From: Acidobacteriota bacterium
Lineage (GTDB): Bacteria > Acidobacteriota > Thermoanaerobaculia > UBA5066
NCBI GenBank assembly: GCA_029781975.1
Contig: JAKOVQ010000017.1
Span: 504,074-568,073 of the forward strand
Reading direction: 5' to 3'
DNA length: 64,000 nt
Shown: one piece after another, positions 1 to 64,000 of the stretch
Position numbering within the stretch: the stretch's first letter is position 1
Layout of the letters: every line of letters begins with the position of its first letter
The notes under the pieces: model-generated
Database searches by the model: none
The model's input: only the letters and a program-made list of their open reading frames with translations
What the model was told of the DNA's origin: nothing
Translations under genes and position numbers: made by a program

Positions 1-258
1 CTCTCCTACGGGACCGTCGAGGTCGCTTCGGCGGCCGAGGACGGGCCGATCGTCTTCCCCCGGATCCGGAATCCCGAGGCGATCCGGAACGTGGTCCTCA
101 CCCGGCGAGCGGCGCCGGCCGGGGCCTCGGCTGCGGCGGTCCCGCGCCTTCCCACCGTGGAGCAGCGGCTCGCGGACGTGGAGCGGCTCTTCAAGAGCGG
201 CTCCCTCTCCGAGGCCGAGTACAGGGTGAAGCGCCAGGAGCTCGTCAAGGCGCTCTGA
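1..258 (+). CDS. PH-like/SHOCT domain protein, 3' end only
   Basis: The reading frame is open from the first base of the window and ends at TGA 256-258, so only the last 85 codons are present. The last ~30 residues (from PTVEQRLADVERLF to ELVKAL) match the SHOCT pattern, a short C-terminal oligomerisation helix pair with the typical 'L...G.ls..EYe.kk..ll..l' spacing. The residues before it resemble the end of a bacterial PH-like domain (GTVEVASAAEDGPIVFP...NPEAI). The role cannot be judged from a fragment. It converges on the M23 peptidase gene, and the two genes overlap by 14 bases. Confidence 0.7.
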   Translation, partial: LSYGTVEVASAAEDGPIVFPRIRNPEAIRNVVLTRRAAPAGASAAAVPRLPTVEQRLADVERLFKSGSLSEAEYRVKRQELVKAL

Positions 259-907
259 CGAGGAGCGGGTACGGGTCGATCGGCGTCCCGGTCCACCACC
301 TCCGGTCCGGCTGCAGGCGGCTGACCGCGAAGTGAAGGTGGGGGGCGTCCTTCGGGGCGTTGCCGGTCGTCCCCACGTAGCCGATGACGTCTCCCCTTCG
401 CAGCGCCTGTCCCTCGGCGAGGCCCGCCGCGTATCCGTCGAGATGCGCGTAGTAGTAGCAGTACCGGGACTCGAGGTCGAACTGATAGACCGTGAGCCCG
501 CCCGGAACGCTCGTGAAGAGCTTCCTCACGGTGCCGTCGTCCACGGCGTGCACCGGAGTCCCCCGCGGCGCGGCGATGTCGATCGCACCGTGGGTACGGG
601 CGCCCCCTCGCGCGTCGCCGAAGTCGTCGCGGAGCGTCGCCGGGTCGACGCCGGCGACCGGCATGGCGAGCCCGTGCGGAAGCGGGCCGCCGTCGCCCCC
701 GTCCCCGCGTGCCGGCGCCGGTGTCCTCCCGGCGGCCTGCGGCGTCGGGCGTTCCCACGTGTCCGGCTGATCCCGAACGGGACGCTCTGCCGTCTCGCTC
801 CTGACGAGATACCCCCCCAGGAACCCGACCAGGAGGGCCCCGAGGAGGGAGAGGGCGAGCCTCGCACGCCGCGGGACGAAGGCGCCGCCGGTCTTCCTTC
901 TCACCAT
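245..907 (-). CDS. M23 family metallopeptidase (LytM-type endopeptidase), membrane-anchored
   Basis: This 220-residue protein has a positively charged start and one N-terminal membrane segment (about residues 15-36). A Pro/Gly-rich linker follows, then a LytM/M23 domain. The zinc ligands are visible as H106xxxD110 and the HLH motif at 190-192, with a further His at 155. The family cleaves peptide cross-bridges in peptidoglycan; here the domain should face the periplasm. The ATG overlaps the TGA of the upstream M15 gene (ATGGTGA), so translation is probably coupled. It is the last gene of a four-gene cell-wall operon read from about 2967. All catalytic residues are present, so it should be an active enzyme, although some M23 proteins act only as amidase activators. 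Confidence 0.85.
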   Translation of the reverse strand: MVRRKTGGAFVPRRARLALSLLGALLVGFLGGYLVRSETAERPVRDQPDTWERPTPQAAGRTPAPARGDGGDGGPLPHGLAMPVAGVDPATLRDDFGDARGGARTHGAIDIAAPRGTPVHAVDDGTVRKLFTSVPGGLTVYQFDLESRYCYYYAHLDGYAAGLAEGQALRRGDVIGYVGTTGNAPKDAPHLHFAVSRLQPDRRWWTGTPIDPYPLLVRAP

Positions 908-1809
908 CGTGCCCGCGTCCCCCGCGCGTCGACGTGGACGTTCGGGCCGTGCGCGGCCGTCGCGGGGTAGACGCTGATCCCGCCGGCGAGGTCGGGATAC
1001 CTGCTCTCCACGAGCTCGGCGGCCTCGGCCACGACCCGCGCGTCCGCGAGGTCCGCCCGGCCGTCCCCGTTCAGGTCGTCGATCGTGCCGTCCCCGTCGT
1101 CGTCGGGATAGACGTCCGCCGCGTCGCCGTAGATGTGCCGCGAGATGGCGGACCGGTTGCCCGGGCCCACCTCGAGCGCGTTGTACGAAGGCGTCCGGAA
1201 CCCGCTCATCACGTGGAGCCCGTTCACGGGGTGGCCGGCCTCGCCCAGAGCGGCGATCAGGAGCTCGAGCTTGTCGACCAGCCTCATGTCGAGGACGAGG
1301 TACTTCGGCCAGACGCGCGGCTGGTCCTTCGTGAGGAAGTCGCCGAGCCGGAAGTGCTCCGAGACGCGGGTCGAGGCAGTGGCCCGCGTCACCTCGACGA
1401 ATCCTTCCGGCAACGCGTACCGGGGCCTCGATGCCGCGTACCGGGAGGCGGGCGACGCCTCCATCGCGCCTCCTTCGTTCGGCCAGGTCCCCAGGGCGTA
1501 CGAACCGATCCGGCCGTCCCGCTTCGCCGAGAACGGGGTCAGCAGGATGACGCTCGCCCCGGTCGCTCCGAGCCCTTCCCGCCATCCCGCCGCCCGCTCG
1601 AAGGGATAGACCCCGGGCTCCTCGACGGTCAGGCTGACGCCGCTGCGCTTCAGCTCGGTGAGCCCCTCCCGGGTCCCGATGAACGCCAGGAGCTTCCCCG
1701 AGCGGCCCCCGATGCTCCGGAAACGGGCGGGCACCCGCGGGCCGGCCGCGCGGGCGACGGCGGGTGCGGCGAGTCCCAGGACGACGACGAAAGCGGCGAG
1801 GGCTCGCAA
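901..1809 (-). CDS. M15-type D,D-carboxypeptidase-like protein with calcium-loop insert
   Basis: This 302-residue secreted protein starts at TTG after the ribosome site GGTGAGG and has a clear signal peptide (about residues 1-22). The C-terminal half resembles the M15/DUF882 zinc peptidase fold. GFRTP is at 203-207, the SRHIYGDAAD zinc motif gives H225 and D232, and a distal VHVD gives H292. Between the last two ligands (236-256) lies an Asp-rich stretch, DDDGDGTIDD then NGDGRAD, like paired EF-hand/dockerin calcium loops. The N-terminal ~130 residues are not recognised. It lies between the L,D-transpeptidase and the M23 gene in one operon, so a role in trimming peptidoglycan peptides is likely. 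Exact bond specificity is unknown. Confidence 0.75.
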   Translation of the reverse strand: MRALAAFVVVLGLAAPAVARAAGPRVPARFRSIGGRSGKLLAFIGTREGLTELKRSGVSLTVEEPGVYPFERAAGWREGLGATGASVILLTPFSAKRDGRIGSYALGTWPNEGGAMEASPASRYAASRPRYALPEGFVEVTRATASTRVSEHFRLGDFLTKDQPRVWPKYLVLDMRLVDKLELLIAALGEAGHPVNGLHVMSGFRTPSYNALEVGPGNRSAISRHIYGDAADVYPDDDGDGTIDDLNGDGRADLADARVVAEAAELVESRYPDLAGGISVYPATAAHGPNVHVDARGTRARW

Positions 1810-1816
1810 GGCGGCC

Positions 1817-2866
1817 TCACCGCTCGAGAACGGCAGGCATTCCCGGGGAGACGAGGTGGCCGAGCTCGAGGGCGTCCCAGTTCGTCAGCCGGATGCAGCC
1901 GTGCGACGTCGCGGCCCCGACGGCCGACGGCTCCGGCGAGCCGTGGATCCCGTAGTGCGGCTTCGACAGGTCGATCCACACCACGCCGACGGGGTTGTTC
2001 GGCCCCGCCGGCAGCCTCGCCTTCTCGTCGCCCGGCTCGGAATCCCAGAAGAGCTCTGGGTTGTAGCTGAAGGTCGGATTCCAGCCGACGCCGTTGACCT
2101 TCCAGTCCCCGAGCGGGAGCGGATCGTGCTCGCTCCCGACCGTCGCCGGGTAGCGCGCCACCACGCTCCCGTCCGGAGCGAGGGCCTCCACCGAGCGATC
2201 GGCGGCGCTCACGCGAAGGCTCATGCCGTGCTCCTTCTCGAGGACCCGTCTCCCGACGCTCGGGACCCGGATCTCGACGCCCGCCTCCTCGAAGACGGTG
2301 CCGGGGTTCAGCGCGCGGAGGAGCCGCGGGCTCGCGTGGAACCTCTCGCCGAGCGCCTCGATCAGCGACTCGAAGCCCAGGGCGCTCCGCTTCGCCTGGT
2401 CGGCCGTCTCGGCGGGCACCTTCTCGAACGGGCCCGCCAGGTCCTCGGTGGTCAGGAGGTACGGCACGACGACCGGCGCCTCGTCGCGGTTCAGCTCGAT
2501 CCACGTCCGGGCCCCCACCGTCGCCCCGCCCTTCAGACGGCGGGCCTCGTTGAAGGCGGCCGCCGCACGGCGCGTGTTGGGCCCGAAGCGGCCGTCGATC
2601 TCGCCCGGCGAGAAGTGCGCGCGATCGAGGAGGACCTGGGCCCTCAGGACCGACGCGCCCGAGGCCGTGCCGGAGGCGAGACGAGGCGTCCTCGCCCGGT
2701 CGTTCGCGCGAACGGCGCTGACGCGCGGCTCCGAGCCCTTCGCGGACCTCCCGCGCCTCGGGCCGGCGTCGGCCCGAAGCGCTCCGGCGCAGAGCAGGAC
2801 CGACACGCCCATCGAGAAGGCCCGTCGGCCCGCTCCGGCCACGCCTCGACGACCCGCTCCGGCCAT
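1817..2866 (-). CDS. L,D-transpeptidase (YkuD) with peptidoglycan-binding domain
   Basis: This 349-residue protein starts at an ATG that shares its A with the TGA of the upstream 26-codon gene (TGATG), which implies coupled translation. An Arg-rich signal sequence with the hydrophobic core [12 protein letters not shown] is followed by a peptidoglycan-binding-1-type helical domain (..[15 protein letters not shown]..). A short LysM-like stretch ([14 protein letters not shown]) precedes the YkuD catalytic domain. The active-site motif SHGCIRL lies near residue 320 and the upstream HGS motif is present. The family forms 3-3 cross-links in peptidoglycan or attaches lipoprotein to it. Family members using this domain order are periplasmic. 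It heads the enzymatic part of the operon with the M15 and M23 hydrolases. Confidence 0.88.
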
Positions 2867-2946
2867 CAGCCGCGTCTGCTGTTCCAGTAGTACCCGCCGC
2901 CCCCGAACAGAAGCACGAGCACGACGATCAGGAGGATGAGGTTCAT
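2866..2946 (-). CDS. Small single-span membrane protein (26 aa)
   Basis: This is a 26-residue protein, too short for most gene callers: one hydrophobic helix ([14 protein letters not shown]) with a [10 protein letters not shown] tail. A good ribosome site (AGGGAGAA, 7 bases before the ATG) supports it. So does the TGATG junction with the transpeptidase gene and its position as first gene after a sigma-54-type promoter. It resembles DUF3309-type tiny membrane proteins found in stress operons. No function can be assigned. Confidence 0.7.
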
Positions 2947-2977
2947 GGTGTTCTCCCTTCTTACCCGAGAACGGAGG

Positions 2978-2993
2978 AGCACGAGCCGTGCCA
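2978..2993 (-). promoter_or_regulatory. Sigma-54 (-24/-12) promoter for the cell-wall operon
   Basis: Read on the minus strand it is TGGCACG-GCTC-GTGCT against the consensus TGGCACG-N4-TTGCW, with one mismatch in the -12 box. Predicted start is near 2967, giving a leader of about 20 bases that contains the ribosome site of the 26-aa gene. Confidence 0.8.
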
Positions 2994-3071
2994 GCCGAGC
3001 GGCCGGAACCGGGGTCTCCGATCGCCGCCCATCGCCCGCGACGCTCGTTCGGCGCGCCCCTGCACGTACGC

Positions 3072-3091
3072 CTTTCAATCGCAATGGAAGG
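3072..3091. promoter_or_regulatory. Candidate enhancer site shared by divergent sigma-54 promoters
   Basis: An imperfect palindrome (CCTTTCAAT - spacer - ATGGAAGG) lies almost exactly midway between the sigma-54 promoters at 2978-2993 (minus) and 3159-3174 (plus). It shares the TTTCAA half-site with the repeats at 21242-21263 and 10540-10577. Activators of the NtrC type bind dyads at about this distance, but binding here is inferred. Confidence 0.45.
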
Positions 3092-3158
3092 ATTTCCACG
3101 AATCGGGCGCAGCCGCTCTCCGCGCCGCCCGAGCGGGCCGGCAAACGCCCGCCGAGCG

Positions 3159-3174
3159 TGGCAGAGGAATTGCG
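3159..3174 (+). promoter_or_regulatory. Sigma-54 promoter for the BON-domain gene
   Basis: TGGCAGA-GGAA-TTGCG has the invariant GG and GC pairs at the correct spacing. Predicted start is about 3184, leaving the AGGAGG ribosome site of the gene at 3202 inside the leader. Confidence 0.75.
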
Positions 3175-3201
3175 ACGAAGGAACACCAGGAGGCTCGAAC
3201 C

Positions 3202-3756
3202 ATGAACAAGAAGTCCGTTTCGCTCCTCGCAGCCACCCTTTCCCTCGCATGGCTCGTCTCGGCCCCGCCCGCGGACGCCAAGAGCAAGCCCAAGGAGGTT
3301 TCGCCCGAGGTCTCCAACGCCCTGCAGGTCGTCAACGTCAGGTCCAGGCTGATCGAGAAGCTCGGCCTGGACGCCCTCCGGATCGAGGTCTCCGTCTCCG
3401 GGGATACGGCGACCCTCACCGGCGAGGTGGCGAAGTCGCCCAGCCAGGGGCTCGCCGAGCAGGTCGCGCTGTCGGTCAAGGGAATCAAGAAGGTCGACAA
3501 CAAGGTCACCGTCAAGGACGCCGCCGGGGCGGTGGACGCCAGCGAAGCCTCGGTGAAGAACGTGGCGCTCGAGATGAAGGTGAAGGGGATCCTCCTGAAC
3601 GACATCGGGACGAACGCCCTCAAGATCGAGGTCGAGGTCGTCGACGGCGTCGTCAGCCTGCGGGGCAAGCTCGACAGCCCGGCCATCGCGAAGGAAGCCG
3701 TCAGGAAGACCCGTTCGATCAAGGGCGTCAAGAAGGTCGTCGACCTCCTCAGCTGA
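3202..3756 (+). CDS. Periplasmic two-BON-domain protein
   Basis: This 184-residue protein has a signal peptide (residues 1-26, cleavage after ADA) and two tandem BON domains, roughly 48-108 and 118-184. Each has the alpha-beta-beta-alpha-beta pattern ending in GIKKVDNKV and [12 protein letters not shown] domains occur in OsmY/Kbp-type envelope stress proteins and are thought to bind membranes or phospholipids. The start is fixed by the ribosome site AGGAGG. It is driven by a sigma-54-type promoter and followed by a small membrane protein. Its exact ligand is unknown. Confidence 0.85.
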
Positions 3757-3773
3757 GCTGAACCTCCCCGGGT

Positions 3774-3802
3774 GCGGCGCGACTCCGTCCCCGCCGCGCC
3801 GC
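3774..3802 (+). terminator. GC hairpin after the BON gene (possible attenuator)
   Basis: Eight-base arms GCGGCGCG and CGCGCCGC are separated by 13 bases, 18 bases after the stop codon. No T-run follows, so it may only lower expression of the next gene or protect the mRNA end. Confidence 0.3.
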
Positions 3803-3845
3803 GGTCCAGGCCCGGAAGGACGACGGACGGAAGAAAGGACACGTC

Positions 3846-3995
3846 ATGCTCTGGACGATCTTCGTGATCCTCCTGGTCCTGTGGGCCCTCGGGATGATCA
3901 CCTCCTACTCGATGGGCGGCCTCATCCACGTCCTCCTCGTCGTCGCCGTCGTCATCCTGCTGGTCCGCCTCTTCCAGGGACGAAGGCTGGTCTGA
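3846..3995 (+). CDS. Lmo0937-type small membrane protein (49 aa)
   Basis: This 49-residue protein is nearly all hydrophobic, with two helices (about 3-17 and 25-41) around the pattern LWALGMITSYSMGGLIHVLL and a short basic tail (FQGRRLV). This is the pattern of the lmo0937-family proteins, which have no known function. The ribosome site GAAAGGA precedes the ATG. It lies 90 bases after the BON gene on the same strand and is probably in the same transcript. Confidence 0.75.
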   Translation: MLWTIFVILLVLWALGMITSYSMGGLIHVLLVVAVVILLVRLFQGRRLV

Positions 3996-4079
3996 CGAAC
4001 GGTTCGCTCACGTCGGCCGCCGGACCGCCTCCGGCGCAGATCCGAACCATCCTCGTCCGGAGGAAAGAGAGGTCCTGAG

Positions 4080-4775
4080 ATGAAGAGACTGATGACCTGC
4101 CTCGCCCTGAGCGCGTTCGCGACTCTCCTCGGAGGCGTTTCGGCGCCCGTCGCGTACGCCCAGAGCGACAGGGAGAACTCGACCTTCACGCTGACCGAGC
4201 CGCTCGAGGTCGGGCAGTTCACCCTGCAGCCGGGCACCTACCTGCTCAGGGTGCTGATGCTCCAGTCCGATCGCAACGTCATCCAGGTCACGGACGTCGA
4301 CCAGTCGAAGGTCTTCGCCACCGTCATCGCGACGCCGCACCCGATCCGGGCGCGCGAGGTGCTCCCGTCGACCCGCTACGTCTACTACCCGGCCGTCCCG
4401 GGCCAGAACAAGGCCCTTCGGACGTGGTATGCCCGCGACACGTCGAACGGGCAGGACATCGTCTACCCCAGGAAGCGAGCCCTGGAGCTCGCCGTAGCCG
4501 CCAAGGAGCCCGTGATCGCGATCCCGGACGAGGTGAAGGAAGCCGAGTACCAGAGCGTCCCGCTCGCCGTCGTGACGCCGGCGAGGGAGGTGAAGCCCTA
4601 CCAGGCACCGATGGTCGAGCCGGTGCCGGAGCCGGCTCCGGCCGCCGTGGCCGAGGCCCGTCCCCACGCGAAGATGCCCAGGACGGCAAGCTCGGTCCCG
4701 CTCTCCGCGGCTCTCGGGCTCCTCTCGCTCGGCGCGGCCCTCGGGCTCCGCAGGCTCGCGAGCCCGGCGGCGTGA
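4080..4775 (+). CDS. Secreted sortase substrate with LPxTA-type sorting signal
   Basis: This 231-residue protein has a signal peptide (cleavage after AYA, about residue 27), an unrecognised beta-rich body (30-160) and a Pro/Glu-rich spacer. The C-terminus is a classic sorting signal: MPRTAS at 199-204, the hydrophobic segment VPLSAALGLLSLGAALGL, then RRLA. In diderm bacteria, class D sortases use LPxTA-type signals; here the first residue is Met instead of Leu. The next gene, whose GTG overlaps this stop codon (GTGA), is such a sortase. The two very probably form an enzyme-substrate pair. The function of the anchored domain is unknown. Confidence 0.8.
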   Translation: MKRLMTCLALSAFATLLGGVSAPVAYAQSDRENSTFTLTEPLEVGQFTLQPGTYLLRVLMLQSDRNVIQVTDVDQSKVFATVIATPHPIRAREVLPSTRYVYYPAVPGQNKALRTWYARDTSNGQDIVYPRKRALELAVAAKEPVIAIPDEVKEAEYQSVPLAVVTPAREVKPYQAPMVEPVPEPAPAAVAEARPHAKMPRTASSVPLSAALGLLSLGAALGLRRLASPAA

Positions 4776-5401
4776 AGAGGCCCGTCCGCGCGCGATGGCT
4801 CCGCCGAGCCGAGGTCGCACTCTGGGTCCTCGGCGTCTGGCTCCTCGGCGGAGCCGTCGTGTCGCTGGCCGGGACACGGATCTACCAGGCGCGCCAGGGG
4901 CGCGCCTTCTCCGTCCTGGAGAGGACGACCGCCGCCCGGGCGGCCGGCCTCGAGCCCGCGCCGTCGCCGGCGACCTCCGGACCCTCCGCGCCGGCTCCGG
5001 ACGCCGACCCGCTCGTCCTCGGCCGCCTCGAGATCCCGCGGATCGGCGTGTCGGCCATCGTGCGGGACGGGGACGACGACGCGACGCTCGCCGTCGCGGT
5101 GGGACGCGTCCCCGGGACGGCCCGGCCCGGTGAGCGCGGCAACATGGCGCTGGCCGGTCACCGCGACTCCTTCTTCCGCGCCCTCCGGAACGTCGAGCTC
5201 GACGACGCGGTCAGCTTCCAGACTGTCGGACGTCGGTACGAGTACCGCGTGGACAACATCGAGATCGTCGGGGCGGACGAGACGCGCGTCCTCGACCCGA
5301 CGGACGACCCCGTCCTCACGCTCGTCACCTGCTACCCGTTCGAGTTCGTGGGCCACGCGCCGAAGAGGTTCATCGTGCGCGCCTCCCGGCTCTCGCGGTG
5401 A
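4772..5401 (+). CDS. srtD: Class D sortase
   Basis: This 209-residue transpeptidase has one N-terminal membrane anchor (about 13-33) and an Ala/Pro-rich linker to residue 78, followed by the sortase barrel. The catalytic triad is visible: H130 in ALAGHRD, C187 in TLVTCYPF and R199 in APKRFIVRA. The GTG start at 4772 overlaps the substrate gene's TGA. Sortases cut the sorting signal and join the Thr to an amine on the cell surface. In Gram-negative bacteria the acceptor is not settled. The pairing with a single adjacent substrate suggests a dedicated housekeeping-independent system. Confidence 0.9.
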   Translation: MKRPVRARWLRRAEVALWVLGVWLLGGAVVSLAGTRIYQARQGRAFSVLERTTAARAAGLEPAPSPATSGPSAPAPDADPLVLGRLEIPRIGVSAIVRDGDDDATLAVAVGRVPGTARPGERGNMALAGHRDSFFRALRNVELDDAVSFQTVGRRYEYRVDNIEIVGADETRVLDPTDDPVLTLVTCYPFEFVGHAPKRFIVRASRLSR

Positions 5402-5427
5402 GGGCCTGCTCCCTCCCGCGTCCGCTC

Positions 5428-5443
5428 TGGCAGGGGGATTGCA
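5428..5443 (+). promoter_or_regulatory. Sigma-54 promoter before the 5461 membrane protein
   Basis: TGGCAGG-GGGA-TTGCA is a near-perfect -24/-12 element. The predicted start is about 5454, only 7 bases before the ATG at 5461. Confidence 0.75.
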
Positions 5444-5460
5444 CTCCAAGCGCCGGAGCC

Positions 5461-6063
5461 ATGATTGAAAAAGGAACCCCGGGCCGGCTGGCTGCCGAGA
5501 CGGAGAGCGCGGACCCCGGCCGCGTGCCTTCCCAGCTGACGCGCCACCTCATGGTCACCGGCCTCGGGCTCTGGGGCCTGGGAATCGGCGGCGCCCTCGC
5601 CCCGCGGGCCGTGCGCCTCGTCCTCTACCCCAATTACGCGGAGGCCCCCCGCTTCGACCTCGTCTCCCCGGCGCCGATCGGCGCGCCCGTCCTCTGGGCC
5701 GCGCTGGTGGTGTGGTGCGTCACCTGGGCCTTCGTGGCCGAGTACACGGGGGCCGCCTGGGCAGCGCAGCACGGGCGACACCCCGGCGGCGCTCCGGCCC
5801 TGCTCCTCCTGAGCCTGGCGTCGACCGTCGTCTTCGGACTGGCGGTCTCCGCCCTGCCTCGCCTGGCCACGCGTGACTCGTACCGCGGCGACGACGCCAT
5901 TCCCTTCCTGGCGGCCTTCGCCCTCCAGCTCCTGGTCTCCTGGTCCTACTCCGCCCTCGTCGGCCTGCGCCCCCTTTCGGTGCTCCCGCGCGCCGAAGGT
6001 GACTGGCCGAGGCTCCCGCCGCGAGATGTCACGTGCGAGCTGCCACCCCGCCGCCCCTCCTGA
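5461..6063 (+). CDS. Four-span membrane protein of unknown function
   Basis: This 200-residue protein has hydrophobic segments at about 33-50, 70-92, 105-128 and 142-165, and a short Arg/Pro-rich tail. No family is recognised. The ATG at 5461 is preceded by a weak GGAG. An ORF extension upstream to 5398 would run through the sigma-54 promoter and was not used. It overlaps the start of the AI-2E-type transporter gene by 31 bases, so the two are likely co-transcribed. Confidence 0.6.
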   Translation: MIEKGTPGRLAAETESADPGRVPSQLTRHLMVTGLGLWGLGIGGALAPRAVRLVLYPNYAEAPRFDLVSPAPIGAPVLWAALVVWCVTWAFVAEYTGAAWAAQHGRHPGGAPALLLLSLASTVVFGLAVSALPRLATRDSYRGDDAIPFLAAFALQLLVSWSYSALVGLRPLSVLPRAEGDWPRLPPRDVTCELPPRRPS

Positions 6064-7361
6064 CGGACGCTCCCGCCGCCGATTCCCCGGTGCGGCGGGT
6101 GAGGTTCGAGCTGTCGGCCCGGACCATCCTCTCGCTCGTCCTCGCCGTCTTCTGCGTGTGGCTTCTGATCCGGCTCTGGCCCGTCCTCCTCGTTCTCGTC
6201 GTCGCGCTCCTCGTCGTCGGCACCCTGAGCCCCGCCGTGCGCTGGCTCGAGGAGAAGCGCGTGGGGCGCGGCCTCGGGATCGCGATCGTCTTCACGGCCT
6301 TCTCGGTCCTCGCGGTCCTGGTCGTCGTCCTCACGATCCCGGCGCTCGTGACCCAGGCGGCGGCGCTCCTCGAGAACGAGCCCGTGCTCCGCGCGCGGCT
6401 CGCGGACTATCTCGCCGGCTCCCACCTGAGCGCCCCGCTCGCGGAGTGGCTCCGGAACCTGAAGTACGACGCGCTGGCGGGCACGTTCGGCGCGACCGCG
6501 TTCGCCCTCTCCGTGAGGGTCTTCGCCGCGGCGGCGTACGGCCTGAGCGCGCTCTTCCTCGGGCTCTACATGATGATCGACCGCGATCGGCTCCGGGGCG
6601 GGCTCTTCGCCGTCGTCCCCCGCTCGCACCACATCAGGCTCTCCCGCATCCTGATGAACCTCGAGTCGATCGTCGGCGCGTACATCCGCGGGCAGCTGCT
6701 CACGTCGCTGCTCATGGCGCTCTTCACGTTCGCCCTCCTGTCGGCCTGCTCCGTCGAGAACGCCCTGGCGCTCGCGGTGTTCGCCGGCCTCGCGGACGTC
6801 CTGCCCTACGTCGGAGCGCTGCTCTCGGTGGGCCCGGCGGTCCTCGCGGCCCTCTCGCGCGGGCCCGTCGTCGCCGTCGTCGTCCTCGTCCTCATGCTCG
6901 CGTACGAGGAGTTCGAGAGCCGCGTCGTCGTTCCACGGATCTACGGCCGCGCGCTCCGCCTCCCCTCGTCGGTCGTCCTCTTCGCCCTGCTGACCGGGGG
7001 CACCCTGATGGGGATCCTCGGCGCCCTCCTCGCTCTGCCCGTCGCGGCCACGCTGATGATGCTCGTCGAGGAGCTTCGCGTGGAGCTCCCCGGCGAGCAG
7101 GAGCAGGCCGGGGACGCGGACCTGCGCGAAGCCGACGACCGCGCCGAGCGGGAGTACGAGCGGAGGACCGAGGGCGTGGGCGCCGAGGAGGCCGCGGCCG
7201 TCGCGGTCGAGATCGAGGCCGTCCGACGGGAGGACGAGAGCCGTCCCTCGGACCCGGCCGGTCCGCCCGCCGCGGACCGGGCCGCCGGCGGCCCCGGACC
7301 GCCTCCAGCGCCGCTCCCGGTCAGTCCCGGGGCCGGGCTCGCTCCTCGAACCAGCGGGTGA
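6033..7361 (+). CDS. AI-2E family (DUF20) transporter/permease
   Basis: This 442-residue protein starts at GTG. Paired N-terminal helices (about 25-80) are followed by a soluble-looking segment and four or five C-terminal helices. The diagnostic stretches are YGLSALFLGLYMMIDRDRLR, IVGAYIRGQLLTSLLMALF, GLADVLPYVGALLSVGP and the final EEFESRVVVPRIYGRALRLP. These are hallmarks of the DUF20/AI-2E exporter family. The last ~90 residues are acidic, Ala/Pro-rich and outside the family. Family members have been tied to autoinducer export, Na+/H+ exchange and envelope stress, so no substrate is claimed. Its 3' end overlaps the convergent 7321-7780 gene by 41 bases. Confidence 0.85.
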   Translation: MRAATPPPLLTDAPAADSPVRRVRFELSARTILSLVLAVFCVWLLIRLWPVLLVLVVALLVVGTLSPAVRWLEEKRVGRGLGIAIVFTAFSVLAVLVVVLTIPALVTQAAALLENEPVLRARLADYLAGSHLSAPLAEWLRNLKYDALAGTFGATAFALSVRVFAAAAYGLSALFLGLYMMIDRDRLRGGLFAVVPRSHHIRLSRILMNLESIVGAYIRGQLLTSLLMALFTFALLSACSVENALALAVFAGLADVLPYVGALLSVGPAVLAALSRGPVVAVVVLVLMLAYEEFESRVVVPRIYGRALRLPSSVVLFALLTGGTLMGILGALLALPVAATLMMLVEELRVELPGEQEQAGDADLREADDRAEREYERRTEGVGAEEAAAVAVEIEAVRREDESRPSDPAGPPAADRAAGGPGPPPAPLPVSPGAGLAPRTSG

Positions 7362-7780
7362 CGCGCTCGATCCCCTCCGCCGCGCCGAGCGCGGTCGCGC
7401 CGAGCTGGAACGCCTCGTGCGGTGCGAGGGTCAGCTGCTCCGGCGCCCTCTCGTGCGCCAGGTCGAGCACCTTGTACGAGTACCGCGGCTCCGCCAGGAG
7501 ACGCTGGTCGAGGAGGCGGACGATCTCCTCGGACGCCGAGGCGAGGTGGTAGGTGCGGAGGAAGGAGGGGTGCGGGAGCTCGGAGACCTGGAACGACTCG
7601 ACGATGCTGTCGAAGCCGATCCGGGTGACGAAGGCGAGGAGCTCCACGCGTCCGGCCAGGGTCCCCCCGGAGGACCGAGCTGCCGTCGGCGGGCGTGCTC
7701 CCGAGCGGCACCACCTGGATGTTCTCCAGCTTGTCCCTCAGGAGGAAGAGCGCCCGGAACGGCGTGTCGACCTTCGCCAT
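7321..7780 (-). pseudogene. Hypothetical protein split by a frameshift at a C6 run
   Basis: An ATG at 7780 with the good ribosome site AGGAGA opens a frame reading MAKVDTPFRALFLLRDKL...DGSSVLRG. It then loses sense at a run of six C (7663-7668 on the plus strand). Dropping one base there joins it to a second frame, TLAGRVELLAFVTRIGFDSI..., that runs to the stop at 7321. The restored product is about 152 residues and reads as one soluble protein. No family is recognised. It lies 43 bases after the DUF2383 gene on the same strand. A sequencing or assembly slip in the homopolymer is as likely as true inactivation. Confidence 0.6.
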
Positions 7781-7823
7781 GGGTTCGTCTCCTCTCTCCC
7801 CCGCGCCGGGGCGCCCGCGCGCC

Positions 7824-8264
7824 TCACGCCCCGAGCCGCGCCAGGATCGCGGTCAGCTCGGCGACGTTGCTCCGTTGCCGCGGGATCAGCTCGAGCGTCA
7901 CCAGCTCGCGGGCGTCGCCGTGGAGGATCCCGTTGGCCGCCTCGAACATCGCGAGCCCCGCCTCCTCCCCGTAGAGGAGCTCGCGCACCGACGCCGTGTC
8001 CCGGAGCCGCGCGAACGCTCCCCACGTCCCCGCCTCGCTGGCGGGGACGCCGCCCAGCTCCCGGACGGCGACCTGAAGGGCCGCCACGGTCCGCTGGTGC
8101 TCCGAGGCGAAGCGGAGGATCCCGGCTGCGTCGACCACGACTCGCCCTTCCGCCGAGCGGAGGGCGCTCTGGTAGGCGTTCACGGCGGCGAGCTCGCCCC
8201 TGAGGAGGACGTTGAGACCTTCGATCCCGCCCGGCGGGGGGCGCGCGTTCCCTTCGTCGATCAT
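7824..8264 (-). CDS. DUF2383 four-helix-bundle protein (paralogue 1)
   Basis: This 146-residue all-helical, ferritin-like protein matches the DUF2383/PA2169 pattern: GLNVLLRGELAAVNAYQSAL, FASEHQRTVAALQ.AV..LGG.P and EEAGLAMFEAANG..HGDAREL...ELIPRQR. Conserved Glu, His and Gln residues sit where such bundles place metal ligands, but metal binding is unproven. The ATG at 8264 was chosen over an upstream extension because the family starts here and a GGGGGACGA stretch precedes it. A sigma-54 promoter lies 67 bases upstream. A close paralogue is at 14072-14503. Confidence 0.85.
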   Translation of the reverse strand: MIDEGNARPPPGGIEGLNVLLRGELAAVNAYQSALRSAEGRVVVDAAGILRFASEHQRTVAALQVAVRELGGVPASEAGTWGAFARLRDTASVRELLYGEEAGLAMFEAANGILHGDARELVTLELIPRQRSNVAELTAILARLGA

Positions 8265-8330
8265 CTCTCGTCCCCCTCGGCGCGCAGTCGGCTGGCCGGC
8301 ACTCTCGCGCTCCCTCATGAAGCCGGGGAG

Positions 8331-8346
8331 AGCACGCAGCGTGCCA
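8331..8346 (-). promoter_or_regulatory. Sigma-54 promoter for the DUF2383 gene at 8264
   Basis: On the minus strand it is TGGCACG-CTGC-GTGCT. Predicted start is about 8320, a leader of ~56 bases. Confidence 0.8.
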
Positions 8347-8467
8347 CCGGGGACGGTGCGGCGGGGCCCCCGGCGCACCTGTCCGTTCCAGCACCCGGGA
8401 GACGGCTCGGTTGACGTCCGCGCCGGTCGGGTCGATCCTGCTCGGCGGTATCGCCCCCCGGACTCGC

Positions 8468-9144
8468 ATGAACGAGACGATCCACCCCGACCCGCCCGGC
8501 GGAGTGGCCGGCGCCCTCGGAGCGCTCCGGCACGCTCTGGCCGATCCGCTCTCGGCCGCCGGGCTGACGCTCGAGCTGATCGAGCGCCGCCTGGCGGCGC
8601 TTCCTCCGAACGGGTCGTCGCTGGCGGAGAGGGTCCGCGGAGCCAAGGCCGAGCTCGCCGTCGCGGGACGCCTCATCGACCTCCTGCCGCGCCTCGCGAC
8701 CATCGCCGCGGAGGCGCCGACGAGCTCCTCGGCAGGCGACGTCTGCCGCGCGGCAGGGGTCCCGGTCGAGAGGGACGACGCGGCGTCCCGTTCGCCCCTT
8801 CTCATCCGGCGGGCGGCTTGCGTCGACGCCGTGCGCGCCGTGGCGCGGCTCCTCGGGTCGCCCGATCCCGGGGCTCCCCCCCCGCGGGCGTCGGTGGACG
8901 CCACCCCGGAGCGGGTGACGCTCCGCATCGTCTCCGTCGGCGGGGGCGGAGGGTCCCCGGACGCGGACCCCGAGCGACTCTTCCAGCTCGCGCGCGGCGA
9001 CGGGCGGACCGAGGAGCTCTTCCTCGCCCGCGCCGGCGTCGAAGCCGACGGAGGCCGCCTCCGGATCGCCGAGCGGGACGGGCGGCTGGTCGCGCTCCTC
9101 TCGTGGAGCCGGCAGCCGCCGCCGGGGAACGCGGGGCCGCCGGC

Positions 9145-9148
<4 letters not shown>
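8468..9148 (+). CDS. Degenerate histidine-kinase-like protein upstream of NtrC-type regulator
   Basis: This is a 226-residue soluble protein. Residues ~18-80 resemble a HisKA dimerisation helix pair, including RHALADPLSAAGLTLELIE with a His-(x4)-Pro arrangement like a phospho-acceptor box. Residues ~100-215 have the secondary-structure rhythm of an HATPase domain, but no N, G1 or G2 box is recognisable. The ATG at 8468 is preferred to a TTG at 8411. Its TGA overlaps the ATG of the response regulator (ATGA). It may be a phosphotransfer protein or an inactive kinase that tunes the regulator; both are inferences. Confidence 0.6.
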
Positions 9149-10527
<1,379 letters not shown>

Positions 10528-10539
10528 CCCCGGGGCGCC

Positions 10540-10577
10540 CTTGAAAAGCGTGCACGCCGGCTCGTAGGGTTTTCAAG
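10540..10577. promoter_or_regulatory. Candidate enhancer: perfect CTTGAAAA / TTTTCAAG inverted repeat
   Basis: Two exact 8-base arms (10540-10547 and 10570-10577) have centres 30 bases apart and lie 50-87 bases upstream of the sigma-54 promoter at 10627. The half-site resembles the repeats at 3072 and 21242. The 22-base spacing makes a terminator for the regulator gene unlikely. Confidence 0.5.
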
Positions 10578-10626
10578 TCCCGGGACGCGCGACGGTCCGC
10601 CGCCGGGGCGTTCGGACCCTTTTCGC

Positions 10627-10642
10627 TGGCACGGTCCGTGCT
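10627..10642 (+). promoter_or_regulatory. Sigma-54 promoter for the radical SAM gene at 10654
   Basis: TGGCACG-GTCC-GTGCT. By the usual spacing, transcription would start at about 10653, one base before the ATG, and no Shine-Dalgarno sequence is visible. The mRNA may be leaderless. Confidence 0.8.
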
Positions 10643-10653
10643 CCGACGTCCCC

Positions 10654-12315
10654 ATGCGCAAGCTCAGAATCGGCGTCGTCGACCTGGTCAGCAAGGGACC
10701 CACGAAGGCCCTCTACGCGCGGGTGATGAACGCCAACCTGGCCAGCATCATGCCGCAGGTCGTCGCGGCCTGGTGCGAGGCCGAGGGACACGAGGTCACG
10801 CACGTCTGCTACACGGGCTTCGAGGACCTCGTCGCGGAGCTTCCGGCCGACGCCGACCTCGTCTTCATCGGCGCCTTCACCGAGGCGGCGCAGACCGCCT
10901 ACGCCCTGAGCAACCTCTTCCGGTCCCGGGGCGCGGTGACGGCGCTCGGCGGCCCCCACGCCCGCTGCTTCCCGGAGGACGCCGCGAAGTACTTCGACTA
11001 CGTCTTCGGCTTCACGGACCGGGCGGTCCTCCGCGACGTCCTCGCCGACTGCTCGCGGCACCGGCCGCTCGGCCGGCAGGTCGCGGCGCCCCGGCAGCCC
11101 CTCTCCCTCCCCGGCGTTCGCGAGCGCTGGAAGTTCATCGAGCCGACCCTCCGGAAGGCCCCGGCCCTGAAGCTCGTCCCGATGCTCGCCAGCCTCGGCT
11201 GCCCGTACACGTGCAGCTTCTGCATCGACGCGACGGTCCCCTACCAGCCGCTCGACCTCGACGTCCTGAAGGACGACCTCAGGTTCCTCCTGACGAAGCA
11301 GCGCGAGCCGCACGTCGGCTGGCACGACCCGAACTTCGGGGTCCGCTTCGACGAGACCCTCGGCGCCATCGAGGAGGCGGTCCCCCCCGGCAGCGTCGGC
11401 TTCGCCGCCGAGAGCAGCCTCTCGATCCTCACCGAGCCCCACCTGGCGCGCCTGAAGAGGAACGGCTTCGCCGCCCTCCTCCCCGGCATCGAGTCCTGGT
11501 ACGACCTGGGGCAGAAGTCGAAGACGGGGATGCTGCGCGGGATGACCAAGGTCGTGGAGGTGGCCGAGCACGTCAACACGATCCTGAGGTACGTGCCCTA
11601 CGTCCAGACCAACTTCGTCCTCGGCCTCGACTGCGACGAGGGGGAGGAGCCGTTCGCGCTGACGAAGCGGTTCCTGGACCTCGCGCCCGGCGCCTTCCCG
11701 GGCTACTCGCTCCTCTCGGCGTTCGGCCGGGCCGCGCCCCTCAACCTCCAGTACCAGCGCGCGGACCGCGTCCTCCCCTTCCCGTTCCACTTCCTCGACA
11801 ACAACCACGCCATGAACGTGAGGCCGAAGAACTACTCGTGGCCGGAGTTCTACGACCAGGTGATCGGGCTGTCGCGGTACACCTTCTCGTGGCCGGCGAT
11901 CGCGAGGCGGTTCCAGGCGACGAAGGCCGCGATGCCCCGCTGGCTGAACGTCGTCCGCGCGGTCTCGTCGGAGGGCTTCGGCCGGATCCGTCACTACTCG
12001 GAGCTGCGGCGCCGGCTCGACACGGACGGAGAGGTCCGGTCCTTCTTCGACCAGTCGAGCGACGTGCTTCCCGGCTTCTACGCCGACCAGGTGAAGAGGG
12101 ACCTCGGGCCGCTCTGGCGCTGGCTCCCGGAGGGCGCCCTGGGCCACGATCACCACGCCTACCTGAATGCGCACGAGTCGGGAGCCCTTCGCGAGGGTCC
12201 GGGCGCGATCCGGCTCTCCCCGGCGCACCCGGCCCCTTTCCTCGCCACGGATCGTCACCCGCGCCTCGCTCCCGACCGGGCGGCGGAAGCGGGCGGCGGG
12301 CTCCGGGAGAGCTAG
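10654..12315 (+). CDS. B12-binding-domain radical SAM protein (first of two)
   Basis: This 553-residue protein has an N-terminal Rossmann-like cobalamin-binding-type domain (about 4-130) without an obvious DxHxxG motif. It is followed by a radical SAM core with the cluster motif CPYTCSFC near residue 181, and a ~200-residue C-terminal region rich in aromatic residues. Family members use a 4Fe-4S cluster and SAM, often with cobalamin, for methylation or rearrangement of lipids, cofactors or secondary metabolites. The substrate is unknown. The ATG cannot be moved downstream without losing the first strand (LRIGVVDL). The stop overlaps the convergent YqjD-like gene by 4 bases. Confidence 0.8.
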   Translation: MRKLRIGVVDLVSKGPTKALYARVMNANLASIMPQVVAAWCEAEGHEVTHVCYTGFEDLVAELPADADLVFIGAFTEAAQTAYALSNLFRSRGAVTALGGPHARCFPEDAAKYFDYVFGFTDRAVLRDVLADCSRHRPLGRQVAAPRQPLSLPGVRERWKFIEPTLRKAPALKLVPMLASLGCPYTCSFCIDATVPYQPLDLDVLKDDLRFLLTKQREPHVGWHDPNFGVRFDETLGAIEEAVPPGSVGFAAESSLSILTEPHLARLKRNGFAALLPGIESWYDLGQKSKTGMLRGMTKVVEVAEHVNTILRYVPYVQTNFVLGLDCDEGEEPFALTKRFLDLAPGAFPGYSLLSAFGRAAPLNLQYQRADRVLPFPFHFLDNNHAMNVRPKNYSWPEFYDQVIGLSRYTFSWPAIARRFQATKAAMPRWLNVVRAVSSEGFGRIRHYSELRRRLDTDGEVRSFFDQSSDVLPGFYADQVKRDLGPLWRWLPEGALGHDHHAYLNAHESGALREGPGAIRLSPAHPAPFLATDRHPRLAPDRAAEAGGGLRES

Positions 12316-12596
12316 CCCGTCGCCGGCGGCGTGCGCGCGGCCCGGCTCACGACGAGGCCGGTGAGGAACCCCACCGCCAGCCCCGTCCCGAGGGCCCCCA
12401 GGACGATCGTCCAGGGGCGCGCCTCGACGTACTGGTCGACGTCCCGCGAAAGGTCGCGCCAGGTCGTCTTCGCGACCTGCCGGGCGTCACGGGCCGCCTC
12501 CTTCCCGTGCTCCCAGCTCTCCTTCAGGTGTGCCGACGCCGCGGCGAGGTCGGCGTCGCGCGCGCGGGGGGCGGTCGGTGTGCTCGTGGTGTCCAT
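12312..12596 (-). CDS. YqjD/ElaB-like (DUF883) membrane-anchored protein
   Basis: This 94-residue protein has an amphipathic, Ala/Lys/Glu-rich N-terminal helix (15-60), then the motif EARPWTIVLGALGTGLAVGFLTGLVVSR, the C-terminal anchor typical of DUF883 proteins. Characterised relatives sit in the inner membrane and bind ribosomes in stationary phase. Ribosome site AGGAGA precedes the ATG. It is divergent from the CsbD gene, and both have their own sigma-54 promoter. Confidence 0.8.
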   Translation of the reverse strand: MDTTSTPTAPRARDADLAAASAHLKESWEHGKEAARDARQVAKTTWRDLSRDVDQYVEARPWTIVLGALGTGLAVGFLTGLVVSRAARTPPATG

Positions 12597-12622
12597 GGGC
12601 GTCTCCTATCCGGGCAGCTTCC

Positions 12623-12638
12623 CGCAACTCCCGTGCCG
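12623..12638 (-). promoter_or_regulatory. Sigma-54 promoter for the YqjD-like gene
   Basis: On the minus strand it is CGGCACG-GGAG-TTGCG; the GG and GC pairs are intact. Predicted start is about 12613, with the AGGAGA ribosome site inside the leader. Confidence 0.78.
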
Positions 12639-12661
12639 CGAAAGGCGAGCGCGGATCCGGG

Positions 12662-12677
12662 TGGCATGCCACGTGCT
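12662..12677 (+). promoter_or_regulatory. Sigma-54 promoter for the CsbD gene
   Basis: TGGCATG-CCAC-GTGCT, divergent from the minus-strand promoter 24 bases away. Predicted start is about 12687, before the AAAGGAG ribosome site. Confidence 0.75.
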
Positions 12678-12703
12678 CCCGAACGTGGTGCAAAGGAGAG
12701 CCC

Positions 12704-12907
12704 ATGCGACAGCAAGAGGTCCGCGGAAAGGTGAAGAAGACCAAGGGCAGGGTGAAGGAAGCCGTCGGGATCCTCTCCGGCGACAAGAAGCTGGAGCGCG
12801 AGGGCTCCCTCGAGCGCGCTCAGGGCGCGGTCGAGGAGGGGCTCGGCAAGGCGCGCCGCAAGGTCGGCGAGGTCCTGACGAACCTCGGCAAGGCCATCGG
12901 CAGGTAG
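12704..12907 (+). CDS. CsbD-family stress protein
   Basis: This 67-residue, highly charged helical protein (MRQQEVRGKVKKTKGRVKEA...) carries the CsbD signature GKVKKTKGRVKEAVG and a C-terminal GLGKARRKVGEVLTNLGKAIGR. In Bacillus the family is under general stress control; the molecular role is unknown. Ribosome site AAAGGAG lies 6 bases before the ATG. It has its own sigma-54-type promoter and probably heads a transcript that continues into the 13000 and 13739 genes. Confidence 0.85.
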   Translation: MRQQEVRGKVKKTKGRVKEAVGILSGDKKLEREGSLERAQGAVEEGLGKARRKVGEVLTNLGKAIGR

Positions 12908-12999
12908 CCCGACCCCCGCGGGGCCGATTCCACGACGCTCGCCCGGCGGGCTGGCTCGCCTCGTGTGACGCCCGGCCTCGACAGGCAGGAGGACTCCCC

Positions 13000-13698
13000 A
13001 TGAAGACGCTCGTCGTCGCTCTCGCTCTCGTCGCTTCCACCTCGTTCGGGGGGCGGAGCGCCGCGGAGCCGCGGGATCCCGCCGCGACCCCGGCGGACCC
13101 CTCCGCGAGCTCCGTCCTCGTCGACGACGTCGTCAAGCTCTGGAAGGCCGACCTGTCCGAGGACTTCCTCGCGAGGTACGTGGCCCGGTCGGAGCTGGCC
13201 CGCGTCCTGACGGCCCGGGACGTCGCCCGCCTCCGCGGGGAGGGGGTACCCGAGACCTTCATCGCGTCGGTCACTCTCCCGGGCGTCGCCGCCGACGCGG
13301 CGGCGGGCGCCCCGCGGCAGGCCGCCGGCCCCCGGGACTCGCGCCGCTGGGACGGGCTGACCCTCAGGAACACGGGGCTTGTCCTGTTCGAGAGCCGGTG
13401 GGATCCCGGGGTCCTCGAGTTCAGGGACGGGTCGCTTCGCTGGATCGACTCGCGGGACCCGGGGAAGAACGTCCTCCTTCCGGCGGCGCAGCTGACCGAG
13501 CAGGCGCTCGTCTGCCAGGTGAAGTCCGGCCGGAGCGAGTGCTTCGAGTGGGTCGTGAAGACGGCCAGCGACGACTACCGGTTCCGCGACGCCGGGTGGC
13601 GGCTCGGCGAGAACGCCAGGATCGAGGACGTCTTCGAGTTCTTCCGCAGCGCCTTCCCGAAGCTGGTCTCGTCCCGCATGCAGGGCGACGAGAGGTGA
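13000..13698 (+). CDS. Secreted protein of unknown function
   Basis: This 232-residue protein has a signal peptide (MKTLVVALALVASTSFGGRSAA). Residues 35-95 form a helical stretch ending in GEGVPETFIASV, as in proteins that bear short 'lysine-helix' repeats of unknown role. Residues 110-220 look like a small beta domain of the PH/GRAM type (LTLRNTGLVLFESRWDPGVLEFRDGSLRWID...). There are two cysteines (VCQVKSGRSEC) that could form a disulfide. Ribosome site AGGAGGA fixes the start. It lies 92 bases after the CsbD gene. Confidence 0.7.
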   Translation: MKTLVVALALVASTSFGGRSAAEPRDPAATPADPSASSVLVDDVVKLWKADLSEDFLARYVARSELARVLTARDVARLRGEGVPETFIASVTLPGVAADAAAGAPRQAAGPRDSRRWDGLTLRNTGLVLFESRWDPGVLEFRDGSLRWIDSRDPGKNVLLPAAQLTEQALVCQVKSGRSECFEWVVKTASDDYRFRDAGWRLGENARIEDVFEFFRSAFPKLVSSRMQGDER

Positions 13699-13738
13699 GC
13701 GGCCGCGCCGAAGCGGACCGACGAAAGGGGCACGCGAC

Positions 13739-14014
13739 ATGATCTCCATCCCGGGAATCCTCCTCCTGATCCTCATCGCGGCGATCTGCGGCGCCATCGG
13801 GAGCGCCCTCGCGGGCGGGACCCGGGGCGGGGTCGTCGTCTCCATCGCTCTCGGCTTCGTCGGCGCGCTCCTCGGCTCCTGGATCGCGCGACAGATGAAG
13901 CTGCCGGAGCCCTTCGTCCTCCACGCCGCGGGACAGGCGTTCCCGGTCCTCTGGTCCGTGGTCGGGTCGGCGCTCTTCGTGGCGCTCCTGCACCTCTTCA
14001 GCCGGCGCCGGTGA
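13739..14014 (+). CDS. GlsB/YeaQ/YmgE-type small membrane protein
   Basis: This 91-residue protein has three hydrophobic helices and the glycine-patterned family signature: AAICGAIGSALAGG, then VSIALGFVGALLGSWIARQM. The family (transglycosylase-associated protein) is stress-induced in many bacteria and of unknown biochemical function. A GAAAGGGG ribosome site lies before the ATG. It follows the secreted-protein gene by 40 bases, so it is probably in the same transcript. Confidence 0.8.
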   Translation: MISIPGILLLILIAAICGAIGSALAGGTRGGVVVSIALGFVGALLGSWIARQMKLPEPFVLHAAGQAFPVLWSVVGSALFVALLHLFSRRR

Positions 14015-14035
14015 CCCGGCCTCGCAGGCCCGGTC

Positions 14036-14051
14036 CGGCACGGGTCGTGCT
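14036..14051 (+). promoter_or_regulatory. Sigma-54 promoter for the second DUF2383 gene
   Basis: CGGCACG-GGTC-GTGCT. Predicted start is about 14062, a leader of only ~10 bases. Confidence 0.75.
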
Positions 14052-14071
14052 CTTCCGAGGCGGGTGACAAC

Positions 14072-14503
14072 ATGAGCCTCCATCCTCCTCCGCCGGCCGA
14101 GAGCCTGAACACCCTCCTCCGGACCGAGCTCGCGGCGGTCGTCGCCTACCAGCACGCCCTCCGCTCGCTCGACGGCAGGCTCGGGGTCGACTCCGAGCGG
14201 ATCCTCCGGATGGCGGCGGGACACCAGCGGACCGTCGCCGCGCTCCAGGCCTGCGTTCATGCCCTCGGGGGCACCCCGGCCACGGAACCGGGCGCCTCCT
14301 GGAGCGCCTTCTCCCTCCTCCGCGACGAGCTCTCCGTCCAGCAGCTGCTCGAGGCCGAGGAGTGCGGCCTGGCCGACTACGAGGCCGCGCTCCCGTCGCT
14401 CGAAGGCGACGTGCGCGACCTGGTCGAGACCGAGCTCATCCCGCGCCAGCGGCAGCACGTCGCCACGCTCTCGAGGCTCCTGATCGACGTCTGCGACGTG
14501 TAG
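14072..14503 (+). CDS. DUF2383 four-helix-bundle protein (paralogue 2)
   Basis: This 143-residue paralogue of the 7824-8264 product has the same landmarks: SLNTLLRTELAAVVAYQHAL, AAGHQRTVAALQACVHALGG, EEC.LADYEAA and VETELIPRQRQHV. Each copy has its own sigma-54 promoter, so the two are probably induced together. Divergence between them is moderate, not that of a recent duplication. It may be ferritin-like, but no metal site is proven. Confidence 0.83.
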   Translation: MSLHPPPPAESLNTLLRTELAAVVAYQHALRSLDGRLGVDSERILRMAAGHQRTVAALQACVHALGGTPATEPGASWSAFSLLRDELSVQQLLEAEECGLADYEAALPSLEGDVRDLVETELIPRQRQHVATLSRLLIDVCDV

Positions 14504-14584
14504 GACGCTCCGGTCGGCCCCGCCCGATCCGGGAGAGGGGCCCGGTCGTCGCCGTCGCGGAACGGGCCGGGATCGAGGGGCCGC

Positions 14585-16246
14585 TCAGGGGGCCCCGACG
14601 GGCTCACCTGCCCGCGAGAGGAGGCGCTCGAGGGTGGCCACGTCGACCGGCTTGGCGAGGTGGTGGTCGAAGCCGGCCTCCCGCGATCGGACGAGGTCCT
14701 CCGGCTGGACCCAGCCGGAGAGGGCCACGAGGACGAGGCCGGCGAGCGACCGATCGCCCCTGAGGCGACGGGCGACCTCGAGCCCGCTGTACCCGGGAAG
14801 CCCGATGTCGAGGACGGCGGCGTCGGGACGGAGGCGCCTGGCCATCTCGACGGCCGAGGGACCGTCGTGCGCCACGTGCGTCTCGTGCCCGTCCAGGGCG
14901 AGGAGCTCGGCGAGCGTCCGGGCTGCGTCGACGTTGTCGTCCACCACGAGGACCCGACGGGACGCGACGGGCGGCGGCGGGGCGCGCCGCCGGACCTTCG
15001 TGCCGGCTTCGGCCCCGCCTGCGAGCGGCAGCCGGAGCGTGAAGGCGCTCCCCTCTCCGCGCCCCGCGCTGGCGGCGGTCAGCGAGCCGCCGTGCAGCTC
15101 CGCCAGCCGCTTCGCGAGCGCCAGGCCGATGCCGAGCCCGCCGTGGTCGACGGCGGACCGATCCGCGACCTGGCTGAACATGGTGAAGATGTCGGCCAGC
15201 GACTCCGCCGGGATCCCGATCCCCGTGTCGACGACGCGGACGACGACCGCGTCGTCCTGCCGGGTCGCCTCGACCCGGACCCTGCCGCCGGGCTCCGTGT
15301 ACCGCGCCGCGTTCGAGAGGAGGTTCGCGAGGATCTGCGCGAGCCGGACGGGGTCGCCGTGCAGGAGGACCGGATCCTCGGGCAACGCGACGTCAAGCGC
15401 GTGCCGCCGGCCGAGGAGGAGCGGCCGCGCGGCCTCGAGCGCGCTCTCGACCACGGAGGCGAGGGAGACCAGCTCCGGTCTCAGGCCGACCTTCCCGTAC
15501 GAGATCCTGGAGAGGTCCAGGAGGTCGTCGATGAGGCGGACCAGGTGGGTCACCTGCCGCTCGATCACCTGTCGCGCCTCCGCGGCGCGGGCCCGGTCCG
15601 CCTCCCCGTCTCCCAGGCGGGCCAGGATCTCCGTCGCGTGACCGATCGGGGCGAGCGGATTGCGGAGCTCGTGCGCCAGGGTGGCGAGGAACTCGTTCTT
15701 CCGGCGGTCCACGTCGCGGAGCTTCTGCTCGGCCCGCCGCCGTTCGGCGACCTCCGCCACGAGCGCCGCGTTCATCGTCTCGAGGCTCGTGGAGCGCTCC
15801 TCGACCCGCTCCTGCAGCTCTTCCCGGGCCTGCCGGAGCGCGGCCTCCCGGCGACGCGCCGCCGCGGCGTAGCGGATCGACCGCTCGAGGAGCGCCGCGT
15901 CGAGCCCGTCCGTCACGAGAAAGCCGGCCGCCCCTCTCTCCATCGCGGCGAGGTCCAGGGTCCTGTCGCCCGCGTCGCCCAGGAGGAGGACCGGCGCGTC
16001 GCCCCCCGCCTCGTGGTACGCGCGCAGCAGGTCGATGCCGCTCCGCTCGCCCAGCCGCCCGGCGACGAGGAGGGCGTCGTACCGGCTCGAGGTCATCCGG
16101 CTGAACCCGGCCTCGAAGGACCGCGCCCAGTCGACCTCGAAGCGGACCGGCACCTGCGCGACGAGCTCGCGCAGCCGGGCGGCGCTCGCCTCGTCCGTCT
16201 CGACGAGGAGGACGCGGAGAAGCGGGTTTTCCGTCGGAAGGGGCAT
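14585..16246 (-). CDS. Hybrid sensor histidine kinase with two receiver domains
   Basis: This is a 553-residue cytoplasmic protein. The N-terminal receiver-like domain (about 10-125) lacks the usual acceptor Asp: the site reads YDALLVAGRLGERSG. A coiled coil (130-175) leads to HisKA with AHELRNPLAPI, then an HATPase domain with NLLSNAARYT, DTGIGIP and GGLGIGLAL motifs. A C-terminal receiver has an intact acceptor in AVLDIGLPGYSG. No membrane segment or PAS domain is seen, so the input is probably through the degenerate receiver. There is no output gene beside it; it diverges from the second radical SAM gene. Confidence 0.88.
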   Translation of the reverse strand: MPLPTENPLLRVLLVETDEASAARLRELVAQVPVRFEVDWARSFEAGFSRMTSSRYDALLVAGRLGERSGIDLLRAYHEAGGDAPVLLLGDAGDRTLDLAAMERGAAGFLVTDGLDAALLERSIRYAAAARRREAALRQAREELQERVEERSTSLETMNAALVAEVAERRRAEQKLRDVDRRKNEFLATLAHELRNPLAPIGHATEILARLGDGEADRARAAEARQVIERQVTHLVRLIDDLLDLSRISYGKVGLRPELVSLASVVESALEAARPLLLGRRHALDVALPEDPVLLHGDPVRLAQILANLLSNAARYTEPGGRVRVEATRQDDAVVVRVVDTGIGIPAESLADIFTMFSQVADRSAVDHGGLGIGLALAKRLAELHGGSLTAASAGRGEGSAFTLRLPLAGGAEAGTKVRRRAPPPPVASRRVLVVDDNVDAARTLAELLALDGHETHVAHDGPSAVEMARRLRPDAAVLDIGLPGYSGLEVARRLRGDRSLAGLVLVALSGWVQPEDLVRSREAGFDHHLAKPVDVATLERLLSRAGEPVGAP

Positions 16247-16332
16247 TCGGTCGCTCTCCAGGACAGGATCACCCCGGCGGCACGGGACGTCAACGGAGCC
16301 CCCGCAGGCGCTGCCCCTTCCCGACCGGTCAC

Positions 16333-16348
16333 GGGCACGTCGCTTGCG
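16333..16348 (+). promoter_or_regulatory. Sigma-54 promoter for the radical SAM gene at 16372
   Basis: GGGCACG-TCGC-TTGCG has one mismatch at the first base. Predicted start is about 16359, just before a GGAGGG ribosome site. Confidence 0.7.
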
Positions 16349-16371
16349 ACGCGAGGCTCGCGGAGGGTCCC

Positions 16372-17889
16372 GTGAGCGTCCGAGCCCTGCTGGTCTACCC
16401 GGAGCTTCCCCCGACGTACTGGAGCATGACCTACGCGCTCCCGTTCGTCGGCAAGAAGGCCTCCATCCCCCCGCTCGGGCTCCTCACCGTCGCCTCCCTC
16501 CTCCCCGCGGACTGGGAGGTCACGCTCGTCGACATGAACGTGGAGCGGCTCCGCGAATCGGCCGTGTCCGCCGCGGACCTCGTCCTCACGTCGTCCATGA
16601 TCGTCCAGAGGGAGTCGCACGAGAGGGTCGTCCGCCTCTGCAACCGGCTGGGCACGCCCGTCGTGGCCGGGGGGCCGTACCCGTCGAGCGGGCACGAGCG
16701 GATCGAGGGAGTCTCCCACTTCGTCCTGGACGAGGCCGAGGTCACGCTCCCGCTCTTCCTCGCGGACCTCGCCGAGGGGCGCGCGCAGCGTCTCTACCGG
16801 GCCACCTCCCGGCCCGACCTCGCCCTCACGCCCCCGCCACGCTTCGACCTCGTCAGGCTGAAGAGGTATTCGACGATGGCCCTCCAGTATTCCCGGGGCT
16901 GTCCCCACTCGTGCGAGTTCTGCGACATCGTGGAGCTCTTCGGGCACCGGCCCAGGACGAAGGGCGCGGACCAGTTCCTCCTCGAGCTGACGCTCCTCTA
17001 CGACACCGGGTGGCGGGGGTCGGTCTTCGTCGTGGACGACAACTTCATCGGGAACGTGAGGGATGTGAAGGCGCTCCTCCCGCGCCTGGCCGCCTGGCAG
17101 CGGGCGCGGGACTACCCGTTCGGCCTCTTCACCGAGGCGACGCTCGGCCTCGCCGAGGACCCCGAGCTGATGGACCAGATGACCGCGGCGGGCTTCAACA
17201 TGGTCTTCGTCGGCATCGAGACGCCGGTCCCCGAGACGCTCGCGTCCGTGGGAAAGCGCCAGAACCTGAGGTCGGACATGCTGGCGAGCGTCCGGACGAT
17301 CCAGCGCAAGGGGATGGAGGTCTCGGCGGGATTCATCCTCGGCTTCGACAGCGACCCCGGCGACATCTTCGACCGCCAGATCCGCTTCATCCAGGAGTCC
17401 GGCATCCCGTCGGCCATGGTGAGCCTCCTGACGGCGCTCCCGGGCACCCAGCTCTACTCGCGCCTGCAGAGGGAGGGGCGTCTCGCGGGAGAGTCCGGCG
17501 GAGGGAACAACACGCACGACCTGAGGCTCAACTTCGTCCCCCGGATGGACGCACGGGAGCTGCTCGAGGGCTACAAGCGGGTCCTCTCCGAGATCTACGC
17601 CCCGGATCGGTACTTCTCACGCTGCCTCGACCTGCTGCGTTCCGTCACGCCCCACCGGACGTCCACCCGGAAGGTGACGGTCACGGAGGTGCGGGCGTTC
17701 CTCCTCTCCCTCCTTCGCCAGACGTTCTCGTCCTATTCGTGGGCCTACTGGAAGTACCTCGTGAGAGGGCTCATCGCCAGGCCCCGGATGCTGGCCGAGA
17801 CCGTCACGATGGCGGTCAAGGGACACCACTTCTTCCGGATGACCCGGATCGTCCAGGCGGACCAGATCCCCGACCAGCCGTACGGGTGA
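16372..17889 (+). CDS. B12-binding radical SAM protein, DUF4070 type (second of two)
   Basis: This 505-residue protein starts at GTG. Its B12-binding-type N-terminal domain (1-140) includes PPLGLLTVASLLP and the GGPYPSSG loop. The radical SAM core has cluster motif CPHSCEFC near residue 178 and the later GFNMVFVGIETP. A C-terminal DUF4070-like region holds RYFSRCLDLL and a YSWAYWKYL segment. Family members are often associated with hopanoid or other lipid methylation, but the substrate here is unknown. Together with the 10654 product it forms a pair of B12/SAM enzymes, both under sigma-54-type promoters. Confidence 0.82.
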   Translation: MSVRALLVYPELPPTYWSMTYALPFVGKKASIPPLGLLTVASLLPADWEVTLVDMNVERLRESAVSAADLVLTSSMIVQRESHERVVRLCNRLGTPVVAGGPYPSSGHERIEGVSHFVLDEAEVTLPLFLADLAEGRAQRLYRATSRPDLALTPPPRFDLVRLKRYSTMALQYSRGCPHSCEFCDIVELFGHRPRTKGADQFLLELTLLYDTGWRGSVFVVDDNFIGNVRDVKALLPRLAAWQRARDYPFGLFTEATLGLAEDPELMDQMTAAGFNMVFVGIETPVPETLASVGKRQNLRSDMLASVRTIQRKGMEVSAGFILGFDSDPGDIFDRQIRFIQESGIPSAMVSLLTALPGTQLYSRLQREGRLAGESGGGNNTHDLRLNFVPRMDARELLEGYKRVLSEIYAPDRYFSRCLDLLRSVTPHRTSTRKVTVTEVRAFLLSLLRQTFSSYSWAYWKYLVRGLIARPRMLAETVTMAVKGHHFFRMTRIVQADQIPDQPYG

Positions 17890-17912
17890 GGCGTCCGGAC
17901 CGGCGCGTCGGC

Positions 17913-19223
17913 TCACGGCGCGGGAGCGGCGCCCCTCCCGCCCGGACCCAGGTCGAGAGTCCAGTTGGCGGGCCAGAGCCGCACCCGATGGGTCGGGTCC
18001 GCTCGCCAGGCCCTCACCTCGGCGGGCCAGGACGGACCTCCGTAGAAGAGCGGAAGCTCGCGGGCAGACAGGACGTACGACCGGAGCCCGTGAATCGACG
18101 CGGCGGCAGCGAGCGCGAAGGCGACGGCGCGGACGAGCCGGTGCGTGGTGCCCGCACGAACACCGAGAGCGAGGAGCGAGAGGAGGAAGAGGACGTTCGG
18201 CGCCCACGCGTACCGTTCGCTCTCGCCCGGCAGGACGAAGCGCAGGTGCGCCGCCCGGTCGACGCCGAGCGCCCCGGAGAAGCCGGCGACGGTGAGGACG
18301 AGCGCGGCCGTCGCCAGCAGCGCCGCCTCGAAGGACCGTGCCCGCCACGTCGCGAGGCCGAAGGCGATGACGAGGGCCAGCGCCGCGAGGGTAAGGGGGA
18401 CCGCGTCACCCCCTCGCGCCAGCCCCAGGTAGACCCGGAGCGCCACGTCTCCGCCCCTCCGGTCGGACAGGAACGGCAGGACGACCGACTTCGAGAGCAG
18501 GACCGGAAGGAGGAGGTCGAGGTCCGCACGTGCCGAGCGGGCCCCGCCCGCGAACGACGAGAGGACGAAGGCCATCTGGACGGCCGCGCAGCCCGTGAGA
18601 AGCAGCGCCTCGCCGAGCCGCTCGCGGGAGCGCTTCCTCAAGGCATCGACCCAGAAGAGCGGGAAGAGGAGGGTCGCCGGGACGCCGCTCAGGCCGGCGA
18701 ACCCGACGAGCGCGAGGGCAGGTCCCCGGCCGGCGCGCGTGGACTCGGTCGCCAGGACGATCGCGACGGCGACGCCCAGGACGAACTGCGAGTTCGCGGT
18801 GTTGAGCCAGACCTCGTTCGACGGGCGGGCGAGAAGGTAGAGGGCCACGGCGGCGAGGCGGGCCCCGGGACCGGGAAGCCACGCCGCGCGCCGCGTCAGG
18901 AGGAGGAGCGGCGGCAGGAGCTGGAGGAGGAGGGCGGCGACGACGGTGACCCGCGCCGCGGCCTCGAGCGGGAAGACGGGGAGGGCAGCGATGGCGGCGG
19001 CCGCGTTCGCGGCCAGGTTCAGGTAGCCCTGGTGCGGCCGGATGAGGGAAGCGGGCCCGTCGCTCCGGGCGGCGGCGAAGTAGACGGTCCCTTCCTCGGC
19101 CCAGAAGCGCCCCTCGACGAGCACGCGCGGGGCCCTCAGGACGAGGAAGGCCCCCGCGAGGAGGAGGACGAGGACGACGAGACGCGCCGGGAGCCCGGAG
19201 GGAGCCGCATCCGGGATCTCCAT
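17913..19223 (-). CDS. Multi-spanning membrane protein, GT39/GT-C-like
   Basis: This 436-residue protein has about ten hydrophobic segments and a large first periplasmic loop containing FWAEEGTVYFAAAR. This acidic loop pattern (EE/DE after the first helix) is seen in GT-C glycosyltransferases that use polyprenyl-phosphate sugars. The C-terminal ~70 residues are soluble (LPLFYGGPSWPAEVRAWRADPTHRV...). The exact family is not certain. It stands alone between two convergent or tandem units, with no sugar-pathway genes next to it. The ATG at 19223 is a reasonable but unproven start. Confidence 0.6.
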   Translation of the reverse strand: MEIPDAAPSGLPARLVVLVLLLAGAFLVLRAPRVLVEGRFWAEEGTVYFAAARSDGPASLIRPHQGYLNLAANAAAAIAALPVFPLEAAARVTVVAALLLQLLPPLLLLTRRAAWLPGPGARLAAVALYLLARPSNEVWLNTANSQFVLGVAVAIVLATESTRAGRGPALALVGFAGLSGVPATLLFPLFWVDALRKRSRERLGEALLLTGCAAVQMAFVLSSFAGGARSARADLDLLLPVLLSKSVVLPFLSDRRGGDVALRVYLGLARGGDAVPLTLAALALVIAFGLATWRARSFEAALLATAALVLTVAGFSGALGVDRAAHLRFVLPGESERYAWAPNVLFLLSLLALGVRAGTTHRLVRAVAFALAAAASIHGLRSYVLSARELPLFYGGPSWPAEVRAWRADPTHRVRLWPANWTLDLGPGGRGAAPAP

Positions 19224-19419
19224 CGGACGAGGCCCGTTCACCCCCGGCCGCCGCACGCCCGCGGTCTGCGGGGCACGTCCACGAGCTCGTCGTCTTCTGG
19301 CGGAGTCGCGGTGGAGCCGACAGGTGCCTGGGGGCAAGCGGCCAATTCGGAAAGATCGTACCACCGCGAAAGCCACGGCCTGGACGCCAGGCTGAGCCGG
19401 CCGCCCGGGCCGCTCGGGC

Positions 19420-21105
19420 TCAGAACAGCGAGTCCGTCGTGAGCAGGTAGACGGGCCCTCCCCCACGATCGGGAAAGGCGACCTCGAAGCGGAGGATCCG
19501 CGCGACGGAGGCACGGGTCAGCTCCAGGAGGAGACCCGCGCCGACGTCGCCGCGCCATCCGCCGGTGGAGGGGCCGACGCGCGCTCCCCACGTCTTCCCG
19601 CCGTCGACGAAGGCCGTGACGCCCAGCGCCGCCACGTGCAGGAGCTCGCCGGTGATGCGGCGTCGCCACTCCAGGTTGGCCACCACCCGGGAGGTGCCGT
19701 CGAAGGTGTTCGGGTCGTAGCCGCGCAGGCCCAGGTCCGAGCCGAGGGTCAGCTGCCTCTCGCCGTCGAGGGCGTGGCCGAGGTCCGCCGCGACGCGGAC
19801 CCTCAGGCCCGCCGACCCGGTGATGGCACCCCCGGCCTCGAGGTGGGCGATCACGTTGGCCAGCTTGCGGCCCTCGGCCCGCCCGGAGACGTCCACGCGC
19901 TGCCAGGTGTAGGTCCGCCCCGAGAGCTGGCCCGTCTCGAACGTCCCGCGGGTCCGGAGCCGGACGGAGTCGCCGCCGAAGACGGGGAGCGAGAGCCCGG
20001 CGGTGACCCTCCAGCCGGGCCCGAGCGGCAGGTCCTCCTGTCGGAGCCAGGCCCGGAACCCGCGCACGACCTTCCAGCGGAACGTCGAGTGCTCCCAGCC
20101 CGTCTCGACTCCCGAAAGGTCACGGTCCGCGGGCTGCGGATAGGGCGGCCCGGAGAGGCTCTGCCAGTCCCGGAAGAGGGCGCGATCGCCGAACGCCCCC
20201 ACGAGGAGCCGGTCGGTGCGGATCCCGCGGCCCTTCACCCGGAGTCCGGCCCAGACCTCCCAGCTCCGCGTGTTCGCATCGCCCGCGACGCGCCGCTCCC
20301 CGTCAGACCAGAGGTATTTCCGGGACTCGTCGCGCCTCCAGTCGACTCCTCCGGCCCGCGGGGTCGTGATGGAGAAGAACGGGTACTCGACCCTCAGGTG
20401 GTCCGTCGACCCGTCGGACGACGAGACGTGCTCCAGCTCGAGCTGCCAGCGGCCGTGGAGGAACGTGATGTCCCTGAACTGGAAGGAGGTCGAGGTCCGT
20501 TCGGGGTCCGACGAGACGTCGAGGCCGAGGCTCGTGCCGCGCCCCAGGACGTTGTCGTCCCAGACGCCGAAGCTGACGGTCCGGCGATCCCCGGAGACGC
20601 CGAGGCTGACGGTGACGCCGGTCGTCCACTGGTCGTGGGTCTCCACGACCACCTCGGCTCCGCCGGGGACCGGGCGCGCCGAGATGACCACCGGGTTGAG
20701 GATGCCCGTGCCCCTGAGGATGAGCTCGCTCTCGGCGAGGAGCAGGGGATCGAGGAGGTCGCCGACGCGGAAGAGAAGGAGGCGGCGGATGAAGTCCTCG
20801 CGCGTGACGATGTGCAGGGCGTCGACCCACCGATACGGCCAGGCCGAGGTGGACGGGTCGTCGAGGTCGAAGACGTCGTGCCGGTCGATCCGCACCGCGA
20901 CGATGGGGGTGCCGGGGGGCACCTCCTCCGACCACGCTCCCGGACTCGCGAGCGACCAGAGGAAGCCGGCGACGCAGAGCGAAGCAAGCCGCGGGAGTCC
21001 TCTGCCGGCGACCCCGGCGGCGGGGCGAGGCGAGACCGGATCGCCCCCGAGGGCCGGTCCCGGCGCGTGATCGCGGCCGACCGGCGGTCTGGTCGGAGGC
21101 CCCAT
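19420..21105 (-). CDS. Omp85/BamA-like outer-membrane barrel (surface antigen D15 type)
   Basis: This 561-residue protein has a signal sequence ending near GAWSEE. A POTRA-like N-terminal part (about 70-170) includes FRVGDLLDPLLLAESELILRG and VVISARPVPGGAEVVVET. A long beta-barrel follows, with alternating strands such as LRGYDPNTFDGTSRVVANLEWR, the LRGY-type L6-loop pattern of the family, and the C-terminal aromatic end DSLF. Ribosome site GAGAGGGAG fixes the start. Such proteins insert or export polypeptides or glycans across the outer membrane. The gene is divergent from the cyclic-glucan synthase and both have sigma-54 promoters around one dyad, so a role in glucan or envelope export is worth considering. 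Confidence 0.75.
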   Translation of the reverse strand: MGPPTRPPVGRDHAPGPALGGDPVSPRPAAGVAGRGLPRLASLCVAGFLWSLASPGAWSEEVPPGTPIVAVRIDRHDVFDLDDPSTSAWPYRWVDALHIVTREDFIRRLLLFRVGDLLDPLLLAESELILRGTGILNPVVISARPVPGGAEVVVETHDQWTTGVTVSLGVSGDRRTVSFGVWDDNVLGRGTSLGLDVSSDPERTSTSFQFRDITFLHGRWQLELEHVSSSDGSTDHLRVEYPFFSITTPRAGGVDWRRDESRKYLWSDGERRVAGDANTRSWEVWAGLRVKGRGIRTDRLLVGAFGDRALFRDWQSLSGPPYPQPADRDLSGVETGWEHSTFRWKVVRGFRAWLRQEDLPLGPGWRVTAGLSLPVFGGDSVRLRTRGTFETGQLSGRTYTWQRVDVSGRAEGRKLANVIAHLEAGGAITGSAGLRVRVAADLGHALDGERQLTLGSDLGLRGYDPNTFDGTSRVVANLEWRRRITGELLHVAALGVTAFVDGGKTWGARVGPSTGGWRGDVGAGLLLELTRASVARILRFEVAFPDRGGGPVYLLTTDSLF

Positions 21106-21130
21106 GCTGACTCCCTCTCGTCGAAGGAGC

Positions 21131-21146
21131 TGCAAGGGTGGAGCCA
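21131..21146 (-). promoter_or_regulatory. Sigma-54 promoter for the Omp85-like gene
   Basis: On the minus strand it is TGGCTCC-ACCC-TTGCA. It has two mismatches in the -24 box outside the invariant GG, and a perfect -12 box. Confidence 0.6.
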
Positions 21147-21241
21147 GCGAACGTCCGGGATCCCGGGCGTCTGCACGACGGGCAGACGAGACACCGTCGC
21201 CGCCTGCCCCGGCCGCAGGGTCCTGCCGCACGCGCTGAACT

Positions 21242-21263
21242 CCTTTCAACGAGGGTTGAAGGG
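21242..21263. promoter_or_regulatory. Candidate shared enhancer dyad
   Basis: CCTTTCAAC and GTTGAAGGG are separated by four bases. The site lies about 100 bases from each of the two divergent sigma-54 promoters, the position expected for an activator site serving both. Confidence 0.5.
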
Positions 21264-21341
21264 GTTTCCACGCTCGGGGACCGGAGGGGCCCCCCGGGAG
21301 ACCCGTGACGGGACCCCGGCACCCCGCCACGGGGAAGGGCG

Positions 21342-21357
21342 TGGCAGGCGAATTGCG
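21342..21357 (+). promoter_or_regulatory. Sigma-54 promoter for the cyclic-glucan synthase
   Basis: TGGCAGG-CGAA-TTGCG. Predicted start is about 21368, a leader of ~108 bases. Confidence 0.78.
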
Positions 21358-21475
21358 CGGCTAAGGCCGTGGCTCGAACTCGACCGCGGCGGCCTTCGGC
21401 TCCCGCGGGGCCATTCCATGAGCCCGTGGAGGGACGGGGCTCCTCCGGGGACGTTCGCTCCCGTCCGGGCCGCGC

Positions 21476-24400
21476 ATGAGGCGACCCCTGTTCTCCCGTC
21501 GGCGGGCGGTCCGGTCCGTCCCCCTGCGCGGCGAGCTGCTGAGCCTCGAGAGCCTCGAGGAGCGGGCGAAGACCCTCGCCGCCGTCTTCACGCTCGCGCG
21601 CGAGGGCCGGAGGGGAGGCCACGACGTCCTCCCCCGGCTGGACGCGAACCTCCGCTTCCTGCGCCAGGCCTACCGCGCCCTCGCCGACGACGTCCACCGG
21701 GGCGTCGCCGTCCCGCCAGCCGCCGAGTGGCTCCTCGACAACTTCCACCTCGTCGAGTCGGAGGCGCTCGCCGTGCGCCACGACCTTCCGGCCCCCTACT
21801 ACCGGAAGCTCCCCAGGCTGGCCGCCCGGGAGCTGACGGGGAAGGCCCGCATCCACGCGATGGCGCTGGAGCTCATCCGGCACGGGGACGGCCGCCTCGA
21901 CGCCGAGCGGCTCGGGCGATTCGTCCTCGCCTTCCAGACCGTGGCGCCGCTCACCATCGGGGAGCTCTGGGCGTGGCCGAGCGTCCTCAAGCTCGCGCTC
22001 CTCGAGAACCTCCGGGTCCTGGCGGAAGGGATCCTCGCCGGACGGCACGCGAGACGCCAGGCGGACGCGGCCCTCGCGGCCCTGGCGGCCGGTCGCCCTC
22101 CGGAGGCGCTTCCGGAGCCGCTGCCGAGCGCGTTCGTCGCCCAGCTGCGGCAGCGGATGCGCGAGCACGACCCGCGCGTCTCGTCCCTCGCGGCGACGGT
22201 GGAGGGGGCGCTGGCCGCCCGCGGGACGACCCCCGAGGACCTCGTCCGGGCCGAGAGCCAGCAGCAGGCCACCGACCAGGTCTCCACGGGCAACACGGTC
22301 ACGAGCCTGAGGCTCTGCGCGACGCTCGACTGGAGCCGCTACGTGGAGAGGGTCAGCAGCGTGGAGCAGATCCTCCTGCGCGACCCGGTGGCCGTCTACG
22401 GGCGGATGGACTTCCAGAGCCGCGACCGCTACCGGCACGCCGTCGAGGAGCTCGCCGAGCCGACCGGCGAGGCGCAGGTGCGGGTGGCCCTGCGGGCGGT
22501 CGAGAGCGCCCGGCAGGCCGCGCAGGCCCGGGGAGCGTCCGAGAGGGCCGCGCACGTCGGCTACCACCTGATCGGGAAGGGGCGTCCGGGGCTCGAGATC
22601 GACGTGGCCCACCGCGCCTCCCTCCTCCGGCGGCTCCAGCGCGCCCTCTTCGCCGGCGCGACCGGCGTCTACCTGGGCGGGATCGGGCTGCTGACCGCAG
22701 CCGGCGTCCTCGCCGCGTACGCGTACGCGAGCGCGTCGGGCGCCCCCGCCCTCGCGCCGGTCGCGGCCCTGCTGGCCCTCGTCCCGTCGAGCGAGCTCGC
22801 CGTCCTCGTGGTCCAGCGCCTCGTGGGCGCGCTCGTCCGTCCCCGGCGGCTGCCGCGAGTCGAGCTCGCGGAGGGCGTCCCGGACGGCGCGCGGACGATG
22901 GTGGTCGTCCCCACCCTCCTCGGGAGCGTCGCGGGCGTCGAGCACCTGCTCGAGCACCTCGAGGTGCAGGCCCTGGGGAACCTCGAGCCGAACGTCCACT
23001 TCGCCGTCCTGAGCGACTTCCGGGACGCGCCGGCGGCGGACGTGAGCGGGGACGACGAGGTCCTCGCCGCCGCCGTGGCCGGCGTCGAGGCGCTCAACGA
23101 CCGCCACGCGCCGGAGACCAGGGACCGGTTCTTCCTCTTCCACCGCGACCGCCGCTGGAACCCGAAGGAAGGCGTCTTCATGGGCTGGGAGCGCAAGCGC
23201 GGGAAGCTCGAGGAGTTCAACCGCCTCCTCCGGAATCCCGACGACGAGGGCTTCCGGGTGAAGGTCGGGGAGCTCTCGCTCCTGCCGTCGGTCCGCTACG
23301 TCCTGACGCTGGACGCCGACTCGCGCCTGCCGCGGGGAGCCGCGCGGACCCTGATCGGCATCCTCTCCCATCCCCTCAACAGGCCCTCCGTCGACCCGGC
23401 GCTCGGGCGGGTGACGGAGGGGTACGGCATCCTCCAGCCGCGCGTCAGCGTCACCCTCTCGAGCGCGGCGGGGTCCCTCTTCGCCCGCGTCTACGCCGGG
23501 CACACCGGCGTCGACCCGTACACGACGGCGGTCTCGGACACGTACCAGGACCTCTTCGGCGAGGGGAGCTTCACCGGGAAGGGGCTGTACGACGTCGACG
23601 CCTTCCGCGCCACCGTGGACGGGCGGGTGCCGGAGAACGCGCTCCTGTCGCACGACCTCTTCGAGGGGCTCCACGCGAGGACCGCGCTCGTCTCCGACGT
23701 GGAGGTCGTGGACGACTACCCGGCCAACGTCCTCGCCCACGCCCGCCGCCAGCACCGCTGGGTGCGCGGGGACTGGCAGATCCTCGCCTGGCTCCTGCCG
23801 GTCGTGAAGACGGCGGAGGGCTTCGCGAAGAACCGCCTCCCCCTCATCAGCCAGTGGAAGATCCTCGACAACCTCCGCCGGAGCCTCGTGGCCCCCGCGC
23901 TCCTCGCCCTCTTCGCCGCGGCCTGGACCGTCCTTCCCGGGAGCCCCCTCGCCTGGACGCTCGCCGGCCTCGCGATCCCCGCCTTCCCCCTCGTCGCGTC
24001 CCTCTCCCGGCTCCTCGAGCGGTCCCGATCGCACGAGCCCGCGCGGATGTACGTCCGGGGCGCGATGGAGGAGCTGAGCACCGCCCTCGCGCAGGCGTTC
24101 CTGACGCTCGCCTTCCTCCCCTACCAGGCGTGGGAGATGGCGGACGCGATCGGCCGCACGCTCGTGAGGCTCGTCGTCACCCAGCGCCGGCTCCTGGACT
24201 GGGAGACGGCGGCGGCGCAGGCGACCCGGGCCGCGCGCCAGCTCGAGTCCGGCGTCCGCTCCTTCTTCGGCGAGATGGCCGCGAGCCCGGTCGCGGCCGT
24301 GGCGCTCGTCGCCCTCACCGCCGCCGCCCGCCCCGCCGCCCTCGTCCTCGCCCTGCCGTTCGCCGCCCTCTGGGGGGGCGCTCCGGCGCTGGCCTACCTG

Positions 24401-27400
24401 CTCAGCCGCTCCACCGCGCCCCGCCGGCGCGAGCTCTCGACCGAGGACCGCGAGCTGCTCGCCGGGATCGCCCGGAAGACGTGGCGGTACTTCGAGACGC
24501 TCGCCGGGCCGGAGGACCACGGCCTCCCTCCCGACAACCTCCAGGAGGACGGGGCTCCCGTCGTGGCCCACAGGACCTCGCCGACGAACATCGGGATGGG
24601 GCTCCTCGCGACCCTCGCCGCGGCCGACCTGGGGCTCACGAGCGCGGAGGAGATGGCCGAGAGGGTGGAGCGGACGCTGACCACCGTCGAGGGCCTCGAG
24701 CGTCACGAGGGGCACCTCCTCAACTGGTACGACACGCGGACCCTCTCGCCGCTCCTCCCCCGCTACGTCTCCACCGTGGACAGCGGCAACCTTGCCGGCG
24801 CGCTCGTCACCCTCGCCGAAGGGTGCCGCCAGCTCGCCCGGACGCGCCCGGAGCTCTCCGCCGGCCTCTCGGGCCTCGCGGCGCGCGCCGAGGCCCTGGC
24901 GGACGGGATGGGCTTCGGGTTCCTCTTCGACCGCGAGCGCCAGCTCTTCTCGATCGGCTTCCGGCTGGCCGACGGCGGGGACCCCGGGGCCCTGGACCGG
25001 TCGTTCTACGACCTCCTCGCGTCGGAGTCGCGCCTCGCGAGCTTCTTCGCCATCGCCAAGGGAGACGTCCCTCAGAGCCACTGGTTCCGGCTGGGGCGGC
25101 CCGTCGTGAGCGTGGATGGCGTGCCGACGCTCGTCTCGTGGAGCGGCACGATGTTCGAGTACCTGATGCCGCTCCTCCTGATGAGGAGCTATCCCGGGAC
25201 GCTCCTCGAGGAGACGTGCCGGATGGCCGTCCGGCGGCAGCTCCGGTACGGGGCCGCGAGGAGCGTCCCCTGGGGCATCTCCGAGTCGGCCTACAACCTC
25301 GTCGACCGGCTCGGCAGCTACCAGTACAAGGCGTTCGGCGTCCCGGGCCTCGGGCTCAAGCGGGGCCTCGCGGACGAGCTCGTGGTGGCCCCCTACGCGA
25401 CGGCGCTCGCCGCGCTCGTCGACCCGGGCGAGGCCGCGCGGAACTTCCGGCGCCTCGCGGGCCAGGGGGCCGAGGGCGCCCTGGGGTACTACGACGCCGT
25501 CGACTACACGCCCCGCCGGCCCGCCGACGCCGACTCGGACGCCGCCCCGGACGAGAGGCGGACGCCGGGGCCCGTCCCCGGCGTCGTCGTGAGGAGCTAC
25601 CTCGCGCACCACCAGGGGATGACCCTCGTCGCGATCGCCAACGTCCTCCTGGGAGACGTCATGGTCGGCCGCTTCCACGCGGACGCGCGGATGAAGGCGA
25701 CGGAGCTCCTCCTGCAGGAGCGGGTCCCCCGGGAGGCCCCGGTCATCGAGCCGCGCCCCGCCGAGGAGGCCCGCGTGGCCCCCGCCGCCCCCTCGCGCGC
25801 GCCCCGCCGGATCCGCTCGCCGCAGACGCCCTACCCGCGCGCCCAGATCCTCTCGAACGGAGGGTACGTCGCCATCGTGACGAACGCGGGGGGCGGGGCG
25901 AGCCTCTGTCGCGGCCGCGCCGTCACCCGCTGGCGGGAGGACCGGACGCGCGACCCGGGAAGCCAGTTCGTCTACCTCCGGGACGTCCACACGGGCGACG
26001 TCTGGTCCGCCGCGCACCAGCCCGTCGCGAGGAAGGCCGACAGCTACGTCGTCGAGCTCCTCGCGGAGAAGGTGATCTTCCAGCGGAGCGACCACGGGAT
26101 CGAGACGCGCCTGGAGGTCGCCGTCTCGCCCGGCGACGACGCCGAGGTGCGGCGGGTCTCGCTGACGAACCGGACCGACCGGCCGCGCGAGCTCGAGCTG
26201 ACGAGCTTCGTCGAGGTCGCCCTCGGCTCCCTCGCGGAGGACGTGGCGCACCCGGCCTTCGGGAAGCTCTTCGTCGAGACCGAGTGGGTCCCCGAGAGCA
26301 CCGCGCTCGTGGCCCGGCGCCGGCGCCGCGGCCCGCGCGACCCGGAGTTCTTCGCCTTCCACGTCCTCTCCACGGAGGGGAGGGCCCAGGGGCAGGTGGA
26401 GTGGGAGACCGACCGGAAGCGCTTCCTCGGGAGGGGGCGCGGCCCGGACGACCCGGTGGCCCTCGAAGGACGCGCCCTCTCGGGGACCACGGGGGCCGTG
26501 CTCGACCCGGTCCTCGCCCTGAGGACGCGCCTGAGGCTTCCGCCCGGGGCCGTCACCCGCCTCTCCTTCACCACCGGCGTCGCCGCGGACAGGGCGACGG
26601 CGGTCGGGCTCGCCCAGAAGTACCACGACTTCGGGGTCGCCGCCCGCACCTTCGCGCTGGCCTACACGCACGCCCAGGTCTCCCTGGGGCACCTCGGAAT
26701 CTCCGCCGAGGAGGCCCAGCTGTTCGACCGGCTCGGGTCGCGCGTCTTCTTCTCGGACGCCTCGCTCCGGGCCGGCGAGGAGACCCTCGCGAGGAACACG
26801 CTGGGACAGGCCGGCCTCTGGGGCCACGGGATCTCGGGCGACCTCCCCATCGTCCTCGTGAGAGTGGGCGCGCCGGAGGACCTCGAGCTCGCCCGGCACG
26901 TCCTGAAGGCCCACGAGCTCTGGCGCCTGAAGGGGCTGAAGGCGGACGCCGTGATCCTGAACGAGAGGGTCGCCAGCTACCGCGACGAGCTGCACGAGCA
27001 GCTCGCCCGGCTGGTCGACACCGGCCCGTGGAGCGCGTGGAAGGGGACGCCGGGGGGCGTCTTCCTCCTGCGCGCGGACACCATGCCCGAGGCGGAGACG
27101 GTCCTCCTCCAGGCCGTGGCGCAGGCCGTCCTCGCCGGCGACGGGGGCAGCCTGGCCGCGCAGCTCGACCGGCCGGAGCCGGAGCCGCGCCTTCCCGCCC
27201 CGTTCGTTCCGTCCGGCGCGCCCCCGGAGGCGGATCCGCCCGGCGAGGCCGCCGGGGCGCCCGAGCTCGCCATGGCCAACGGGCTCGGCGGGTTCACGGC
27301 CGGCGGTCGCGAGTACGTGGTCGTCCTCGAGGGCGAGAGGGAGACGCCTCTTCCCTGGGCGAACGTCCTGGCGAACCCGTCCTTCGGCACCATCGTCACC

Positions 27401-29695
27401 ACCTCGGGCTCCGCCCACACCTGGCGCGAGAGCAGCCGAGAGAACCGCCTGACGCCCTTCGCGAACGACCCGGTCACCGACCCGACGGCGGAGGCGATCT
27501 TCCTGAGGGACGAGGAGAGCGGCGCCCTCTGGGGCGCGACGCCCGGGCCCCTCCGGCGGACGCCGGACTCGCCGCGGTGGGTGGTGCGTCACGGGGCCGG
27601 CGTCACCCGCTACCGGACCGCCACCCGCTCCGTCGCGCAGGAGCTCGCGGTCTTCGTGGCGCGCGACGCCCCCGTGAAGCTCTCGCTCCTCTCGCTGACG
27701 AACCGCTCCGGGAGGCCGCGGCGCCTCACGCTCCTCTCGTACGTCGAATGGTCGCTCGGGCCTCCGCGGCCCGGCCGCCCGGCCTTCGTCGTGACGGAGC
27801 GGGACGAGGCGACCGGCGCGATCCTGGCGCGCAACCCGTTCAACGACGCGTACCGGGGGCACGTCGCGTTCGCCGGGACGAGCGAGCCGGTCCTCTCGGC
27901 GACGGCGGACCGCCAGGAGTTCCTCGGCCGGAACGGCCGGCCGGGGCGCGCGGCCGCGCTTTCGTTCCAGCGGCTCTCCGACCGGGTCGGCGCGGGGCTC
28001 GACCCGTGCGCCGCCCTCCAGACGGCCGTCGACCTCGCCCCCGGCGAGACGCGACGGGTCCTCTTCGTCCTGGGCCAGGGAAAGGACCTCGACGAGGCCC
28101 GGACGCTCCTGTCGCGCTTCGGGGGCCCCGGCGGTCCGGCGGCCGCGGACGAGGAGTTCGCGGCGGTCGAGGCCTTCTGGGACGAGACGCTCGACGCCGT
28201 CCGCGTCTCGACCCCCGACGACTCCTTCGACCTCCTCGTCAACCGGTGGCTCCTCTACCAGACGGTCGCCAGCCGGCTCTGGGCGCGCTCCGGCTACTAC
28301 CAGGCGAGCGGGGCGTACGGGTTCCGGGACCAGCTCCAGGACGTCCTGGCGCTGTCCCTCACGCGGCCCTCCCTCGCGCGGGAGCACGTGCTGCGCGCGG
28401 CCGCGCGGCAGTTCGTGGAAGGGGACGTGCAGCACTGGTGGAACGCCACCACCGGCCACGGCATCCGGACGCGCTGCTCGGACGACCTCCTCTGGCTCCC
28501 CTGGGCGACGTCGCGGTACGTCGCGACGTCGGGCGACCTCTCGCTCCTGGACGAGCGGATCCCGTTCCTCGTCGCGCCCGCCCTCCCGGCCGGAGAGGCC
28601 GAGGCGTACGGCCTGCCGGAGGTCTCCGCCGAGACGGGCACGCTCTTCGAGCACGGCGTGAGGGCGATCGAGCGCGCCCTCACCGCGGGCCCGCACGGCC
28701 TGCCGCTCATCGGCAGCTGCGACTGGAACGACGGGTACGACCGGGTCGGCCCCGAGGGGCGCGGGGAGAGCGTCTTCGTCGGGTGGTTCCTCCACGCCGT
28801 CCTGGGGGCCTTCGCGCCGCTCTCCGAGGAGCGGGGCGACCCGGCGCGCGCCGCGCGCTTCCGGGCCGAGCGCGAGCGGCTGGGGGCGATGCTGGAGCAG
28901 GCGTGGGACGGCGAGTGGTATCGCCGCGCGTACTTCGACGACGGCACGCCGCTCGGCTCGTCCCAGAACGAGGAAGGGAGGATCGACTCGGTCGCCCAGA
29001 GCTGGGCCGTCCTCTCCGGAGCCGCGCCCAGGAAGCGGGCCGAGCGCGCCATGGACGCGGTGCGGACGCACCTGGTCCGGCGCGGGTCCAGCACCGTCCT
29101 CCTCCTGTCGCCGCCGTTCGACAAGGCCGCGCTCGACCCGGGCTACGTCAAGGGCTACGTCCCCGGCGTCCGCGAGAACGGGGGCCAGTACACGCACGCG
29201 GCGCTCTGGGTCGTCCTCGCGCTCGCGCGCCTCGGCTCCGGGGACGAGGCGGTGGAGCTCTTCCACATGCTCAACCCCGTCAACCACTCGCGGAGCCCCG
29301 CGGAGGTCCAGCGCTACGAGACGGAGCCGTACTCGGTCGCGGGGGACGTCTACGACCACCCGGCGCACAGCGGGCGCGGCGGATGGACGTGGTACACCGG
29401 GTCGGCCGGCTGGATGTACCGGGTCGCGGTCGAGGGGATCCTCGGGCTCGAGCGGCGCGGCTCGAGCTTCGCGATAGACCCGTGCATCCCGTCGTCGTGG
29501 CCCGCCTACGGGATCGAGTGGCGGGTGGAAGGCACCCTCTATTCCGTCGCGGTCGAGAACCCCGAGCGGCGGTGCCGCGGCGTGGCGAGCGTCGAGCTGG
29601 ACGGCGAGCCCGTCGACCCGGCGGCGATCCCGCTCGTGGGCGACGGCCGCAGGCACGAGGTCCGGGTCGTCCTGGGAGCGGGCGCGCCGGCGTAG
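21476..29695 (+). CDS. ndvB: Cyclic beta-glucan synthase, NdvB/ChvB type (GT84-GH94)
   Basis: This 2739-residue membrane enzyme has the same domain order and near the same length as NdvB/ChvB. An N-terminal cytoplasmic part ([14 protein letters not shown]) leads to a membrane region, then a GT84 glycosyltransferase core with the LDADSRLPR acidic motif near residue 611 and [10 protein letters not shown]. More helices follow, then a glucoamylase-like domain with HHQGMTLVA. Two GH94-type modules come last, with [13 protein letters not shown], the DWNDG catalytic region near 2415, [11 protein letters not shown] and [13 protein letters not shown]. Characterised members make cyclic beta-1,2-glucan from UDP-glucose and set ring size by phosphorolysis. 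Linkage here cannot be read from sequence. It is transcribed from a sigma-54 promoter and ends at a strong terminator. Confidence 0.92.
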
Positions 29696-29764
29696 CCGTC
29701 CCCCTGGGGAGGGACGCCGCCGGTCCGCGACGGCCTCGCCGATCCCGCCGCGCGAAAGAGGAAA

Positions 29765-29791
29765 GGCCCCCGGAGCGATGCTCCGGGGGCC
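29765..29791. terminator. Bidirectional terminator between ndvB and the RRM gene
   Basis: A perfect 12-base stem (GGCCCCCGGAGC / GCTCCGGGGGCC) has a GAT loop. On the minus strand it is followed by TTTC. It serves two convergent genes. Confidence 0.8.
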
Positions 29792-29819
29792 CCATGCGCC
29801 TGGATCGGGAATCCGTGGG

Positions 29820-30095
29820 CTAGCTGCGGCCGCGGCCGCCGCCGCCGCCGCGGCTCTCCTGCGGCTTGGCCTCGTTCACGCGGATGGCGCGCCCCTCGAC
29901 CTCGCGGCCGTTGAGGGCACCCATGGCCTTCTGGGCATCGGCGTCCGCCATCTCGACGAAGCCGAACCCCTTCGAGCTGCCGGAGTCGCGGTCGGTGATG
30001 ACCTTGGCGGACTCGACCGCGCCGAACGGCGCGAAGAGGTCGCGAAGGGTGGAGTCGTTGACGGAGTAGCCGAGGTTTCCTGCGTAGAGCTTCAT
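29820..30095 (-). CDS. RRM-type RNA-binding protein
   Basis: This 91-residue protein is a single RNA-recognition motif with RNP2 LYAGNL at 3-8 and RNP1 KGFGFVEM at 42-49, plus a Gly/Arg-rich tail (GGGGGRGRS). Bacterial relatives (RbpA/Rbp-like of cyanobacteria and many others) bind single-stranded RNA and are often stress- or cold-induced. Ribosome site AGAAGGA supports the ATG. A sigma-54 promoter about 190 bases upstream implies a long leader, where the protein could act on its own message; that is conjecture. Confidence 0.88.
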   Translation of the reverse strand: MKLYAGNLGYSVNDSTLRDLFAPFGAVESAKVITDRDSGSSKGFGFVEMADADAQKAMGALNGREVEGRAIRVNEAKPQESRGGGGGRGRS

Positions 30096-30294
30096 TCAAA
30101 GTCCTTCTGGAAGGGCCCGCCCGGAGGGCGCGCCTGGCTGGTCGTGGCTGGAGAGATACGGGAAGGTCGAACGGGGACCGTCTCAGTTCGTGGTCCGCTT
30201 CGTCCGAAGAGAGGAGGGCGAACTCAGAAGCCGGGAGGGCGAGACCGTGGGAGAGGACCGGGGCCGTTCTCGCCGAACCGGATGAACGGAGGTT

Positions 30295-30310
30295 AGCACT
30301 TTTCGTGCCG
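30295..30310 (-). promoter_or_regulatory. Sigma-54 promoter for the RRM gene
   Basis: On the minus strand it is CGGCACG-AAAA-GTGCT, lying in the 242-base gap before the YcaQ-like gene end. Predicted start is about 30285, giving a ~190-base leader. Confidence 0.7.
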
Positions 30311-30337
30311 GGGCCTCGCGTCGCCCCGCCGGGGCGC

Positions 30338-31591
30338 TCACCAGGCGGGAGCCCGGAGGAACGCGAGCCGTGACGTCCGGCTCTCCGGGTCGTCGAGGCT
30401 GAAGGAACGGACGTCCCCCAGCTCGTCGCGGACGAACCGCGTCATCTCGCGGATCGCGTCCTCGAGGCCGGCCGGCGCCCTCCCGAAGAGGCCGCAGAGG
30501 AGCTCGCCGTTCGTGCCGTCCCAGTCCCAGAGACCGACGATCCGCCCCCGGTCGACGACCGCGTGGTGCGGGAGGTCGGCGAGGCGCCCGACGGGCTCGC
30601 GCCCCTTCCGGCCCGGGACCTCGAGGAGGGAGTCTTCGGGGTCCAGGAGGGACGAGACCTCGCGCCGGAGGTGGACGAGGTTGTCGAGGAGGCCGACGAG
30701 GGCGACGGACGGGGCCCGGGCGGGGCGCTGGCCCCGCAGGGACTCCACGTCGTCCGGGAAGGCGAGGCGCCCGTCCCCTTCCCCGAGCGGGACGAGGCCG
30801 AGCTCCTTCGCCGCCTGCCGCGCCGCGCGCGTCCCGAGGCCCGCCCACCACGCGAGCTGCTCGGGCGTCCCCCCGGGGCTCCAGCGGAAGAAGCGCCGCC
30901 CCATCTCCACCGCGACCTCCTCGTCGGTCAGGCGGACGCCGGCGAGCGGCGACGGCGACCAGCGGGCGTACCGGTACCGCTGCTGGTCGAGGCGCCCGTT
31001 CACGGGGACGCGGCGGATCTCGCCGAGGGACTGGAGGCGCCCGAGGACCAGCGGGAGCGTCGTCGACATCCCCCGCTTCTTCCCCTCCGGGCCGAGGGAC
31101 CGGACCGCGCCGCCGACGGCGTCCTTGATCCCGGCCGGGTCGAGGGGGCCCTCGTGAAGCGACGCGACCACCGCCTCGGCGAGCCGATCGAGCTCCCGGT
31201 CGGTCACGCCGCAGTGCTTCTTCGCCTGGGCGACGTCCGCGTCGTCGCCCCGCCCCTGCGACGCCCTCAGGGCGAGGGCGAAGTCCGCCGCCGGGACGAC
31301 GTAGGTGCAGCCGCGGGCCGCGGGAAGCTCGTGGATCTCGAGGCGGGCGACGGCGCCGTCGACCGCCTCCCGCGAGAGCCCCCCGCGGACCGCCAGGGCG
31401 AGGTAGGGCGTTGCGCCCCCCACCGACCGGACCCAGCCCGTCCGCTCGAGGACGGCCGCCGCGGAGGCGCCGCGAAGGCTCCCGTCGAGCCCCTGCCTGA
31501 GGAAGCGGAAGAGGCGGAGCGCCTCGTCGGGGGGCCCGCCCCCGTCGGGCCGCGCCGCGACGGCGCGGGTGCCCCCCGCTCCCTTTCCCAT
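30338..31591 (-). CDS. Winged-helix DNA-binding protein, YcaQ/HTH_42 family
   Basis: This 417-residue protein matches the HTH_42 (COG3214) family. It has LRQGLDG near the start, a central winged-helix part with VLGRLQSLGEIRRVPVNG, and the family tail DNLVHLRREVSSLLDPED... and HHAVVDRGRIVGLWDWD. Relatives include YcaQ/AlkX-type DNA glycosylases that act on cross-linked or alkylated bases. The fold match is clear, but the catalytic residues were not verified. It stands next to an M48 protease gene 10 bases upstream, with no functional link evident. Confidence 0.75.
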   Translation of the reverse strand: MGKGAGGTRAVAARPDGGGPPDEALRLFRFLRQGLDGSLRGASAAAVLERTGWVRSVGGATPYLALAVRGGLSREAVDGAVARLEIHELPAARGCTYVVPAADFALALRASQGRGDDADVAQAKKHCGVTDRELDRLAEAVVASLHEGPLDPAGIKDAVGGAVRSLGPEGKKRGMSTTLPLVLGRLQSLGEIRRVPVNGRLDQQRYRYARWSPSPLAGVRLTDEEVAVEMGRRFFRWSPGGTPEQLAWWAGLGTRAARQAAKELGLVPLGEGDGRLAFPDDVESLRGQRPARAPSVALVGLLDNLVHLRREVSSLLDPEDSLLEVPGRKGREPVGRLADLPHHAVVDRGRIVGLWDWDGTNGELLCGLFGRAPAGLEDAIREMTRFVRDELGDVRSFSLDDPESRTSRLAFLRAPAW

Positions 31592-31601
31592 GCGCGGGAG
31601 T

Positions 31602-33035
31602 CTACGGCTGGTGCGCCTTCACCCAGGCCTCGGCGCGCGCCGGGCTGAAGCCGCGCAGGCGATCCGCCGCGGCCGCCCGCCGGGCGTTGGCCTCCGATTC
31701 GGCGAGGTGCTCGGCCTTCCACGTCATCGCCATCAGGATCCGGCTCCGGCCGCTCGGGTGGTCGAAGAAGAGCGCCTCCTCGAGGGGCGACGGGTCGAGC
31801 TTGCGGTACTCGCCCAGCTTCAGGTCCACGAGCGCCTCGCCGTCCGGCTGGCCCGACGCGTTGATCCCGAAGAGGTCCGCCTCGGCCTCGTCCACGCGGA
31901 TGATCGTGTTGAGGAGCGGCGTGGCGAGGAAGACGTAGGCCGAGAGGACGACGAGCGCCAGGGGGAGCCCGGCCGGGTCGTCTGCGCCGCGGATCCCCCA
32001 GGCGGCGCCCCACCGCGCCGAGACGCGCTCGAAGCCCGCCTTCAGGATCGCGAACCCGATGACGATCAGCACCCCGAAGAAGACGATCCCCTTGTAGACG
32101 TGGTCCAGGACGTAGTGCCCGATCTCGTGCCCCATCACGGCCTCGATCTCGGCGAGCGAGCAGCGCTCGAGCAGGTTGTCGTTGAGGCTGATCCGCATCG
32201 TCCCGGCGAGCCCGCTCACGTTGGCGGAGACCCGCTTCGTCTGGCGCGACGCGTCGAAGACCCACACGTCGCGGGCGTCGACCCCCTCGGAGCGCGCCAG
32301 GGCGAGGACCGGCTCCCGGACCACGGGGTCCGAGAGACGCGTGTAGCGGTTGAAGAGGGGCGCGATGTAGACCGGGGCGACGAGGAACGAGAGGACCAGG
32401 AACGCGATCGTCGTCACGGCGCCCCAGAGCGCCCAGGTCCGCGGGAGCCTCCGGACCACGGCGTAGAGGCCCGTCACCGCCGCCCCCCCGAGGACGAGGC
32501 CGAGAGCCAGGCCGATCCCCTGCTCCTTCAGCCAGGCGCCGAGAGTCTGGTTCGACAGGCCGTACGCGTGCTCGCGCGTGAACCCCTCGTAGAGGGTGAC
32601 CGGGAAGAGGACCAGCGACGTGGCGAGGAGGTACTGAGCCCAGTAGAGGAACGTCCGGAGCGCGCGGGGCCGGGCCAGCCGCTCCGCCAGGTCCCTCATC
32701 CGGCGCGAGAGGCCGCTCGCCAGGAGGCCGAGGTTGACCGCGACGCCGAGGAGGAAGTCCCAGAGCTGCAGCCAGTACCCCCCCTCGAAGTAGGCGTCGG
32801 AGCGGCTTCGGGCCTCGGCGGGGACCGTCGCCAGGTAGGCGTTCGTCGCGGCGACGGGGTCGAACGCCGGGACCGCGCGAGGGGCGGGCGTCCCGGGCGT
32901 TCCGGGCGCCGTCGAGGAGGCGGGCGGGGGCGGGAGCCCCTGGCCCGGGACCTGCGCCACGAGCGGCAGGGCGGCCAGGAAGGACGCGAACGCCGGGAGG
33001 AGGGTCAGGAGGAGCAAGCGGACCGGTCGGGGCAC
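31602..33035 (-). CDS. Ste24-type M48 zinc metalloprotease
   Basis: This 477-residue integral membrane protease has the M48A layout: a signal-like first helix, four further helices (about 80-240), the zinc motif HEIGHY near residue 297, two more helices, and the distal Glu in DEAEADLFGINAS. The C-terminal DHPSGRSRILMA is the family's substrate-side motif. Relatives (Ste24/CAAX protease 1, HtpX group) clear damaged membrane proteins in bacteria. The GTG at 33035, preceded by AGGTGA, was chosen; a GTG at 33065 is possible. SelD ends 34 bases upstream, so co-transcription is likely. Confidence 0.88.
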   Translation of the reverse strand: MPRPVRLLLLTLLPAFASFLAALPLVAQVPGQGLPPPPASSTAPGTPGTPAPRAVPAFDPVAATNAYLATVPAEARSRSDAYFEGGYWLQLWDFLLGVAVNLGLLASGLSRRMRDLAERLARPRALRTFLYWAQYLLATSLVLFPVTLYEGFTREHAYGLSNQTLGAWLKEQGIGLALGLVLGGAAVTGLYAVVRRLPRTWALWGAVTTIAFLVLSFLVAPVYIAPLFNRYTRLSDPVVREPVLALARSEGVDARDVWVFDASRQTKRVSANVSGLAGTMRISLNDNLLERCSLAEIEAVMGHEIGHYVLDHVYKGIVFFGVLIVIGFAILKAGFERVSARWGAAWGIRGADDPAGLPLALVVLSAYVFLATPLLNTIIRVDEAEADLFGINASGQPDGEALVDLKLGEYRKLDPSPLEEALFFDHPSGRSRILMAMTWKAEHLAESEANARRAAAADRLRGFSPARAEAWVKAHQP

Positions 33036-33069
33036 GGGCTCACCTCGCGGGAGGGAGGATGCCACGCGC

Positions 33070-34119
33070 TCAGGCGACCTCGATCCCCTCCCCCTCGCGC
33101 ACCTCGCCGATCCGCCAGGAACGCCCCCCCTCCCGCTCCAGCCGCGAGAGGTACTCGCCCTCGCTCCCGGCGGGAACGGCGACGAGGAGCCCCCCCGACG
33201 TCTGCGGGTCGAACAGGAGGAGCTCCGCTCCGTCGCTCAGGGCGCGATCGCGGCGAACGGCCGTCCCGAAGTGCTCGCGGTTCGAGAACGCCCCTCCCGG
33301 GAAGACCAGCTCCTCCGCGAGCCGCCGGGCGCCCGGAAGGAACGGGAGGGCGTCCCACTCCAGCCGGAGGCTCACGCCGGAGGCTGACGCCATCTCCACG
33401 GCGTGCCCGACGAGGCCGTATCCCGTGACGTCGGTGGCTCCGGTCGCCCCCGCGGCGACGGCGGCCCGGGCCGCGGCGCGGCTGAGGGCCTTCATCGAGG
33501 CGACGGCGGCTTCCACCTCCTCCGGCTCCGCGATCCCGCGCTTCAGCGCGGTGGTGACCGTCCCCGTCCCGAGCGGCTTGGTCAGGTGGAGCGCGTCGCC
33601 GGGACGGGCCCCTCCCTTCGTCAGGAGCCGCCCCGTCTCCGCGAAGCCGACGACGCAGAGCCCGTACTTCGGCTCCTTGTCCTGGATGGAGTGGCCCCCC
33701 GCGATGACGGCGCCGGCCGCGCGGACCGTCTGGGCGCCGCCGCGGAGGATCTCCGCCAGCGTCTCGGGCGAGAGCTGCGGCGGAAAGGCGACGAGGTTGA
33801 GGGCGAGGACCGGCTCGCCCCCCATCGCCCAGACGTCGCTCATCGAGTTGGCGGCGGCGATGGCGCCGAAGTCGTACGGCTCGTCGACGACGGGGGTGAA
33901 GAAGTCGGTGGTCAGGACGAGGGCCCGGCCGCCTCCGAGGTCGAGGACGGCCGCATCGTCCGGCGCCCCGAGGCCCACCAGGACCTCGGGATGCGCCGCC
34001 TCGTCCACGAACTCGCCCAGGACGCGCAAGACCTGCGCGAGCTGCCCGGCCGGCAGCTTCGACGCTCAGCCCGCGCAGGCGCTCAGGCTCGTCAGCTTCC
34101 GGAAGATGGCGTCGGCCAT
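33070..34119 (-). CDS. selD: Selenide, water dikinase (SelD) with predicted selenocysteine at residue 18
   Basis: This enzyme makes selenophosphate from selenide and ATP. The frame opens at an ATG (34119) with ribosome site AAGGGGAG and passes an in-frame TGA at 34066-34068. It continues as a complete SelD: GAPDDAAV, TTDFFTPVVDEP, SMSDVWAMGGEP, GGHSIQDKEPKYGL, DVTGYGLVGHA and FDPQTSGGLL. Without read-through the N-terminal segment SACAG-U-ASKLPAG, which carries the redox-active Cys/Sec position of the family, would be lost. The full product is 349 residues, the normal family length. Sec-containing SelD is known in many bacteria. A hairpin directly after the TGA fits a bacterial SECIS. selA and selB are not in this window. 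Confidence 0.9.
34040..34068 (-). promoter_or_regulatory. Putative SECIS hairpin and Sec-encoding TGA of selD
   Basis: Seven bases after the TGA (34066-34068) comes a perfect 7-base stem, AGCTGCC / GGCAGCT, with a 5-base loop. The loop lies 15-19 bases after the TGA, at the short edge of the range known for bacterial SECIS elements. Confidence 0.65.
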
Positions 34120-34133
34120 CGTCTCCCCTTTCC

Positions 34134-34150
34134 GGGGCGGCCCCCGCCCC
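34134..34150 (-). promoter_or_regulatory. Hairpin in the selD leader
   Basis: A perfect 7-base stem (GGGGCGG / CCGCCCC, 3-base loop) lies a few bases before the selD ribosome site. It could affect translation; nothing more can be said. Confidence 0.3.
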
Positions 34151-34314
34151 GAAGCGGATCATGACATCGGGGCCGCAGCCGCTGCCACGGTCTCCGGGAA
34201 CAACGGGTGCGGGGAGAGCGTTGTAGCAAGAGGATCGGTCTGCATGCGGGCTTCGGGTCGCGCCGCCCGAGCTTGCGACGGCGTCGCTTCCGGGCCCGCG
34301 GAAGGGAGGCTGTC

Positions 34315-34494
34315 ATGGTGACGGCAGCGAAGGGCCCGATGGAGATCCCCGCCCCCGCGAAGCAGGACGCTCCGCCCGGACTGATCGCCGACGTCCTGGA
34401 CGACTCCGGCGCCTCGCGCAAACAACGCTGGATCGGCTGGGCCTGCGGCATCGCCACCGCCGTGGCGGCGGTGCTCCTCTGGGAGCTGTTCTAG
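34315..34494 (+). CDS. Small tail-anchored membrane protein (59 aa)
   Basis: This 59-residue protein has a Pro-rich soluble half and a single C-terminal membrane helix (WIGWACGIATAVAAVLLWELF). The ribosome site GGGAGG stands 5 bases before the ATG. It diverges from selD across a 195-base gap. No family is recognised. Confidence 0.5.
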   Translation: MVTAAKGPMEIPAPAKQDAPPGLIADVLDDSGASRKQRWIGWACGIATAVAAVLLWELF

Positions 34495-34625
34495 GACACC
34501 GCTGCCTTCCGCCGCGGCCGGAGAGGATCGAGGCTCGTCCGGGGCGACGGCCAGACGCCCGGGACGCCCCCGCTCCGCTGGTAGAGTGGTCCCTCCCGGA
34601 ACGCGGCCGAGGAGGAAGGGACGCC

Positions 34626-35819
34626 TTGATCGAGCCCCGGATCGACCCCGAGACCCTGGACCGTTGGGCCCGCCTCCTCGTCGAGCACTCGCTCGGGGGC
34701 GTCACCTCGGACGACCGGGTGATGATCAAGGGCGAGCGGATCGCCTGGCCGCTCATGGAGCGGCTCGAGCGCGAAGTGATCCGCGCGGGGGGCATCCCCG
34801 ACGTCTGCCTCGTCCCGCCAAACAACGAACGGGGCCGGGTCTGGTCCGCCGCCATGGCGCGCCACGGCACCTCCGCGCAGCTCGAGGCCGTCCCGGCCTG
34901 GCACCGCGACCGGTACGCCTCGATGACGAAGTACGTCGAGGTCCTCGGCGCCGAGGATCCCGCGAGCTATGCGGGGCTCGCAGCGGACACCGCCGCGGCG
35001 CTCGCCCGGGCCGACCGGCCCTATGCCGACCTGCGCCTCGCCCGGCGCTGGGTCATCACCCTCTACCCCACCCCGGCGTTCGCCGAGATGGAGGGGCTCT
35101 CGCTGGAGGAGTACGCCGGCTTCGTCGTGGGCGCATCGACCGTCGACCCCAGGCCGCTCCTCGCGGCCGAGCGCCTCCTCGCGCCGCTCTTCGAGGACGG
35201 CCGGGAGATGGAGGTCGTCACGTGGCACCCCGACGAGCGACGCGAGCTGGTCCTCCGGCTGGGGCTCGGCGAGTCGATCCCGGTCCTCAGCCACGGCCTG
35301 CGAAACGTCCCCGACGGCGAGGTCTTCACGAGCCCCGACGCCGGCTCCGTCGAGGGGGAGATCTTCCTCGACCTCCCCGTCCTGAACGGGGGCGCCGACA
35401 TCTCCGGGATGCACCTCGTCTTCGAGCGGGGCGAGATCACCTCCTTCTCGGCCCGCGAGGGGTCCGAGCAGCTCGCGGCGATCGTCGGGACCGACGCCGG
35501 CTCCCGGCGCCTCGGAGAGGTCGCCCTCGGGATGAACCCGGGGCTGACGCGCGCGCTGAAGCACCCGCTCTTCGTCGAGAAGGTCGGGGGGACGCTCCAC
35601 GTCGCGATCGGCGCCAGCTACGAGACGTGCTACGTGCGCGACCCGCGGGAGCCGGAGGCCAGGGCGCGCCTCGAGGAGCTGGCGGCGCGAGGCGTCCTCA
35701 ACCGCTCCGCCCAGCACGTCGACGTCGTGGCCGACTTCCGCGAGGGGGGATGCGGCCGGCGGGTCTCGATCGACGGCCGGCCCCTCGTCGTCCGGGACCG
35801 CGTCTGGGTCCCGGGATGA
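34626..35819 (+). CDS. M29 family aminopeptidase (AmpS/aminopeptidase T type)
   Basis: This 397-residue soluble metallopeptidase starts at TTG. It has the M29 N-terminal part (RWARLLVEHSLGGVTSDDRVMIKGE). The metal-binding C-terminal part reads VPDGEVFTSPDAGSVEGEIF, then GEVALGMNPGL, VGGTLHVAIGASY and SAQHVDVVADF, where Glu, His and Asp ligands of the dinuclear site fall. The family removes N-terminal residues from peptides with broad specificity. It is a single-gene unit ending at a strong hairpin. Confidence 0.85.
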   Translation: MIEPRIDPETLDRWARLLVEHSLGGVTSDDRVMIKGERIAWPLMERLEREVIRAGGIPDVCLVPPNNERGRVWSAAMARHGTSAQLEAVPAWHRDRYASMTKYVEVLGAEDPASYAGLAADTAAALARADRPYADLRLARRWVITLYPTPAFAEMEGLSLEEYAGFVVGASTVDPRPLLAAERLLAPLFEDGREMEVVTWHPDERRELVLRLGLGESIPVLSHGLRNVPDGEVFTSPDAGSVEGEIFLDLPVLNGGADISGMHLVFERGEITSFSAREGSEQLAAIVGTDAGSRRLGEVALGMNPGLTRALKHPLFVEKVGGTLHVAIGASYETCYVRDPREPEARARLEELAARGVLNRSAQHVDVVADFREGGCGRRVSIDGRPLVVRDRVWVPG

Positions 35820-35826
35820 GGCGCCC

Positions 35827-35860
35827 GGGGCGGGCGGCCGGGGCCGCTCCCCCCCGCCCC
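35827..35860 (+). terminator. Hairpin terminator after the M29 gene
   Basis: The nested stem has outer arms GGGGCGGG / CCCGCCCC and inner arms GCGGCC / GGCCGC, starting 8 bases after the stop codon. There is no T-run, as is common in such G+C-rich DNA. Confidence 0.5.
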
Positions 35861-36011
35861 CGTCGAAGCCGCCGATCCCGCTGATCCCGCGTCGCGTTTC
35901 GATACGGTGACGACCGTGAGTTGATCCGGTAACGGAAGGTCCGCGGAGGCAATGGCTTGGCCGCGGTTGCGAGGGTATCGAGTTTGCGTTCAGGCCGTCA
36001 GGGAGCTACGC

Positions 36012-36845
36012 ATGGCTATCGTGACGGTTTCCCGTGGGACCATGAGCGGAGGCTCGAAGCTGGCCGAATGCGCCGCCAAGGCGCTGGGCGCCCCGTGCCT
36101 CGCCCGGGAGGTTCTCGTCTCCGCGGCGACCGCCCTCGGGGTGACGGAGGGGTTCCTCAAGGAGAGGATGGAGCGGGCGCCGGGCCTCTGGGAGCGGCTC
36201 GGGGCCGAGAGGAAGACGTACATCCTCGCCGTCCAGTCGGCGCTGGCCGATCACGTGGTGAGCGGGCACGCCGTCTATCACGGCCTCGCGGGGCACCTCC
36301 TCCTGCGGGAGATCCCGCAAGTCCTCCGCCTCCGGCTCATCGCGCCCATGGAGGTGCGGGTCCAGGCCGAGATGGAGCAGCGCCGGACGACGCGCGAGGA
36401 GGCGGAGCGGTCCATCGCGCAGATCGACCAGCACCGGGTGAGGTGGACGCGGCTCATGTACGACGTCGACATCGAGGACCCGCGGCTCTACGACGTCGTC
36501 ATCAACCTCGACAAGACCACGATCGAGTCGGCCTGCGCCCTCGTCGTCACGATGGCGCGCCGGCCCGAGTTCGTCGTCGACGAGAGCGGCCTCGCCGGGC
36601 TCGCCGACTTCGCGCTCGCCTGCAAGGTCCGCCTCGCGCTCGCCGTCCAGCCGGCGAGCCGCGGGCTCGACCTGTCGGTGACCGCCCGGTCGGGCGTCGT
36701 GACCCTCGCCGGTCAGGTGCCCCGCCCCGCGATGCTGACGCACAGCAGCGACCGGTGGGTCGGCGAGCTCCGGAAGGTCGTCGAGGACGTCGCCGGCGTG
36801 AAGAAGGTCGTCCTCGACGTCAACCTCGTCAGCGCCTATCACTGA
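36012..36845 (+). CDS. Cytidylate-kinase-like protein with C-terminal BON domain
   Basis: This 277-residue protein begins with a P-loop-like strand (MAIVTVSRGTMSGGSKLAECAAKALG) of the cytidylate-kinase-like (CLK) family. The middle carries conserved stretches HGLAGHLLLREIPQVLRLRLIAP, the lid-like REEAERSIAQIDQHRVRW and LYDVVINLDKTTIESA. Residues ~205-277 form a BON-type domain (VRLALAVQPASRGLDLSVTARSGVVTLAGQVP...VAGVKKVVLDVNLV). CLK proteins bind a nucleotide, but their acceptor is not established. The P-loop Gly-Lys is altered (GGSK). Ribosome site GGGAG sets the ATG. It is the first gene upstream of a permease/PEP-synthase-like cassette. Confidence 0.72.
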   Translation: MAIVTVSRGTMSGGSKLAECAAKALGAPCLAREVLVSAATALGVTEGFLKERMERAPGLWERLGAERKTYILAVQSALADHVVSGHAVYHGLAGHLLLREIPQVLRLRLIAPMEVRVQAEMEQRRTTREEAERSIAQIDQHRVRWTRLMYDVDIEDPRLYDVVINLDKTTIESACALVVTMARRPEFVVDESGLAGLADFALACKVRLALAVQPASRGLDLSVTARSGVVTLAGQVPRPAMLTHSSDRWVGELRKVVEDVAGVKKVVLDVNLVSAYH

Positions 36846-36857
36846 GAGACCCCAGAG

Positions 36858-36876
36858 GCGGGGAGCGGTTCCCCGC
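36858..36876 (+). terminator. Hairpin after the CLK-BON gene
   Basis: A perfect 7-base stem, GCGGGGA / TCCCCGC, with a 5-base loop lies 13 bases after the stop. A second GC-rich hairpin follows near 36883-36904. They may separate this gene from the cassette or act as an attenuator. Confidence 0.4.
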
Positions 36877-36978
36877 GGAAAGGCCCGGCCGCTCGCGGCC
36901 CGGGCAGCCTCGGATCGGGCGGCCGCCGGAGTCCGGAGGCGGAACGACGACCCGCCGGGGCGCAGGAGGGAGGAAGGG

Positions 36979-37167
36979 ATGGACGTGCTCGCATGGCTCC
37001 AGGACCTCGGGAGGGACGCGAGCGCCGCTCCCGGGTTCCAGCCGCGGCCGCTCTACCTCGTCGTCTCGATCGCCCTCCCGGTCGCCCTGGGGCTCTTCGC
37101 CGGGTTCACGCTCCGCCTCCTGGAGCGGGTCCTCCGCGTGGAGATCGGCTCGCGAGGGGGCCACTGA
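36979..37167 (+). CDS. Small one-span membrane protein of the permease cassette (62 aa)
   Basis: This 62-residue protein has one membrane helix (about 25-45, LYLVVSIALPVALGLFAGFTL) and a basic C-terminus. Ribosome site GGAGGAAGG precedes the ATG, and its TGA shares an A with the permease ATG (TGATG), so the two are co-translated. It may be a permease subunit. No known family is recognised. Confidence 0.65.
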   Translation: MDVLAWLQDLGRDASAAPGFQPRPLYLVVSIALPVALGLFAGFTLRLLERVLRVEIGSRGGH

Positions 37168-38102
37168 TGGATGCCGGCACCTTCCTCCTCGGCGACCACT
37201 CCTTCCCGTTCCTCGCGTTCTTCGGGCTGATCATCGGCGGTCTCGGCGGGTTCTTCGGGGTGGGGGGCGGCTTCCTCATGGTCCCGATGCTCAACGTGGC
37301 CTTCGGCGTCCCGTACAACATCGCGGTCGGGTCCGACCTGGGCCAGATGTGCGGGATGTCGACCGCCGCCTCGGTGCGCCACGCGCGCTTCGGCAACATC
37401 GACTTCAAGCTGGGCTTCCTGATGATCGTCGGCACCGCCACCGGGGTGGAGGCGGGGGCCCAGATCCTCGAGGCCCTGAAGCGGGTCGGGACCCTCTCGC
37501 TCTTCGGACGAGAGATCGACGTGATGACCGTCGTGATGAGCCTCGTCTACGCGGCCCTCCTCCTGTTCCTCGGGCAGGCGATGGTCCGCGAGTCGCTCCG
37601 CTCGATGCGCCGCGCCAAGGGCGAGGTCGACCTCGCGGCCGACGCTCCCGCGCCCTCGGCCGTCTCCGGGCTCCGGACCCTGAAGCTCTGGCCGATGGTG
37701 AGCCTGCCGGCGTCGGGGATCGAGGCGGTCTCGCTCTGGGTGATCCTGGGGATCGGGTTCTCGACCGGCTTCCTCTCCGGGATGCTGGGGGTGGGCGGGG
37801 GCTTCATCCGGATGCCGGCGCTCGTCTACATCCTCGGGTGCCCGACCGTCGTGGCGGTCGGGACCGACCTCTTCGAGATCATGTTCAGCTCGGGCTACGG
37901 GGTCCTGACCCACTCGTTCAAGGGGAACGTCCACCTGGTGCTCGTCCTCGCGCTCCTCGTCGGGACGACGATCGGGGCCCAGCTCGGGGCGTCCTACACG
38001 CGCCGGGCGGGCGGACCCTGGGTCCGCTTCGGCTTCGGCTGCCTCGCGTTCGTCGGGGTGATCATGGTCGCAATCAAGCTCTACGCCAAGCTCCTCCACT
38101 AG
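37167..38102 (+). CDS. TauE/SafE-family permease (cassette 1)
   Basis: This 311-residue protein has about eight membrane helices in two homologous halves. Each half starts with the family motif GGLGGFFGVGGGFLMVPML or GFLSGMLGVGGGFIRMPALV, and includes the VGTDLF and GAQLGASYTRRA signatures. The family moves sulfite, sulfoacetate or other anions and is loosely named 'sulfite exporter'; the substrate here is unknown. A soluble loop (about 150-185) joins the halves. It is followed 4 bases later by two PEP-synthase-like genes, the same companions that occur in the other cassettes. Confidence 0.88.
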   Translation: MDAGTFLLGDHSFPFLAFFGLIIGGLGGFFGVGGGFLMVPMLNVAFGVPYNIAVGSDLGQMCGMSTAASVRHARFGNIDFKLGFLMIVGTATGVEAGAQILEALKRVGTLSLFGREIDVMTVVMSLVYAALLLFLGQAMVRESLRSMRRAKGEVDLAADAPAPSAVSGLRTLKLWPMVSLPASGIEAVSLWVILGIGFSTGFLSGMLGVGGGFIRMPALVYILGCPTVVAVGTDLFEIMFSSGYGVLTHSFKGNVHLVLVLALLVGTTIGAQLGASYTRRAGGPWVRFGFGCLAFVGVIMVAIKLYAKLLH

Positions 38103-38106
38103 CACC

Positions 38107-40683
38107 ATGGCCGGGTTCTGGCGCCGGGTCACCCGCCGTGTCCAGCGCCGCCGGCGCAGCCCGCGCTCCCCTTCCGCGGCGGAGCGGTTCGCGTACCTGC
38201 GGGCGATCGGGTGCGCCAACGACACCTTCCTCGACGAGCTCTCCCGCCGCCAGGAGGAGGCCGAGGGGGTGGCCCCGCTCCGCCTCGGCGCGGTCGCCGA
38301 GACCTACGAGGCCCTGTCGACCCCCGTCGGCGCGATGGTGCGTGCGCTGACGGCGATGAGCGGCGGGCGCTACCTCGAGCTGGCGCGGCGGTACGAGGCG
38401 CTCGATCGCGAGCTCGCCCTCGTCGCCCTCCAGGCCCGCCCCGTCGGGTTCGGCTCCCTGGTCGTCTGGCCCGACGAGCCCGCCGCGGACCGGCCCGACG
38501 TCGTCGGGCCGAAGGCCGCGCGCCTCGTCCAGATCGCCGAGACCGGGGACCACGACGTCCCCCCCTTCTTCGTCGTCACGGCGCACGGCTTCCGCCTCTT
38601 CATGGAGGCGAGCGGCGTCCAGGACCTCCTGGAGCGGACGCGGGCCGCGGTCGACCTGGGCGGCGCGGCCGGCCTCACGCGCTTCTCCGGGAGCGCCGTC
38701 GCCGCCATCCTCGGCGCGCCGCTCCCCCCGGCGCTCCTCGACGCGCTCGAGAGGGCGACGCGCCTCCTCGTGGAGAGGTCGGACGGCGCGAAGGGTCTGG
38801 CCGTCCGCTCCTCGACGGTCGTCGAGGACACGACGTCGTCCTTCGCCGGACAGTTCGAGTCGGTCCTCAACGTCCCCCCGAACGGAGTCGCCGCCGCCTA
38901 CCGGCGGGTGATCGCCAGCGCGTTCCGGGTCGAGGCGCTCCGGTACGCCCTGTCGCGAGGCTTCGTCGACCAGGACCTGACGATGCCGGTCCTCGTCATG
39001 GCGATGGTGGAGCCGAGGGCGAGCGGCATCGCCTACTCCCGGTCCCCCGACGGCCCCTGGCGCGCCACGGTCACCGCCGTGCCCGGCCTGGCGCAGAGCA
39101 TCTCCGAGGGCCGAGGGGTCCCCGACGTCTTCCAGGTCGCCGACGAAAATCCCCCGCGAGTCGACGAGACGCTCCCCGGCTCGCGGCCGGCGGCCCTCCG
39201 CTGCGCCCCGGGAGGGGGGCTCGAGGAGGTGCCCGAGCCGCCCGGAGCCGGCGCCGCGCTCGCCCTCGACGGGCCCGAGGCGTGCCGCGTCGCCAGCACG
39301 GCGTGGAGCCTCGAGCGGCGCTTCGGCGGGGCGCAGGACGTGGAATGGGCGCTGGATCGGTCCGGCCGCCTCTGGGTCGTCCAGGCTCGGCCGCTCCGGC
39401 TGCCGGCCCCCCGGAGGACCGCCCAGGCGGCCTCGATCCCGCCGGGCCGCCGGGTGCTGGTGCGGGGCGGCATCCGGGCCAGCGGCGGAGCGGCGACCGG
39501 AGCCGTCGTCCGGCTCGCCGACCCGACGGCACCGGGGGACGTCCCGGAAGGGTGCATCCTGGTCGTCCCGGCGACCTCGCCGCGGCTGGCCGCCGTCCTC
39601 TGCTCGGTCGCCGGCGTCGTCGCCGCCACGGGGAGCGCGACGGGCCACATGGCCACCGTCGCGCGGGAGTTCGGCGTCCCCTGCCTCGTCGGGGTCGGCG
39701 ACTCCGTGGCGGGGCTCGCCGACGGCGAGGTCGTGACCCTCGACGCCGACGCCCGGGTGGTCTTCGAGGGGCCCGACGACCGGCGGGCCGGGCCTGGCGC
39801 GGGGCGGACCCCTCCCGTCCGTCGCGATCCCGTCCGCGAGAACGTCCTCCGGCTCCTCGCGCGCGTCTCGCCCCTGACGCTGACGGGGCCCGCGTCGGCG
39901 GTCTTCGACCCGGGGCGCTGCGTCTCGCTCCACGACGTGGCGCGCTTCGTCCACCAGCGGGCGATGGCGGAGATGTTCGCCCTCGAGGACCTGACGCCGA
40001 GCGAGCGCCGCAGCTGCCGGCGCCTCAGGTGGCCCCGGCCGATGGAGATCCTCCTCCTCGACCTCGGAGGCGCGGTCGCCCCCGGGGCGGGCCGCTGGGT
40101 CTCCGTCGACGAGCTGACGTCGGCCCCGTTCGCCGCGCTCCTCGAAGGGATGATGGACTCCCGCGTCAGGTGGGCGGGGCCCGTCGGGTTCGACCTCAAG
40201 GGGTTCGTCTCGGTCGTCGTCCGGAGCGCCGCGGACGACCAGCGCTACGGGGAGCCGAGCTACGCGATCTGCTCGTCGGACTACGTCCACTTCGCCTCCC
40301 GCCTCGCCTACCACTTCGCCACGGTGGACGCCATCTGCGGGGCGTCGGTGAACGAGAGCTACGTCCGGTTCCGATTCCAGGGCGGGGCGGCCGTCGCCGA
40401 GCGGCGCGAGTGGCGCGCGCGGTTCCTCGCCTCCGTCCTCCGGCGCAACGGCTTCACCGTGTGGCAGGCCGGCGACCGGGTGGACGCGCTCCTCCCCAAG
40501 CGGCCGCGGGAGGAGCTCGAGGACTCCCTCGTCATGCTGGGGCGTCTGATGGCCTCCTCGCGCCACCTCGACATGCTCATCGAGAGCCCCGCCGTCGCCT
40601 CCGCCCTCTCGGAGGCGTTCCTCTCCGGCGACTACGGATTCGAGAAGGTGCGGCAGGGGCCGGAGCGGGGCTGGGGGCCTTGA
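38107..40683 (+). CDS. PEP-synthase-like phosphotransferase (copy 1)
   Basis: This is an 858-residue cytoplasmic protein. Residues ~135-430 are a PPDK/PEP-synthase-type ATP-binding domain (GPKAARLVQIAE, AVRSSTVVEDTTSSFAGQFESVLNV, QDVEWALDRSGRLWVVQARPL). Residues ~455-560 form the swivelling phosphohistidine domain with SATGHMATVAREFGVP, so the catalytic His is kept. The PEP/pyruvate TIM barrel is absent. In its place is a ~290-residue C-terminal domain (VSLHDVARFVHQRAM, DLGGAVAPGAG, YHFATVDAICGASVNESYVRFRFQGGAA) shared with the other three copies. It can be expected to transfer phosphate from ATP to an unknown acceptor. The gene follows the permease by 4 bases. Confidence 0.8.
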   Translation: MAGFWRRVTRRVQRRRRSPRSPSAAERFAYLRAIGCANDTFLDELSRRQEEAEGVAPLRLGAVAETYEALSTPVGAMVRALTAMSGGRYLELARRYEALDRELALVALQARPVGFGSLVVWPDEPAADRPDVVGPKAARLVQIAETGDHDVPPFFVVTAHGFRLFMEASGVQDLLERTRAAVDLGGAAGLTRFSGSAVAAILGAPLPPALLDALERATRLLVERSDGAKGLAVRSSTVVEDTTSSFAGQFESVLNVPPNGVAAAYRRVIASAFRVEALRYALSRGFVDQDLTMPVLVMAMVEPRASGIAYSRSPDGPWRATVTAVPGLAQSISEGRGVPDVFQVADENPPRVDETLPGSRPAALRCAPGGGLEEVPEPPGAGAALALDGPEACRVASTAWSLERRFGGAQDVEWALDRSGRLWVVQARPLRLPAPRRTAQAASIPPGRRVLVRGGIRASGGAATGAVVRLADPTAPGDVPEGCILVVPATSPRLAAVLCSVAGVVAATGSATGHMATVAREFGVPCLVGVGDSVAGLADGEVVTLDADARVVFEGPDDRRAGPGAGRTPPVRRDPVRENVLRLLARVSPLTLTGPASAVFDPGRCVSLHDVARFVHQRAMAEMFALEDLTPSERRSCRRLRWPRPMEILLLDLGGAVAPGAGRWVSVDELTSAPFAALLEGMMDSRVRWAGPVGFDLKGFVSVVVRSAADDQRYGEPSYAICSSDYVHFASRLAYHFATVDAICGASVNESYVRFRFQGGAAVAERREWRARFLASVLRRNGFTVWQAGDRVDALLPKRPREELEDSLVMLGRLMASSRHLDMLIESPAVASALSEAFLSGDYGFEKVRQGPERGWGP

Positions 40684-43247
40684 GATCGGTCTTCGGGCTC
40701 GGGGCGGGCTCCGGCGGCGACCTCGTCCGCCGCAAGTACGCGAGCTTCCGGCAGCTCCTCGCGACGAACAACGAGATCCTCGAGCGGATCGCCGACCTCG
40801 AGGCGGCCCTGGCCGCGGACCAGCCGATCCCCAAGGACGACCTCCTCGCGGTCGCCGAGTCCGTCCGGGAGCGCGCCCTCGCGATCGTGGACGACCTCAA
40901 CGTCATCGCCGACGGCCGCTTCCGCTCCCTGCGCGGCAACGTCGAGAGGATCGCCGCCGGGATCGAGGAGACGCTCCGCAGCGTCCAGGGGACCCCGGTG
41001 ACCGCGGCGTGCCTCCCGCTGGAGGAGATCGACCGGCGGATGGCCGACGTCGTGGGGGGGAAGACCGCCAACCTCGGGGAGGTGAGCAACGTCCTCGGCC
41101 TCCCCGTCCCCCCGGGCTTCGCCATCACCGCCTTCGCCTACCGCTCCTTCGTCGCCGGGGCCGGGATCAAGGAGAGCCTCGCCGAGCTCTGGCGGCGCAT
41201 CGACTGGGAGGACCTCGGGAGCGTCTCGGTGACGGCCGCCCGGATGCAGGCGCTCGTCCTCGGCGCCGAGATCCCGCAGGACGTCAAGGAGTCGATCACG
41301 CTCGCGGCCCACGACCTCTATCGCGTCTCGGCCGGCCACCCGCGGGTCTCCATGCGCTCGTCGGCGATCGGCGAGGACAGCCGGACGTCGTTCGCCGGCC
41401 AGTACGCGAGCTTCCTCAACGTCCCCCTCGAGCAGATCCTCCGCCGGTACCGCGAGACCGTGGCGAGCAAGTTCGGCGCGCGGGCGCTCTTCTACATGCA
41501 CTCCCGGGGTTTCCGGGAGGACGAGATCGCGATGAGCGTCGGCTGCTTCCGGATGATCGAGGCGCGCGCCGCCGGGGTCGGCTACACCGTCGACCCGAAC
41601 GACCCGGACCGCGACACGATGACGGTGACCGCGGTCTGGGGCCTCGGCACCCCCGTCGTCGGCGGCACGATGACGCCCGACCTCTACCTGGTGCCCCGGA
41701 GCCCGCGGGCCGGCACGGTCGAGCGGCGGATCGCGGACAAGCGGCGGAGGGTCGTCTGCCGCCGCGACGAGGGGACCGTCGAGGAGGACGTGCCGCCCGA
41801 GCTCCGGGGCCGTCCCTGCCTGGACGACGCGACGCTCGACCGGCTCGCCTCCTGGATGCGGGCCCTCGAGACCCACAACCGCGTCCCGCAGGACGTCGAA
41901 TGGGTCCTCGACGCCGAAGGCCGGCTCTTCGTCCTCCAGACGCGGCCCCTCGCCCTCCCCGACTCCCCCGCGCCGAGGCTCACGCGCCCGCCCGGGGTGG
42001 ACCGCGACCGCCTCCTCCTCTCGGGCGGGTCCACCGCCTGCCCGGGCGCCGGGACGGGCCCGGTAGTCCACGCCGAGTCGGACGAGGAGCTCGCGCGGTT
42101 CCCGGCCGGAGGGGTCCTCGTCGCCCGGCAGAACGCCCCGCGCTTCGTCGAGGTGATGACCCGCGCCTCCGCCATCGTCACCGACGTGGGGAGCGTCACC
42201 GGGCACATGGCGTCCCTGTCGAGGGAGTACGGCGTCCCGACGCTCTGCAACGCGGGCGGGGCGACCGAGCTCCCCGAAGGGCTGGAGGTGACCGTCGACG
42301 CCACCGGATGCGCCGTCTACCGCGGACGCGTCGAGGAGCTCGTGTCGATCCGCCGGCCCCCGCGGCGGAGCCTCCGGTCCCTCCCCTCGGCCGCGGTGCA
42401 GGAGCGCGTCACCGCCCGGATCGCCTACCTGAACCTGACCGACCCCTCGAAGAACTCGTTCCGGGCGAAGAACTGCGCCACCTACCACGACGTCGTCCGG
42501 TTCTGCCACGAGATGGCGATCTCGGAGATGTTCCACATCAACGACTACTCCAACCTGAGGGAGCACGGCGTGGCGTTCCGCCTCGAGACGGACATCCCGC
42601 TCGGGATCTACGTCATCGACCTCGGGGACGGCGTCGCAGCCCCGCCGGGAGCGCACCGCATCACCCCGGAGCAGATCGTCTCGGTCCCGATGCGCGCCCT
42701 CTGGCGCGGCATCACCACCCCGGGCATCCGGTGGGCCGGCGCGCGGCCCATCGACGTCGGGGGCTTCCTCTCCGCCCTCGCGAGCACCGTGGCGGACGTC
42801 GCGCGCGGGGAGCGGGGGCTCGGGGACAACTCGTACGCCATGGTGGGGGCGCGCTACGTGAACTTCGGGTCGAGGCTCGGCTACCACTTCAGCACGCTGG
42901 AGGCGGTCTGCGGGGGCAGCGTCCAGGAGAGCTACGTCGTCTTCCGCTTCAAGGGGGGCGCGGCCGAGCTCTCGCGGCGCGAGCGGCGGGTCCGCTTCAT
43001 CGCCGAGGTCCTGGCGCGCTACGGGTTCGAGGTGAACCGGAGGAGCGACCTCCTCAACGCCTGGGTCAAGAAGCTCGACACGCCGGCCATCGAGATGCGT
43101 CTGGAGGCCCTCGGCCGGCTCATGGGATGCGTCCGCCAGCTCGACGTGGCGATGCACGCCGAGACGTCGGTCACGCAGTGCGTGGAGGCGTTCCTCGCGG
43201 ACCGCTTCGAGCTCTTCGACCTCGAGAGAGAGGGGACGCCCACCTGA
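40680..43247 (+). CDS. PEP-synthase-like phosphotransferase (copy 2)
   Basis: This 855-residue tandem paralogue of the preceding gene starts at TTG overlapping its TGA (TTGA). It adds an N-terminal helical segment (VRRKYASFRQLLATNNEILERIADLEAAL) also seen in copies 3 and 4. The ATP-binding domain shows GGKTANLGEVSNVLGLPVPPGF, MRSSAIGEDSRTSFAGQYASFLNV and VPQDVEWVLDAEGRLFVLQTRPL. The His domain has VTGHMASLSREYGVP. The C-terminal domain has TYHDVVRFCHEMAISEMF, VIDLGDGVAAPPG and YHFSTLEAVCGGSVQESYVVFRFKGGAA. Tandem translation coupling suggests the two proteins act as a complex. Confidence 0.8.
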   Translation: MRSVFGLGAGSGGDLVRRKYASFRQLLATNNEILERIADLEAALAADQPIPKDDLLAVAESVRERALAIVDDLNVIADGRFRSLRGNVERIAAGIEETLRSVQGTPVTAACLPLEEIDRRMADVVGGKTANLGEVSNVLGLPVPPGFAITAFAYRSFVAGAGIKESLAELWRRIDWEDLGSVSVTAARMQALVLGAEIPQDVKESITLAAHDLYRVSAGHPRVSMRSSAIGEDSRTSFAGQYASFLNVPLEQILRRYRETVASKFGARALFYMHSRGFREDEIAMSVGCFRMIEARAAGVGYTVDPNDPDRDTMTVTAVWGLGTPVVGGTMTPDLYLVPRSPRAGTVERRIADKRRRVVCRRDEGTVEEDVPPELRGRPCLDDATLDRLASWMRALETHNRVPQDVEWVLDAEGRLFVLQTRPLALPDSPAPRLTRPPGVDRDRLLLSGGSTACPGAGTGPVVHAESDEELARFPAGGVLVARQNAPRFVEVMTRASAIVTDVGSVTGHMASLSREYGVPTLCNAGGATELPEGLEVTVDATGCAVYRGRVEELVSIRRPPRRSLRSLPSAAVQERVTARIAYLNLTDPSKNSFRAKNCATYHDVVRFCHEMAISEMFHINDYSNLREHGVAFRLETDIPLGIYVIDLGDGVAAPPGAHRITPEQIVSVPMRALWRGITTPGIRWAGARPIDVGGFLSALASTVADVARGERGLGDNSYAMVGARYVNFGSRLGYHFSTLEAVCGGSVQESYVVFRFKGGAAELSRRERRVRFIAEVLARYGFEVNRRSDLLNAWVKKLDTPAIEMRLEALGRLMGCVRQLDVAMHAETSVTQCVEAFLADRFELFDLEREGTPT

Positions 43248-43284
43248 GCGAGCCCTCCCGGCCCCGGCTCCCGGGCCCGGGCGG

Positions 43285-43307
43285 GCCGGCGGCCGGGACC
43301 CGCCGGC
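43285..43307. terminator. Hairpin between convergent cassette 1 and cassette 2
   Basis: An 8-base perfect stem GCCGGCGG / CCGCCGGC with a 7-base loop lies in the 66-base gap between two convergent genes. No T-run is present. Confidence 0.45.
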
Positions 43308-43313
43308 GCCCCC

Positions 43314-43691
43314 TCACGGCTTGGGGCCCTCCACCAGGCTCACGATCAGGTCGCGCAGCTGCGAGATCCTGAACGGCTTGGGGATGAAGTCCACCGCGCC
43401 GCCCCGCATCGCCTCCCGCGCCGTGTCGACGGTGGCGAAGCCCGTGATGATGACGACGTGCGTCGACGGCGCGCGCTCCTTGACGAGCCTGAGCACCTCG
43501 AGGCCGTCCGGTCCCTGCATCTTGAGGTCCGTGACGAGGACGTCGAACCTCTGCTCCATCAGCCGGTCGCTCGCCTTCCGGCTGTCGGTGAACGCCTCGA
43601 CCTCGAACCCGCTCTTCTCCAGCGCGGGCTTGAGCCTCTCGCAGACGATCGGCTCGTCGTCGAGGACGAGAACCCTGGGCTTTCCCTTCAT
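43314..43691 (-). CDS. Single-domain response regulator (CheY-like)
   Basis: This 125-residue receiver domain alone has acidic pocket DDE at 11-13, phospho-acceptor D55 in VLVTDLKMQGPDG, a conserved Thr in VVIITGFAT and the Lys in FIPKPF. No output domain follows before the stop. It is the last gene of the minus-strand cassette, 35 bases after a PEP-synthase-like gene. Its likely partner is the sensor kinase encoded at 48109-49731 in the same gene string. It may act by protein contact, for example on the PEP-synthase-like enzyme; that is inference. Confidence 0.9.
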   Translation of the reverse strand: MKGKPRVLVLDDEPIVCERLKPALEKSGFEVEAFTDSRKASDRLMEQRFDVLVTDLKMQGPDGLEVLRLVKERAPSTHVVIITGFATVDTAREAMRGGAVDFIPKPFRISQLRDLIVSLVEGPKP

Positions 43692-43726
43692 CGCGCTCGC
43701 CCTCTCCTCTCCGCGCGGCCCCCGTC

Positions 43727-46288
43727 TCAACGGAAGGCGGCGCCGTACCTCCCCTGGTTGAAGCTCGCCGCCAGTCGCTCGACGAGCCGGTCGTCCCTCA
43801 GGAGGACGTCGAGCTGCCTCGTGAAGCCGATCAGGCGTCCGATCATCCGGAGGCGCTCGACGGCGACCTCGTAGGGCATCTTCTTGATCCTCGCGATCAC
43901 GAGGTCGGCCGACCCCTCGGTGGCGAAGTCGTGGGCCGTCAGGATCTGCCGGAGCAGGGCGGCCCGCCGGGTCCTTCGGGTCATCTCCGTCACCCCGCCC
44001 GCGAACCGGAAGTAGATGTGGTTGTCGCGTCCCGACTCCGAGAGGTAGCAGTCGACGATGTTGAAGTGGTACCCGAGCCGCAGGCTCAGGTTGAGGTAGT
44101 CGGCGGAGGCGATCGCGACGTTCATGTCGGGCCGGAGCGCCAGCTGGTCGGTGAGCGCGTGCGAGCGCGTCATGCTGGAGAGGAAGCCGTCGAGGTCCAT
44201 GTCCGCGGGCCCTCGCGCCCAGACGCCCTCGGTGGTCAGGCCCTCGATCACCGCCCGGAGCGGCCTGGAGGTGACGCGGTCCGGCGTCAGCGGGACCCCG
44301 TCCTCGCCCGGCGCCACGCCGCCTCCCAGGTCGATGACGAGGAGGTCGAGAGGCACGTTCATCTCCAGGCGGTGGACGTCCCGGCTCCCCGCCCGCGGCG
44401 TCAGCCGCTGCCCTTCCGCGAGGTCCTCCATCGCCTTCTCGTGGGCGAACCGGATGATGTCGTGATAGGTCGTGCAGCGCTGGGGGAAGAAGTCCGGCCC
44501 CCCGGGGTCCTTCAGGTTGAGGGGAGCGATCTTCTTCAGCATCCTCCGGAGGAGGCGGAACTCCGGCGCGTCCGAGTAGGTGTCGCGGCGGAGGAGCTGC
44601 TCCTCGAGGAGCTCGCTCACGCACCCCGCGTAGACGACGTTCTCCTCCGCGTCGACCGTCACCTCCGCGCCGTCCGTGAGGATCCGCGTGGCGTCCCCCG
44701 CGTCCATGATGGCGGGGACGCGGAACTCCCGGGCGATCGCCGCCAGGTGCCCCGTGGTCGTCCCGATGTCGGTGACGAGCGCCGCGGCCCGGGAGACGGC
44801 CGCCGCCAGGCGCGGGGAGGAGAGCCTCGCGACGAGGACGCGGCCGGGCTCGATCCCGAGGGCGTCCTCCAGGCCGGTCACCGTCTTCACGACGCCCGCG
44901 CCCACGCCCCGGCAGGCCACGACGCCACGGTCCCGCATGAGGACCGGGGCGCGGCTCGTCGCCTCGGCCGCGTCGCGGCGGAGCGCCGGGGAGGCGTCGA
45001 GCCGGAGCGGCCTCGCCTGGAGGACGAAGAGCTCCCCGTGGCCGTCGATGGCCCACTCGACCTCCTGGGCGCTCTTCATGTACCTCTCGACGCGGAGCAC
45101 GGTCGCGGCCAGCCGGGCGAGGTCGTCGTCCGACACCGACGGCCGGTCCCGCTCGCCCTCGGGCACCTCCGTCCGCTCCACCCCCCCGCGGCGGCCCATC
45201 ACGTCCATCACCCTCTTGTCGGCCACGTGGCGGGAGACCACGGGGTGCGGCGCCTCCCGCGACAGCTCGAACCGGTCGACCGGGACGTCGCCTCCGACGA
45301 CGGCGCTCCCCAGCCCTCGCGTCGCGGCGACCTGGAGGACCCGTCTCGACGGGTCGGTCGGGTCGACCGTGTGGACGACCCCGCTCGCGACGGCCGGGAC
45401 CATCGTCAGGCAGGCGACCGCCATCAGCGCGTCCGCCGGGTCGAGCCCGGCGCTCACGCGGTACCGGACGACCCCGGGCGAGAAGAGGCTCGCGACGACC
45501 TCCCGGTACGCCTCGAGGACGTCCGGCGGATCGACGCCGAGACGGGTCGCGTACTGGCCCGCGAAGCTGACCTCGCCGTCCTCGCCCAGGGCGCTGCTCC
45601 GGACGGCGAGCCGGGCGCCGGGCGCCGCCCGGCCGAGCCCGCGCACGGCGGCCTGGACGGCGCGAGCGACCTCCCGGGGGACCGGGGTCGCCTTCACCCG
45701 GGCCTGGAGCTCGGCCGAGAGGGCGCCCGGGTCCGCGGCCTCGCCCGCCCGGCCCTGCAGGCGCCATCGCTCGGCCACGGCGGGGACGCCCGCCCGCTCG
45801 AGGTAGAGACGACACGCGGCCGCGGTGACCGCGAAGCCCTCGGGGACGCGGCAGCAGGCGTGCTTCTGGAGGGAGCCGAGGCGCGCCATCTTCTCCCCCA
45901 CGGCGTCCGCCAGCTCCTCCCCGATGCCGTCGAGCGGGACCACGACCTCCCCCTCGGGGGCGAACGGGCGCGACTCCAGCGTGGCCCGGACCGAGGCGCC
46001 CACGCGCTCCACCGCTTCGACGAGCTCCGGGTAGCGGTCCCCCGTGATCGCGTTGAGGTCGAAGACGACCGACCGGGCCGCGGCATCGAGCTCCTCGGCC
46101 ATCGCGGCCAGCGAGTTCCGGTCGAAGACGTACTCGCCCCCGAGCATCTCGCCCGCCTTCGCGATCAGCTCGAGCACGTGGTTGTTCCCGTCGACGAGCC
46201 CCCTCAGCCCCTCGATCCTCCGGCGGACCGCCGCGACCGAGTCCTCCTCCCTCCGCTCCGGCCTCGCCCTCCTCCAGAAGCCGGCCAC
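43727..46288 (-). CDS. PEP-synthase-like phosphotransferase (copy 3)
   Basis: This 853-residue protein starts at GTG, 8 bases after the TIGR02186 gene. The N-terminal helical segment (VRRRIEGLRGLVDGNNHVLELIAKAGEM) is followed by the ATP-binding domain with GEKMARLGSLQK, AVRSSALGEDGEVSFAGQYAT, ASGVVHTVDPTDPS and EVEWAIDGHGELFVLQARPL. The phosphohistidine domain carries TTGHLAAIAREFRVP. The C-terminal domain with unknown fold has TYHDIIRFAHEKAME, VIDLGGGVAPGEDG, YLNLSLRLGYHFNIVDCYLSE and HIYFRFAGG. The PEP-binding barrel is missing, as in the other copies. It belongs to the cassette kinase-permease-TIGR02186-this gene-receiver. Confidence 0.8.
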   Translation of the reverse strand: MAGFWRRARPERREEDSVAAVRRRIEGLRGLVDGNNHVLELIAKAGEMLGGEYVFDRNSLAAMAEELDAAARSVVFDLNAITGDRYPELVEAVERVGASVRATLESRPFAPEGEVVVPLDGIGEELADAVGEKMARLGSLQKHACCRVPEGFAVTAAACRLYLERAGVPAVAERWRLQGRAGEAADPGALSAELQARVKATPVPREVARAVQAAVRGLGRAAPGARLAVRSSALGEDGEVSFAGQYATRLGVDPPDVLEAYREVVASLFSPGVVRYRVSAGLDPADALMAVACLTMVPAVASGVVHTVDPTDPSRRVLQVAATRGLGSAVVGGDVPVDRFELSREAPHPVVSRHVADKRVMDVMGRRGGVERTEVPEGERDRPSVSDDDLARLAATVLRVERYMKSAQEVEWAIDGHGELFVLQARPLRLDASPALRRDAAEATSRAPVLMRDRGVVACRGVGAGVVKTVTGLEDALGIEPGRVLVARLSSPRLAAAVSRAAALVTDIGTTTGHLAAIAREFRVPAIMDAGDATRILTDGAEVTVDAEENVVYAGCVSELLEEQLLRRDTYSDAPEFRLLRRMLKKIAPLNLKDPGGPDFFPQRCTTYHDIIRFAHEKAMEDLAEGQRLTPRAGSRDVHRLEMNVPLDLLVIDLGGGVAPGEDGVPLTPDRVTSRPLRAVIEGLTTEGVWARGPADMDLDGFLSSMTRSHALTDQLALRPDMNVAIASADYLNLSLRLGYHFNIVDCYLSESGRDNHIYFRFAGGVTEMTRRTRRAALLRQILTAHDFATEGSADLVIARIKKMPYEVAVERLRMIGRLIGFTRQLDVLLRDDRLVERLAASFNQGRYGAAFR

Positions 46289-46296
46289 GCTCCCGC

Positions 46297-47175
46297 CTAG
46301 TGGGCGCCTCGCGCGCCGCGGCCGAAGAGCGCGCCCGTCGAAAGGCCCGCGGCGATCGCCACCACGACGGCCACGATGCCATACAGGAGGCCCCGCTCTC
46401 GAGCCGTCCGCGAGACGAAGGCCGCGACGCCCGTCTGGCGGATCACCGCGGTCGCCTCCGCGACGAGGGCCCCCTCCCCCTGCCGGAACGAGAAGAGCGC
46501 GATCCGGTAGCCCCCGGGCGGCGTCCGGGCCGGCAGGAAGAGGTCCGTCGAGGCGTCGAGACGGTCCCGCTCGCCCCGCCCCAGGAGGACGGAGCCCTCC
46601 ACCAGGTCGAACAGCCCCTCGCGGCGCTTGAGCCTGACGAGCTCGGGGAACGCCTCCCGCTGGTCGCGCGAGGGATCTCGCGGAAGGGCCCTCGCCTCGA
46701 CGCTCCCGAAGCCCACGCCCAGGCGCTCGAGGAGCTCCGGAGGGCCGAGCCGCGCGAGGGGGACGGACGTGCAGAGCACGTAGACGGAAGGGACCCGCTC
46801 GAAGACGACGTCGGCGACGTTCATCCACAGGACGCCCCAGACCCGCCCCCTCCGCTTCAGCTTCAGCCTGGTCTCCTGTCCCGTGCAGAGGATGGCGGCG
46901 TCGGAGCCGGCCGGGACGGCTCCCCGGACGTGCAGCGTCGCGCCGCTGAAGAGGAGGTCGACCCCGACCTCCTCGGGGTAGACCTCGAGCCGCTCCGGCC
47001 CGAGCGGGTCCGCGCCCGCCGGAGCGGACGGGACTGGAGCCGCCGGGGCCGTCGTGGCCCTCGCGGCCGCCGGGACGAGGAGCAGGAGGAGGAGGGCGAG
47101 CGGCAGGCAGGCCGGCCCCCGGGTCGCGCCCGGCGCCCGCCTCGCCGCGCCTTCCCTCCGCGCGTGAGCCGCCAT
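46297..47175 (-). CDS. TIGR02186-type membrane-anchored periplasmic protein (cassette 2)
   Basis: This 292-residue protein has a signal peptide (about 22-42), a periplasmic beta-rich region beginning LEVYPEEVGVDLLFSGATLHVRGAVP, and one C-terminal membrane helix (LLYGIVAVVVAIAAGLSTGALFG). This order, and phrases like FSGATLHVRG...DAAILCTG and VPSVYVLCTS, are those of the TIGR02186 family, which from memory is often encoded beside TauE/SafE permeases in alphaproteobacteria. Function is unknown. Four bases separate it from the permease gene upstream. It can be seen as a periplasmic partner of the permease. Confidence 0.72.
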   Translation of the reverse strand: MAAHARREGAARRAPGATRGPACLPLALLLLLLVPAAARATTAPAAPVPSAPAGADPLGPERLEVYPEEVGVDLLFSGATLHVRGAVPAGSDAAILCTGQETRLKLKRRGRVWGVLWMNVADVVFERVPSVYVLCTSVPLARLGPPELLERLGVGFGSVEARALPRDPSRDQREAFPELVRLKRREGLFDLVEGSVLLGRGERDRLDASTDLFLPARTPPGGYRIALFSFRQGEGALVAEATAVIRQTGVAAFVSRTARERGLLYGIVAVVVAIAAGLSTGALFGRGARGAH

Positions 47176-47179
47176 GGGC

Positions 47180-48112
47180 TCAGTGCCCTCCCTCGTAGCT
47201 GACGAGGACGTCCGGCCTCAGGAGCAGGCCCAGGAGCATCTTCACCATCACGGCGAGGACGATGATCGACATCAGGATCTTGAGCTGGTCGGCCCGCAGC
47301 TTCCTGCTGGCCCGCGCCCCGAGCTGCGCGCCGATGACCGAGCCGAGGAGGAGGACGAGGACGAGGACGACGTCGACCGTGTGGTTGACCGCCGACTGGA
47401 GGATCGTCACGTTGATGCAGGTGGCGAGGATCTGGAAGAGGCTGGTCCCCACGACGACGTGCATCGGCATCCTCAGGAGGTACACCATCACCGGGACCAT
47501 GATGAAGCCTCCCCCCACGCCCATCACCGCGGCGAGGGCGCCGACGACGACGCCGAAGAAGAGCGGGACCAGGACGGAGAAGGTGACGTTCGAGCGGCCG
47601 AAGCGGACCTTCAGGGGGAGCGACTCGACGAGGCGGGCGAACGGCGAGGGACGAAGGTCCCCCTCCCGCGCGTCGCCCCCGCCCCGGCTCTTCCGGAGGC
47701 CCTGGAGGCTCTCGACGAACATGTAGCCCCCGATCCCGCCGAGCATGACGACGTAGGTCGCGGAGATCACGAAGTTCGCCTCGCCCGCACGCCGCAGGAG
47801 CTTGATCAGGACGACGCCCAGCGAGCCGCCCAGGAGGCCGCCCGCCAGGAGGAGCCCCCCCATCTTGAAGTCCACGGAGCCGGCCCGCGCGTGCGCGATC
47901 GTGCCCGATGCCGACGCCGCCACGATCTGGTTGGAGTCCGACGCGGCGGCGATCGTCCCCGGGATGCCGATCATCATCAGGAGGGGGGTCATGAGGAACC
48001 CGCCCCCGACGCCGAAGAGCCCGGAGAGGAACCCGACGATCCCCCCCAGGCCGAAGAGGAGGAAGACGTTGACCGCGTTGCCCGCGACCGGCAGGTAGAC
48101 GGAGAAGCTCAT
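47180..48112 (-). CDS. TauE/SafE-family permease (cassette 2)
   Basis: This 310-residue protein has the two-half TauE fold. The glycine motifs are VGFLSGLFGVGGGFLMTPLL and VVGALAAVMGVGGGFIMVPVMV, with HVVVGTSLFQIL and VIGAQLGARASRKLRADQLK after them. A charged loop (about 130-165) connects the halves. Its ATG overlaps the TGA of the sensor kinase gene (ATGA), so both are translated together. The anion carried is unknown. Confidence 0.88.
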   Translation of the reverse strand: MSFSVYLPVAGNAVNVFLLFGLGGIVGFLSGLFGVGGGFLMTPLLMMIGIPGTIAAASDSNQIVAASASGTIAHARAGSVDFKMGGLLLAGGLLGGSLGVVLIKLLRRAGEANFVISATYVVMLGGIGGYMFVESLQGLRKSRGGGDAREGDLRPSPFARLVESLPLKVRFGRSNVTFSVLVPLFFGVVVGALAAVMGVGGGFIMVPVMVYLLRMPMHVVVGTSLFQILATCINVTILQSAVNHTVDVVLVLVLLLGSVIGAQLGARASRKLRADQLKILMSIIVLAVMVKMLLGLLLRPDVLVSYEGGH

Positions 48113-49731
48113 GCTCCGGCTCGATCCTCCCTTCCCCGTGACGGCACGGCGGGGAGAAGGACCGAGAACGTCGTCCCCTCGCCCACGGCGCTCCTCACGG
48201 AGATGCTCCCGCCGTGCTTCTCGACGATCGACTGCACCACCGTGAGACCGAGGCCCGTCCCCTTCCCGGCCTCCTTCGTCGTGAAGAACGGCTCGAAGAT
48301 CCTGCTCAGGTCCCCGGCCTCGATCCCCACCCCGGTGTCGCCGACGTCGACCCGGACGGACGACGGGCCGTCCGACCGCGCCTGGACGTCGAGGACGCCT
48401 CCCTTCGGCATCGCCTGGATGCCGTTGAGGCAGAGGTTGAGGAAGACCTGCTGGAGGCTGCGGGGGCTGCCGAGGACCTCGGGCAGCCCCTCGGCGACCC
48501 GGAGCCGGGCCTCCACCTTCGCCAGGCTCAGCTCGTTGCCGATGAGCTTGAGGGTCGACTCCAGGAGCGGCCCGACGGCGAGCCGGGTGAAGGCGGGCTG
48601 GTCCTTGCGGGTGAAGTCGAGGAGCTGCCGGACCGTCGCGCTCGCCCGCTCCACCTGGGTCGAGATCTGGCCGAGCATCTGGAGCTTCTCGTCGTCCGAC
48701 AGCTCTCCGAAATCGGTGACCAGGGCCTCGGTCGTCAGCCCGATGTTGTTGAGCGGGTTGTTCAGCTCGTGCGCGATCCCGGAGGTCAGGGAGCCGACGG
48801 CGGCCATCCGTTCCGAGTGGACGAGCCTCTCCTGATGCGCCTTCAGGTCGTGAAGGGTCCGGTTGATCGCCATGGCCAGGCTCGAGAACTCGTCCCGATA
48901 CCTCCGCACGGGGGTGATCGGCGAGTAGTCGCCGGCGCCGATCCTCTCCATGTACCTCACGAAGCGTCCGAGCGGGCTCAGGACGGTCCGGGCGAGGAAG
49001 ACGCCGACGAGGGTCATCGTGACGACCATCAGGACGAGGAAGCCGACGGCAGACGCCATCGCGACGTTGAAGGCCGCGTGGACGGCGAGCCGCTCCTGGT
49101 CGAGGACCTCCTGGGCGTCGACGACGATCTGCGCCCCGTGGCTCCTCAGGAGCCTCTGGACGCCCAGGCGCTCCTCCGCCGGCGCCCCGGCCTGGCTCAG
49201 CTGGAGGAGGCGCTCGAGGCTCTTCTCGTACGCCACGAGGTTCGCTCGCAAGAGGGCCAGCTTGCGGGCGCCGAGCATCCTCTCCAGCTCCGGAGCGCTC
49301 CGCTCGAGGTAGGCGTGCGCCATGTGGATGCTGCCGAGGGCCTCGTCGAGGTTCGTCCCGTAGAGGAAGAAGTTCTTCTCGTAGCGGCGGGCCTGCTGGA
49401 CCTCCAGCTCGTAGCTCGCCGCGCGCTCGAGGAACCCCTGCCGGACCTGCAGGTTCCGGAGGAGGACCACGGCGGTCACGGTCACGGCCGACACGAGGAG
49501 GAACAGCGCGCCCAGCGCGGCCGTCATCCGCGTGGCGACGCTGATCCTCGGGCGCTGGAACAGGGCCCGCTGCGCGTCGGTCTCGGGCTCCCTGCCGGCG
49601 GACGGCGCCGCGGGCCCCCGCTCGGCCGGCGCCGCGGCGGCCCCTGCGGGGAGGGTCGGGCCCGCCCCGTCCCTCTCCCCGCCCCCTTCGAGCCAGGCGC
49701 CGGGGACCGGCGCGGTGTCGTTCGCCTGCAT
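48109..49731 (-). CDS. Membrane sensor histidine kinase (HAMP-HisKA-HATPase)
   Basis: This 540-residue protein has a Pro/Ala-rich cytoplasmic start (1-60), membrane helices at about 70-92 and 226-247, and a helical periplasmic sensor domain between them (RRYEKNFFLYGTN, typical of four-helix CHASE3/MCP-like bundles). A HAMP segment follows, then HisKA with H321 in SGIAHELNNPLNNI, and an HATPase domain with LNLCLNGIQAMP, DTGVGI and GKGTGLGLTVV. It is encoded between the pyrophosphatase and a permease, with a four-base overlap to the latter. It probably signals to the receiver at 43314 or the activator at 59326. Confidence 0.92.
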   Translation of the reverse strand: MQANDTAPVPGAWLEGGGERDGAGPTLPAGAAAAPAERGPAAPSAGREPETDAQRALFQRPRISVATRMTAALGALFLLVSAVTVTAVVLLRNLQVRQGFLERAASYELEVQQARRYEKNFFLYGTNLDEALGSIHMAHAYLERSAPELERMLGARKLALLRANLVAYEKSLERLLQLSQAGAPAEERLGVQRLLRSHGAQIVVDAQEVLDQERLAVHAAFNVAMASAVGFLVLMVVTMTLVGVFLARTVLSPLGRFVRYMERIGAGDYSPITPVRRYRDEFSSLAMAINRTLHDLKAHQERLVHSERMAAVGSLTSGIAHELNNPLNNIGLTTEALVTDFGELSDDEKLQMLGQISTQVERASATVRQLLDFTRKDQPAFTRLAVGPLLESTLKLIGNELSLAKVEARLRVAEGLPEVLGSPRSLQQVFLNLCLNGIQAMPKGGVLDVQARSDGPSSVRVDVGDTGVGIEAGDLSRIFEPFFTTKEAGKGTGLGLTVVQSIVEKHGGSISVRSAVGEGTTFSVLLPAVPSRGREDRAGA

Positions 49732-49849
49732 CACCTCGCGGGAGCCGGCGCGGGGAGCCGCGGCGCCCGGCCCCTTCGCGGGGCCTGCCGCGGCTCCCCC
49801 GTCGACCCTCGACCTCCTGCGTGCCTCCGCGCCGCGAGGCGCGGCGGCC

Positions 49850-52090
49850 CTAGATGAAGAGCGGCGCCATCACCAGGGTGATGGTCGAGAGGAGCTTGAT
49901 GAGGACGTGGAGCGAGGGACCCGCCGTGTCCTTGAACGGGTCGCCCACGGTGTCGCCCACGACGGCCGCCCCGTGAGTCGGGTTCTTCGTCCGCGACCCG
50001 TCGGCGGCCGTGAGGAACTTCCCTCCGTGCGCCCCGCTCTCGATGTACTTCTTCGCGTTGTCCCAGGCCCCGCCGCCGTTGTTGAGGAAGAGCGCCATGA
50101 GGATCCCGGTGATCGTCCCCACCATCAGGAGGCCCGCCACCGCCTCGGCGGCGATGAGCTTGTCCTGCGGGGTGATGAAGAGCCGGAAGGTGACTCCCAC
50201 CACGATGGGCGTCAGGACCACGAGGAGGCCGGGCGCCACCATCTTCCGGAGCGCGGACTTCGTCACGATGTCCACGCAGGCGCCGTAGTCCGGCTTGAAG
50301 TCCGCGGGGAACTGGATGATGTCGTGGAGGCGCGGGAGCTTCGCGTACTGCCGGCGCACCTCCTCGATGATCGCCTGCGCCGCGCTCCCCACGGCCCGGA
50401 TCGCCATCGCCGAGAAGAGGAAGACGAGCGCCGCGCCGAAAAGCGCGCCGACGAAGACGACCGGGTTGGCCAGGTTGATCGCGTGCATCTCCTGCCCGGC
50501 GTACTGCGACACCTCGTCCATGTAGGCCTGGAAGAGGAGGAAGGCCGCCAGGGCGGCGGAGCCGACCGCGTATCCCTTCGTCAGCGCCTTCGTCGTGTTC
50601 CCCACCGCGTCGAGGCGGTCGGTCTTCTTCCGGATCTCCTCGGGCTGCTCCGACATCTCGACGATGCCGCCGGCGTTGTCGGTGATCGGCCCGAAGGTGT
50701 CCATCGCCAGGATGTAGGCCGCCGTCGCGAGCATCCCCATCGTCGCCACCGCGGTGCCGAAGAGGCCGCCGTGGAGGCCCGACGAGGCCGGGAACGCCGA
50801 CTGGCCGAGGAAGTACGACGCCAGGAGCGCCGCCCCCATGACGAGGGCCGGCATCCAGGTGCACTCGAGGCCGACGCCGACGCCGGCGATGATGTTCGTC
50901 GCGGGCCCGGTCTTCGACGCCTCCGCGATCGATTGGACCGGCCGGAACTTGCTCTCGGTGTAGTACTGGGTGATGTAGACGAAGGCGACCGACGTCAGGA
51001 CGCCGACGATGCCGCAGAGGAAGAAGTGCCACCAGGCGTCGGGCGCCGTGGGCGAGTCGAGGAGCCAGTAGGTCGCGCCGCCGAACGCCGCCATCGCGAG
51101 CACCACCGCGTAGTAGTAGCCGCGGTTCAGCGCGTCCATCGGGTCGATCCGCTCCTCCTTGTCCATCCGGACCATCATGATCCCGACGATCGACGCCACG
51201 ATCCCGAACGCGCGGGCGACGAGCGGGAACATCATGACGCCGATGACGCCGGCGGAGAACCCGAGGTTGGCCTTCTCGGCGGCCGCCGCGAGCGAGGCGC
51301 CGAGGATCATGGCGCCGATGTTCTCGGCCGCCGTCGACTCGAACAGGTCGGCGCCGCGCCCCGCGCAGTCGCCCACGTTGTCGCCCACCAGGTCCGCGAT
51401 CACGGCCGGGTTGCGCGGGTCGTCCTCGGGGATGCCCGCCTCGACCTTCCCGACGAGGTCGGCCCCGACGTCCGCAGCCTTCGTGTAGATCCCGCCGCCC
51501 AGCTGGGCGAAGAGCGCCACGAAGGAGGCGCCGAAGCCGTACCCCACGATGAGGAGCGGGATCTTCGTCGGCTCGACCGTGCTGAAGGCGTCCACGAGGG
51601 CGTAGAGGCCGGCGACGCCCAGGAGGCTCATCGCCACCACGAGGAGGCCGGAGACCGCCCCCCCGCGCAGCGCGATGCGCAGCGCGTCGTTGAGGCTCGT
51701 GAGGGCCGCGGTCGCCGTCCGGATGTTGCTCCGGATCGAGACCCACATCCCGACGTAGCCCGCGAAGACCGAGCAGAGCGCGCCGAAGACGAAGGAGAGC
51801 GTGATCCAGAAGGCGAGCTGGAGCGAGCTCCCCACCGGGTCGAACGGCCGGTGGGCCCGGACGAAGCCGTAGCCGACGAAGATGACGGCCGCGAAGACGG
51901 CGGCGAGCCCGACGATGGTCCGGTTCTGGCGGCGCAGGAAGGCCTCCGCCCCCTCCTTGATGGCGTTGGAGATCCGCTGCATGGCGGCGCTCCCCGTGGA
52001 GTACCGCAGCACCCACCGCGCCAGGTAGGCCGCGAAGAGCAGCCCGAAGACCGAGAACCCCATCACCAGGAGGATCAAGTTCGCTGTCAT
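49850..52090 (-). CDS. hppA: Membrane ion-pumping pyrophosphatase
   Basis: This 746-residue, ~16-helix protein hydrolyses PPi to pump H+ or Na+ across the membrane. The substrate-site motifs are complete: DVGADLVGKVEAGIPEDDPRN with DNVGDCAGRGADLFES, DTFGPITDNAGGI, and the C-terminal GDTVGDPFKDTAGPS. At the position that distinguishes subclasses the sequence is GNTTKALTKG, with Lys instead of the Ala of K+-dependent enzymes. This points to the K+-independent class, whose known members pump H+. The ATG has ribosome site AAAGGAG. It sits inside the cassette region, between the TIGR02186 gene of cassette 3 and the kinase of cassette 2. Confidence 0.93.
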   Translation of the reverse strand: MTANLILLVMGFSVFGLLFAAYLARWVLRYSTGSAAMQRISNAIKEGAEAFLRRQNRTIVGLAAVFAAVIFVGYGFVRAHRPFDPVGSSLQLAFWITLSFVFGALCSVFAGYVGMWVSIRSNIRTATAALTSLNDALRIALRGGAVSGLLVVAMSLLGVAGLYALVDAFSTVEPTKIPLLIVGYGFGASFVALFAQLGGGIYTKAADVGADLVGKVEAGIPEDDPRNPAVIADLVGDNVGDCAGRGADLFESTAAENIGAMILGASLAAAAEKANLGFSAGVIGVMMFPLVARAFGIVASIVGIMMVRMDKEERIDPMDALNRGYYYAVVLAMAAFGGATYWLLDSPTAPDAWWHFFLCGIVGVLTSVAFVYITQYYTESKFRPVQSIAEASKTGPATNIIAGVGVGLECTWMPALVMGAALLASYFLGQSAFPASSGLHGGLFGTAVATMGMLATAAYILAMDTFGPITDNAGGIVEMSEQPEEIRKKTDRLDAVGNTTKALTKGYAVGSAALAAFLLFQAYMDEVSQYAGQEMHAINLANPVVFVGALFGAALVFLFSAMAIRAVGSAAQAIIEEVRRQYAKLPRLHDIIQFPADFKPDYGACVDIVTKSALRKMVAPGLLVVLTPIVVGVTFRLFITPQDKLIAAEAVAGLLMVGTITGILMALFLNNGGGAWDNAKKYIESGAHGGKFLTAADGSRTKNPTHGAAVVGDTVGDPFKDTAGPSLHVLIKLLSTITLVMAPLFI

Positions 52091-52093
52091 TCC

Positions 52094-52129
52094 CGATTCG
52101 CTCCTTTCGTCACTCGAGATCCCGAATCG
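52094..52129 (-). promoter_or_regulatory. Inverted repeat around the hppA ribosome site
   Basis: Arms CGATTCG (52094-52100) and CGAATCG (52123-52129) are separated by 22 bases; the AAAGGAG ribosome site lies in the loop against one arm. It could modulate translation of the pyrophosphatase. Confidence 0.25.
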
Positions 52130-52186
52130 ACCCGTGACCGCCGGCCTCGGCGGGGCCTCCGCCGGCGCCGGACCGAGAGGTCCGCC

Positions 52187-53011
52187 TCAGTGGCCGCTCC
52201 GTCCGAACAGGGTCCCCGCGGTCCACCCCGCCGCGATGGCGACGAGGACCGTGAACGCGCCGTACAGGGCCGGGCGCCGGTCCGCGAGCCGGGTCAGCCA
52301 TTCCACGATCCCGGTCTTGCGGACGAAGAGCTCGTTGGTCTTGACGCCCAGGACCTCGCCGTCCGAGAGGAAGGAGGTCGTGATCCTGTAGCGCCCCTCG
52401 GGCGCGCCGGCCGGGAGCTCGAAGGCATGGTAGTAGATGCCCTGCGGGCTCAGCCGGATGGCGTTCGTCCTCACGCCGTAGAGGCCGCGAGACTCCTCCA
52501 GCCTCCAGAAGCCCTCGAGCACCCGCTCCGCCTCCCCCTTCCGGAGCGGCCCCGAGAGGCTCGTGAGCCGCGCCCTCGCCGCGATCTCCGGGGAGCCCGC
52601 GGCGAGGTCCAGCGGCGCGAGCAGGCGGTTGCAGGCCTCGAGGAGCCCCGCGTGCCGGCACGCCTGGAGGCCGTTGCAGACCGGACAGCTCACGTTGACG
52701 AGGTAGAGGCCCGGGACCTGCCCCAGGCCGTACTGCCGCACGCCGAGCCAGAAGAGCGCCACCCGTCCCTTCTCCATCAGGCGGACCGTACCGGAGGGCG
52801 GCCCTTCGATCACCGCGAGGACCCGGCGCGTCCCCTCGGGAGCCTTCCCGTACAGGAAGATGCTCCGCCCGGAGAACGCGTAGGAGACCTCCACGCGGCG
52901 CACGTCCAGCCCGGTGACGGACACCGGCCCGGAGACCGCCGCCGGCGCGCCCGCCGCAGCCGCGAGGAGGAGGAGGACGAGGGGAAGCGCCCGGCCCAGG
53001 CCCCCGCGCAC
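52187..53011 (-). CDS. TIGR02186-type membrane-anchored periplasmic protein (cassette 3)
   Basis: This 274-residue protein has a signal peptide, a beta-rich domain (VEVSYAFSGRSIFLYGKAPEGTRRVLAVIEGP...) and a C-terminal helix (ALYGAFTVLVAIAAGWTAGTLFG). It is homologous in order and length to the 46297 product and to the N-terminal part of the 54934 product. It differs by a four-cysteine cluster, CPVCNGLQAC then C nine residues on, absent from the other two. The GTG start lies one base after the stop of the cytochrome-permease fusion, so the two are co-translated. Confidence 0.7.
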   Translation of the reverse strand: MRGGLGRALPLVLLLLAAAAGAPAAVSGPVSVTGLDVRRVEVSYAFSGRSIFLYGKAPEGTRRVLAVIEGPPSGTVRLMEKGRVALFWLGVRQYGLGQVPGLYLVNVSCPVCNGLQACRHAGLLEACNRLLAPLDLAAGSPEIAARARLTSLSGPLRKGEAERVLEGFWRLEESRGLYGVRTNAIRLSPQGIYYHAFELPAGAPEGRYRITTSFLSDGEVLGVKTNELFVRKTGIVEWLTRLADRRPALYGAFTVLVAIAAGWTAGTLFGRSGH

Positions 53012-53012
53012 C

Positions 53013-54707
53013 TCAATGCCCTCCGCCCGACTTGGCGAAGTCGATCAGGTGCGCCGGCGGCATGACGAGCTGGACGAGGAGGATGCCCATGACGACGAGG
53101 ACGATCCCGGCCAGGAAGACCCGGATCTGCTCCCCGCGCAGGTGGCGGCTCGCCGCCACCCCGAACTGGGCCCCGATGACCGAGCCGGCGAAGAGCGCCA
53201 CGGCCAGCATCACGTCCACCGTGTGGTTCGTGATCGCCTGCTGGAGCGCGACGTTCGACGAGGTGAGGACGATCTGGAACAGGTCGGTTCCGACCGCCAC
53301 GCGGGTGGGGATCCCGATGATGTAGATCATCGTCGGGAGCATGATGAAGCCCCCCCCGACTCCCAGGAACGCGGCGAGGACGCCGACCAGGAAGCCCGCG
53401 CCGACGGGGAGGAGGGCGGAGGCCCGGAGCCCCGAGCGGGGGAACTCGAGCTGGAGCGGGAGCCGCGCGAAGAAGAGCGTGAGCGCGCCCCGGGCGGGCT
53501 CGGCCCCGCCGGACCCGCCCCGCCACGCCCGGATCCCTTCGCGCAGCATCGTGAGGCCGATGAAGCCGAGGACGAGGACGTAGACGAGCTTGAGGAAGAA
53601 GTCGAAGTTCCCCAGGTTGCGCAGGACGCGCACGAGCTGGACCCCCGCGACGCCGCCCGCCCAGCCGCCTCCCACGATGAGGACGCCCATCTTGAAGTCC
53701 ACGTTCCCGAGGCGGGAGTGGGAAAGGGCGCCCGACGTGGCTCCCGCGGTGATCTGGGCGGCGTCGGTCGCGGCCGCCACCGCGGCGGGGATGCCGATGA
53801 AGATGAGGAGCGGCGTCATCAGGAAGCCGCCCCCCACGCCGAACAGGCCCGACAAGAAGCCCACGAGGGAGCCCAGCCCCGCGATGAGGAGCGGGTTGAG
53901 GGCCGTGCCGGCCACGGGGAAGTAGATCCGCAGCCTCTCGAGGAACCCCTCGGCCTTCGGCGTCCCCTCCTCGTGCCGCGCGCTCCGGATCATGGCGGCG
54001 GTCACCTCCCCGTGGCAGGCGTGGCAGGTCTGCTCCATCCGGGACGGGTTCACGCTCGACCGGACGTCGCTCGCCGGGAGGACCCGGTGCGCGTCGTGGC
54101 AGGAGGGACAGGTGGCCACGTCGACGATGCCGTGCGCGAGCGCCACCCCGTGCATCGTCCCCTCGTACCCCGGGACGCAGGCGGGAGGGAGGTCGGTGCG
54201 CCGGAGGACCTCCGGGTCGTCGTGGCAGTTCGCGCACGTCGTCGAGACGCGTTCCACCGAGGTCGGGGCGGCCTCCGAGCGCGCCGGGAGGATGACGTGG
54301 CTCCCGTGACACGAGACGCAGGTGGGCGCCAGGGCGTCCCCCGCGGCGACGGCGCGTCCGTGGGTGCTCGACCGGTACGCCTCCAGCTGCACCTCGTGGC
54401 AGCGCCCGCACGTCGCCGAGACCCTCACGCGGCTCACGGGAGAGGCGAGCGTCCCCGCCCCGGCGGGCGCGCCCGGCCCGTGGCAGCTCTCGCACGGCAG
54501 GCCCGTGTGGACCCCGCCGAGGGGCGCCTTCGCGCCGCGGGGGAAGAGGGGCTCCCGAGTCCCCTCCGCAAGGGCGATGGAGGCCGTCGCCACGAGGGCC
54601 GCGAGCAGGGCGACGAAGGGAGCCGCGACCGGCCGGGGCCGTGGCCTCGCCCCGCCCGGCCGGCGCAGGCGTCGCACCTTCGTCACCCGATCCCGGCGGC
54701 ACTGCAC
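53013..54707 (-). CDS. Six-haem cytochrome c fused to a TauE/SafE permease
   Basis: This 564-residue fusion has an N-terminal signal/anchor (about 27-48) and a periplasmic part (50-260). That part carries six CxxCH haem-c sites: CESCH, CGRCH, CVSCH, CANCH, CPSCH and CHACH, with extra His residues for axial ligands. From ~270 to the end is a full two-half TauE/SafE permease (GFLSGLFGVGGGFLMTPLL, GVLAAFLGVGGGFIMLPTMI, VGTDLFQIVL, VIGAQFGVAASRHLRGEQ). I chose the GTG at 54707 because GGAGG lies 5 bases upstream. A GTG at 54731 lacks such a site. The fusion suggests electron transfer tied to transport of, or reaction with, a redox-active anion. The substrate is not known. Confidence 0.88.
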   Translation of the reverse strand: MQCRRDRVTKVRRLRRPGGARPRPRPVAAPFVALLAALVATASIALAEGTREPLFPRGAKAPLGGVHTGLPCESCHGPGAPAGAGTLASPVSRVRVSATCGRCHEVQLEAYRSSTHGRAVAAGDALAPTCVSCHGSHVILPARSEAAPTSVERVSTTCANCHDDPEVLRRTDLPPACVPGYEGTMHGVALAHGIVDVATCPSCHDAHRVLPASDVRSSVNPSRMEQTCHACHGEVTAAMIRSARHEEGTPKAEGFLERLRIYFPVAGTALNPLLIAGLGSLVGFLSGLFGVGGGFLMTPLLIFIGIPAAVAAATDAAQITAGATSGALSHSRLGNVDFKMGVLIVGGGWAGGVAGVQLVRVLRNLGNFDFFLKLVYVLVLGFIGLTMLREGIRAWRGGSGGAEPARGALTLFFARLPLQLEFPRSGLRASALLPVGAGFLVGVLAAFLGVGGGFIMLPTMIYIIGIPTRVAVGTDLFQIVLTSSNVALQQAITNHTVDVMLAVALFAGSVIGAQFGVAASRHLRGEQIRVFLAGIVLVVMGILLVQLVMPPAHLIDFAKSGGGH

Positions 54708-54752
54708 GGTCGCCTCCGGAGCAATTCCCACGCCCGAATCCGTAAGCGACTG

Positions 54753-54772
54753 GAGAGCACCGATTTGCTCTC
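54753..54772. repeat. Perfect inverted repeat in the gap between cassettes 3 and 4
   Basis: Arms GAGAGCA and TGCTCTC are separated by 6 bases. It lies 46 bases upstream of the cytochrome-permease start, in a 226-base gap that otherwise shows no gene. It could be an operator or an RNA hairpin. Confidence 0.4.
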
Positions 54773-54933
54773 GCGTGCCGAGAGGACCCGAAGCGCTGCG
54801 TTACCTTCTCTTCCCATGCGCGGGAACCGCGCTACTCACGTCGGGACGAGCCGCGACATCGCCCGGCTCCCCCGTTTCGAGCGGGACCGAACTGCGGGCG
54901 CCGAACGGCACGGGGCGCTCCGGCGCCGGTCGC

Positions 54934-57900
54934 TCACGACCGCGTCGGGGAGGAGGCCGCGAGCGCGCGCTCCTCGGCCTGGAGGAAGGCGTCGACGTAC
55001 GTGGAGACCCGCGACTCGGAGGTCATCCACATGTCGAGCTGGGCGGCGAAGCGGAGCAGGTGGCCCACCGTCCGGAGCGCCTCCTGGCCGCTCTCGACGT
55101 CGACCCCCCGGAGCATCGCGTTGAGGAGGTCCGACCTCACCTGGGCCGTGAAGCCGCGGATCCGGAGGACCTGGGCCATGAACTCCCCCCGCAGCGTCCG
55201 CTGCCACGGGGCGGCGCCGCCGCCGCGGAGCCGGACGCTGACGTGGTTGGCGTTCTGGTTCTCCGAGAGGAACGCGTCGACGATGGCGAAGTGGTAGGCC
55301 TGCCGCGAGTTCAGGTTGAGGTAGCAGTCGGTGACGCAGGCGTAGTTCGGCTGGCCCAGGGACCTCGTGGCGTCCTCCCGCATGGTGCTCAGCATCACCG
55401 AGGCGAAGCCGCCGAGGACCGGCGCCCCCAGCCGGACGCTCTCCAGGCCCTCGTCCCCGAGCCCCCTCCAGAGCCCCTGGAACGGGACGCACACGACGTC
55501 CTCGGGCTTCACGCCCTTCCTGGTCACCGCCGTCCCGGGGCGGATCCCGCCCCCCAGGTCGATCAGGTGCAGGAAGACGTTCGGGGGCGCGTCGAGCCGG
55601 ACGACCCCGCCGACCTTCGCGCTCCTCAGGGAGTCGCCGATCTCGAACATCGCCTGGATGGCCGCCTCGTGGGCGAAGCGGATGACGTCGTGCAGCGACT
55701 GGCACGCCCAGGACCCGATGAAGGTCGACCCCGAGAGCTTCGTCAGCTTCCCCGAGAGGACGGGCGGGAGCCCGAGCGACCGCCTTCCCAGGAGCGTCAC
55801 CGGCTGGCTCCCCCTGAGCTCGGGCCAGAGGGCCCCGTCGTAGACCCGGTGCGCCGCCGCGTCGAGGCTGACGACATCTCCGGGCTTCAACGCCGCGAGG
55901 GCCCCCTCGACGCCGAACAGGCTCGGCACGCGGAACTCGCGAAGGATCGACGCCGCGTGCCCCAGGACGCTCCCCCGCTCCACGATCACCCCGCAGACGC
56001 GCGGGAGGAGCCGGACGCAGTCGGCGAGCAGCCGGGGAGCCACGAGGATCGAGCCGGCCGGCAGGAGCTCCTCGTCCTCCCTGGTCCGCGTCACGTGCAC
56101 GGGGCCGACGGCCCGTCCCGGCCACACCTCGTCGCCCCCGCGGAGGCGGACGACGGCGCCCCGCGGCTCCTCGCGGGACTCCCTGTCCGGCCTCTCCGTC
56201 CGGAGGGGCCTGGCCTGGAGGAAGTAGACCCCTCCCGTCTCGTCCACGGCCCACTCGATGTCCTGGGGCCTGCCGAAGTAGCGCTCCACGCCCAGCGCCT
56301 GCGCCGCCAGGTGCTGGATCTCCGGGTCCGCGACGGCCGGCTGCACGCTCGCCTCGCCGGTCACCCCCTCCTGGACCACGCCGCCGCCGACGGAGCTCGC
56401 CACGCGTACCCCCTTGCGCGCGACGCGGCGCTCGAGGACCGCGTGCGGCGCCCGCCGCGAGACGACGAACGTGTCCACGTTGGCGGTCCCGGCCGACGCC
56501 TCGCTCCCCAGCCCGCGCACGGCGGTCAGGAGGATCACGTTCGCCTTCGCGTCGTCGGGGCGCCGCGTGAACAGGACCCCCGAGGCGCGGGCCCTGACCA
56601 TCCGCTGCATCAGGACGGCCATCGGGCTGTCGACCTCGGCGATCCCCCAGGCCCGCCGGTAGAAGAAGGCGCGCGGGGAGAAGCGGCTTCGCACGACGCT
56701 CCTCCAGGCCTCGACGACCCCCGCTCGCGCCACGTTGAGGACGCTGTCGAACTGCCCGGCGAACGAGACCTCGCTGTCCTCCCCCGTGGCGCTCGACCGG
56801 ATGGCCACGCCGTCGAGCGGGTCCTCGCACAGCGCGTCGTAGGCGCTCTCGATGGCCCGCGCCACCGCCGCCGGGACGGTCGCCTCGTCGATCATCCCCT
56901 GGGCCAGCGCGCACCGCTGCTCGAGGTCCTTCGGCGCGTCGAGCCGGGCCGGGGACAGCACGGTCCGGAGCTTGCTCGCCAGGTCGCCGCTCTCGAGGAA
57001 CAGCCGGTACGCCTCCGTCGTGAGGACCACGGACCGCGGGACGCCGAGCCCGAGGTCCCCGTCCAGCCGGGCGAGGTTCGCCGCCTTCCCTCCCGCCATC
57101 GGGGCGGTCTTCGTCGTGATCGCGGACAGGGGGAGGACGAGCCTCGGGTCCTCCGACTCGGGAGCCTTCGCGAGGTACTCCGACACGTCCCGCCGGATGC
57201 CGGTGACCACGTTCGCGAGGTCGAAGTACCGGTCGCCGCACAGCTCGTTCAGGACGTGGATCAGCTCCGTCGTCCCGTCGAACAGGGCGCGGATCCCGAT
57301 CCGCACCCGGGGGTGGCGGTAGGAGGTCCACGACGACTCCTCCTCGAGGTCCGAAAGGCTCGCAAGCAGCTCGTTGTTGATGGCGAGGAGCCTGCGGAAC
57401 AGCGTGTACCTCTCGCGCATCCGGGCGGCCTCGCTCGTCGAGGCCGGTCTCGAGATCCCCGGCAGGAGAGGGTCCGCGACGGCCCTCAGGACCCTGCCGA
57501 CCCGCTCCGGCGGGGGCTCGGCGGCCACCACGCGCGGCTCTCCGGCGATCACCATCGGGTCCCACGCGATCGGCGCGCGGGACGGGCCCCGGACCCTCCC
57601 GAGGAGGCCGATGAGGAGCCCCGTCGCCAGGCAGACCGCCAGGGCGAGGAAGCCGTACGAGAGGGACCGCTCGTGCGCGAGGGTGTGGAGGGTGAGGGGC
57701 AGCCCGACGTGAGCGAGCGTGACGCGGGCGCTCCGGGACCCCGCGAGCTCGCCCCGGGTCGTCTCGAAGACCGACACCTCCAGGTCGCCCGGCGGAGCGG
57801 CCGACGTCACGGGGACGTCCACCGAGAAGCGGCGCCGGCCGTCCCGCTCGTCGCCGAGGACGACGCTCCCGGGCGAGATGCGATAGAGCCCCTCCCGCTG

Positions 57901-58350
57901 CTTCAGCCTAACGAAGTGCTCCACCAGGAGCCGCGCGTCGGGCCGCGGCCGCTCCAGCCGGATGCCCGCCCCGAGCGTGTCGAACCCGAGCTCGAGCCGC
58001 TCGCGCAGCGCCGGGGACGCGGCGGACGCGAGGGCCGCGGAGGTGGAGACGTCGTACAGGGTGGGGGCGTTCCGGATCGTGACGTGCTCGACGCCGCCCC
58101 AGATGAGGCCTCCGATCCGGGCCCGCCGGTTGAAGAGCTCGTCGACCCGCGGGCCCGTGACCCTGACGACGATCTGCGAGCCCTCGTCCGCCCACCCCTG
58201 CACGTGGATGGTCGCGCCGTGGTAGAAGGTCCCGGCCGCGATCACGTCCGGCCGGACGAGGACCGAGAGCTCCGCGCGGCCCGGGGCGGAGGCCCCGAGG
58301 AGGCCGAGGGCGAGGAGCGCCGGGACCGGGAGGGGGGGACGGACCCTCAC
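54934..58350 (-). CDS. TIGR02186 protein fused to PEP-synthase-like phosphotransferase (copy 4)
   Basis: This is a 1138-residue fusion starting at GTG. Residues 1-255 match the TIGR02186 type: signal peptide, VLVRPDVIAAGTFYHGATIHVQGWADEGSQIVVRVTG, then membrane helix YGFLALAVCLATGLLIGLLG. After a short linker comes the helical segment RYTLFRRLLAINNELLASLSDLEEE. The ATP-binding domain follows (GGKAANLARL, AIRSSATGEDSEVSFAGQFDSVLNV, DIEWAVDETGGVYFLQARPL). The phosphohistidine domain has SVLGHAASILREFRVP, and the C-terminal domain has SLHDVIRFAHEAAI, LIDLGGGIRPGT and YHFAIVDAFLSENQNANHVSVRLRGGGAA. The membrane helix places the first part in the periplasm and the kinase-like part in the cytoplasm. 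Confidence 0.85.
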   Translation of the reverse strand: MRVRPPLPVPALLALGLLGASAPGRAELSVLVRPDVIAAGTFYHGATIHVQGWADEGSQIVVRVTGPRVDELFNRRARIGGLIWGGVEHVTIRNAPTLYDVSTSAALASAASPALRERLELGFDTLGAGIRLERPRPDARLLVEHFVRLKQREGLYRISPGSVVLGDERDGRRRFSVDVPVTSAAPPGDLEVSVFETTRGELAGSRSARVTLAHVGLPLTLHTLAHERSLSYGFLALAVCLATGLLIGLLGRVRGPSRAPIAWDPMVIAGEPRVVAAEPPPERVGRVLRAVADPLLPGISRPASTSEAARMRERYTLFRRLLAINNELLASLSDLEEESSWTSYRHPRVRIGIRALFDGTTELIHVLNELCGDRYFDLANVVTGIRRDVSEYLAKAPESEDPRLVLPLSAITTKTAPMAGGKAANLARLDGDLGLGVPRSVVLTTEAYRLFLESGDLASKLRTVLSPARLDAPKDLEQRCALAQGMIDEATVPAAVARAIESAYDALCEDPLDGVAIRSSATGEDSEVSFAGQFDSVLNVARAGVVEAWRSVVRSRFSPRAFFYRRAWGIAEVDSPMAVLMQRMVRARASGVLFTRRPDDAKANVILLTAVRGLGSEASAGTANVDTFVVSRRAPHAVLERRVARKGVRVASSVGGGVVQEGVTGEASVQPAVADPEIQHLAAQALGVERYFGRPQDIEWAVDETGGVYFLQARPLRTERPDRESREEPRGAVVRLRGGDEVWPGRAVGPVHVTRTREDEELLPAGSILVAPRLLADCVRLLPRVCGVIVERGSVLGHAASILREFRVPSLFGVEGALAALKPGDVVSLDAAAHRVYDGALWPELRGSQPVTLLGRRSLGLPPVLSGKLTKLSGSTFIGSWACQSLHDVIRFAHEAAIQAMFEIGDSLRSAKVGGVVRLDAPPNVFLHLIDLGGGIRPGTAVTRKGVKPEDVVCVPFQGLWRGLGDEGLESVRLGAPVLGGFASVMLSTMREDATRSLGQPNYACVTDCYLNLNSRQAYHFAIVDAFLSENQNANHVSVRLRGGGAAPWQRTLRGEFMAQVLRIRGFTAQVRSDLLNAMLRGVDVESGQEALRTVGHLLRFAAQLDMWMTSESRVSTYVDAFLQAEERALAASSPTRS

Positions 58351-58357
58351 GACCGCC

Positions 58358-59275
58358 TCACTGCCCCGCCAGGTGGGAGAGGTAGAGGTCGGGCTCCCGG
58401 AAGAGCTCGACGCCGATCGTCCCCGCGACGGCCAGGACGATCAGGGCCAGGAGGATCTTCAGCTGGTCCGCGCGCAGCCGGCGGCCCAGGACGGTTCCGG
58501 CCATCGCCCCCGCGGTCGAGCCGAGCGCGAGGAGCACCGCGAGGATGAAGTCGACCGTGTGGTTGCTTTCCGCCTGGAGCACCGTCACGAGCATGCAGGT
58601 CAGGAGGATCTGGAACAGGCTCGTCCCGGCGACGACGTGCATCCTCATCCGGAGCACGTAGAGCATGAGGGGGACCATGATGAAGCCCCCGCCCACCCCC
58701 ATCATCGCCGCCAGGACGCCGCCCAGCAGGCCCATCCCCAGGGGGAGGAGGGCGGAGACCTCGATGTCGGACTTCTCGAAGCGCACGCGTCCGGGCAGGC
58801 CGTCGATCCACCGGCGGCGCGGGATCGGGTCGAACCGCCGCTCGGCCATGTAGGCGCCCCGGCGCCAGGTCCGGAGCGCCTCGAGGAGCATGTAGCCCCC
58901 GACGCCCCCCAGCAGCACGACGTAGAGGCAGCGGATCACGACGTTGGCCGGCCCGAACCGGTTCAGCCAGAGGAGGAGGCGGACCCCGAGGACGCTCCCC
59001 ACCGAGCCCCCCGCGAAGAGGACGAACCCCATCCGGTAGTCGACGGTGCCCGCCCGCGAGTGGGCGAGGGTCCCGGCCGTCGACGCCGCCACGAACGGAG
59101 CGGCTCCCGACCCCGCCGCCACCATCGGCGGGATCCCGAGGAACATCAGGAAGGGCGTCAGGAGGAACCCGCCGCCGACCCCGAAGAGGCCCGACAGGAG
59201 CCCGACGATCGCGCCGATGCCAATCACGAGCGGGATCTGGACGCTCATCTGGGCGATCGGGAGGAACACCCACAT
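58358..59275 (-). CDS. TauE/SafE-family permease (cassette 4)
   Basis: This 305-residue protein has about eight helices in two halves. The motifs are VGLLSGLFGVGGGFLLTPFL and GGVLAAMMGVGGGFIMVPLML, then HVVAGTSLFQILLTC and a charged central loop (about 145-180). It is most similar by eye to the 47180 copy, sharing RADQLKILL near the C-terminus. It lies 7 bases before the TIGR02186/PEP-synthase-like fusion and 50 bases after the sigma-54 activator gene. The substrate is unknown. Confidence 0.88.
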   Translation of the reverse strand: MWVFLPIAQMSVQIPLVIGIGAIVGLLSGLFGVGGGFLLTPFLMFLGIPPMVAAGSGAAPFVAASTAGTLAHSRAGTVDYRMGFVLFAGGSVGSVLGVRLLLWLNRFGPANVVIRCLYVVLLGGVGGYMLLEALRTWRRGAYMAERRFDPIPRRRWIDGLPGRVRFEKSDIEVSALLPLGMGLLGGVLAAMMGVGGGFIMVPLMLYVLRMRMHVVAGTSLFQILLTCMLVTVLQAESNHTVDFILAVLLALGSTAGAMAGTVLGRRLRADQLKILLALIVLAVAGTIGVELFREPDLYLSHLAGQ

Positions 59276-59325
59276 GCGCCCTCACCTCCCGGCGGTCCCT
59301 CGAGGCCGCCCGCCGGCCGTCCGGC

Positions 59326-60702
59326 TCAGTCCGTGCCGAGCCCGTAGTGCTTGGTCTTCTCCCAGAGGGTCTTCCGGCTCACCCCCAGGAGCTGCGCCGC
59401 CTCGCTCCGCCGCCCGTCGGTGGCGGCCAGGGCCGCGCGGATCGTCTCGACCTCCGCCCGCTCGACCGCTTCCTGCAGGGTCATGGTCTGGCGGGAGGGC
59501 GCCCGGCGGGGCGCCCGGCTGGCGGCCACGAGGCCCGGCGGGACGTCCTCGATCCCGATCTTGGCGCGCCGGCAGAAGAGCGCCGCCCTCTCCACCACGT
59601 TGCGCAGCTCCCGGACGTTCCCCGGCCAGGCGTAGGCGTCGAAGGCCTCGAGCACCTCGTCCGAGAAGCCCTCGATCGGCTTGTTCCGGTCCTTCGTGAA
59701 CTCCGAGAGGAAGGCGCCGGCCAGGATCGGGATGTCCTCGCGCCGCTCGCGGAGCGCCGGGAGGTGGATCGTCACCGTGTTGATGCGGAAGAAGAGGTCC
59801 TCCCGGAAGCTCCCCTCGCCCATCTCCTCCTCGAGCGGCCTCAGGGAGGCCGAGACGATCCGGACGTCCACCTCGATGGTCCTCTGGGAGCCGAGGCGCT
59901 CGATCTGCCGCTCCTGGAGGACCCGCAGGAGCTTCACCTGGAACGAGAGCGGCAGGTCGCCGATCTCGTCCAGGAAGAGGGTCCCGCCCGACGCCGCCTC
60001 GAACCGCCCGATGCGCCGCTCCGTGGCGCCCGTGAACGCCCCCTTCTCGTAGCCGAAGAGCTCGGACTCCAGGAGCGACTCCGGGAGCGACGCGCAGCTC
60101 ACCCGGATGTAGGGACGCGCGCGGCGGCGCGAGTTGAAGTGGACGGCCGAGGCCACGAGCTCCTTGCCCGTCCCGCTCTCGCCCTGCACGAGGACGTTGG
60201 CGTCGGAGTCGGCCACGACCTTGATGAGCTCGAAGACCTCCTGCATCGCCTTGCCCTTGCCGATGATGCTGCCGAACGAGAAGCGCTTCTCGAGCTGCTC
60301 CTGCAGGCGGATGTTCTGCTCCTTGAGCTGGCGGAACGAGCAGACGTTGTTCAGCCTCACCACGAGCTGGACGATGGAGAAGGGCTTGGTGATGAAGTCC
60401 GCCGCGCCCTGCCTCATCGCCTCGACGGCGGACTCGATCGTCCCGTGCGCCGTGATGATGACCACCGTCGTGCTGGGCTCGAGCTCCTTCACCTGCTGCA
60501 GGAGCTCGAGGCCGTCGACGTGGGGCATCATCAGGTCCGTGAGGACGAGGTCGTGGCGGTGACGCTCGAAGAGCGTCATCGCCTTCGCGCCGTCCTCGAC
60601 GACGTCGACGGTCCATCCTTCCTTCCGGAGGGCGTCGGCGATGGTGATGCGCAGGAGCGGCTCGTCCTCCGCCACGAGGAGCCTCCGGCCGCAGATCGTC
60701 AT
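59326..60702 (-). CDS. NtrC-family sigma-54-dependent response regulator (second in window)
   Basis: This 458-residue protein has a receiver with D56 in [13 protein letters not shown], an AAA+ domain with Walker A GESGTGKE at 174-181, GAFTGA at 221-226 and GTLFLDEIG, and a Fis-type helix-turn-helix ([26 protein letters not shown]). All motifs for sigma-54 activation are present. Its ATG overlaps the kinase gene's TGA (ATGA), so the two form a two-component pair. Targets are probably the neighbouring permease cassettes, but no convincing -24/-12 element was found in front of them. Confidence 0.93.
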
Positions 60703-62180
60703 GACGGCGCCTCTTCCTTCGTCCCCGGATGGTCGAGCGGGAGGACGACCCGGAACGTGGTCCCCTTCCCTTCCTCGCTGTCCAGGCCGATCCGGCCCCC
60801 GTGGGCCGCGACGATGTTGTAGCTCACCGCCAGGCCGAGCCCCGTCCCCTGGCCCACCTCGCGCGTCGAGAAGAAGGGGTCGAAGATCCGCTCCCGGATC
60901 GCCTCCGGGACGCCGACGCCCGTGTCCGACACCTCCACCACGGCCTCCCGCTCCTCGACCCGCGTCCGGAGCGTCAGGACGCCCCCGTGGGGCATCGCCT
61001 GGATGGCGTTGAGGACGAGATTGAGGAAGAGCTGGTCCATCTGGAATCGGTCCGCGAGGACCGTCGGCTCGACCTCCGCGAGGTCGAAGACGACCTCCAC
61101 GTGGCCCCTCAGGACCTGGTACTGGACGAGCTCGGCGACGTGCCGCAGGGCGTGGTTGAGGGACGTGGGCTCGAGCCGGACCGGGGTCGTCCTGGCGAGG
61201 TCGAGGAGGTCCAGGACCGTGTGCTCGATCCGCTTGATGCCGTCCTCGACGAGCCCCAGGTAGCGGTCTCGCGTCTCCGCGTCCCCGGGGTCCTTCCGGA
61301 TGGTCTCGAGGCAGGTCAGGATGCCGGCGAGCGGGTTGTTCACCTCGTGGGCGATCCCCGCGGCCAGCGTCCCGAGGGAGGCCATCTTCTCGGTGTGCGC
61401 CAGCTGGGCCCGGCGCGCCGAGTCGCGCTCCCGCGCGTGTCCCAGCTCGACCATCATCCGATTGAAGGCGGCGGCCAGCTCCCCCACCTCGTCCCAGCGC
61501 CTCACGTCGGCGCGCGCGCTCAGGTCGCCCCTCCCGGCCTGCCTCATCGTGTTGTGCAGGCTGAGGATCGGCCGGATCAGCGTCTCGACGTAGACGGCCG
61601 TCAGGATGGAGTTCCCCAGGAGGAGGACGAGCGCCACGAGGCCGGCCCGCCTGGCGACGGCCCGGACCTCCTCCTCGACGGGGGCGAGGGAGACGCCCAG
61701 CACGAGGGAGCCCCAGTACCGCGTGGAGATCGCCAGCGGCGTGCGGAACTCGAGGACGCGCTCCCCCTCCCGGAACGTGGTCGCCTCCACCGCGGTCGGC
61801 TCGCCGACGGCGCTCCGGTCGAGGGCCCTCTCGAAGCGCTTCCCGATGAGCGAGACGAGGTTCGAGTGGGTGACCGTCCCACCGGCGTCCGTCACGATCA
61901 CGTAGAGCGCCAGCCCCCTGTTGCGGTCGAGGATCCCGGTGATGTAGTCGTCGATCAGGCCGTCCTCGTTCACCAGGCCGAGGTCCTCGTAGAGGAAGGC
62001 GTCGGTGAGCGGCACCGCGCTGGTCTCCGCGAGGCTCATCCCGCGGCTGCGGATCTCGTCGTAGCGGGTCTGGCGCCCCCGGACGACCGTGAGGACGGTG
62101 ACGATCCCCATCGTGACGACGATGAGGGTGTTCGAGTAGAGGAAGAACTTCGCGCGCAGGCCCAGCCGCAGCACGTTCAC
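60699..62180 (-). CDS. Membrane sensor histidine kinase (NtrB/ZraS-like)
   Basis: This 493-residue protein starts at GTG overlapping the PhnD-like gene's TGA (GTGA). It has membrane helices at about 12-32 and 180-200 with a ~145-residue periplasmic Cache-like sensor between. A HAMP domain follows, then HisKA with H278 in AAGIAHEVNNPLAGI, and HATPase with LNLVLNAIQAMPHGG, DTGVGVP and GQGTGLGLAV. The overlap chain binding protein-kinase-regulator suggests that the periplasmic PhnD-like protein presents a ligand to this kinase. Confidence 0.93.
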   Translation of the reverse strand: MNVLRLGLRAKFFLYSNTLIVVTMGIVTVLTVVRGRQTRYDEIRSRGMSLAETSAVPLTDAFLYEDLGLVNEDGLIDDYITGILDRNRGLALYVIVTDAGGTVTHSNLVSLIGKRFERALDRSAVGEPTAVEATTFREGERVLEFRTPLAISTRYWGSLVLGVSLAPVEEEVRAVARRAGLVALVLLLGNSILTAVYVETLIRPILSLHNTMRQAGRGDLSARADVRRWDEVGELAAAFNRMMVELGHARERDSARRAQLAHTEKMASLGTLAAGIAHEVNNPLAGILTCLETIRKDPGDAETRDRYLGLVEDGIKRIEHTVLDLLDLARTTPVRLEPTSLNHALRHVAELVQYQVLRGHVEVVFDLAEVEPTVLADRFQMDQLFLNLVLNAIQAMPHGGVLTLRTRVEEREAVVEVSDTGVGVPEAIRERIFDPFFSTREVGQGTGLGLAVSYNIVAAHGGRIGLDSEEGKGTTFRVVLPLDHPGTKEEAPS

Positions 62181-63172
62181 GGCCTCCCCGGGCCGCAGCC
62201 GAAGGTCGGCGCCGGGTCGGAAAGCCCCGCGGGGCCGAAGAGGCGGAGGGCGAGCCGGCGGATCGGGGCGTAGTCCTCGTCCGACGCCGCGGCGAAGCCC
62301 CCGGCGAGCTCCTCGTCCCAGCCCCGGATCGCCGCGGCCGCCTGCGCGTCCCTGCGCGGGAGCGAGACGAGGACGCGGAACAGCTCCTCCCGCAGCGACG
62401 GGGGCGCGGAGGGGGAGACGACGAGGGGGGGGTTGGGGATCTCCTCGGAACGCGCGAGGACGCGCAGCGCCTGCCCGAGGTACCTCCGGGCCACGATGTC
62501 GCGGACGCCGCAGGCGTCCGCCTCTCCCAGCAGGACGGCGCGGACCGCCCCTTCGTAGCGGGAGTAGTAGCGGCAGTCGAGGTCGGTCCCGGGGCGCAGG
62601 CCCGCCGCCTCGAGCATCTCGCGCGGGACGAGCTGCGAGGCCGTCGACATCGAGACCCCGAACGCGAAGCGCCGTCCGGCGAGCTGCTGCAGGCTCTGCA
62701 CGTCGCTGTCGATCCGGACGACGATGAGGCTGCGGTACGTCGGGCTCCCTCCGGTGGTGAGCTTCACCACCGGGAGCGCGCCGCAGGCCGCGTGCGCCCG
62801 GACGTAGGCGAAGGGGCTGAAGACGCCGAGGGCCGTCGCCCCCGAGCAGACGTCCTCGGCCAGCCGCTCGAAGGAGGGGCTGATCACGAGCTCCCAGGGG
62901 CTTCCCGTCGCGGCCGACAGGTAGTCCACGAGAGGCTGGTACTTCAGGTACATGATCCGCGGGCTGTAGACGCCCACCGCCCCGAACCGCAGGACCCGGG
63001 AGGGGGCCGCCGCGTCCGTCGCGTCCGGCGCGGCCGTTCCCGGCGCCGCCGCCAGCCCTGACGCCAGGACGGGCCCGGCCGCGAGGACGAGCGCGAGGAG
63101 GGAGCGGGACACGGTCCGGCCCCGGTCCGGCCGGACCCCGAAGGCCCTAGTCGCAGCCGCGACGCGGGCCAT
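62177..63172 (-). CDS. PhnD-type periplasmic substrate-binding protein
   Basis: This 331-residue secreted protein (signal peptide to about residue 48) matches the phosphate/phosphite/phosphonate-binding (PhnD, PBP type 2) family. Visible parts are LRFGAVGVYSPRIMYLKYQPLVDYLSAATG, FERLAEDVCSGATALGVFSPFAYVRA and the hinge pattern TYRSLIVVRIDSDVQSLQQLAGRRFAFG...STASQLVPREML. There is no ABC permease or ATPase gene beside it. Together with the overlapping kinase gene it is more likely a sensory binding protein than a transporter part. The ATG at 63172 overlaps the upstream gene by 26 bases; a GTG at 63112 is an alternative start. Confidence 0.85.
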   Translation of the reverse strand: MARVAAATRAFGVRPDRGRTVSRSLLALVLAAGPVLASGLAAAPGTAAPDATDAAAPSRVLRFGAVGVYSPRIMYLKYQPLVDYLSAATGSPWELVISPSFERLAEDVCSGATALGVFSPFAYVRAHAACGALPVVKLTTGGSPTYRSLIVVRIDSDVQSLQQLAGRRFAFGVSMSTASQLVPREMLEAAGLRPGTDLDCRYYSRYEGAVRAVLLGEADACGVRDIVARRYLGQALRVLARSEEIPNPPLVVSPSAPPSLREELFRVLVSLPRRDAQAAAAIRGWDEELAGGFAAASDEDYAPIRRLALRLFGPAGLSDPAPTFGCGPGRP

Positions 63173-64000
63173 GACGCTCCACCTCCTCGAGCCGGCGGCC
63201 CAGGACCGCCACCAGCTCGTCAGGACGCGCTCCCTCCCTCACCGCGACGACCTCGCCCCACCCCAGCTCCTCGGCGCGGCCCGCGGCCTCCCGGCTCAGG
63301 CAGTACGCCACCGCGCCGTTGCCGAAGGCCGTCCTCTCGGCGGCGAAGGCCTCCGCGTCGCTCGCGTCGCGCAGGAGGCAGCCGTCGAGCGGCAGAGCGT
63401 CCAGGGCCATCCGGGCCGCGGGCGTCAGGGGGTACGGGACCTCGACGAGCGCCGCCCCCGCGAGCTCCAGCGAAAGGAGCCCGTCCGCGGGAGAGGCGAC
63501 GGCCAGCCGCACCCCGGAGAGCGGCCGGTTCGAGAACCAGTCGAGGCGCTCGGCGTGGCGGACGACCGACCCGATGACGAAGAGCGCCGGCGGCACGACC
63601 TCCTGCTCCCGGGCCGTCGCCGGAAGGTCGCGGAGGGTCGCCGTGACGACGCGCTGGGCGGACGTGCTCCCCCGCTCGATCAGGGCCGCGGGGGTCCGGG
63701 GGTCCATGCCGCCCGCCACCAGGCGCTCGCTCACGCTCGCCAGCGTGGCGACGCCCATGAAGCCGACGATCGTGGCGTGCGGCTCGCGGGCGAGGAGCTC
63801 CCAGGGCACCTGCTGTCCGTCGCGCTTCCGGCACTCGTGCGCCGTGACGAGCGTGACGCAGACCGCCTCGTCCCGGTAGGTCACCGGGATCCCGGCGTAG
63901 GTCGGCACCGAGATCCCCGAGGTGACGCCGGGGACCACCTCGTAGGCGATACCCGCCTCGCGGAGCGCCTCCGCCTCCTCCCCGCCGCGTCCGAAGACGC
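63147..64000 (-). CDS. cobA: Uroporphyrinogen-III C-methyltransferase with HemD-like tail, 5' end missing
   Basis: The frame runs off the window end, so the N-terminus is missing; 283 codons plus the stop are present. The first part is SUMT: VFGRGGEEAEALREAG, YEVVPGVTSGISVPTYAGIPVTYRD, then GQQVPWELLAREPHATIVGFMG and the VVPPALFVIGSVVR end. It methylates uroporphyrinogen III to precorrin-2 for sirohaem or cobalamin. After SUMT about 120 residues (PLSGVRLAVASPADGLLSLELAGAALVEVPYPLTP...) resemble a shortened uroporphyrinogen-III synthase. CobA-HemD fusions are known, but this tail is about half the usual length. Sirohaem serves sulfite and nitrite reductases, which fits the permease region that follows. 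Confidence 0.85.
   Translation of the reverse strand, partial: VFGRGGEEAEALREAGIAYEVVPGVTSGISVPTYAGIPVTYRDEAVCVTLVTAHECRKRDGQQVPWELLAREPHATIVGFMGVATLASVSERLVAGGMDPRTPAALIERGSTSAQRVVTATLRDLPATAREQEVVPPALFVIGSVVRHAERLDWFSNRPLSGVRLAVASPADGLLSLELAGAALVEVPYPLTPAARMALDALPLDGCLLRDASDAEAFAAERTAFGNGAVAYCLSREAAGRAEELGWGEVVAVREGARPDELVAVLGRRLEEVERHGPRRGCD

Follow-up and report, generated by a model that had tools for sequence, protein, structure and literature searches.

Within a 64,000-nucleotide stretch of the genome of an Acidobacteriota bacterium (contig JAKOVQ010000017.1; below, the window), one open reading frame joins two protein families that elsewhere in the same window are encoded by separate genes: a membrane-anchored PF09608 protein and an enzyme resembling PEP synthase and pyruvate phosphate dikinase (PPDK). 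This raises the questions of whether the fusion is real, whether it means that the two families cooperate, and what its product might do. The single polypeptide proposed in a sequence-only reading of the window was confirmed by its open reading frame, which has a GTG start and no internal stops, and by its Pfam matches. The same reading correctly placed separate versions of both families in a second cassette (cassette 2), where they lie in different frames (Table 1). We put the chances at about even (roughly 0.5) that the fusion of the two operon neighbours is genuine and specific to this lineage, with a product that is an inner-membrane-tethered phosphotransferase located beside a TauE permease and coupling transport to phosphorylation.

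Table 1. Features of the fusion gene, its cassette and related genes in the window
Feature	Positions	Strand	Basis or remark
Fusion ORF, 1,138 aa: PF09608, TM helix, PPDK_N, PEP-utilizers, C-terminal domain	54934-58350	-	
Putative Sec signal peptide, residues 1-26	58273-58350	-	Sequence reading; outside folded domain in AF2 model
Alph_Pro_TM (PF09608) domain, residues 32-250, Ig-like beta sandwich	57601-58257	-	Pfam, AlphaFold
Transmembrane helix, residues 229-253	57592-57666	-	AlphaFold, hydropathy
Linker, residues 254-305	57436-57591	-	Codon usage, AlphaFold
TGG codon 263, probable former stop codon; the fusion hangs on one base here	57562-57564	-	Inference
Helical N-terminal region of PPDK-like part, residues 306-395	57166-57435	-	AlphaFold
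ATP-grasp domain (PPDK_N), residues 418-724, with K422, R518, E699, Q712, R714	56179-57099	-	
Phosphohistidine swivel domain (PEP-utilizers), residues 764-832	55855-56061	-	Pfam, structure comparison
Predicted catalytic histidine codon, H798	55957-55959	-	His in 90/90 homologues
C-terminal domain, approximately residues 868-1138, conserved H887, D888, R891, H894, H1020, R1054	54937-55749	-	
TauE/SafE permease of fusion cassette	58358-59275	-	Ends AGQ instead of usual GGH
Sigma-54-type response regulator upstream of fusion cassette	59326-60702	-	
Histidine kinase with sCache_3_2 and HAMP	60699-62180	-	
PhnD-like periplasmic binding protein	62177-63172	-	
Separate PF09608 protein, cassette 2	46297-47175	-	Ends in His
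Separate PPDK-like protein, cassette 2	43727-46288	-	GTG start at 46288 assumed
Response-regulator receiver downstream of cassette 2 PPDK-like gene	43314-43691	-	
TauE, cassette 2	47180-48112	-	Ends GGH
Third PF09608 gene	52187-53011	-	PPDK-like gene not adjacent
TauE with N-terminal multihaem cytochrome c domain	53013-54731	-	Partner of third PF09608 gene
Stand-alone PPDK-like gene	40683-43247	+	Same C-terminal domain as fusion
Stand-alone PPDK-like gene	38107-40683	+	Same C-terminal domain as fusion; adjoins TauE gene (36993-38102)

Using Pfam, the PF09608 domain was identified with an E value of 1.1e-36 (127 bits against a gathering cut-off of 24.5 bits), followed by PPDK_N (8.5e-74) and PEP-utilizers (4e-14), both of which exceed their curated cut-offs; across the last 270 residues no Pfam family scored above its cut-off. 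The name TIGR02186, given earlier to the membrane part, proved too loose, as the fusion scored 51.3 bits against the curated NCBIfam cut-off of 255.25 bits. The two other PF09608 copies in the window also fell short, at 75 and 69 bits; as the cut-off is missed by all copies in the window, PF09608 family is the safe name.

To evaluate the join, codon-usage log-likelihoods were calculated with 13 other genes of the window as the reference. The fused frame was preferred in every 15-codon window across residues 151 to 425, including the linker, and GC3 across the join was 0.87 to 1.00. A frameshift or misjoin at the junction was disfavoured; over residues 251 to 265, the +1 frame fell 9.9 log units behind. 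The unbroken coding signal through the join argues against a frameshift or chimeric join, such as the cloning or assembly join at about position 57550 that the sequence-only reading had named as part of what would refute the fusion. A TGA in the +1 frame that overlaps ATG266 was considered as a sign of artefact and found to be unremarkable, because every such TGA overlaps an NTG codon.

The distribution of the fusion was determined by scanning 77 named loci from GTDB genomes, searching for the whole fusion protein in 60 relatives, and searching for PF09608 in overlapping sets comprising 297 genomes of the phylum, 149 of the class, 345 of Desulfobacterota, 313 of Myxococcota and some others. 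Of 77 distinct PF09608 genes, only that of the window was fused to PPDK_N, and 40 further PF09608 loci added no fusion, leaving one case among approximately 120 PF09608 genes from five phyla. Later PF09608 searches gave no match inside an open frame long enough for a fusion, and plasmid records contained no protein covering 80% of it. An 1,114-aa open frame (G051:C67) that appeared to be a second fusion is divided by a TAG stop between the genes, and large open frames at PF09608 in G090, G077, G160, G033 and others are overlapping frames. The proposed domain-architecture check therefore returned no homologous fusion in any relative examined. A fusion is present in the sequence, as the 'Rosetta stone' argument of the sequence-only reading requires, but to call it direct evidence is too strong for one sequence that hangs on TGG263. 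In 13 other genomes of the window's own family, neither PF09608 nor the PPDK-like C-terminal domain was found, suggesting that this lineage acquired the cassettes.

As the codon-usage test is blind to a single-base substitution, the most serious source of artefact would be a wrong consensus base in codon 263. This TGG codon is located three codons ahead of ATG266, and one base change converts it to a stop (TGA or TAG). Codon 263 lies approximately 414 nt from PPDK_N, a typical distance, as the PF09608 stop lies 333 to 578 nt from PPDK_N in separate pairs; in four such pairs (L060, L181, L206 and L207) both genes share one frame and only one stop separates them. From these sequence comparisons, the loss of a lone stop codon between in-frame neighbours is a possible origin of the fusion, and the simplest one. 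The same features, together with the absence of the fusion from every other genome examined, would also fit a living genome with two separate genes, in which a one-base consensus error or a rare variant made the stop into TGG263. However, assemblies seldom contain consensus errors of the substitution type, and a PF09608 protein stopped at this codon would end in RAPIA, without the terminal His present in 67 of 71 PF09608 proteins that are followed by a PPDK-like gene (both sets of loci); the TauE encoded beside the fusion has lost its terminal His too. We therefore regard two separate genes as quite improbable. Somewhat less improbable, though still unlikely, is that the fused frame also yields free PPDK-like enzyme from an internal start at M311 or M266, so that the tether is partial: GAGG occurs 8 nt upstream of M311, which sits where the conserved N-terminal region of the separate homologues starts, but motifs resembling Shine-Dalgarno sequences are common in GC-rich DNA.

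The claim that the two families cooperate was backed by evidence independent of the fusion, namely operon adjacency and genome co-occurrence. TauE was directly upstream of PF09608 in 75 of the 77 loci, with a PPDK-like gene directly downstream in 32 of the 77, although many of the loci end too early for it to be seen. In 40 further loci from Desulfobacterota, 38 PF09608 matches had a PPDK-like gene next to them. TauE, PF09608 and the PPDK-like gene thus form a conserved operon. Using a profile of the PPDK-like C-terminal domain only, the PPDK-like family was detected in 60 of 61 PF09608-positive versus 66 of 284 PF09608-negative genomes of Desulfobacterota (Fisher's test, 2.6e-30, which on genome counts ignores shared ancestry) and in 9 of 10 positive versus 6 of 139 negative genomes of the window's class. 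PF09608 without the PPDK-like family is therefore rare in these groups, whereas the converse is common, and the 66 PF09608-negative Desulfobacterota genomes indicate that the core job of the PPDK-like family need not involve PF09608. The PPDK-like family is present in several copies per genome. Cytidylate-kinase-like genes, receivers and kinases recur around its members.

The AlphaFold model of the PPDK-like part (residues 296 to 1138) had a pLDDT of 89 and predicted, in order, N-terminal helices, an ATP-grasp domain, a swivel domain and an alpha/beta C-terminal domain. Structure comparison matched rifampin phosphotransferase (RPH), PEP synthase, HpeI and PPDK over the ATP-grasp and swivel domains, with Z scores of 25 to 39 for the best rows; such matches filled the list, so the lack of a C-terminal-domain match there means little. 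K422, R518, E699, Q712, R714 and H798 are conserved in at least 97% of 90 homologues. By our own motif alignment, K422, R518 and H798 correspond to Lys22, Arg117 and His825 of RPH, the first two of which are needed for rifampin resistance and the last of which is the phosphate carrier (PMC4844700). The best reading of these residues is that the dikinase of the fusion is catalytically intact. It may have drifted in function, as it forms a long branch (1.58 changes per column). This branch and a Leu that replaces the common Thr two residues ahead of the catalytic His, equivalent to the regulatory Thr of PEP synthase (PMC12167813), are what might be expected if the PPDK-like part were a dead scaffold. 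That is very unlikely, as every catalytic residue is retained and the Thr, which is replaced by Ala in 28 of the 90 homologues, is not required.

The description of the enzyme as PEP-synthase-like held for the ATP-grasp and His domains, where PPDK_N carries the catalytic Lys and Arg and the swivel domain the catalytic His, and failed beyond them, since the pyruvate/PEP domain is missing. No Pfam match to a PEP/pyruvate-binding domain was found past residue 832, and profile matches to solved PEP synthase and PPDK structures stop at the end of the His domain. Scores against the NCBIfam PEP synthase models were far below their cut-offs (TIGR01418, 273 versus 740 bits; NF005057, 275 versus 598 bits), as was that for rifampin phosphotransferase (186 versus 999 bits), from which the fusion also departs in its central His domain. 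Within the C-terminal domain, H887, D888, R891, H894 and H1020 are invariant across the 90 homologues and look like a candidate second active site.

The transmembrane helix that closes the PF09608 part was predicted by AlphaFold (pLDDT 91), and hydropathy identified the same segment at residues 233 to 251; the PF09608 family is characterised by a single helix of this kind at the C terminus of its domain. The helix is followed by a linker of approximately 50 residues, and the two parts are therefore joined through the membrane segment as had been described. Structure searches with the PF09608 model gave common Ig-like matches only (best Z, 9.4), and Foldseek returned no match below 1e-3; as these matches are of a common type, no function was drawn from the structure. 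The signal-like segment, the transmembrane helix, the arginines that immediately follow it and the enzyme's dependence on cytosolic ATP lead us to infer that the PF09608 domain is exported and the enzyme cytoplasmic. The earlier statement that the fusion gives a topology was too firm. Separate PF09608 proteins have positive charges on both sides of the helix and are equivocal in this respect.

Like PEP synthase and PPDK (PpsA, PPDK), the fusion has an ATP-grasp domain followed by a phosphohistidine swivel domain, and its catalytic residues correspond to theirs, but it has another C-terminal domain in place of the PEP/pyruvate barrel and adds N-terminal helices, a transmembrane helix and an exported domain. 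PEP-synthase-type dikinases are known as soluble enzymes, and to our knowledge no member with a membrane anchor and an exported domain has been described. The swivel domain bearing the active His is homologous to that of PTS enzyme I; the fusion differs from that protein in having no PEP-binding barrel, and its likely phosphate donor is ATP, via the ATP-grasp domain. The same ATP-grasp/His engine is found in RPH and the two-component dikinase HpeHI, and the acceptor domain of this superfamily is exchangeable for other substrates, as in RPH (PMC4844700) and HpeHI (PMC12167813). Unlike the fusion, RPH has its His domain last rather than central, a different acceptor domain and no membrane anchor. 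TauE/SafE-TIGR02186 pairs of alphaproteobacteria, such as that on pSymB of Sinorhizobium meliloti, have the same two-gene order but neither an adjacent PPDK-like gene nor a C-terminal His on either protein. Our literature search found nothing on this TauE/PF09608/PPDK-like system and no membrane-anchored dikinase with an exported domain. The phosphotransfer engine is thus already known, and the anchoring and the C-terminal domain are new to the literature found.

In the mechanism that we favour, an exported Ig-like domain, one transmembrane helix and a flexible linker would hold a phosphotransferase at the cytoplasmic face. By homology, the ATP-grasp domain would move phosphate from ATP to H798 with AMP as product, and the swivel domain would ferry it to the C-terminal domain, which would hand it to an acceptor held there. 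The acceptor would most likely be whichever anion TauE handles, or a derivative of it, coupling transport to ATP-driven phosphorylation; the reasons for favouring this are that small molecules are the substrates of the characterised enzymes built on this engine and that the gene lies in a permease operon. The nearby two-component genes would control the system, and the closest solved relatives of the PhnD-like binding protein include PtxB and ArrX, making an oxyanion signal possible.

The main rival to a small-molecule acceptor is a protein. The PPDK-like proteins could be signalling phosphodonors that pass phosphate from H798 to a receiver or other protein, as enzyme I does to HPr, with PF09608 and TauE sensing or gating. 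Many PPDK-like genes have receiver and histidine-kinase genes next to them, with a receiver within 4.5 kb in 17 of 46 cases, and in one genome (G280) the reading frame of the PPDK-like protein extends into a receiver whose acidic residues are those expected. Such genes are as compatible with a protein acceptor or a regulator as with a small molecule, and the resemblance of the swivel domain to that of enzyme I and the several PPDK-like copies per genome also point towards signalling. A receiver could equally regulate the enzyme, however, and the many invariant polar residues of the C-terminal domain resemble a substrate site. A receiver on the PPDK-like polypeptide was found at L076 only; the fusion of the window has none attached, and its nearest one has a sigma-54 output. 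Signalling is, on balance, a less probable role than the coupling of transport to phosphorylation, although it is the most plausible of the alternatives considered. If the coupling is correct, a widespread and undescribed gene set of Acidobacteriota and Desulfobacterota links an anion permease to ATP-driven histidine phosphotransfer. With the fusion, the topology, the phosphorylation of H798 and the part played by the permease can all be studied on one polypeptide.

A further pattern concerns the C termini of the membrane proteins. A terminal His was present on 60 of 76 PF09608 proteins in the first set of loci, a proportion that is higher where a PPDK-like gene follows (the 67 of 71 given above). 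It was also present on 51 of 73 TauE proteins encoded ahead of PF09608 versus 4 of 49 other TauE proteins in the same loci. The residues ahead of the final His vary, so it is not merely an embedded ribosome-binding site, and in the rhizobial TauE-PF09608 pairs, which lack the PPDK-like gene, it is absent from both proteins. The fusion carries its enzyme at the point where the PF09608 tail would end and has lost the terminal His, and the partner TauE has AGQ in place of GGH. A speculative and rather doubtful extension is that TauE, PF09608 and the PPDK-like protein together make up a previously undescribed system for ATP-driven phosphotransfer at the membrane, with the C-terminal His of PF09608 serving as a docking or phosphoryl-acceptor site for the dikinase, and that the covalent link in the fusion makes the tail unnecessary, hence its loss and that of the TauE tail. 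The TauE tail may sit across the membrane from that of PF09608, so that a role common to both is no more than a possibility. The terminal-His pattern itself provides a simple mutational test in relatives with separate genes.

In four loci from relatives' genomes, the PF09608 gene and the PPDK-like gene lie in the same frame and are divided by one stop codon (TAG in L060, TGA in L206, and TAA in L181 and L207). A fusion of another kind was found in the relatives' locus L076, where a response-regulator receiver domain and a PPDK-like protein form one in-frame fusion, with a second receiver gene immediately downstream.

Across loci, a C-terminal histidine was the usual ending of both TauE and PF09608 partner proteins (GGH, GAH, or KGGHH). 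It was rare in TauE proteins lacking a PF09608 partner, and rhizobial TauE-PF09608 pairs were without it.

Coordinates of features (window unless a locus is named)
Feature	Position
PF09608, cassette 2 (example)	46297-47175
TauE, cassette 2 (example)	47180-48112
Third PF09608 (example)	52187-53011
Multihaem TauE (example)	53013-54731
Tandem PPDK-like genes beside a TauE gene	38107-43247
Sigma-54 regulator	59326-60702
Histidine kinase	60699-62180
PhnD-like binding protein	62177-63172
Receiver/PPDK-like fusion	L076:4852-7956 (-)

The multihaem TauE permease, whose N-terminal part is a multihaem cytochrome c domain, is partnered by a PF09608 gene, and L069 and L070 carry pairs akin to this one. 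Another TauE gene is adjoined by two stand-alone PPDK-like genes in tandem, with tandem homologues in L136 and L128. Cytidylate_kin2 (PF13189) genes recur in TauE-PF09608-PPDK-like clusters (L071, L072, L075, L076, L078, and L084), and in many cases a long second copy follows downstream. The PhnD-like protein, histidine kinase, and sigma-54 regulator form a single operon, reminiscent of oxyanion three-component sensors.
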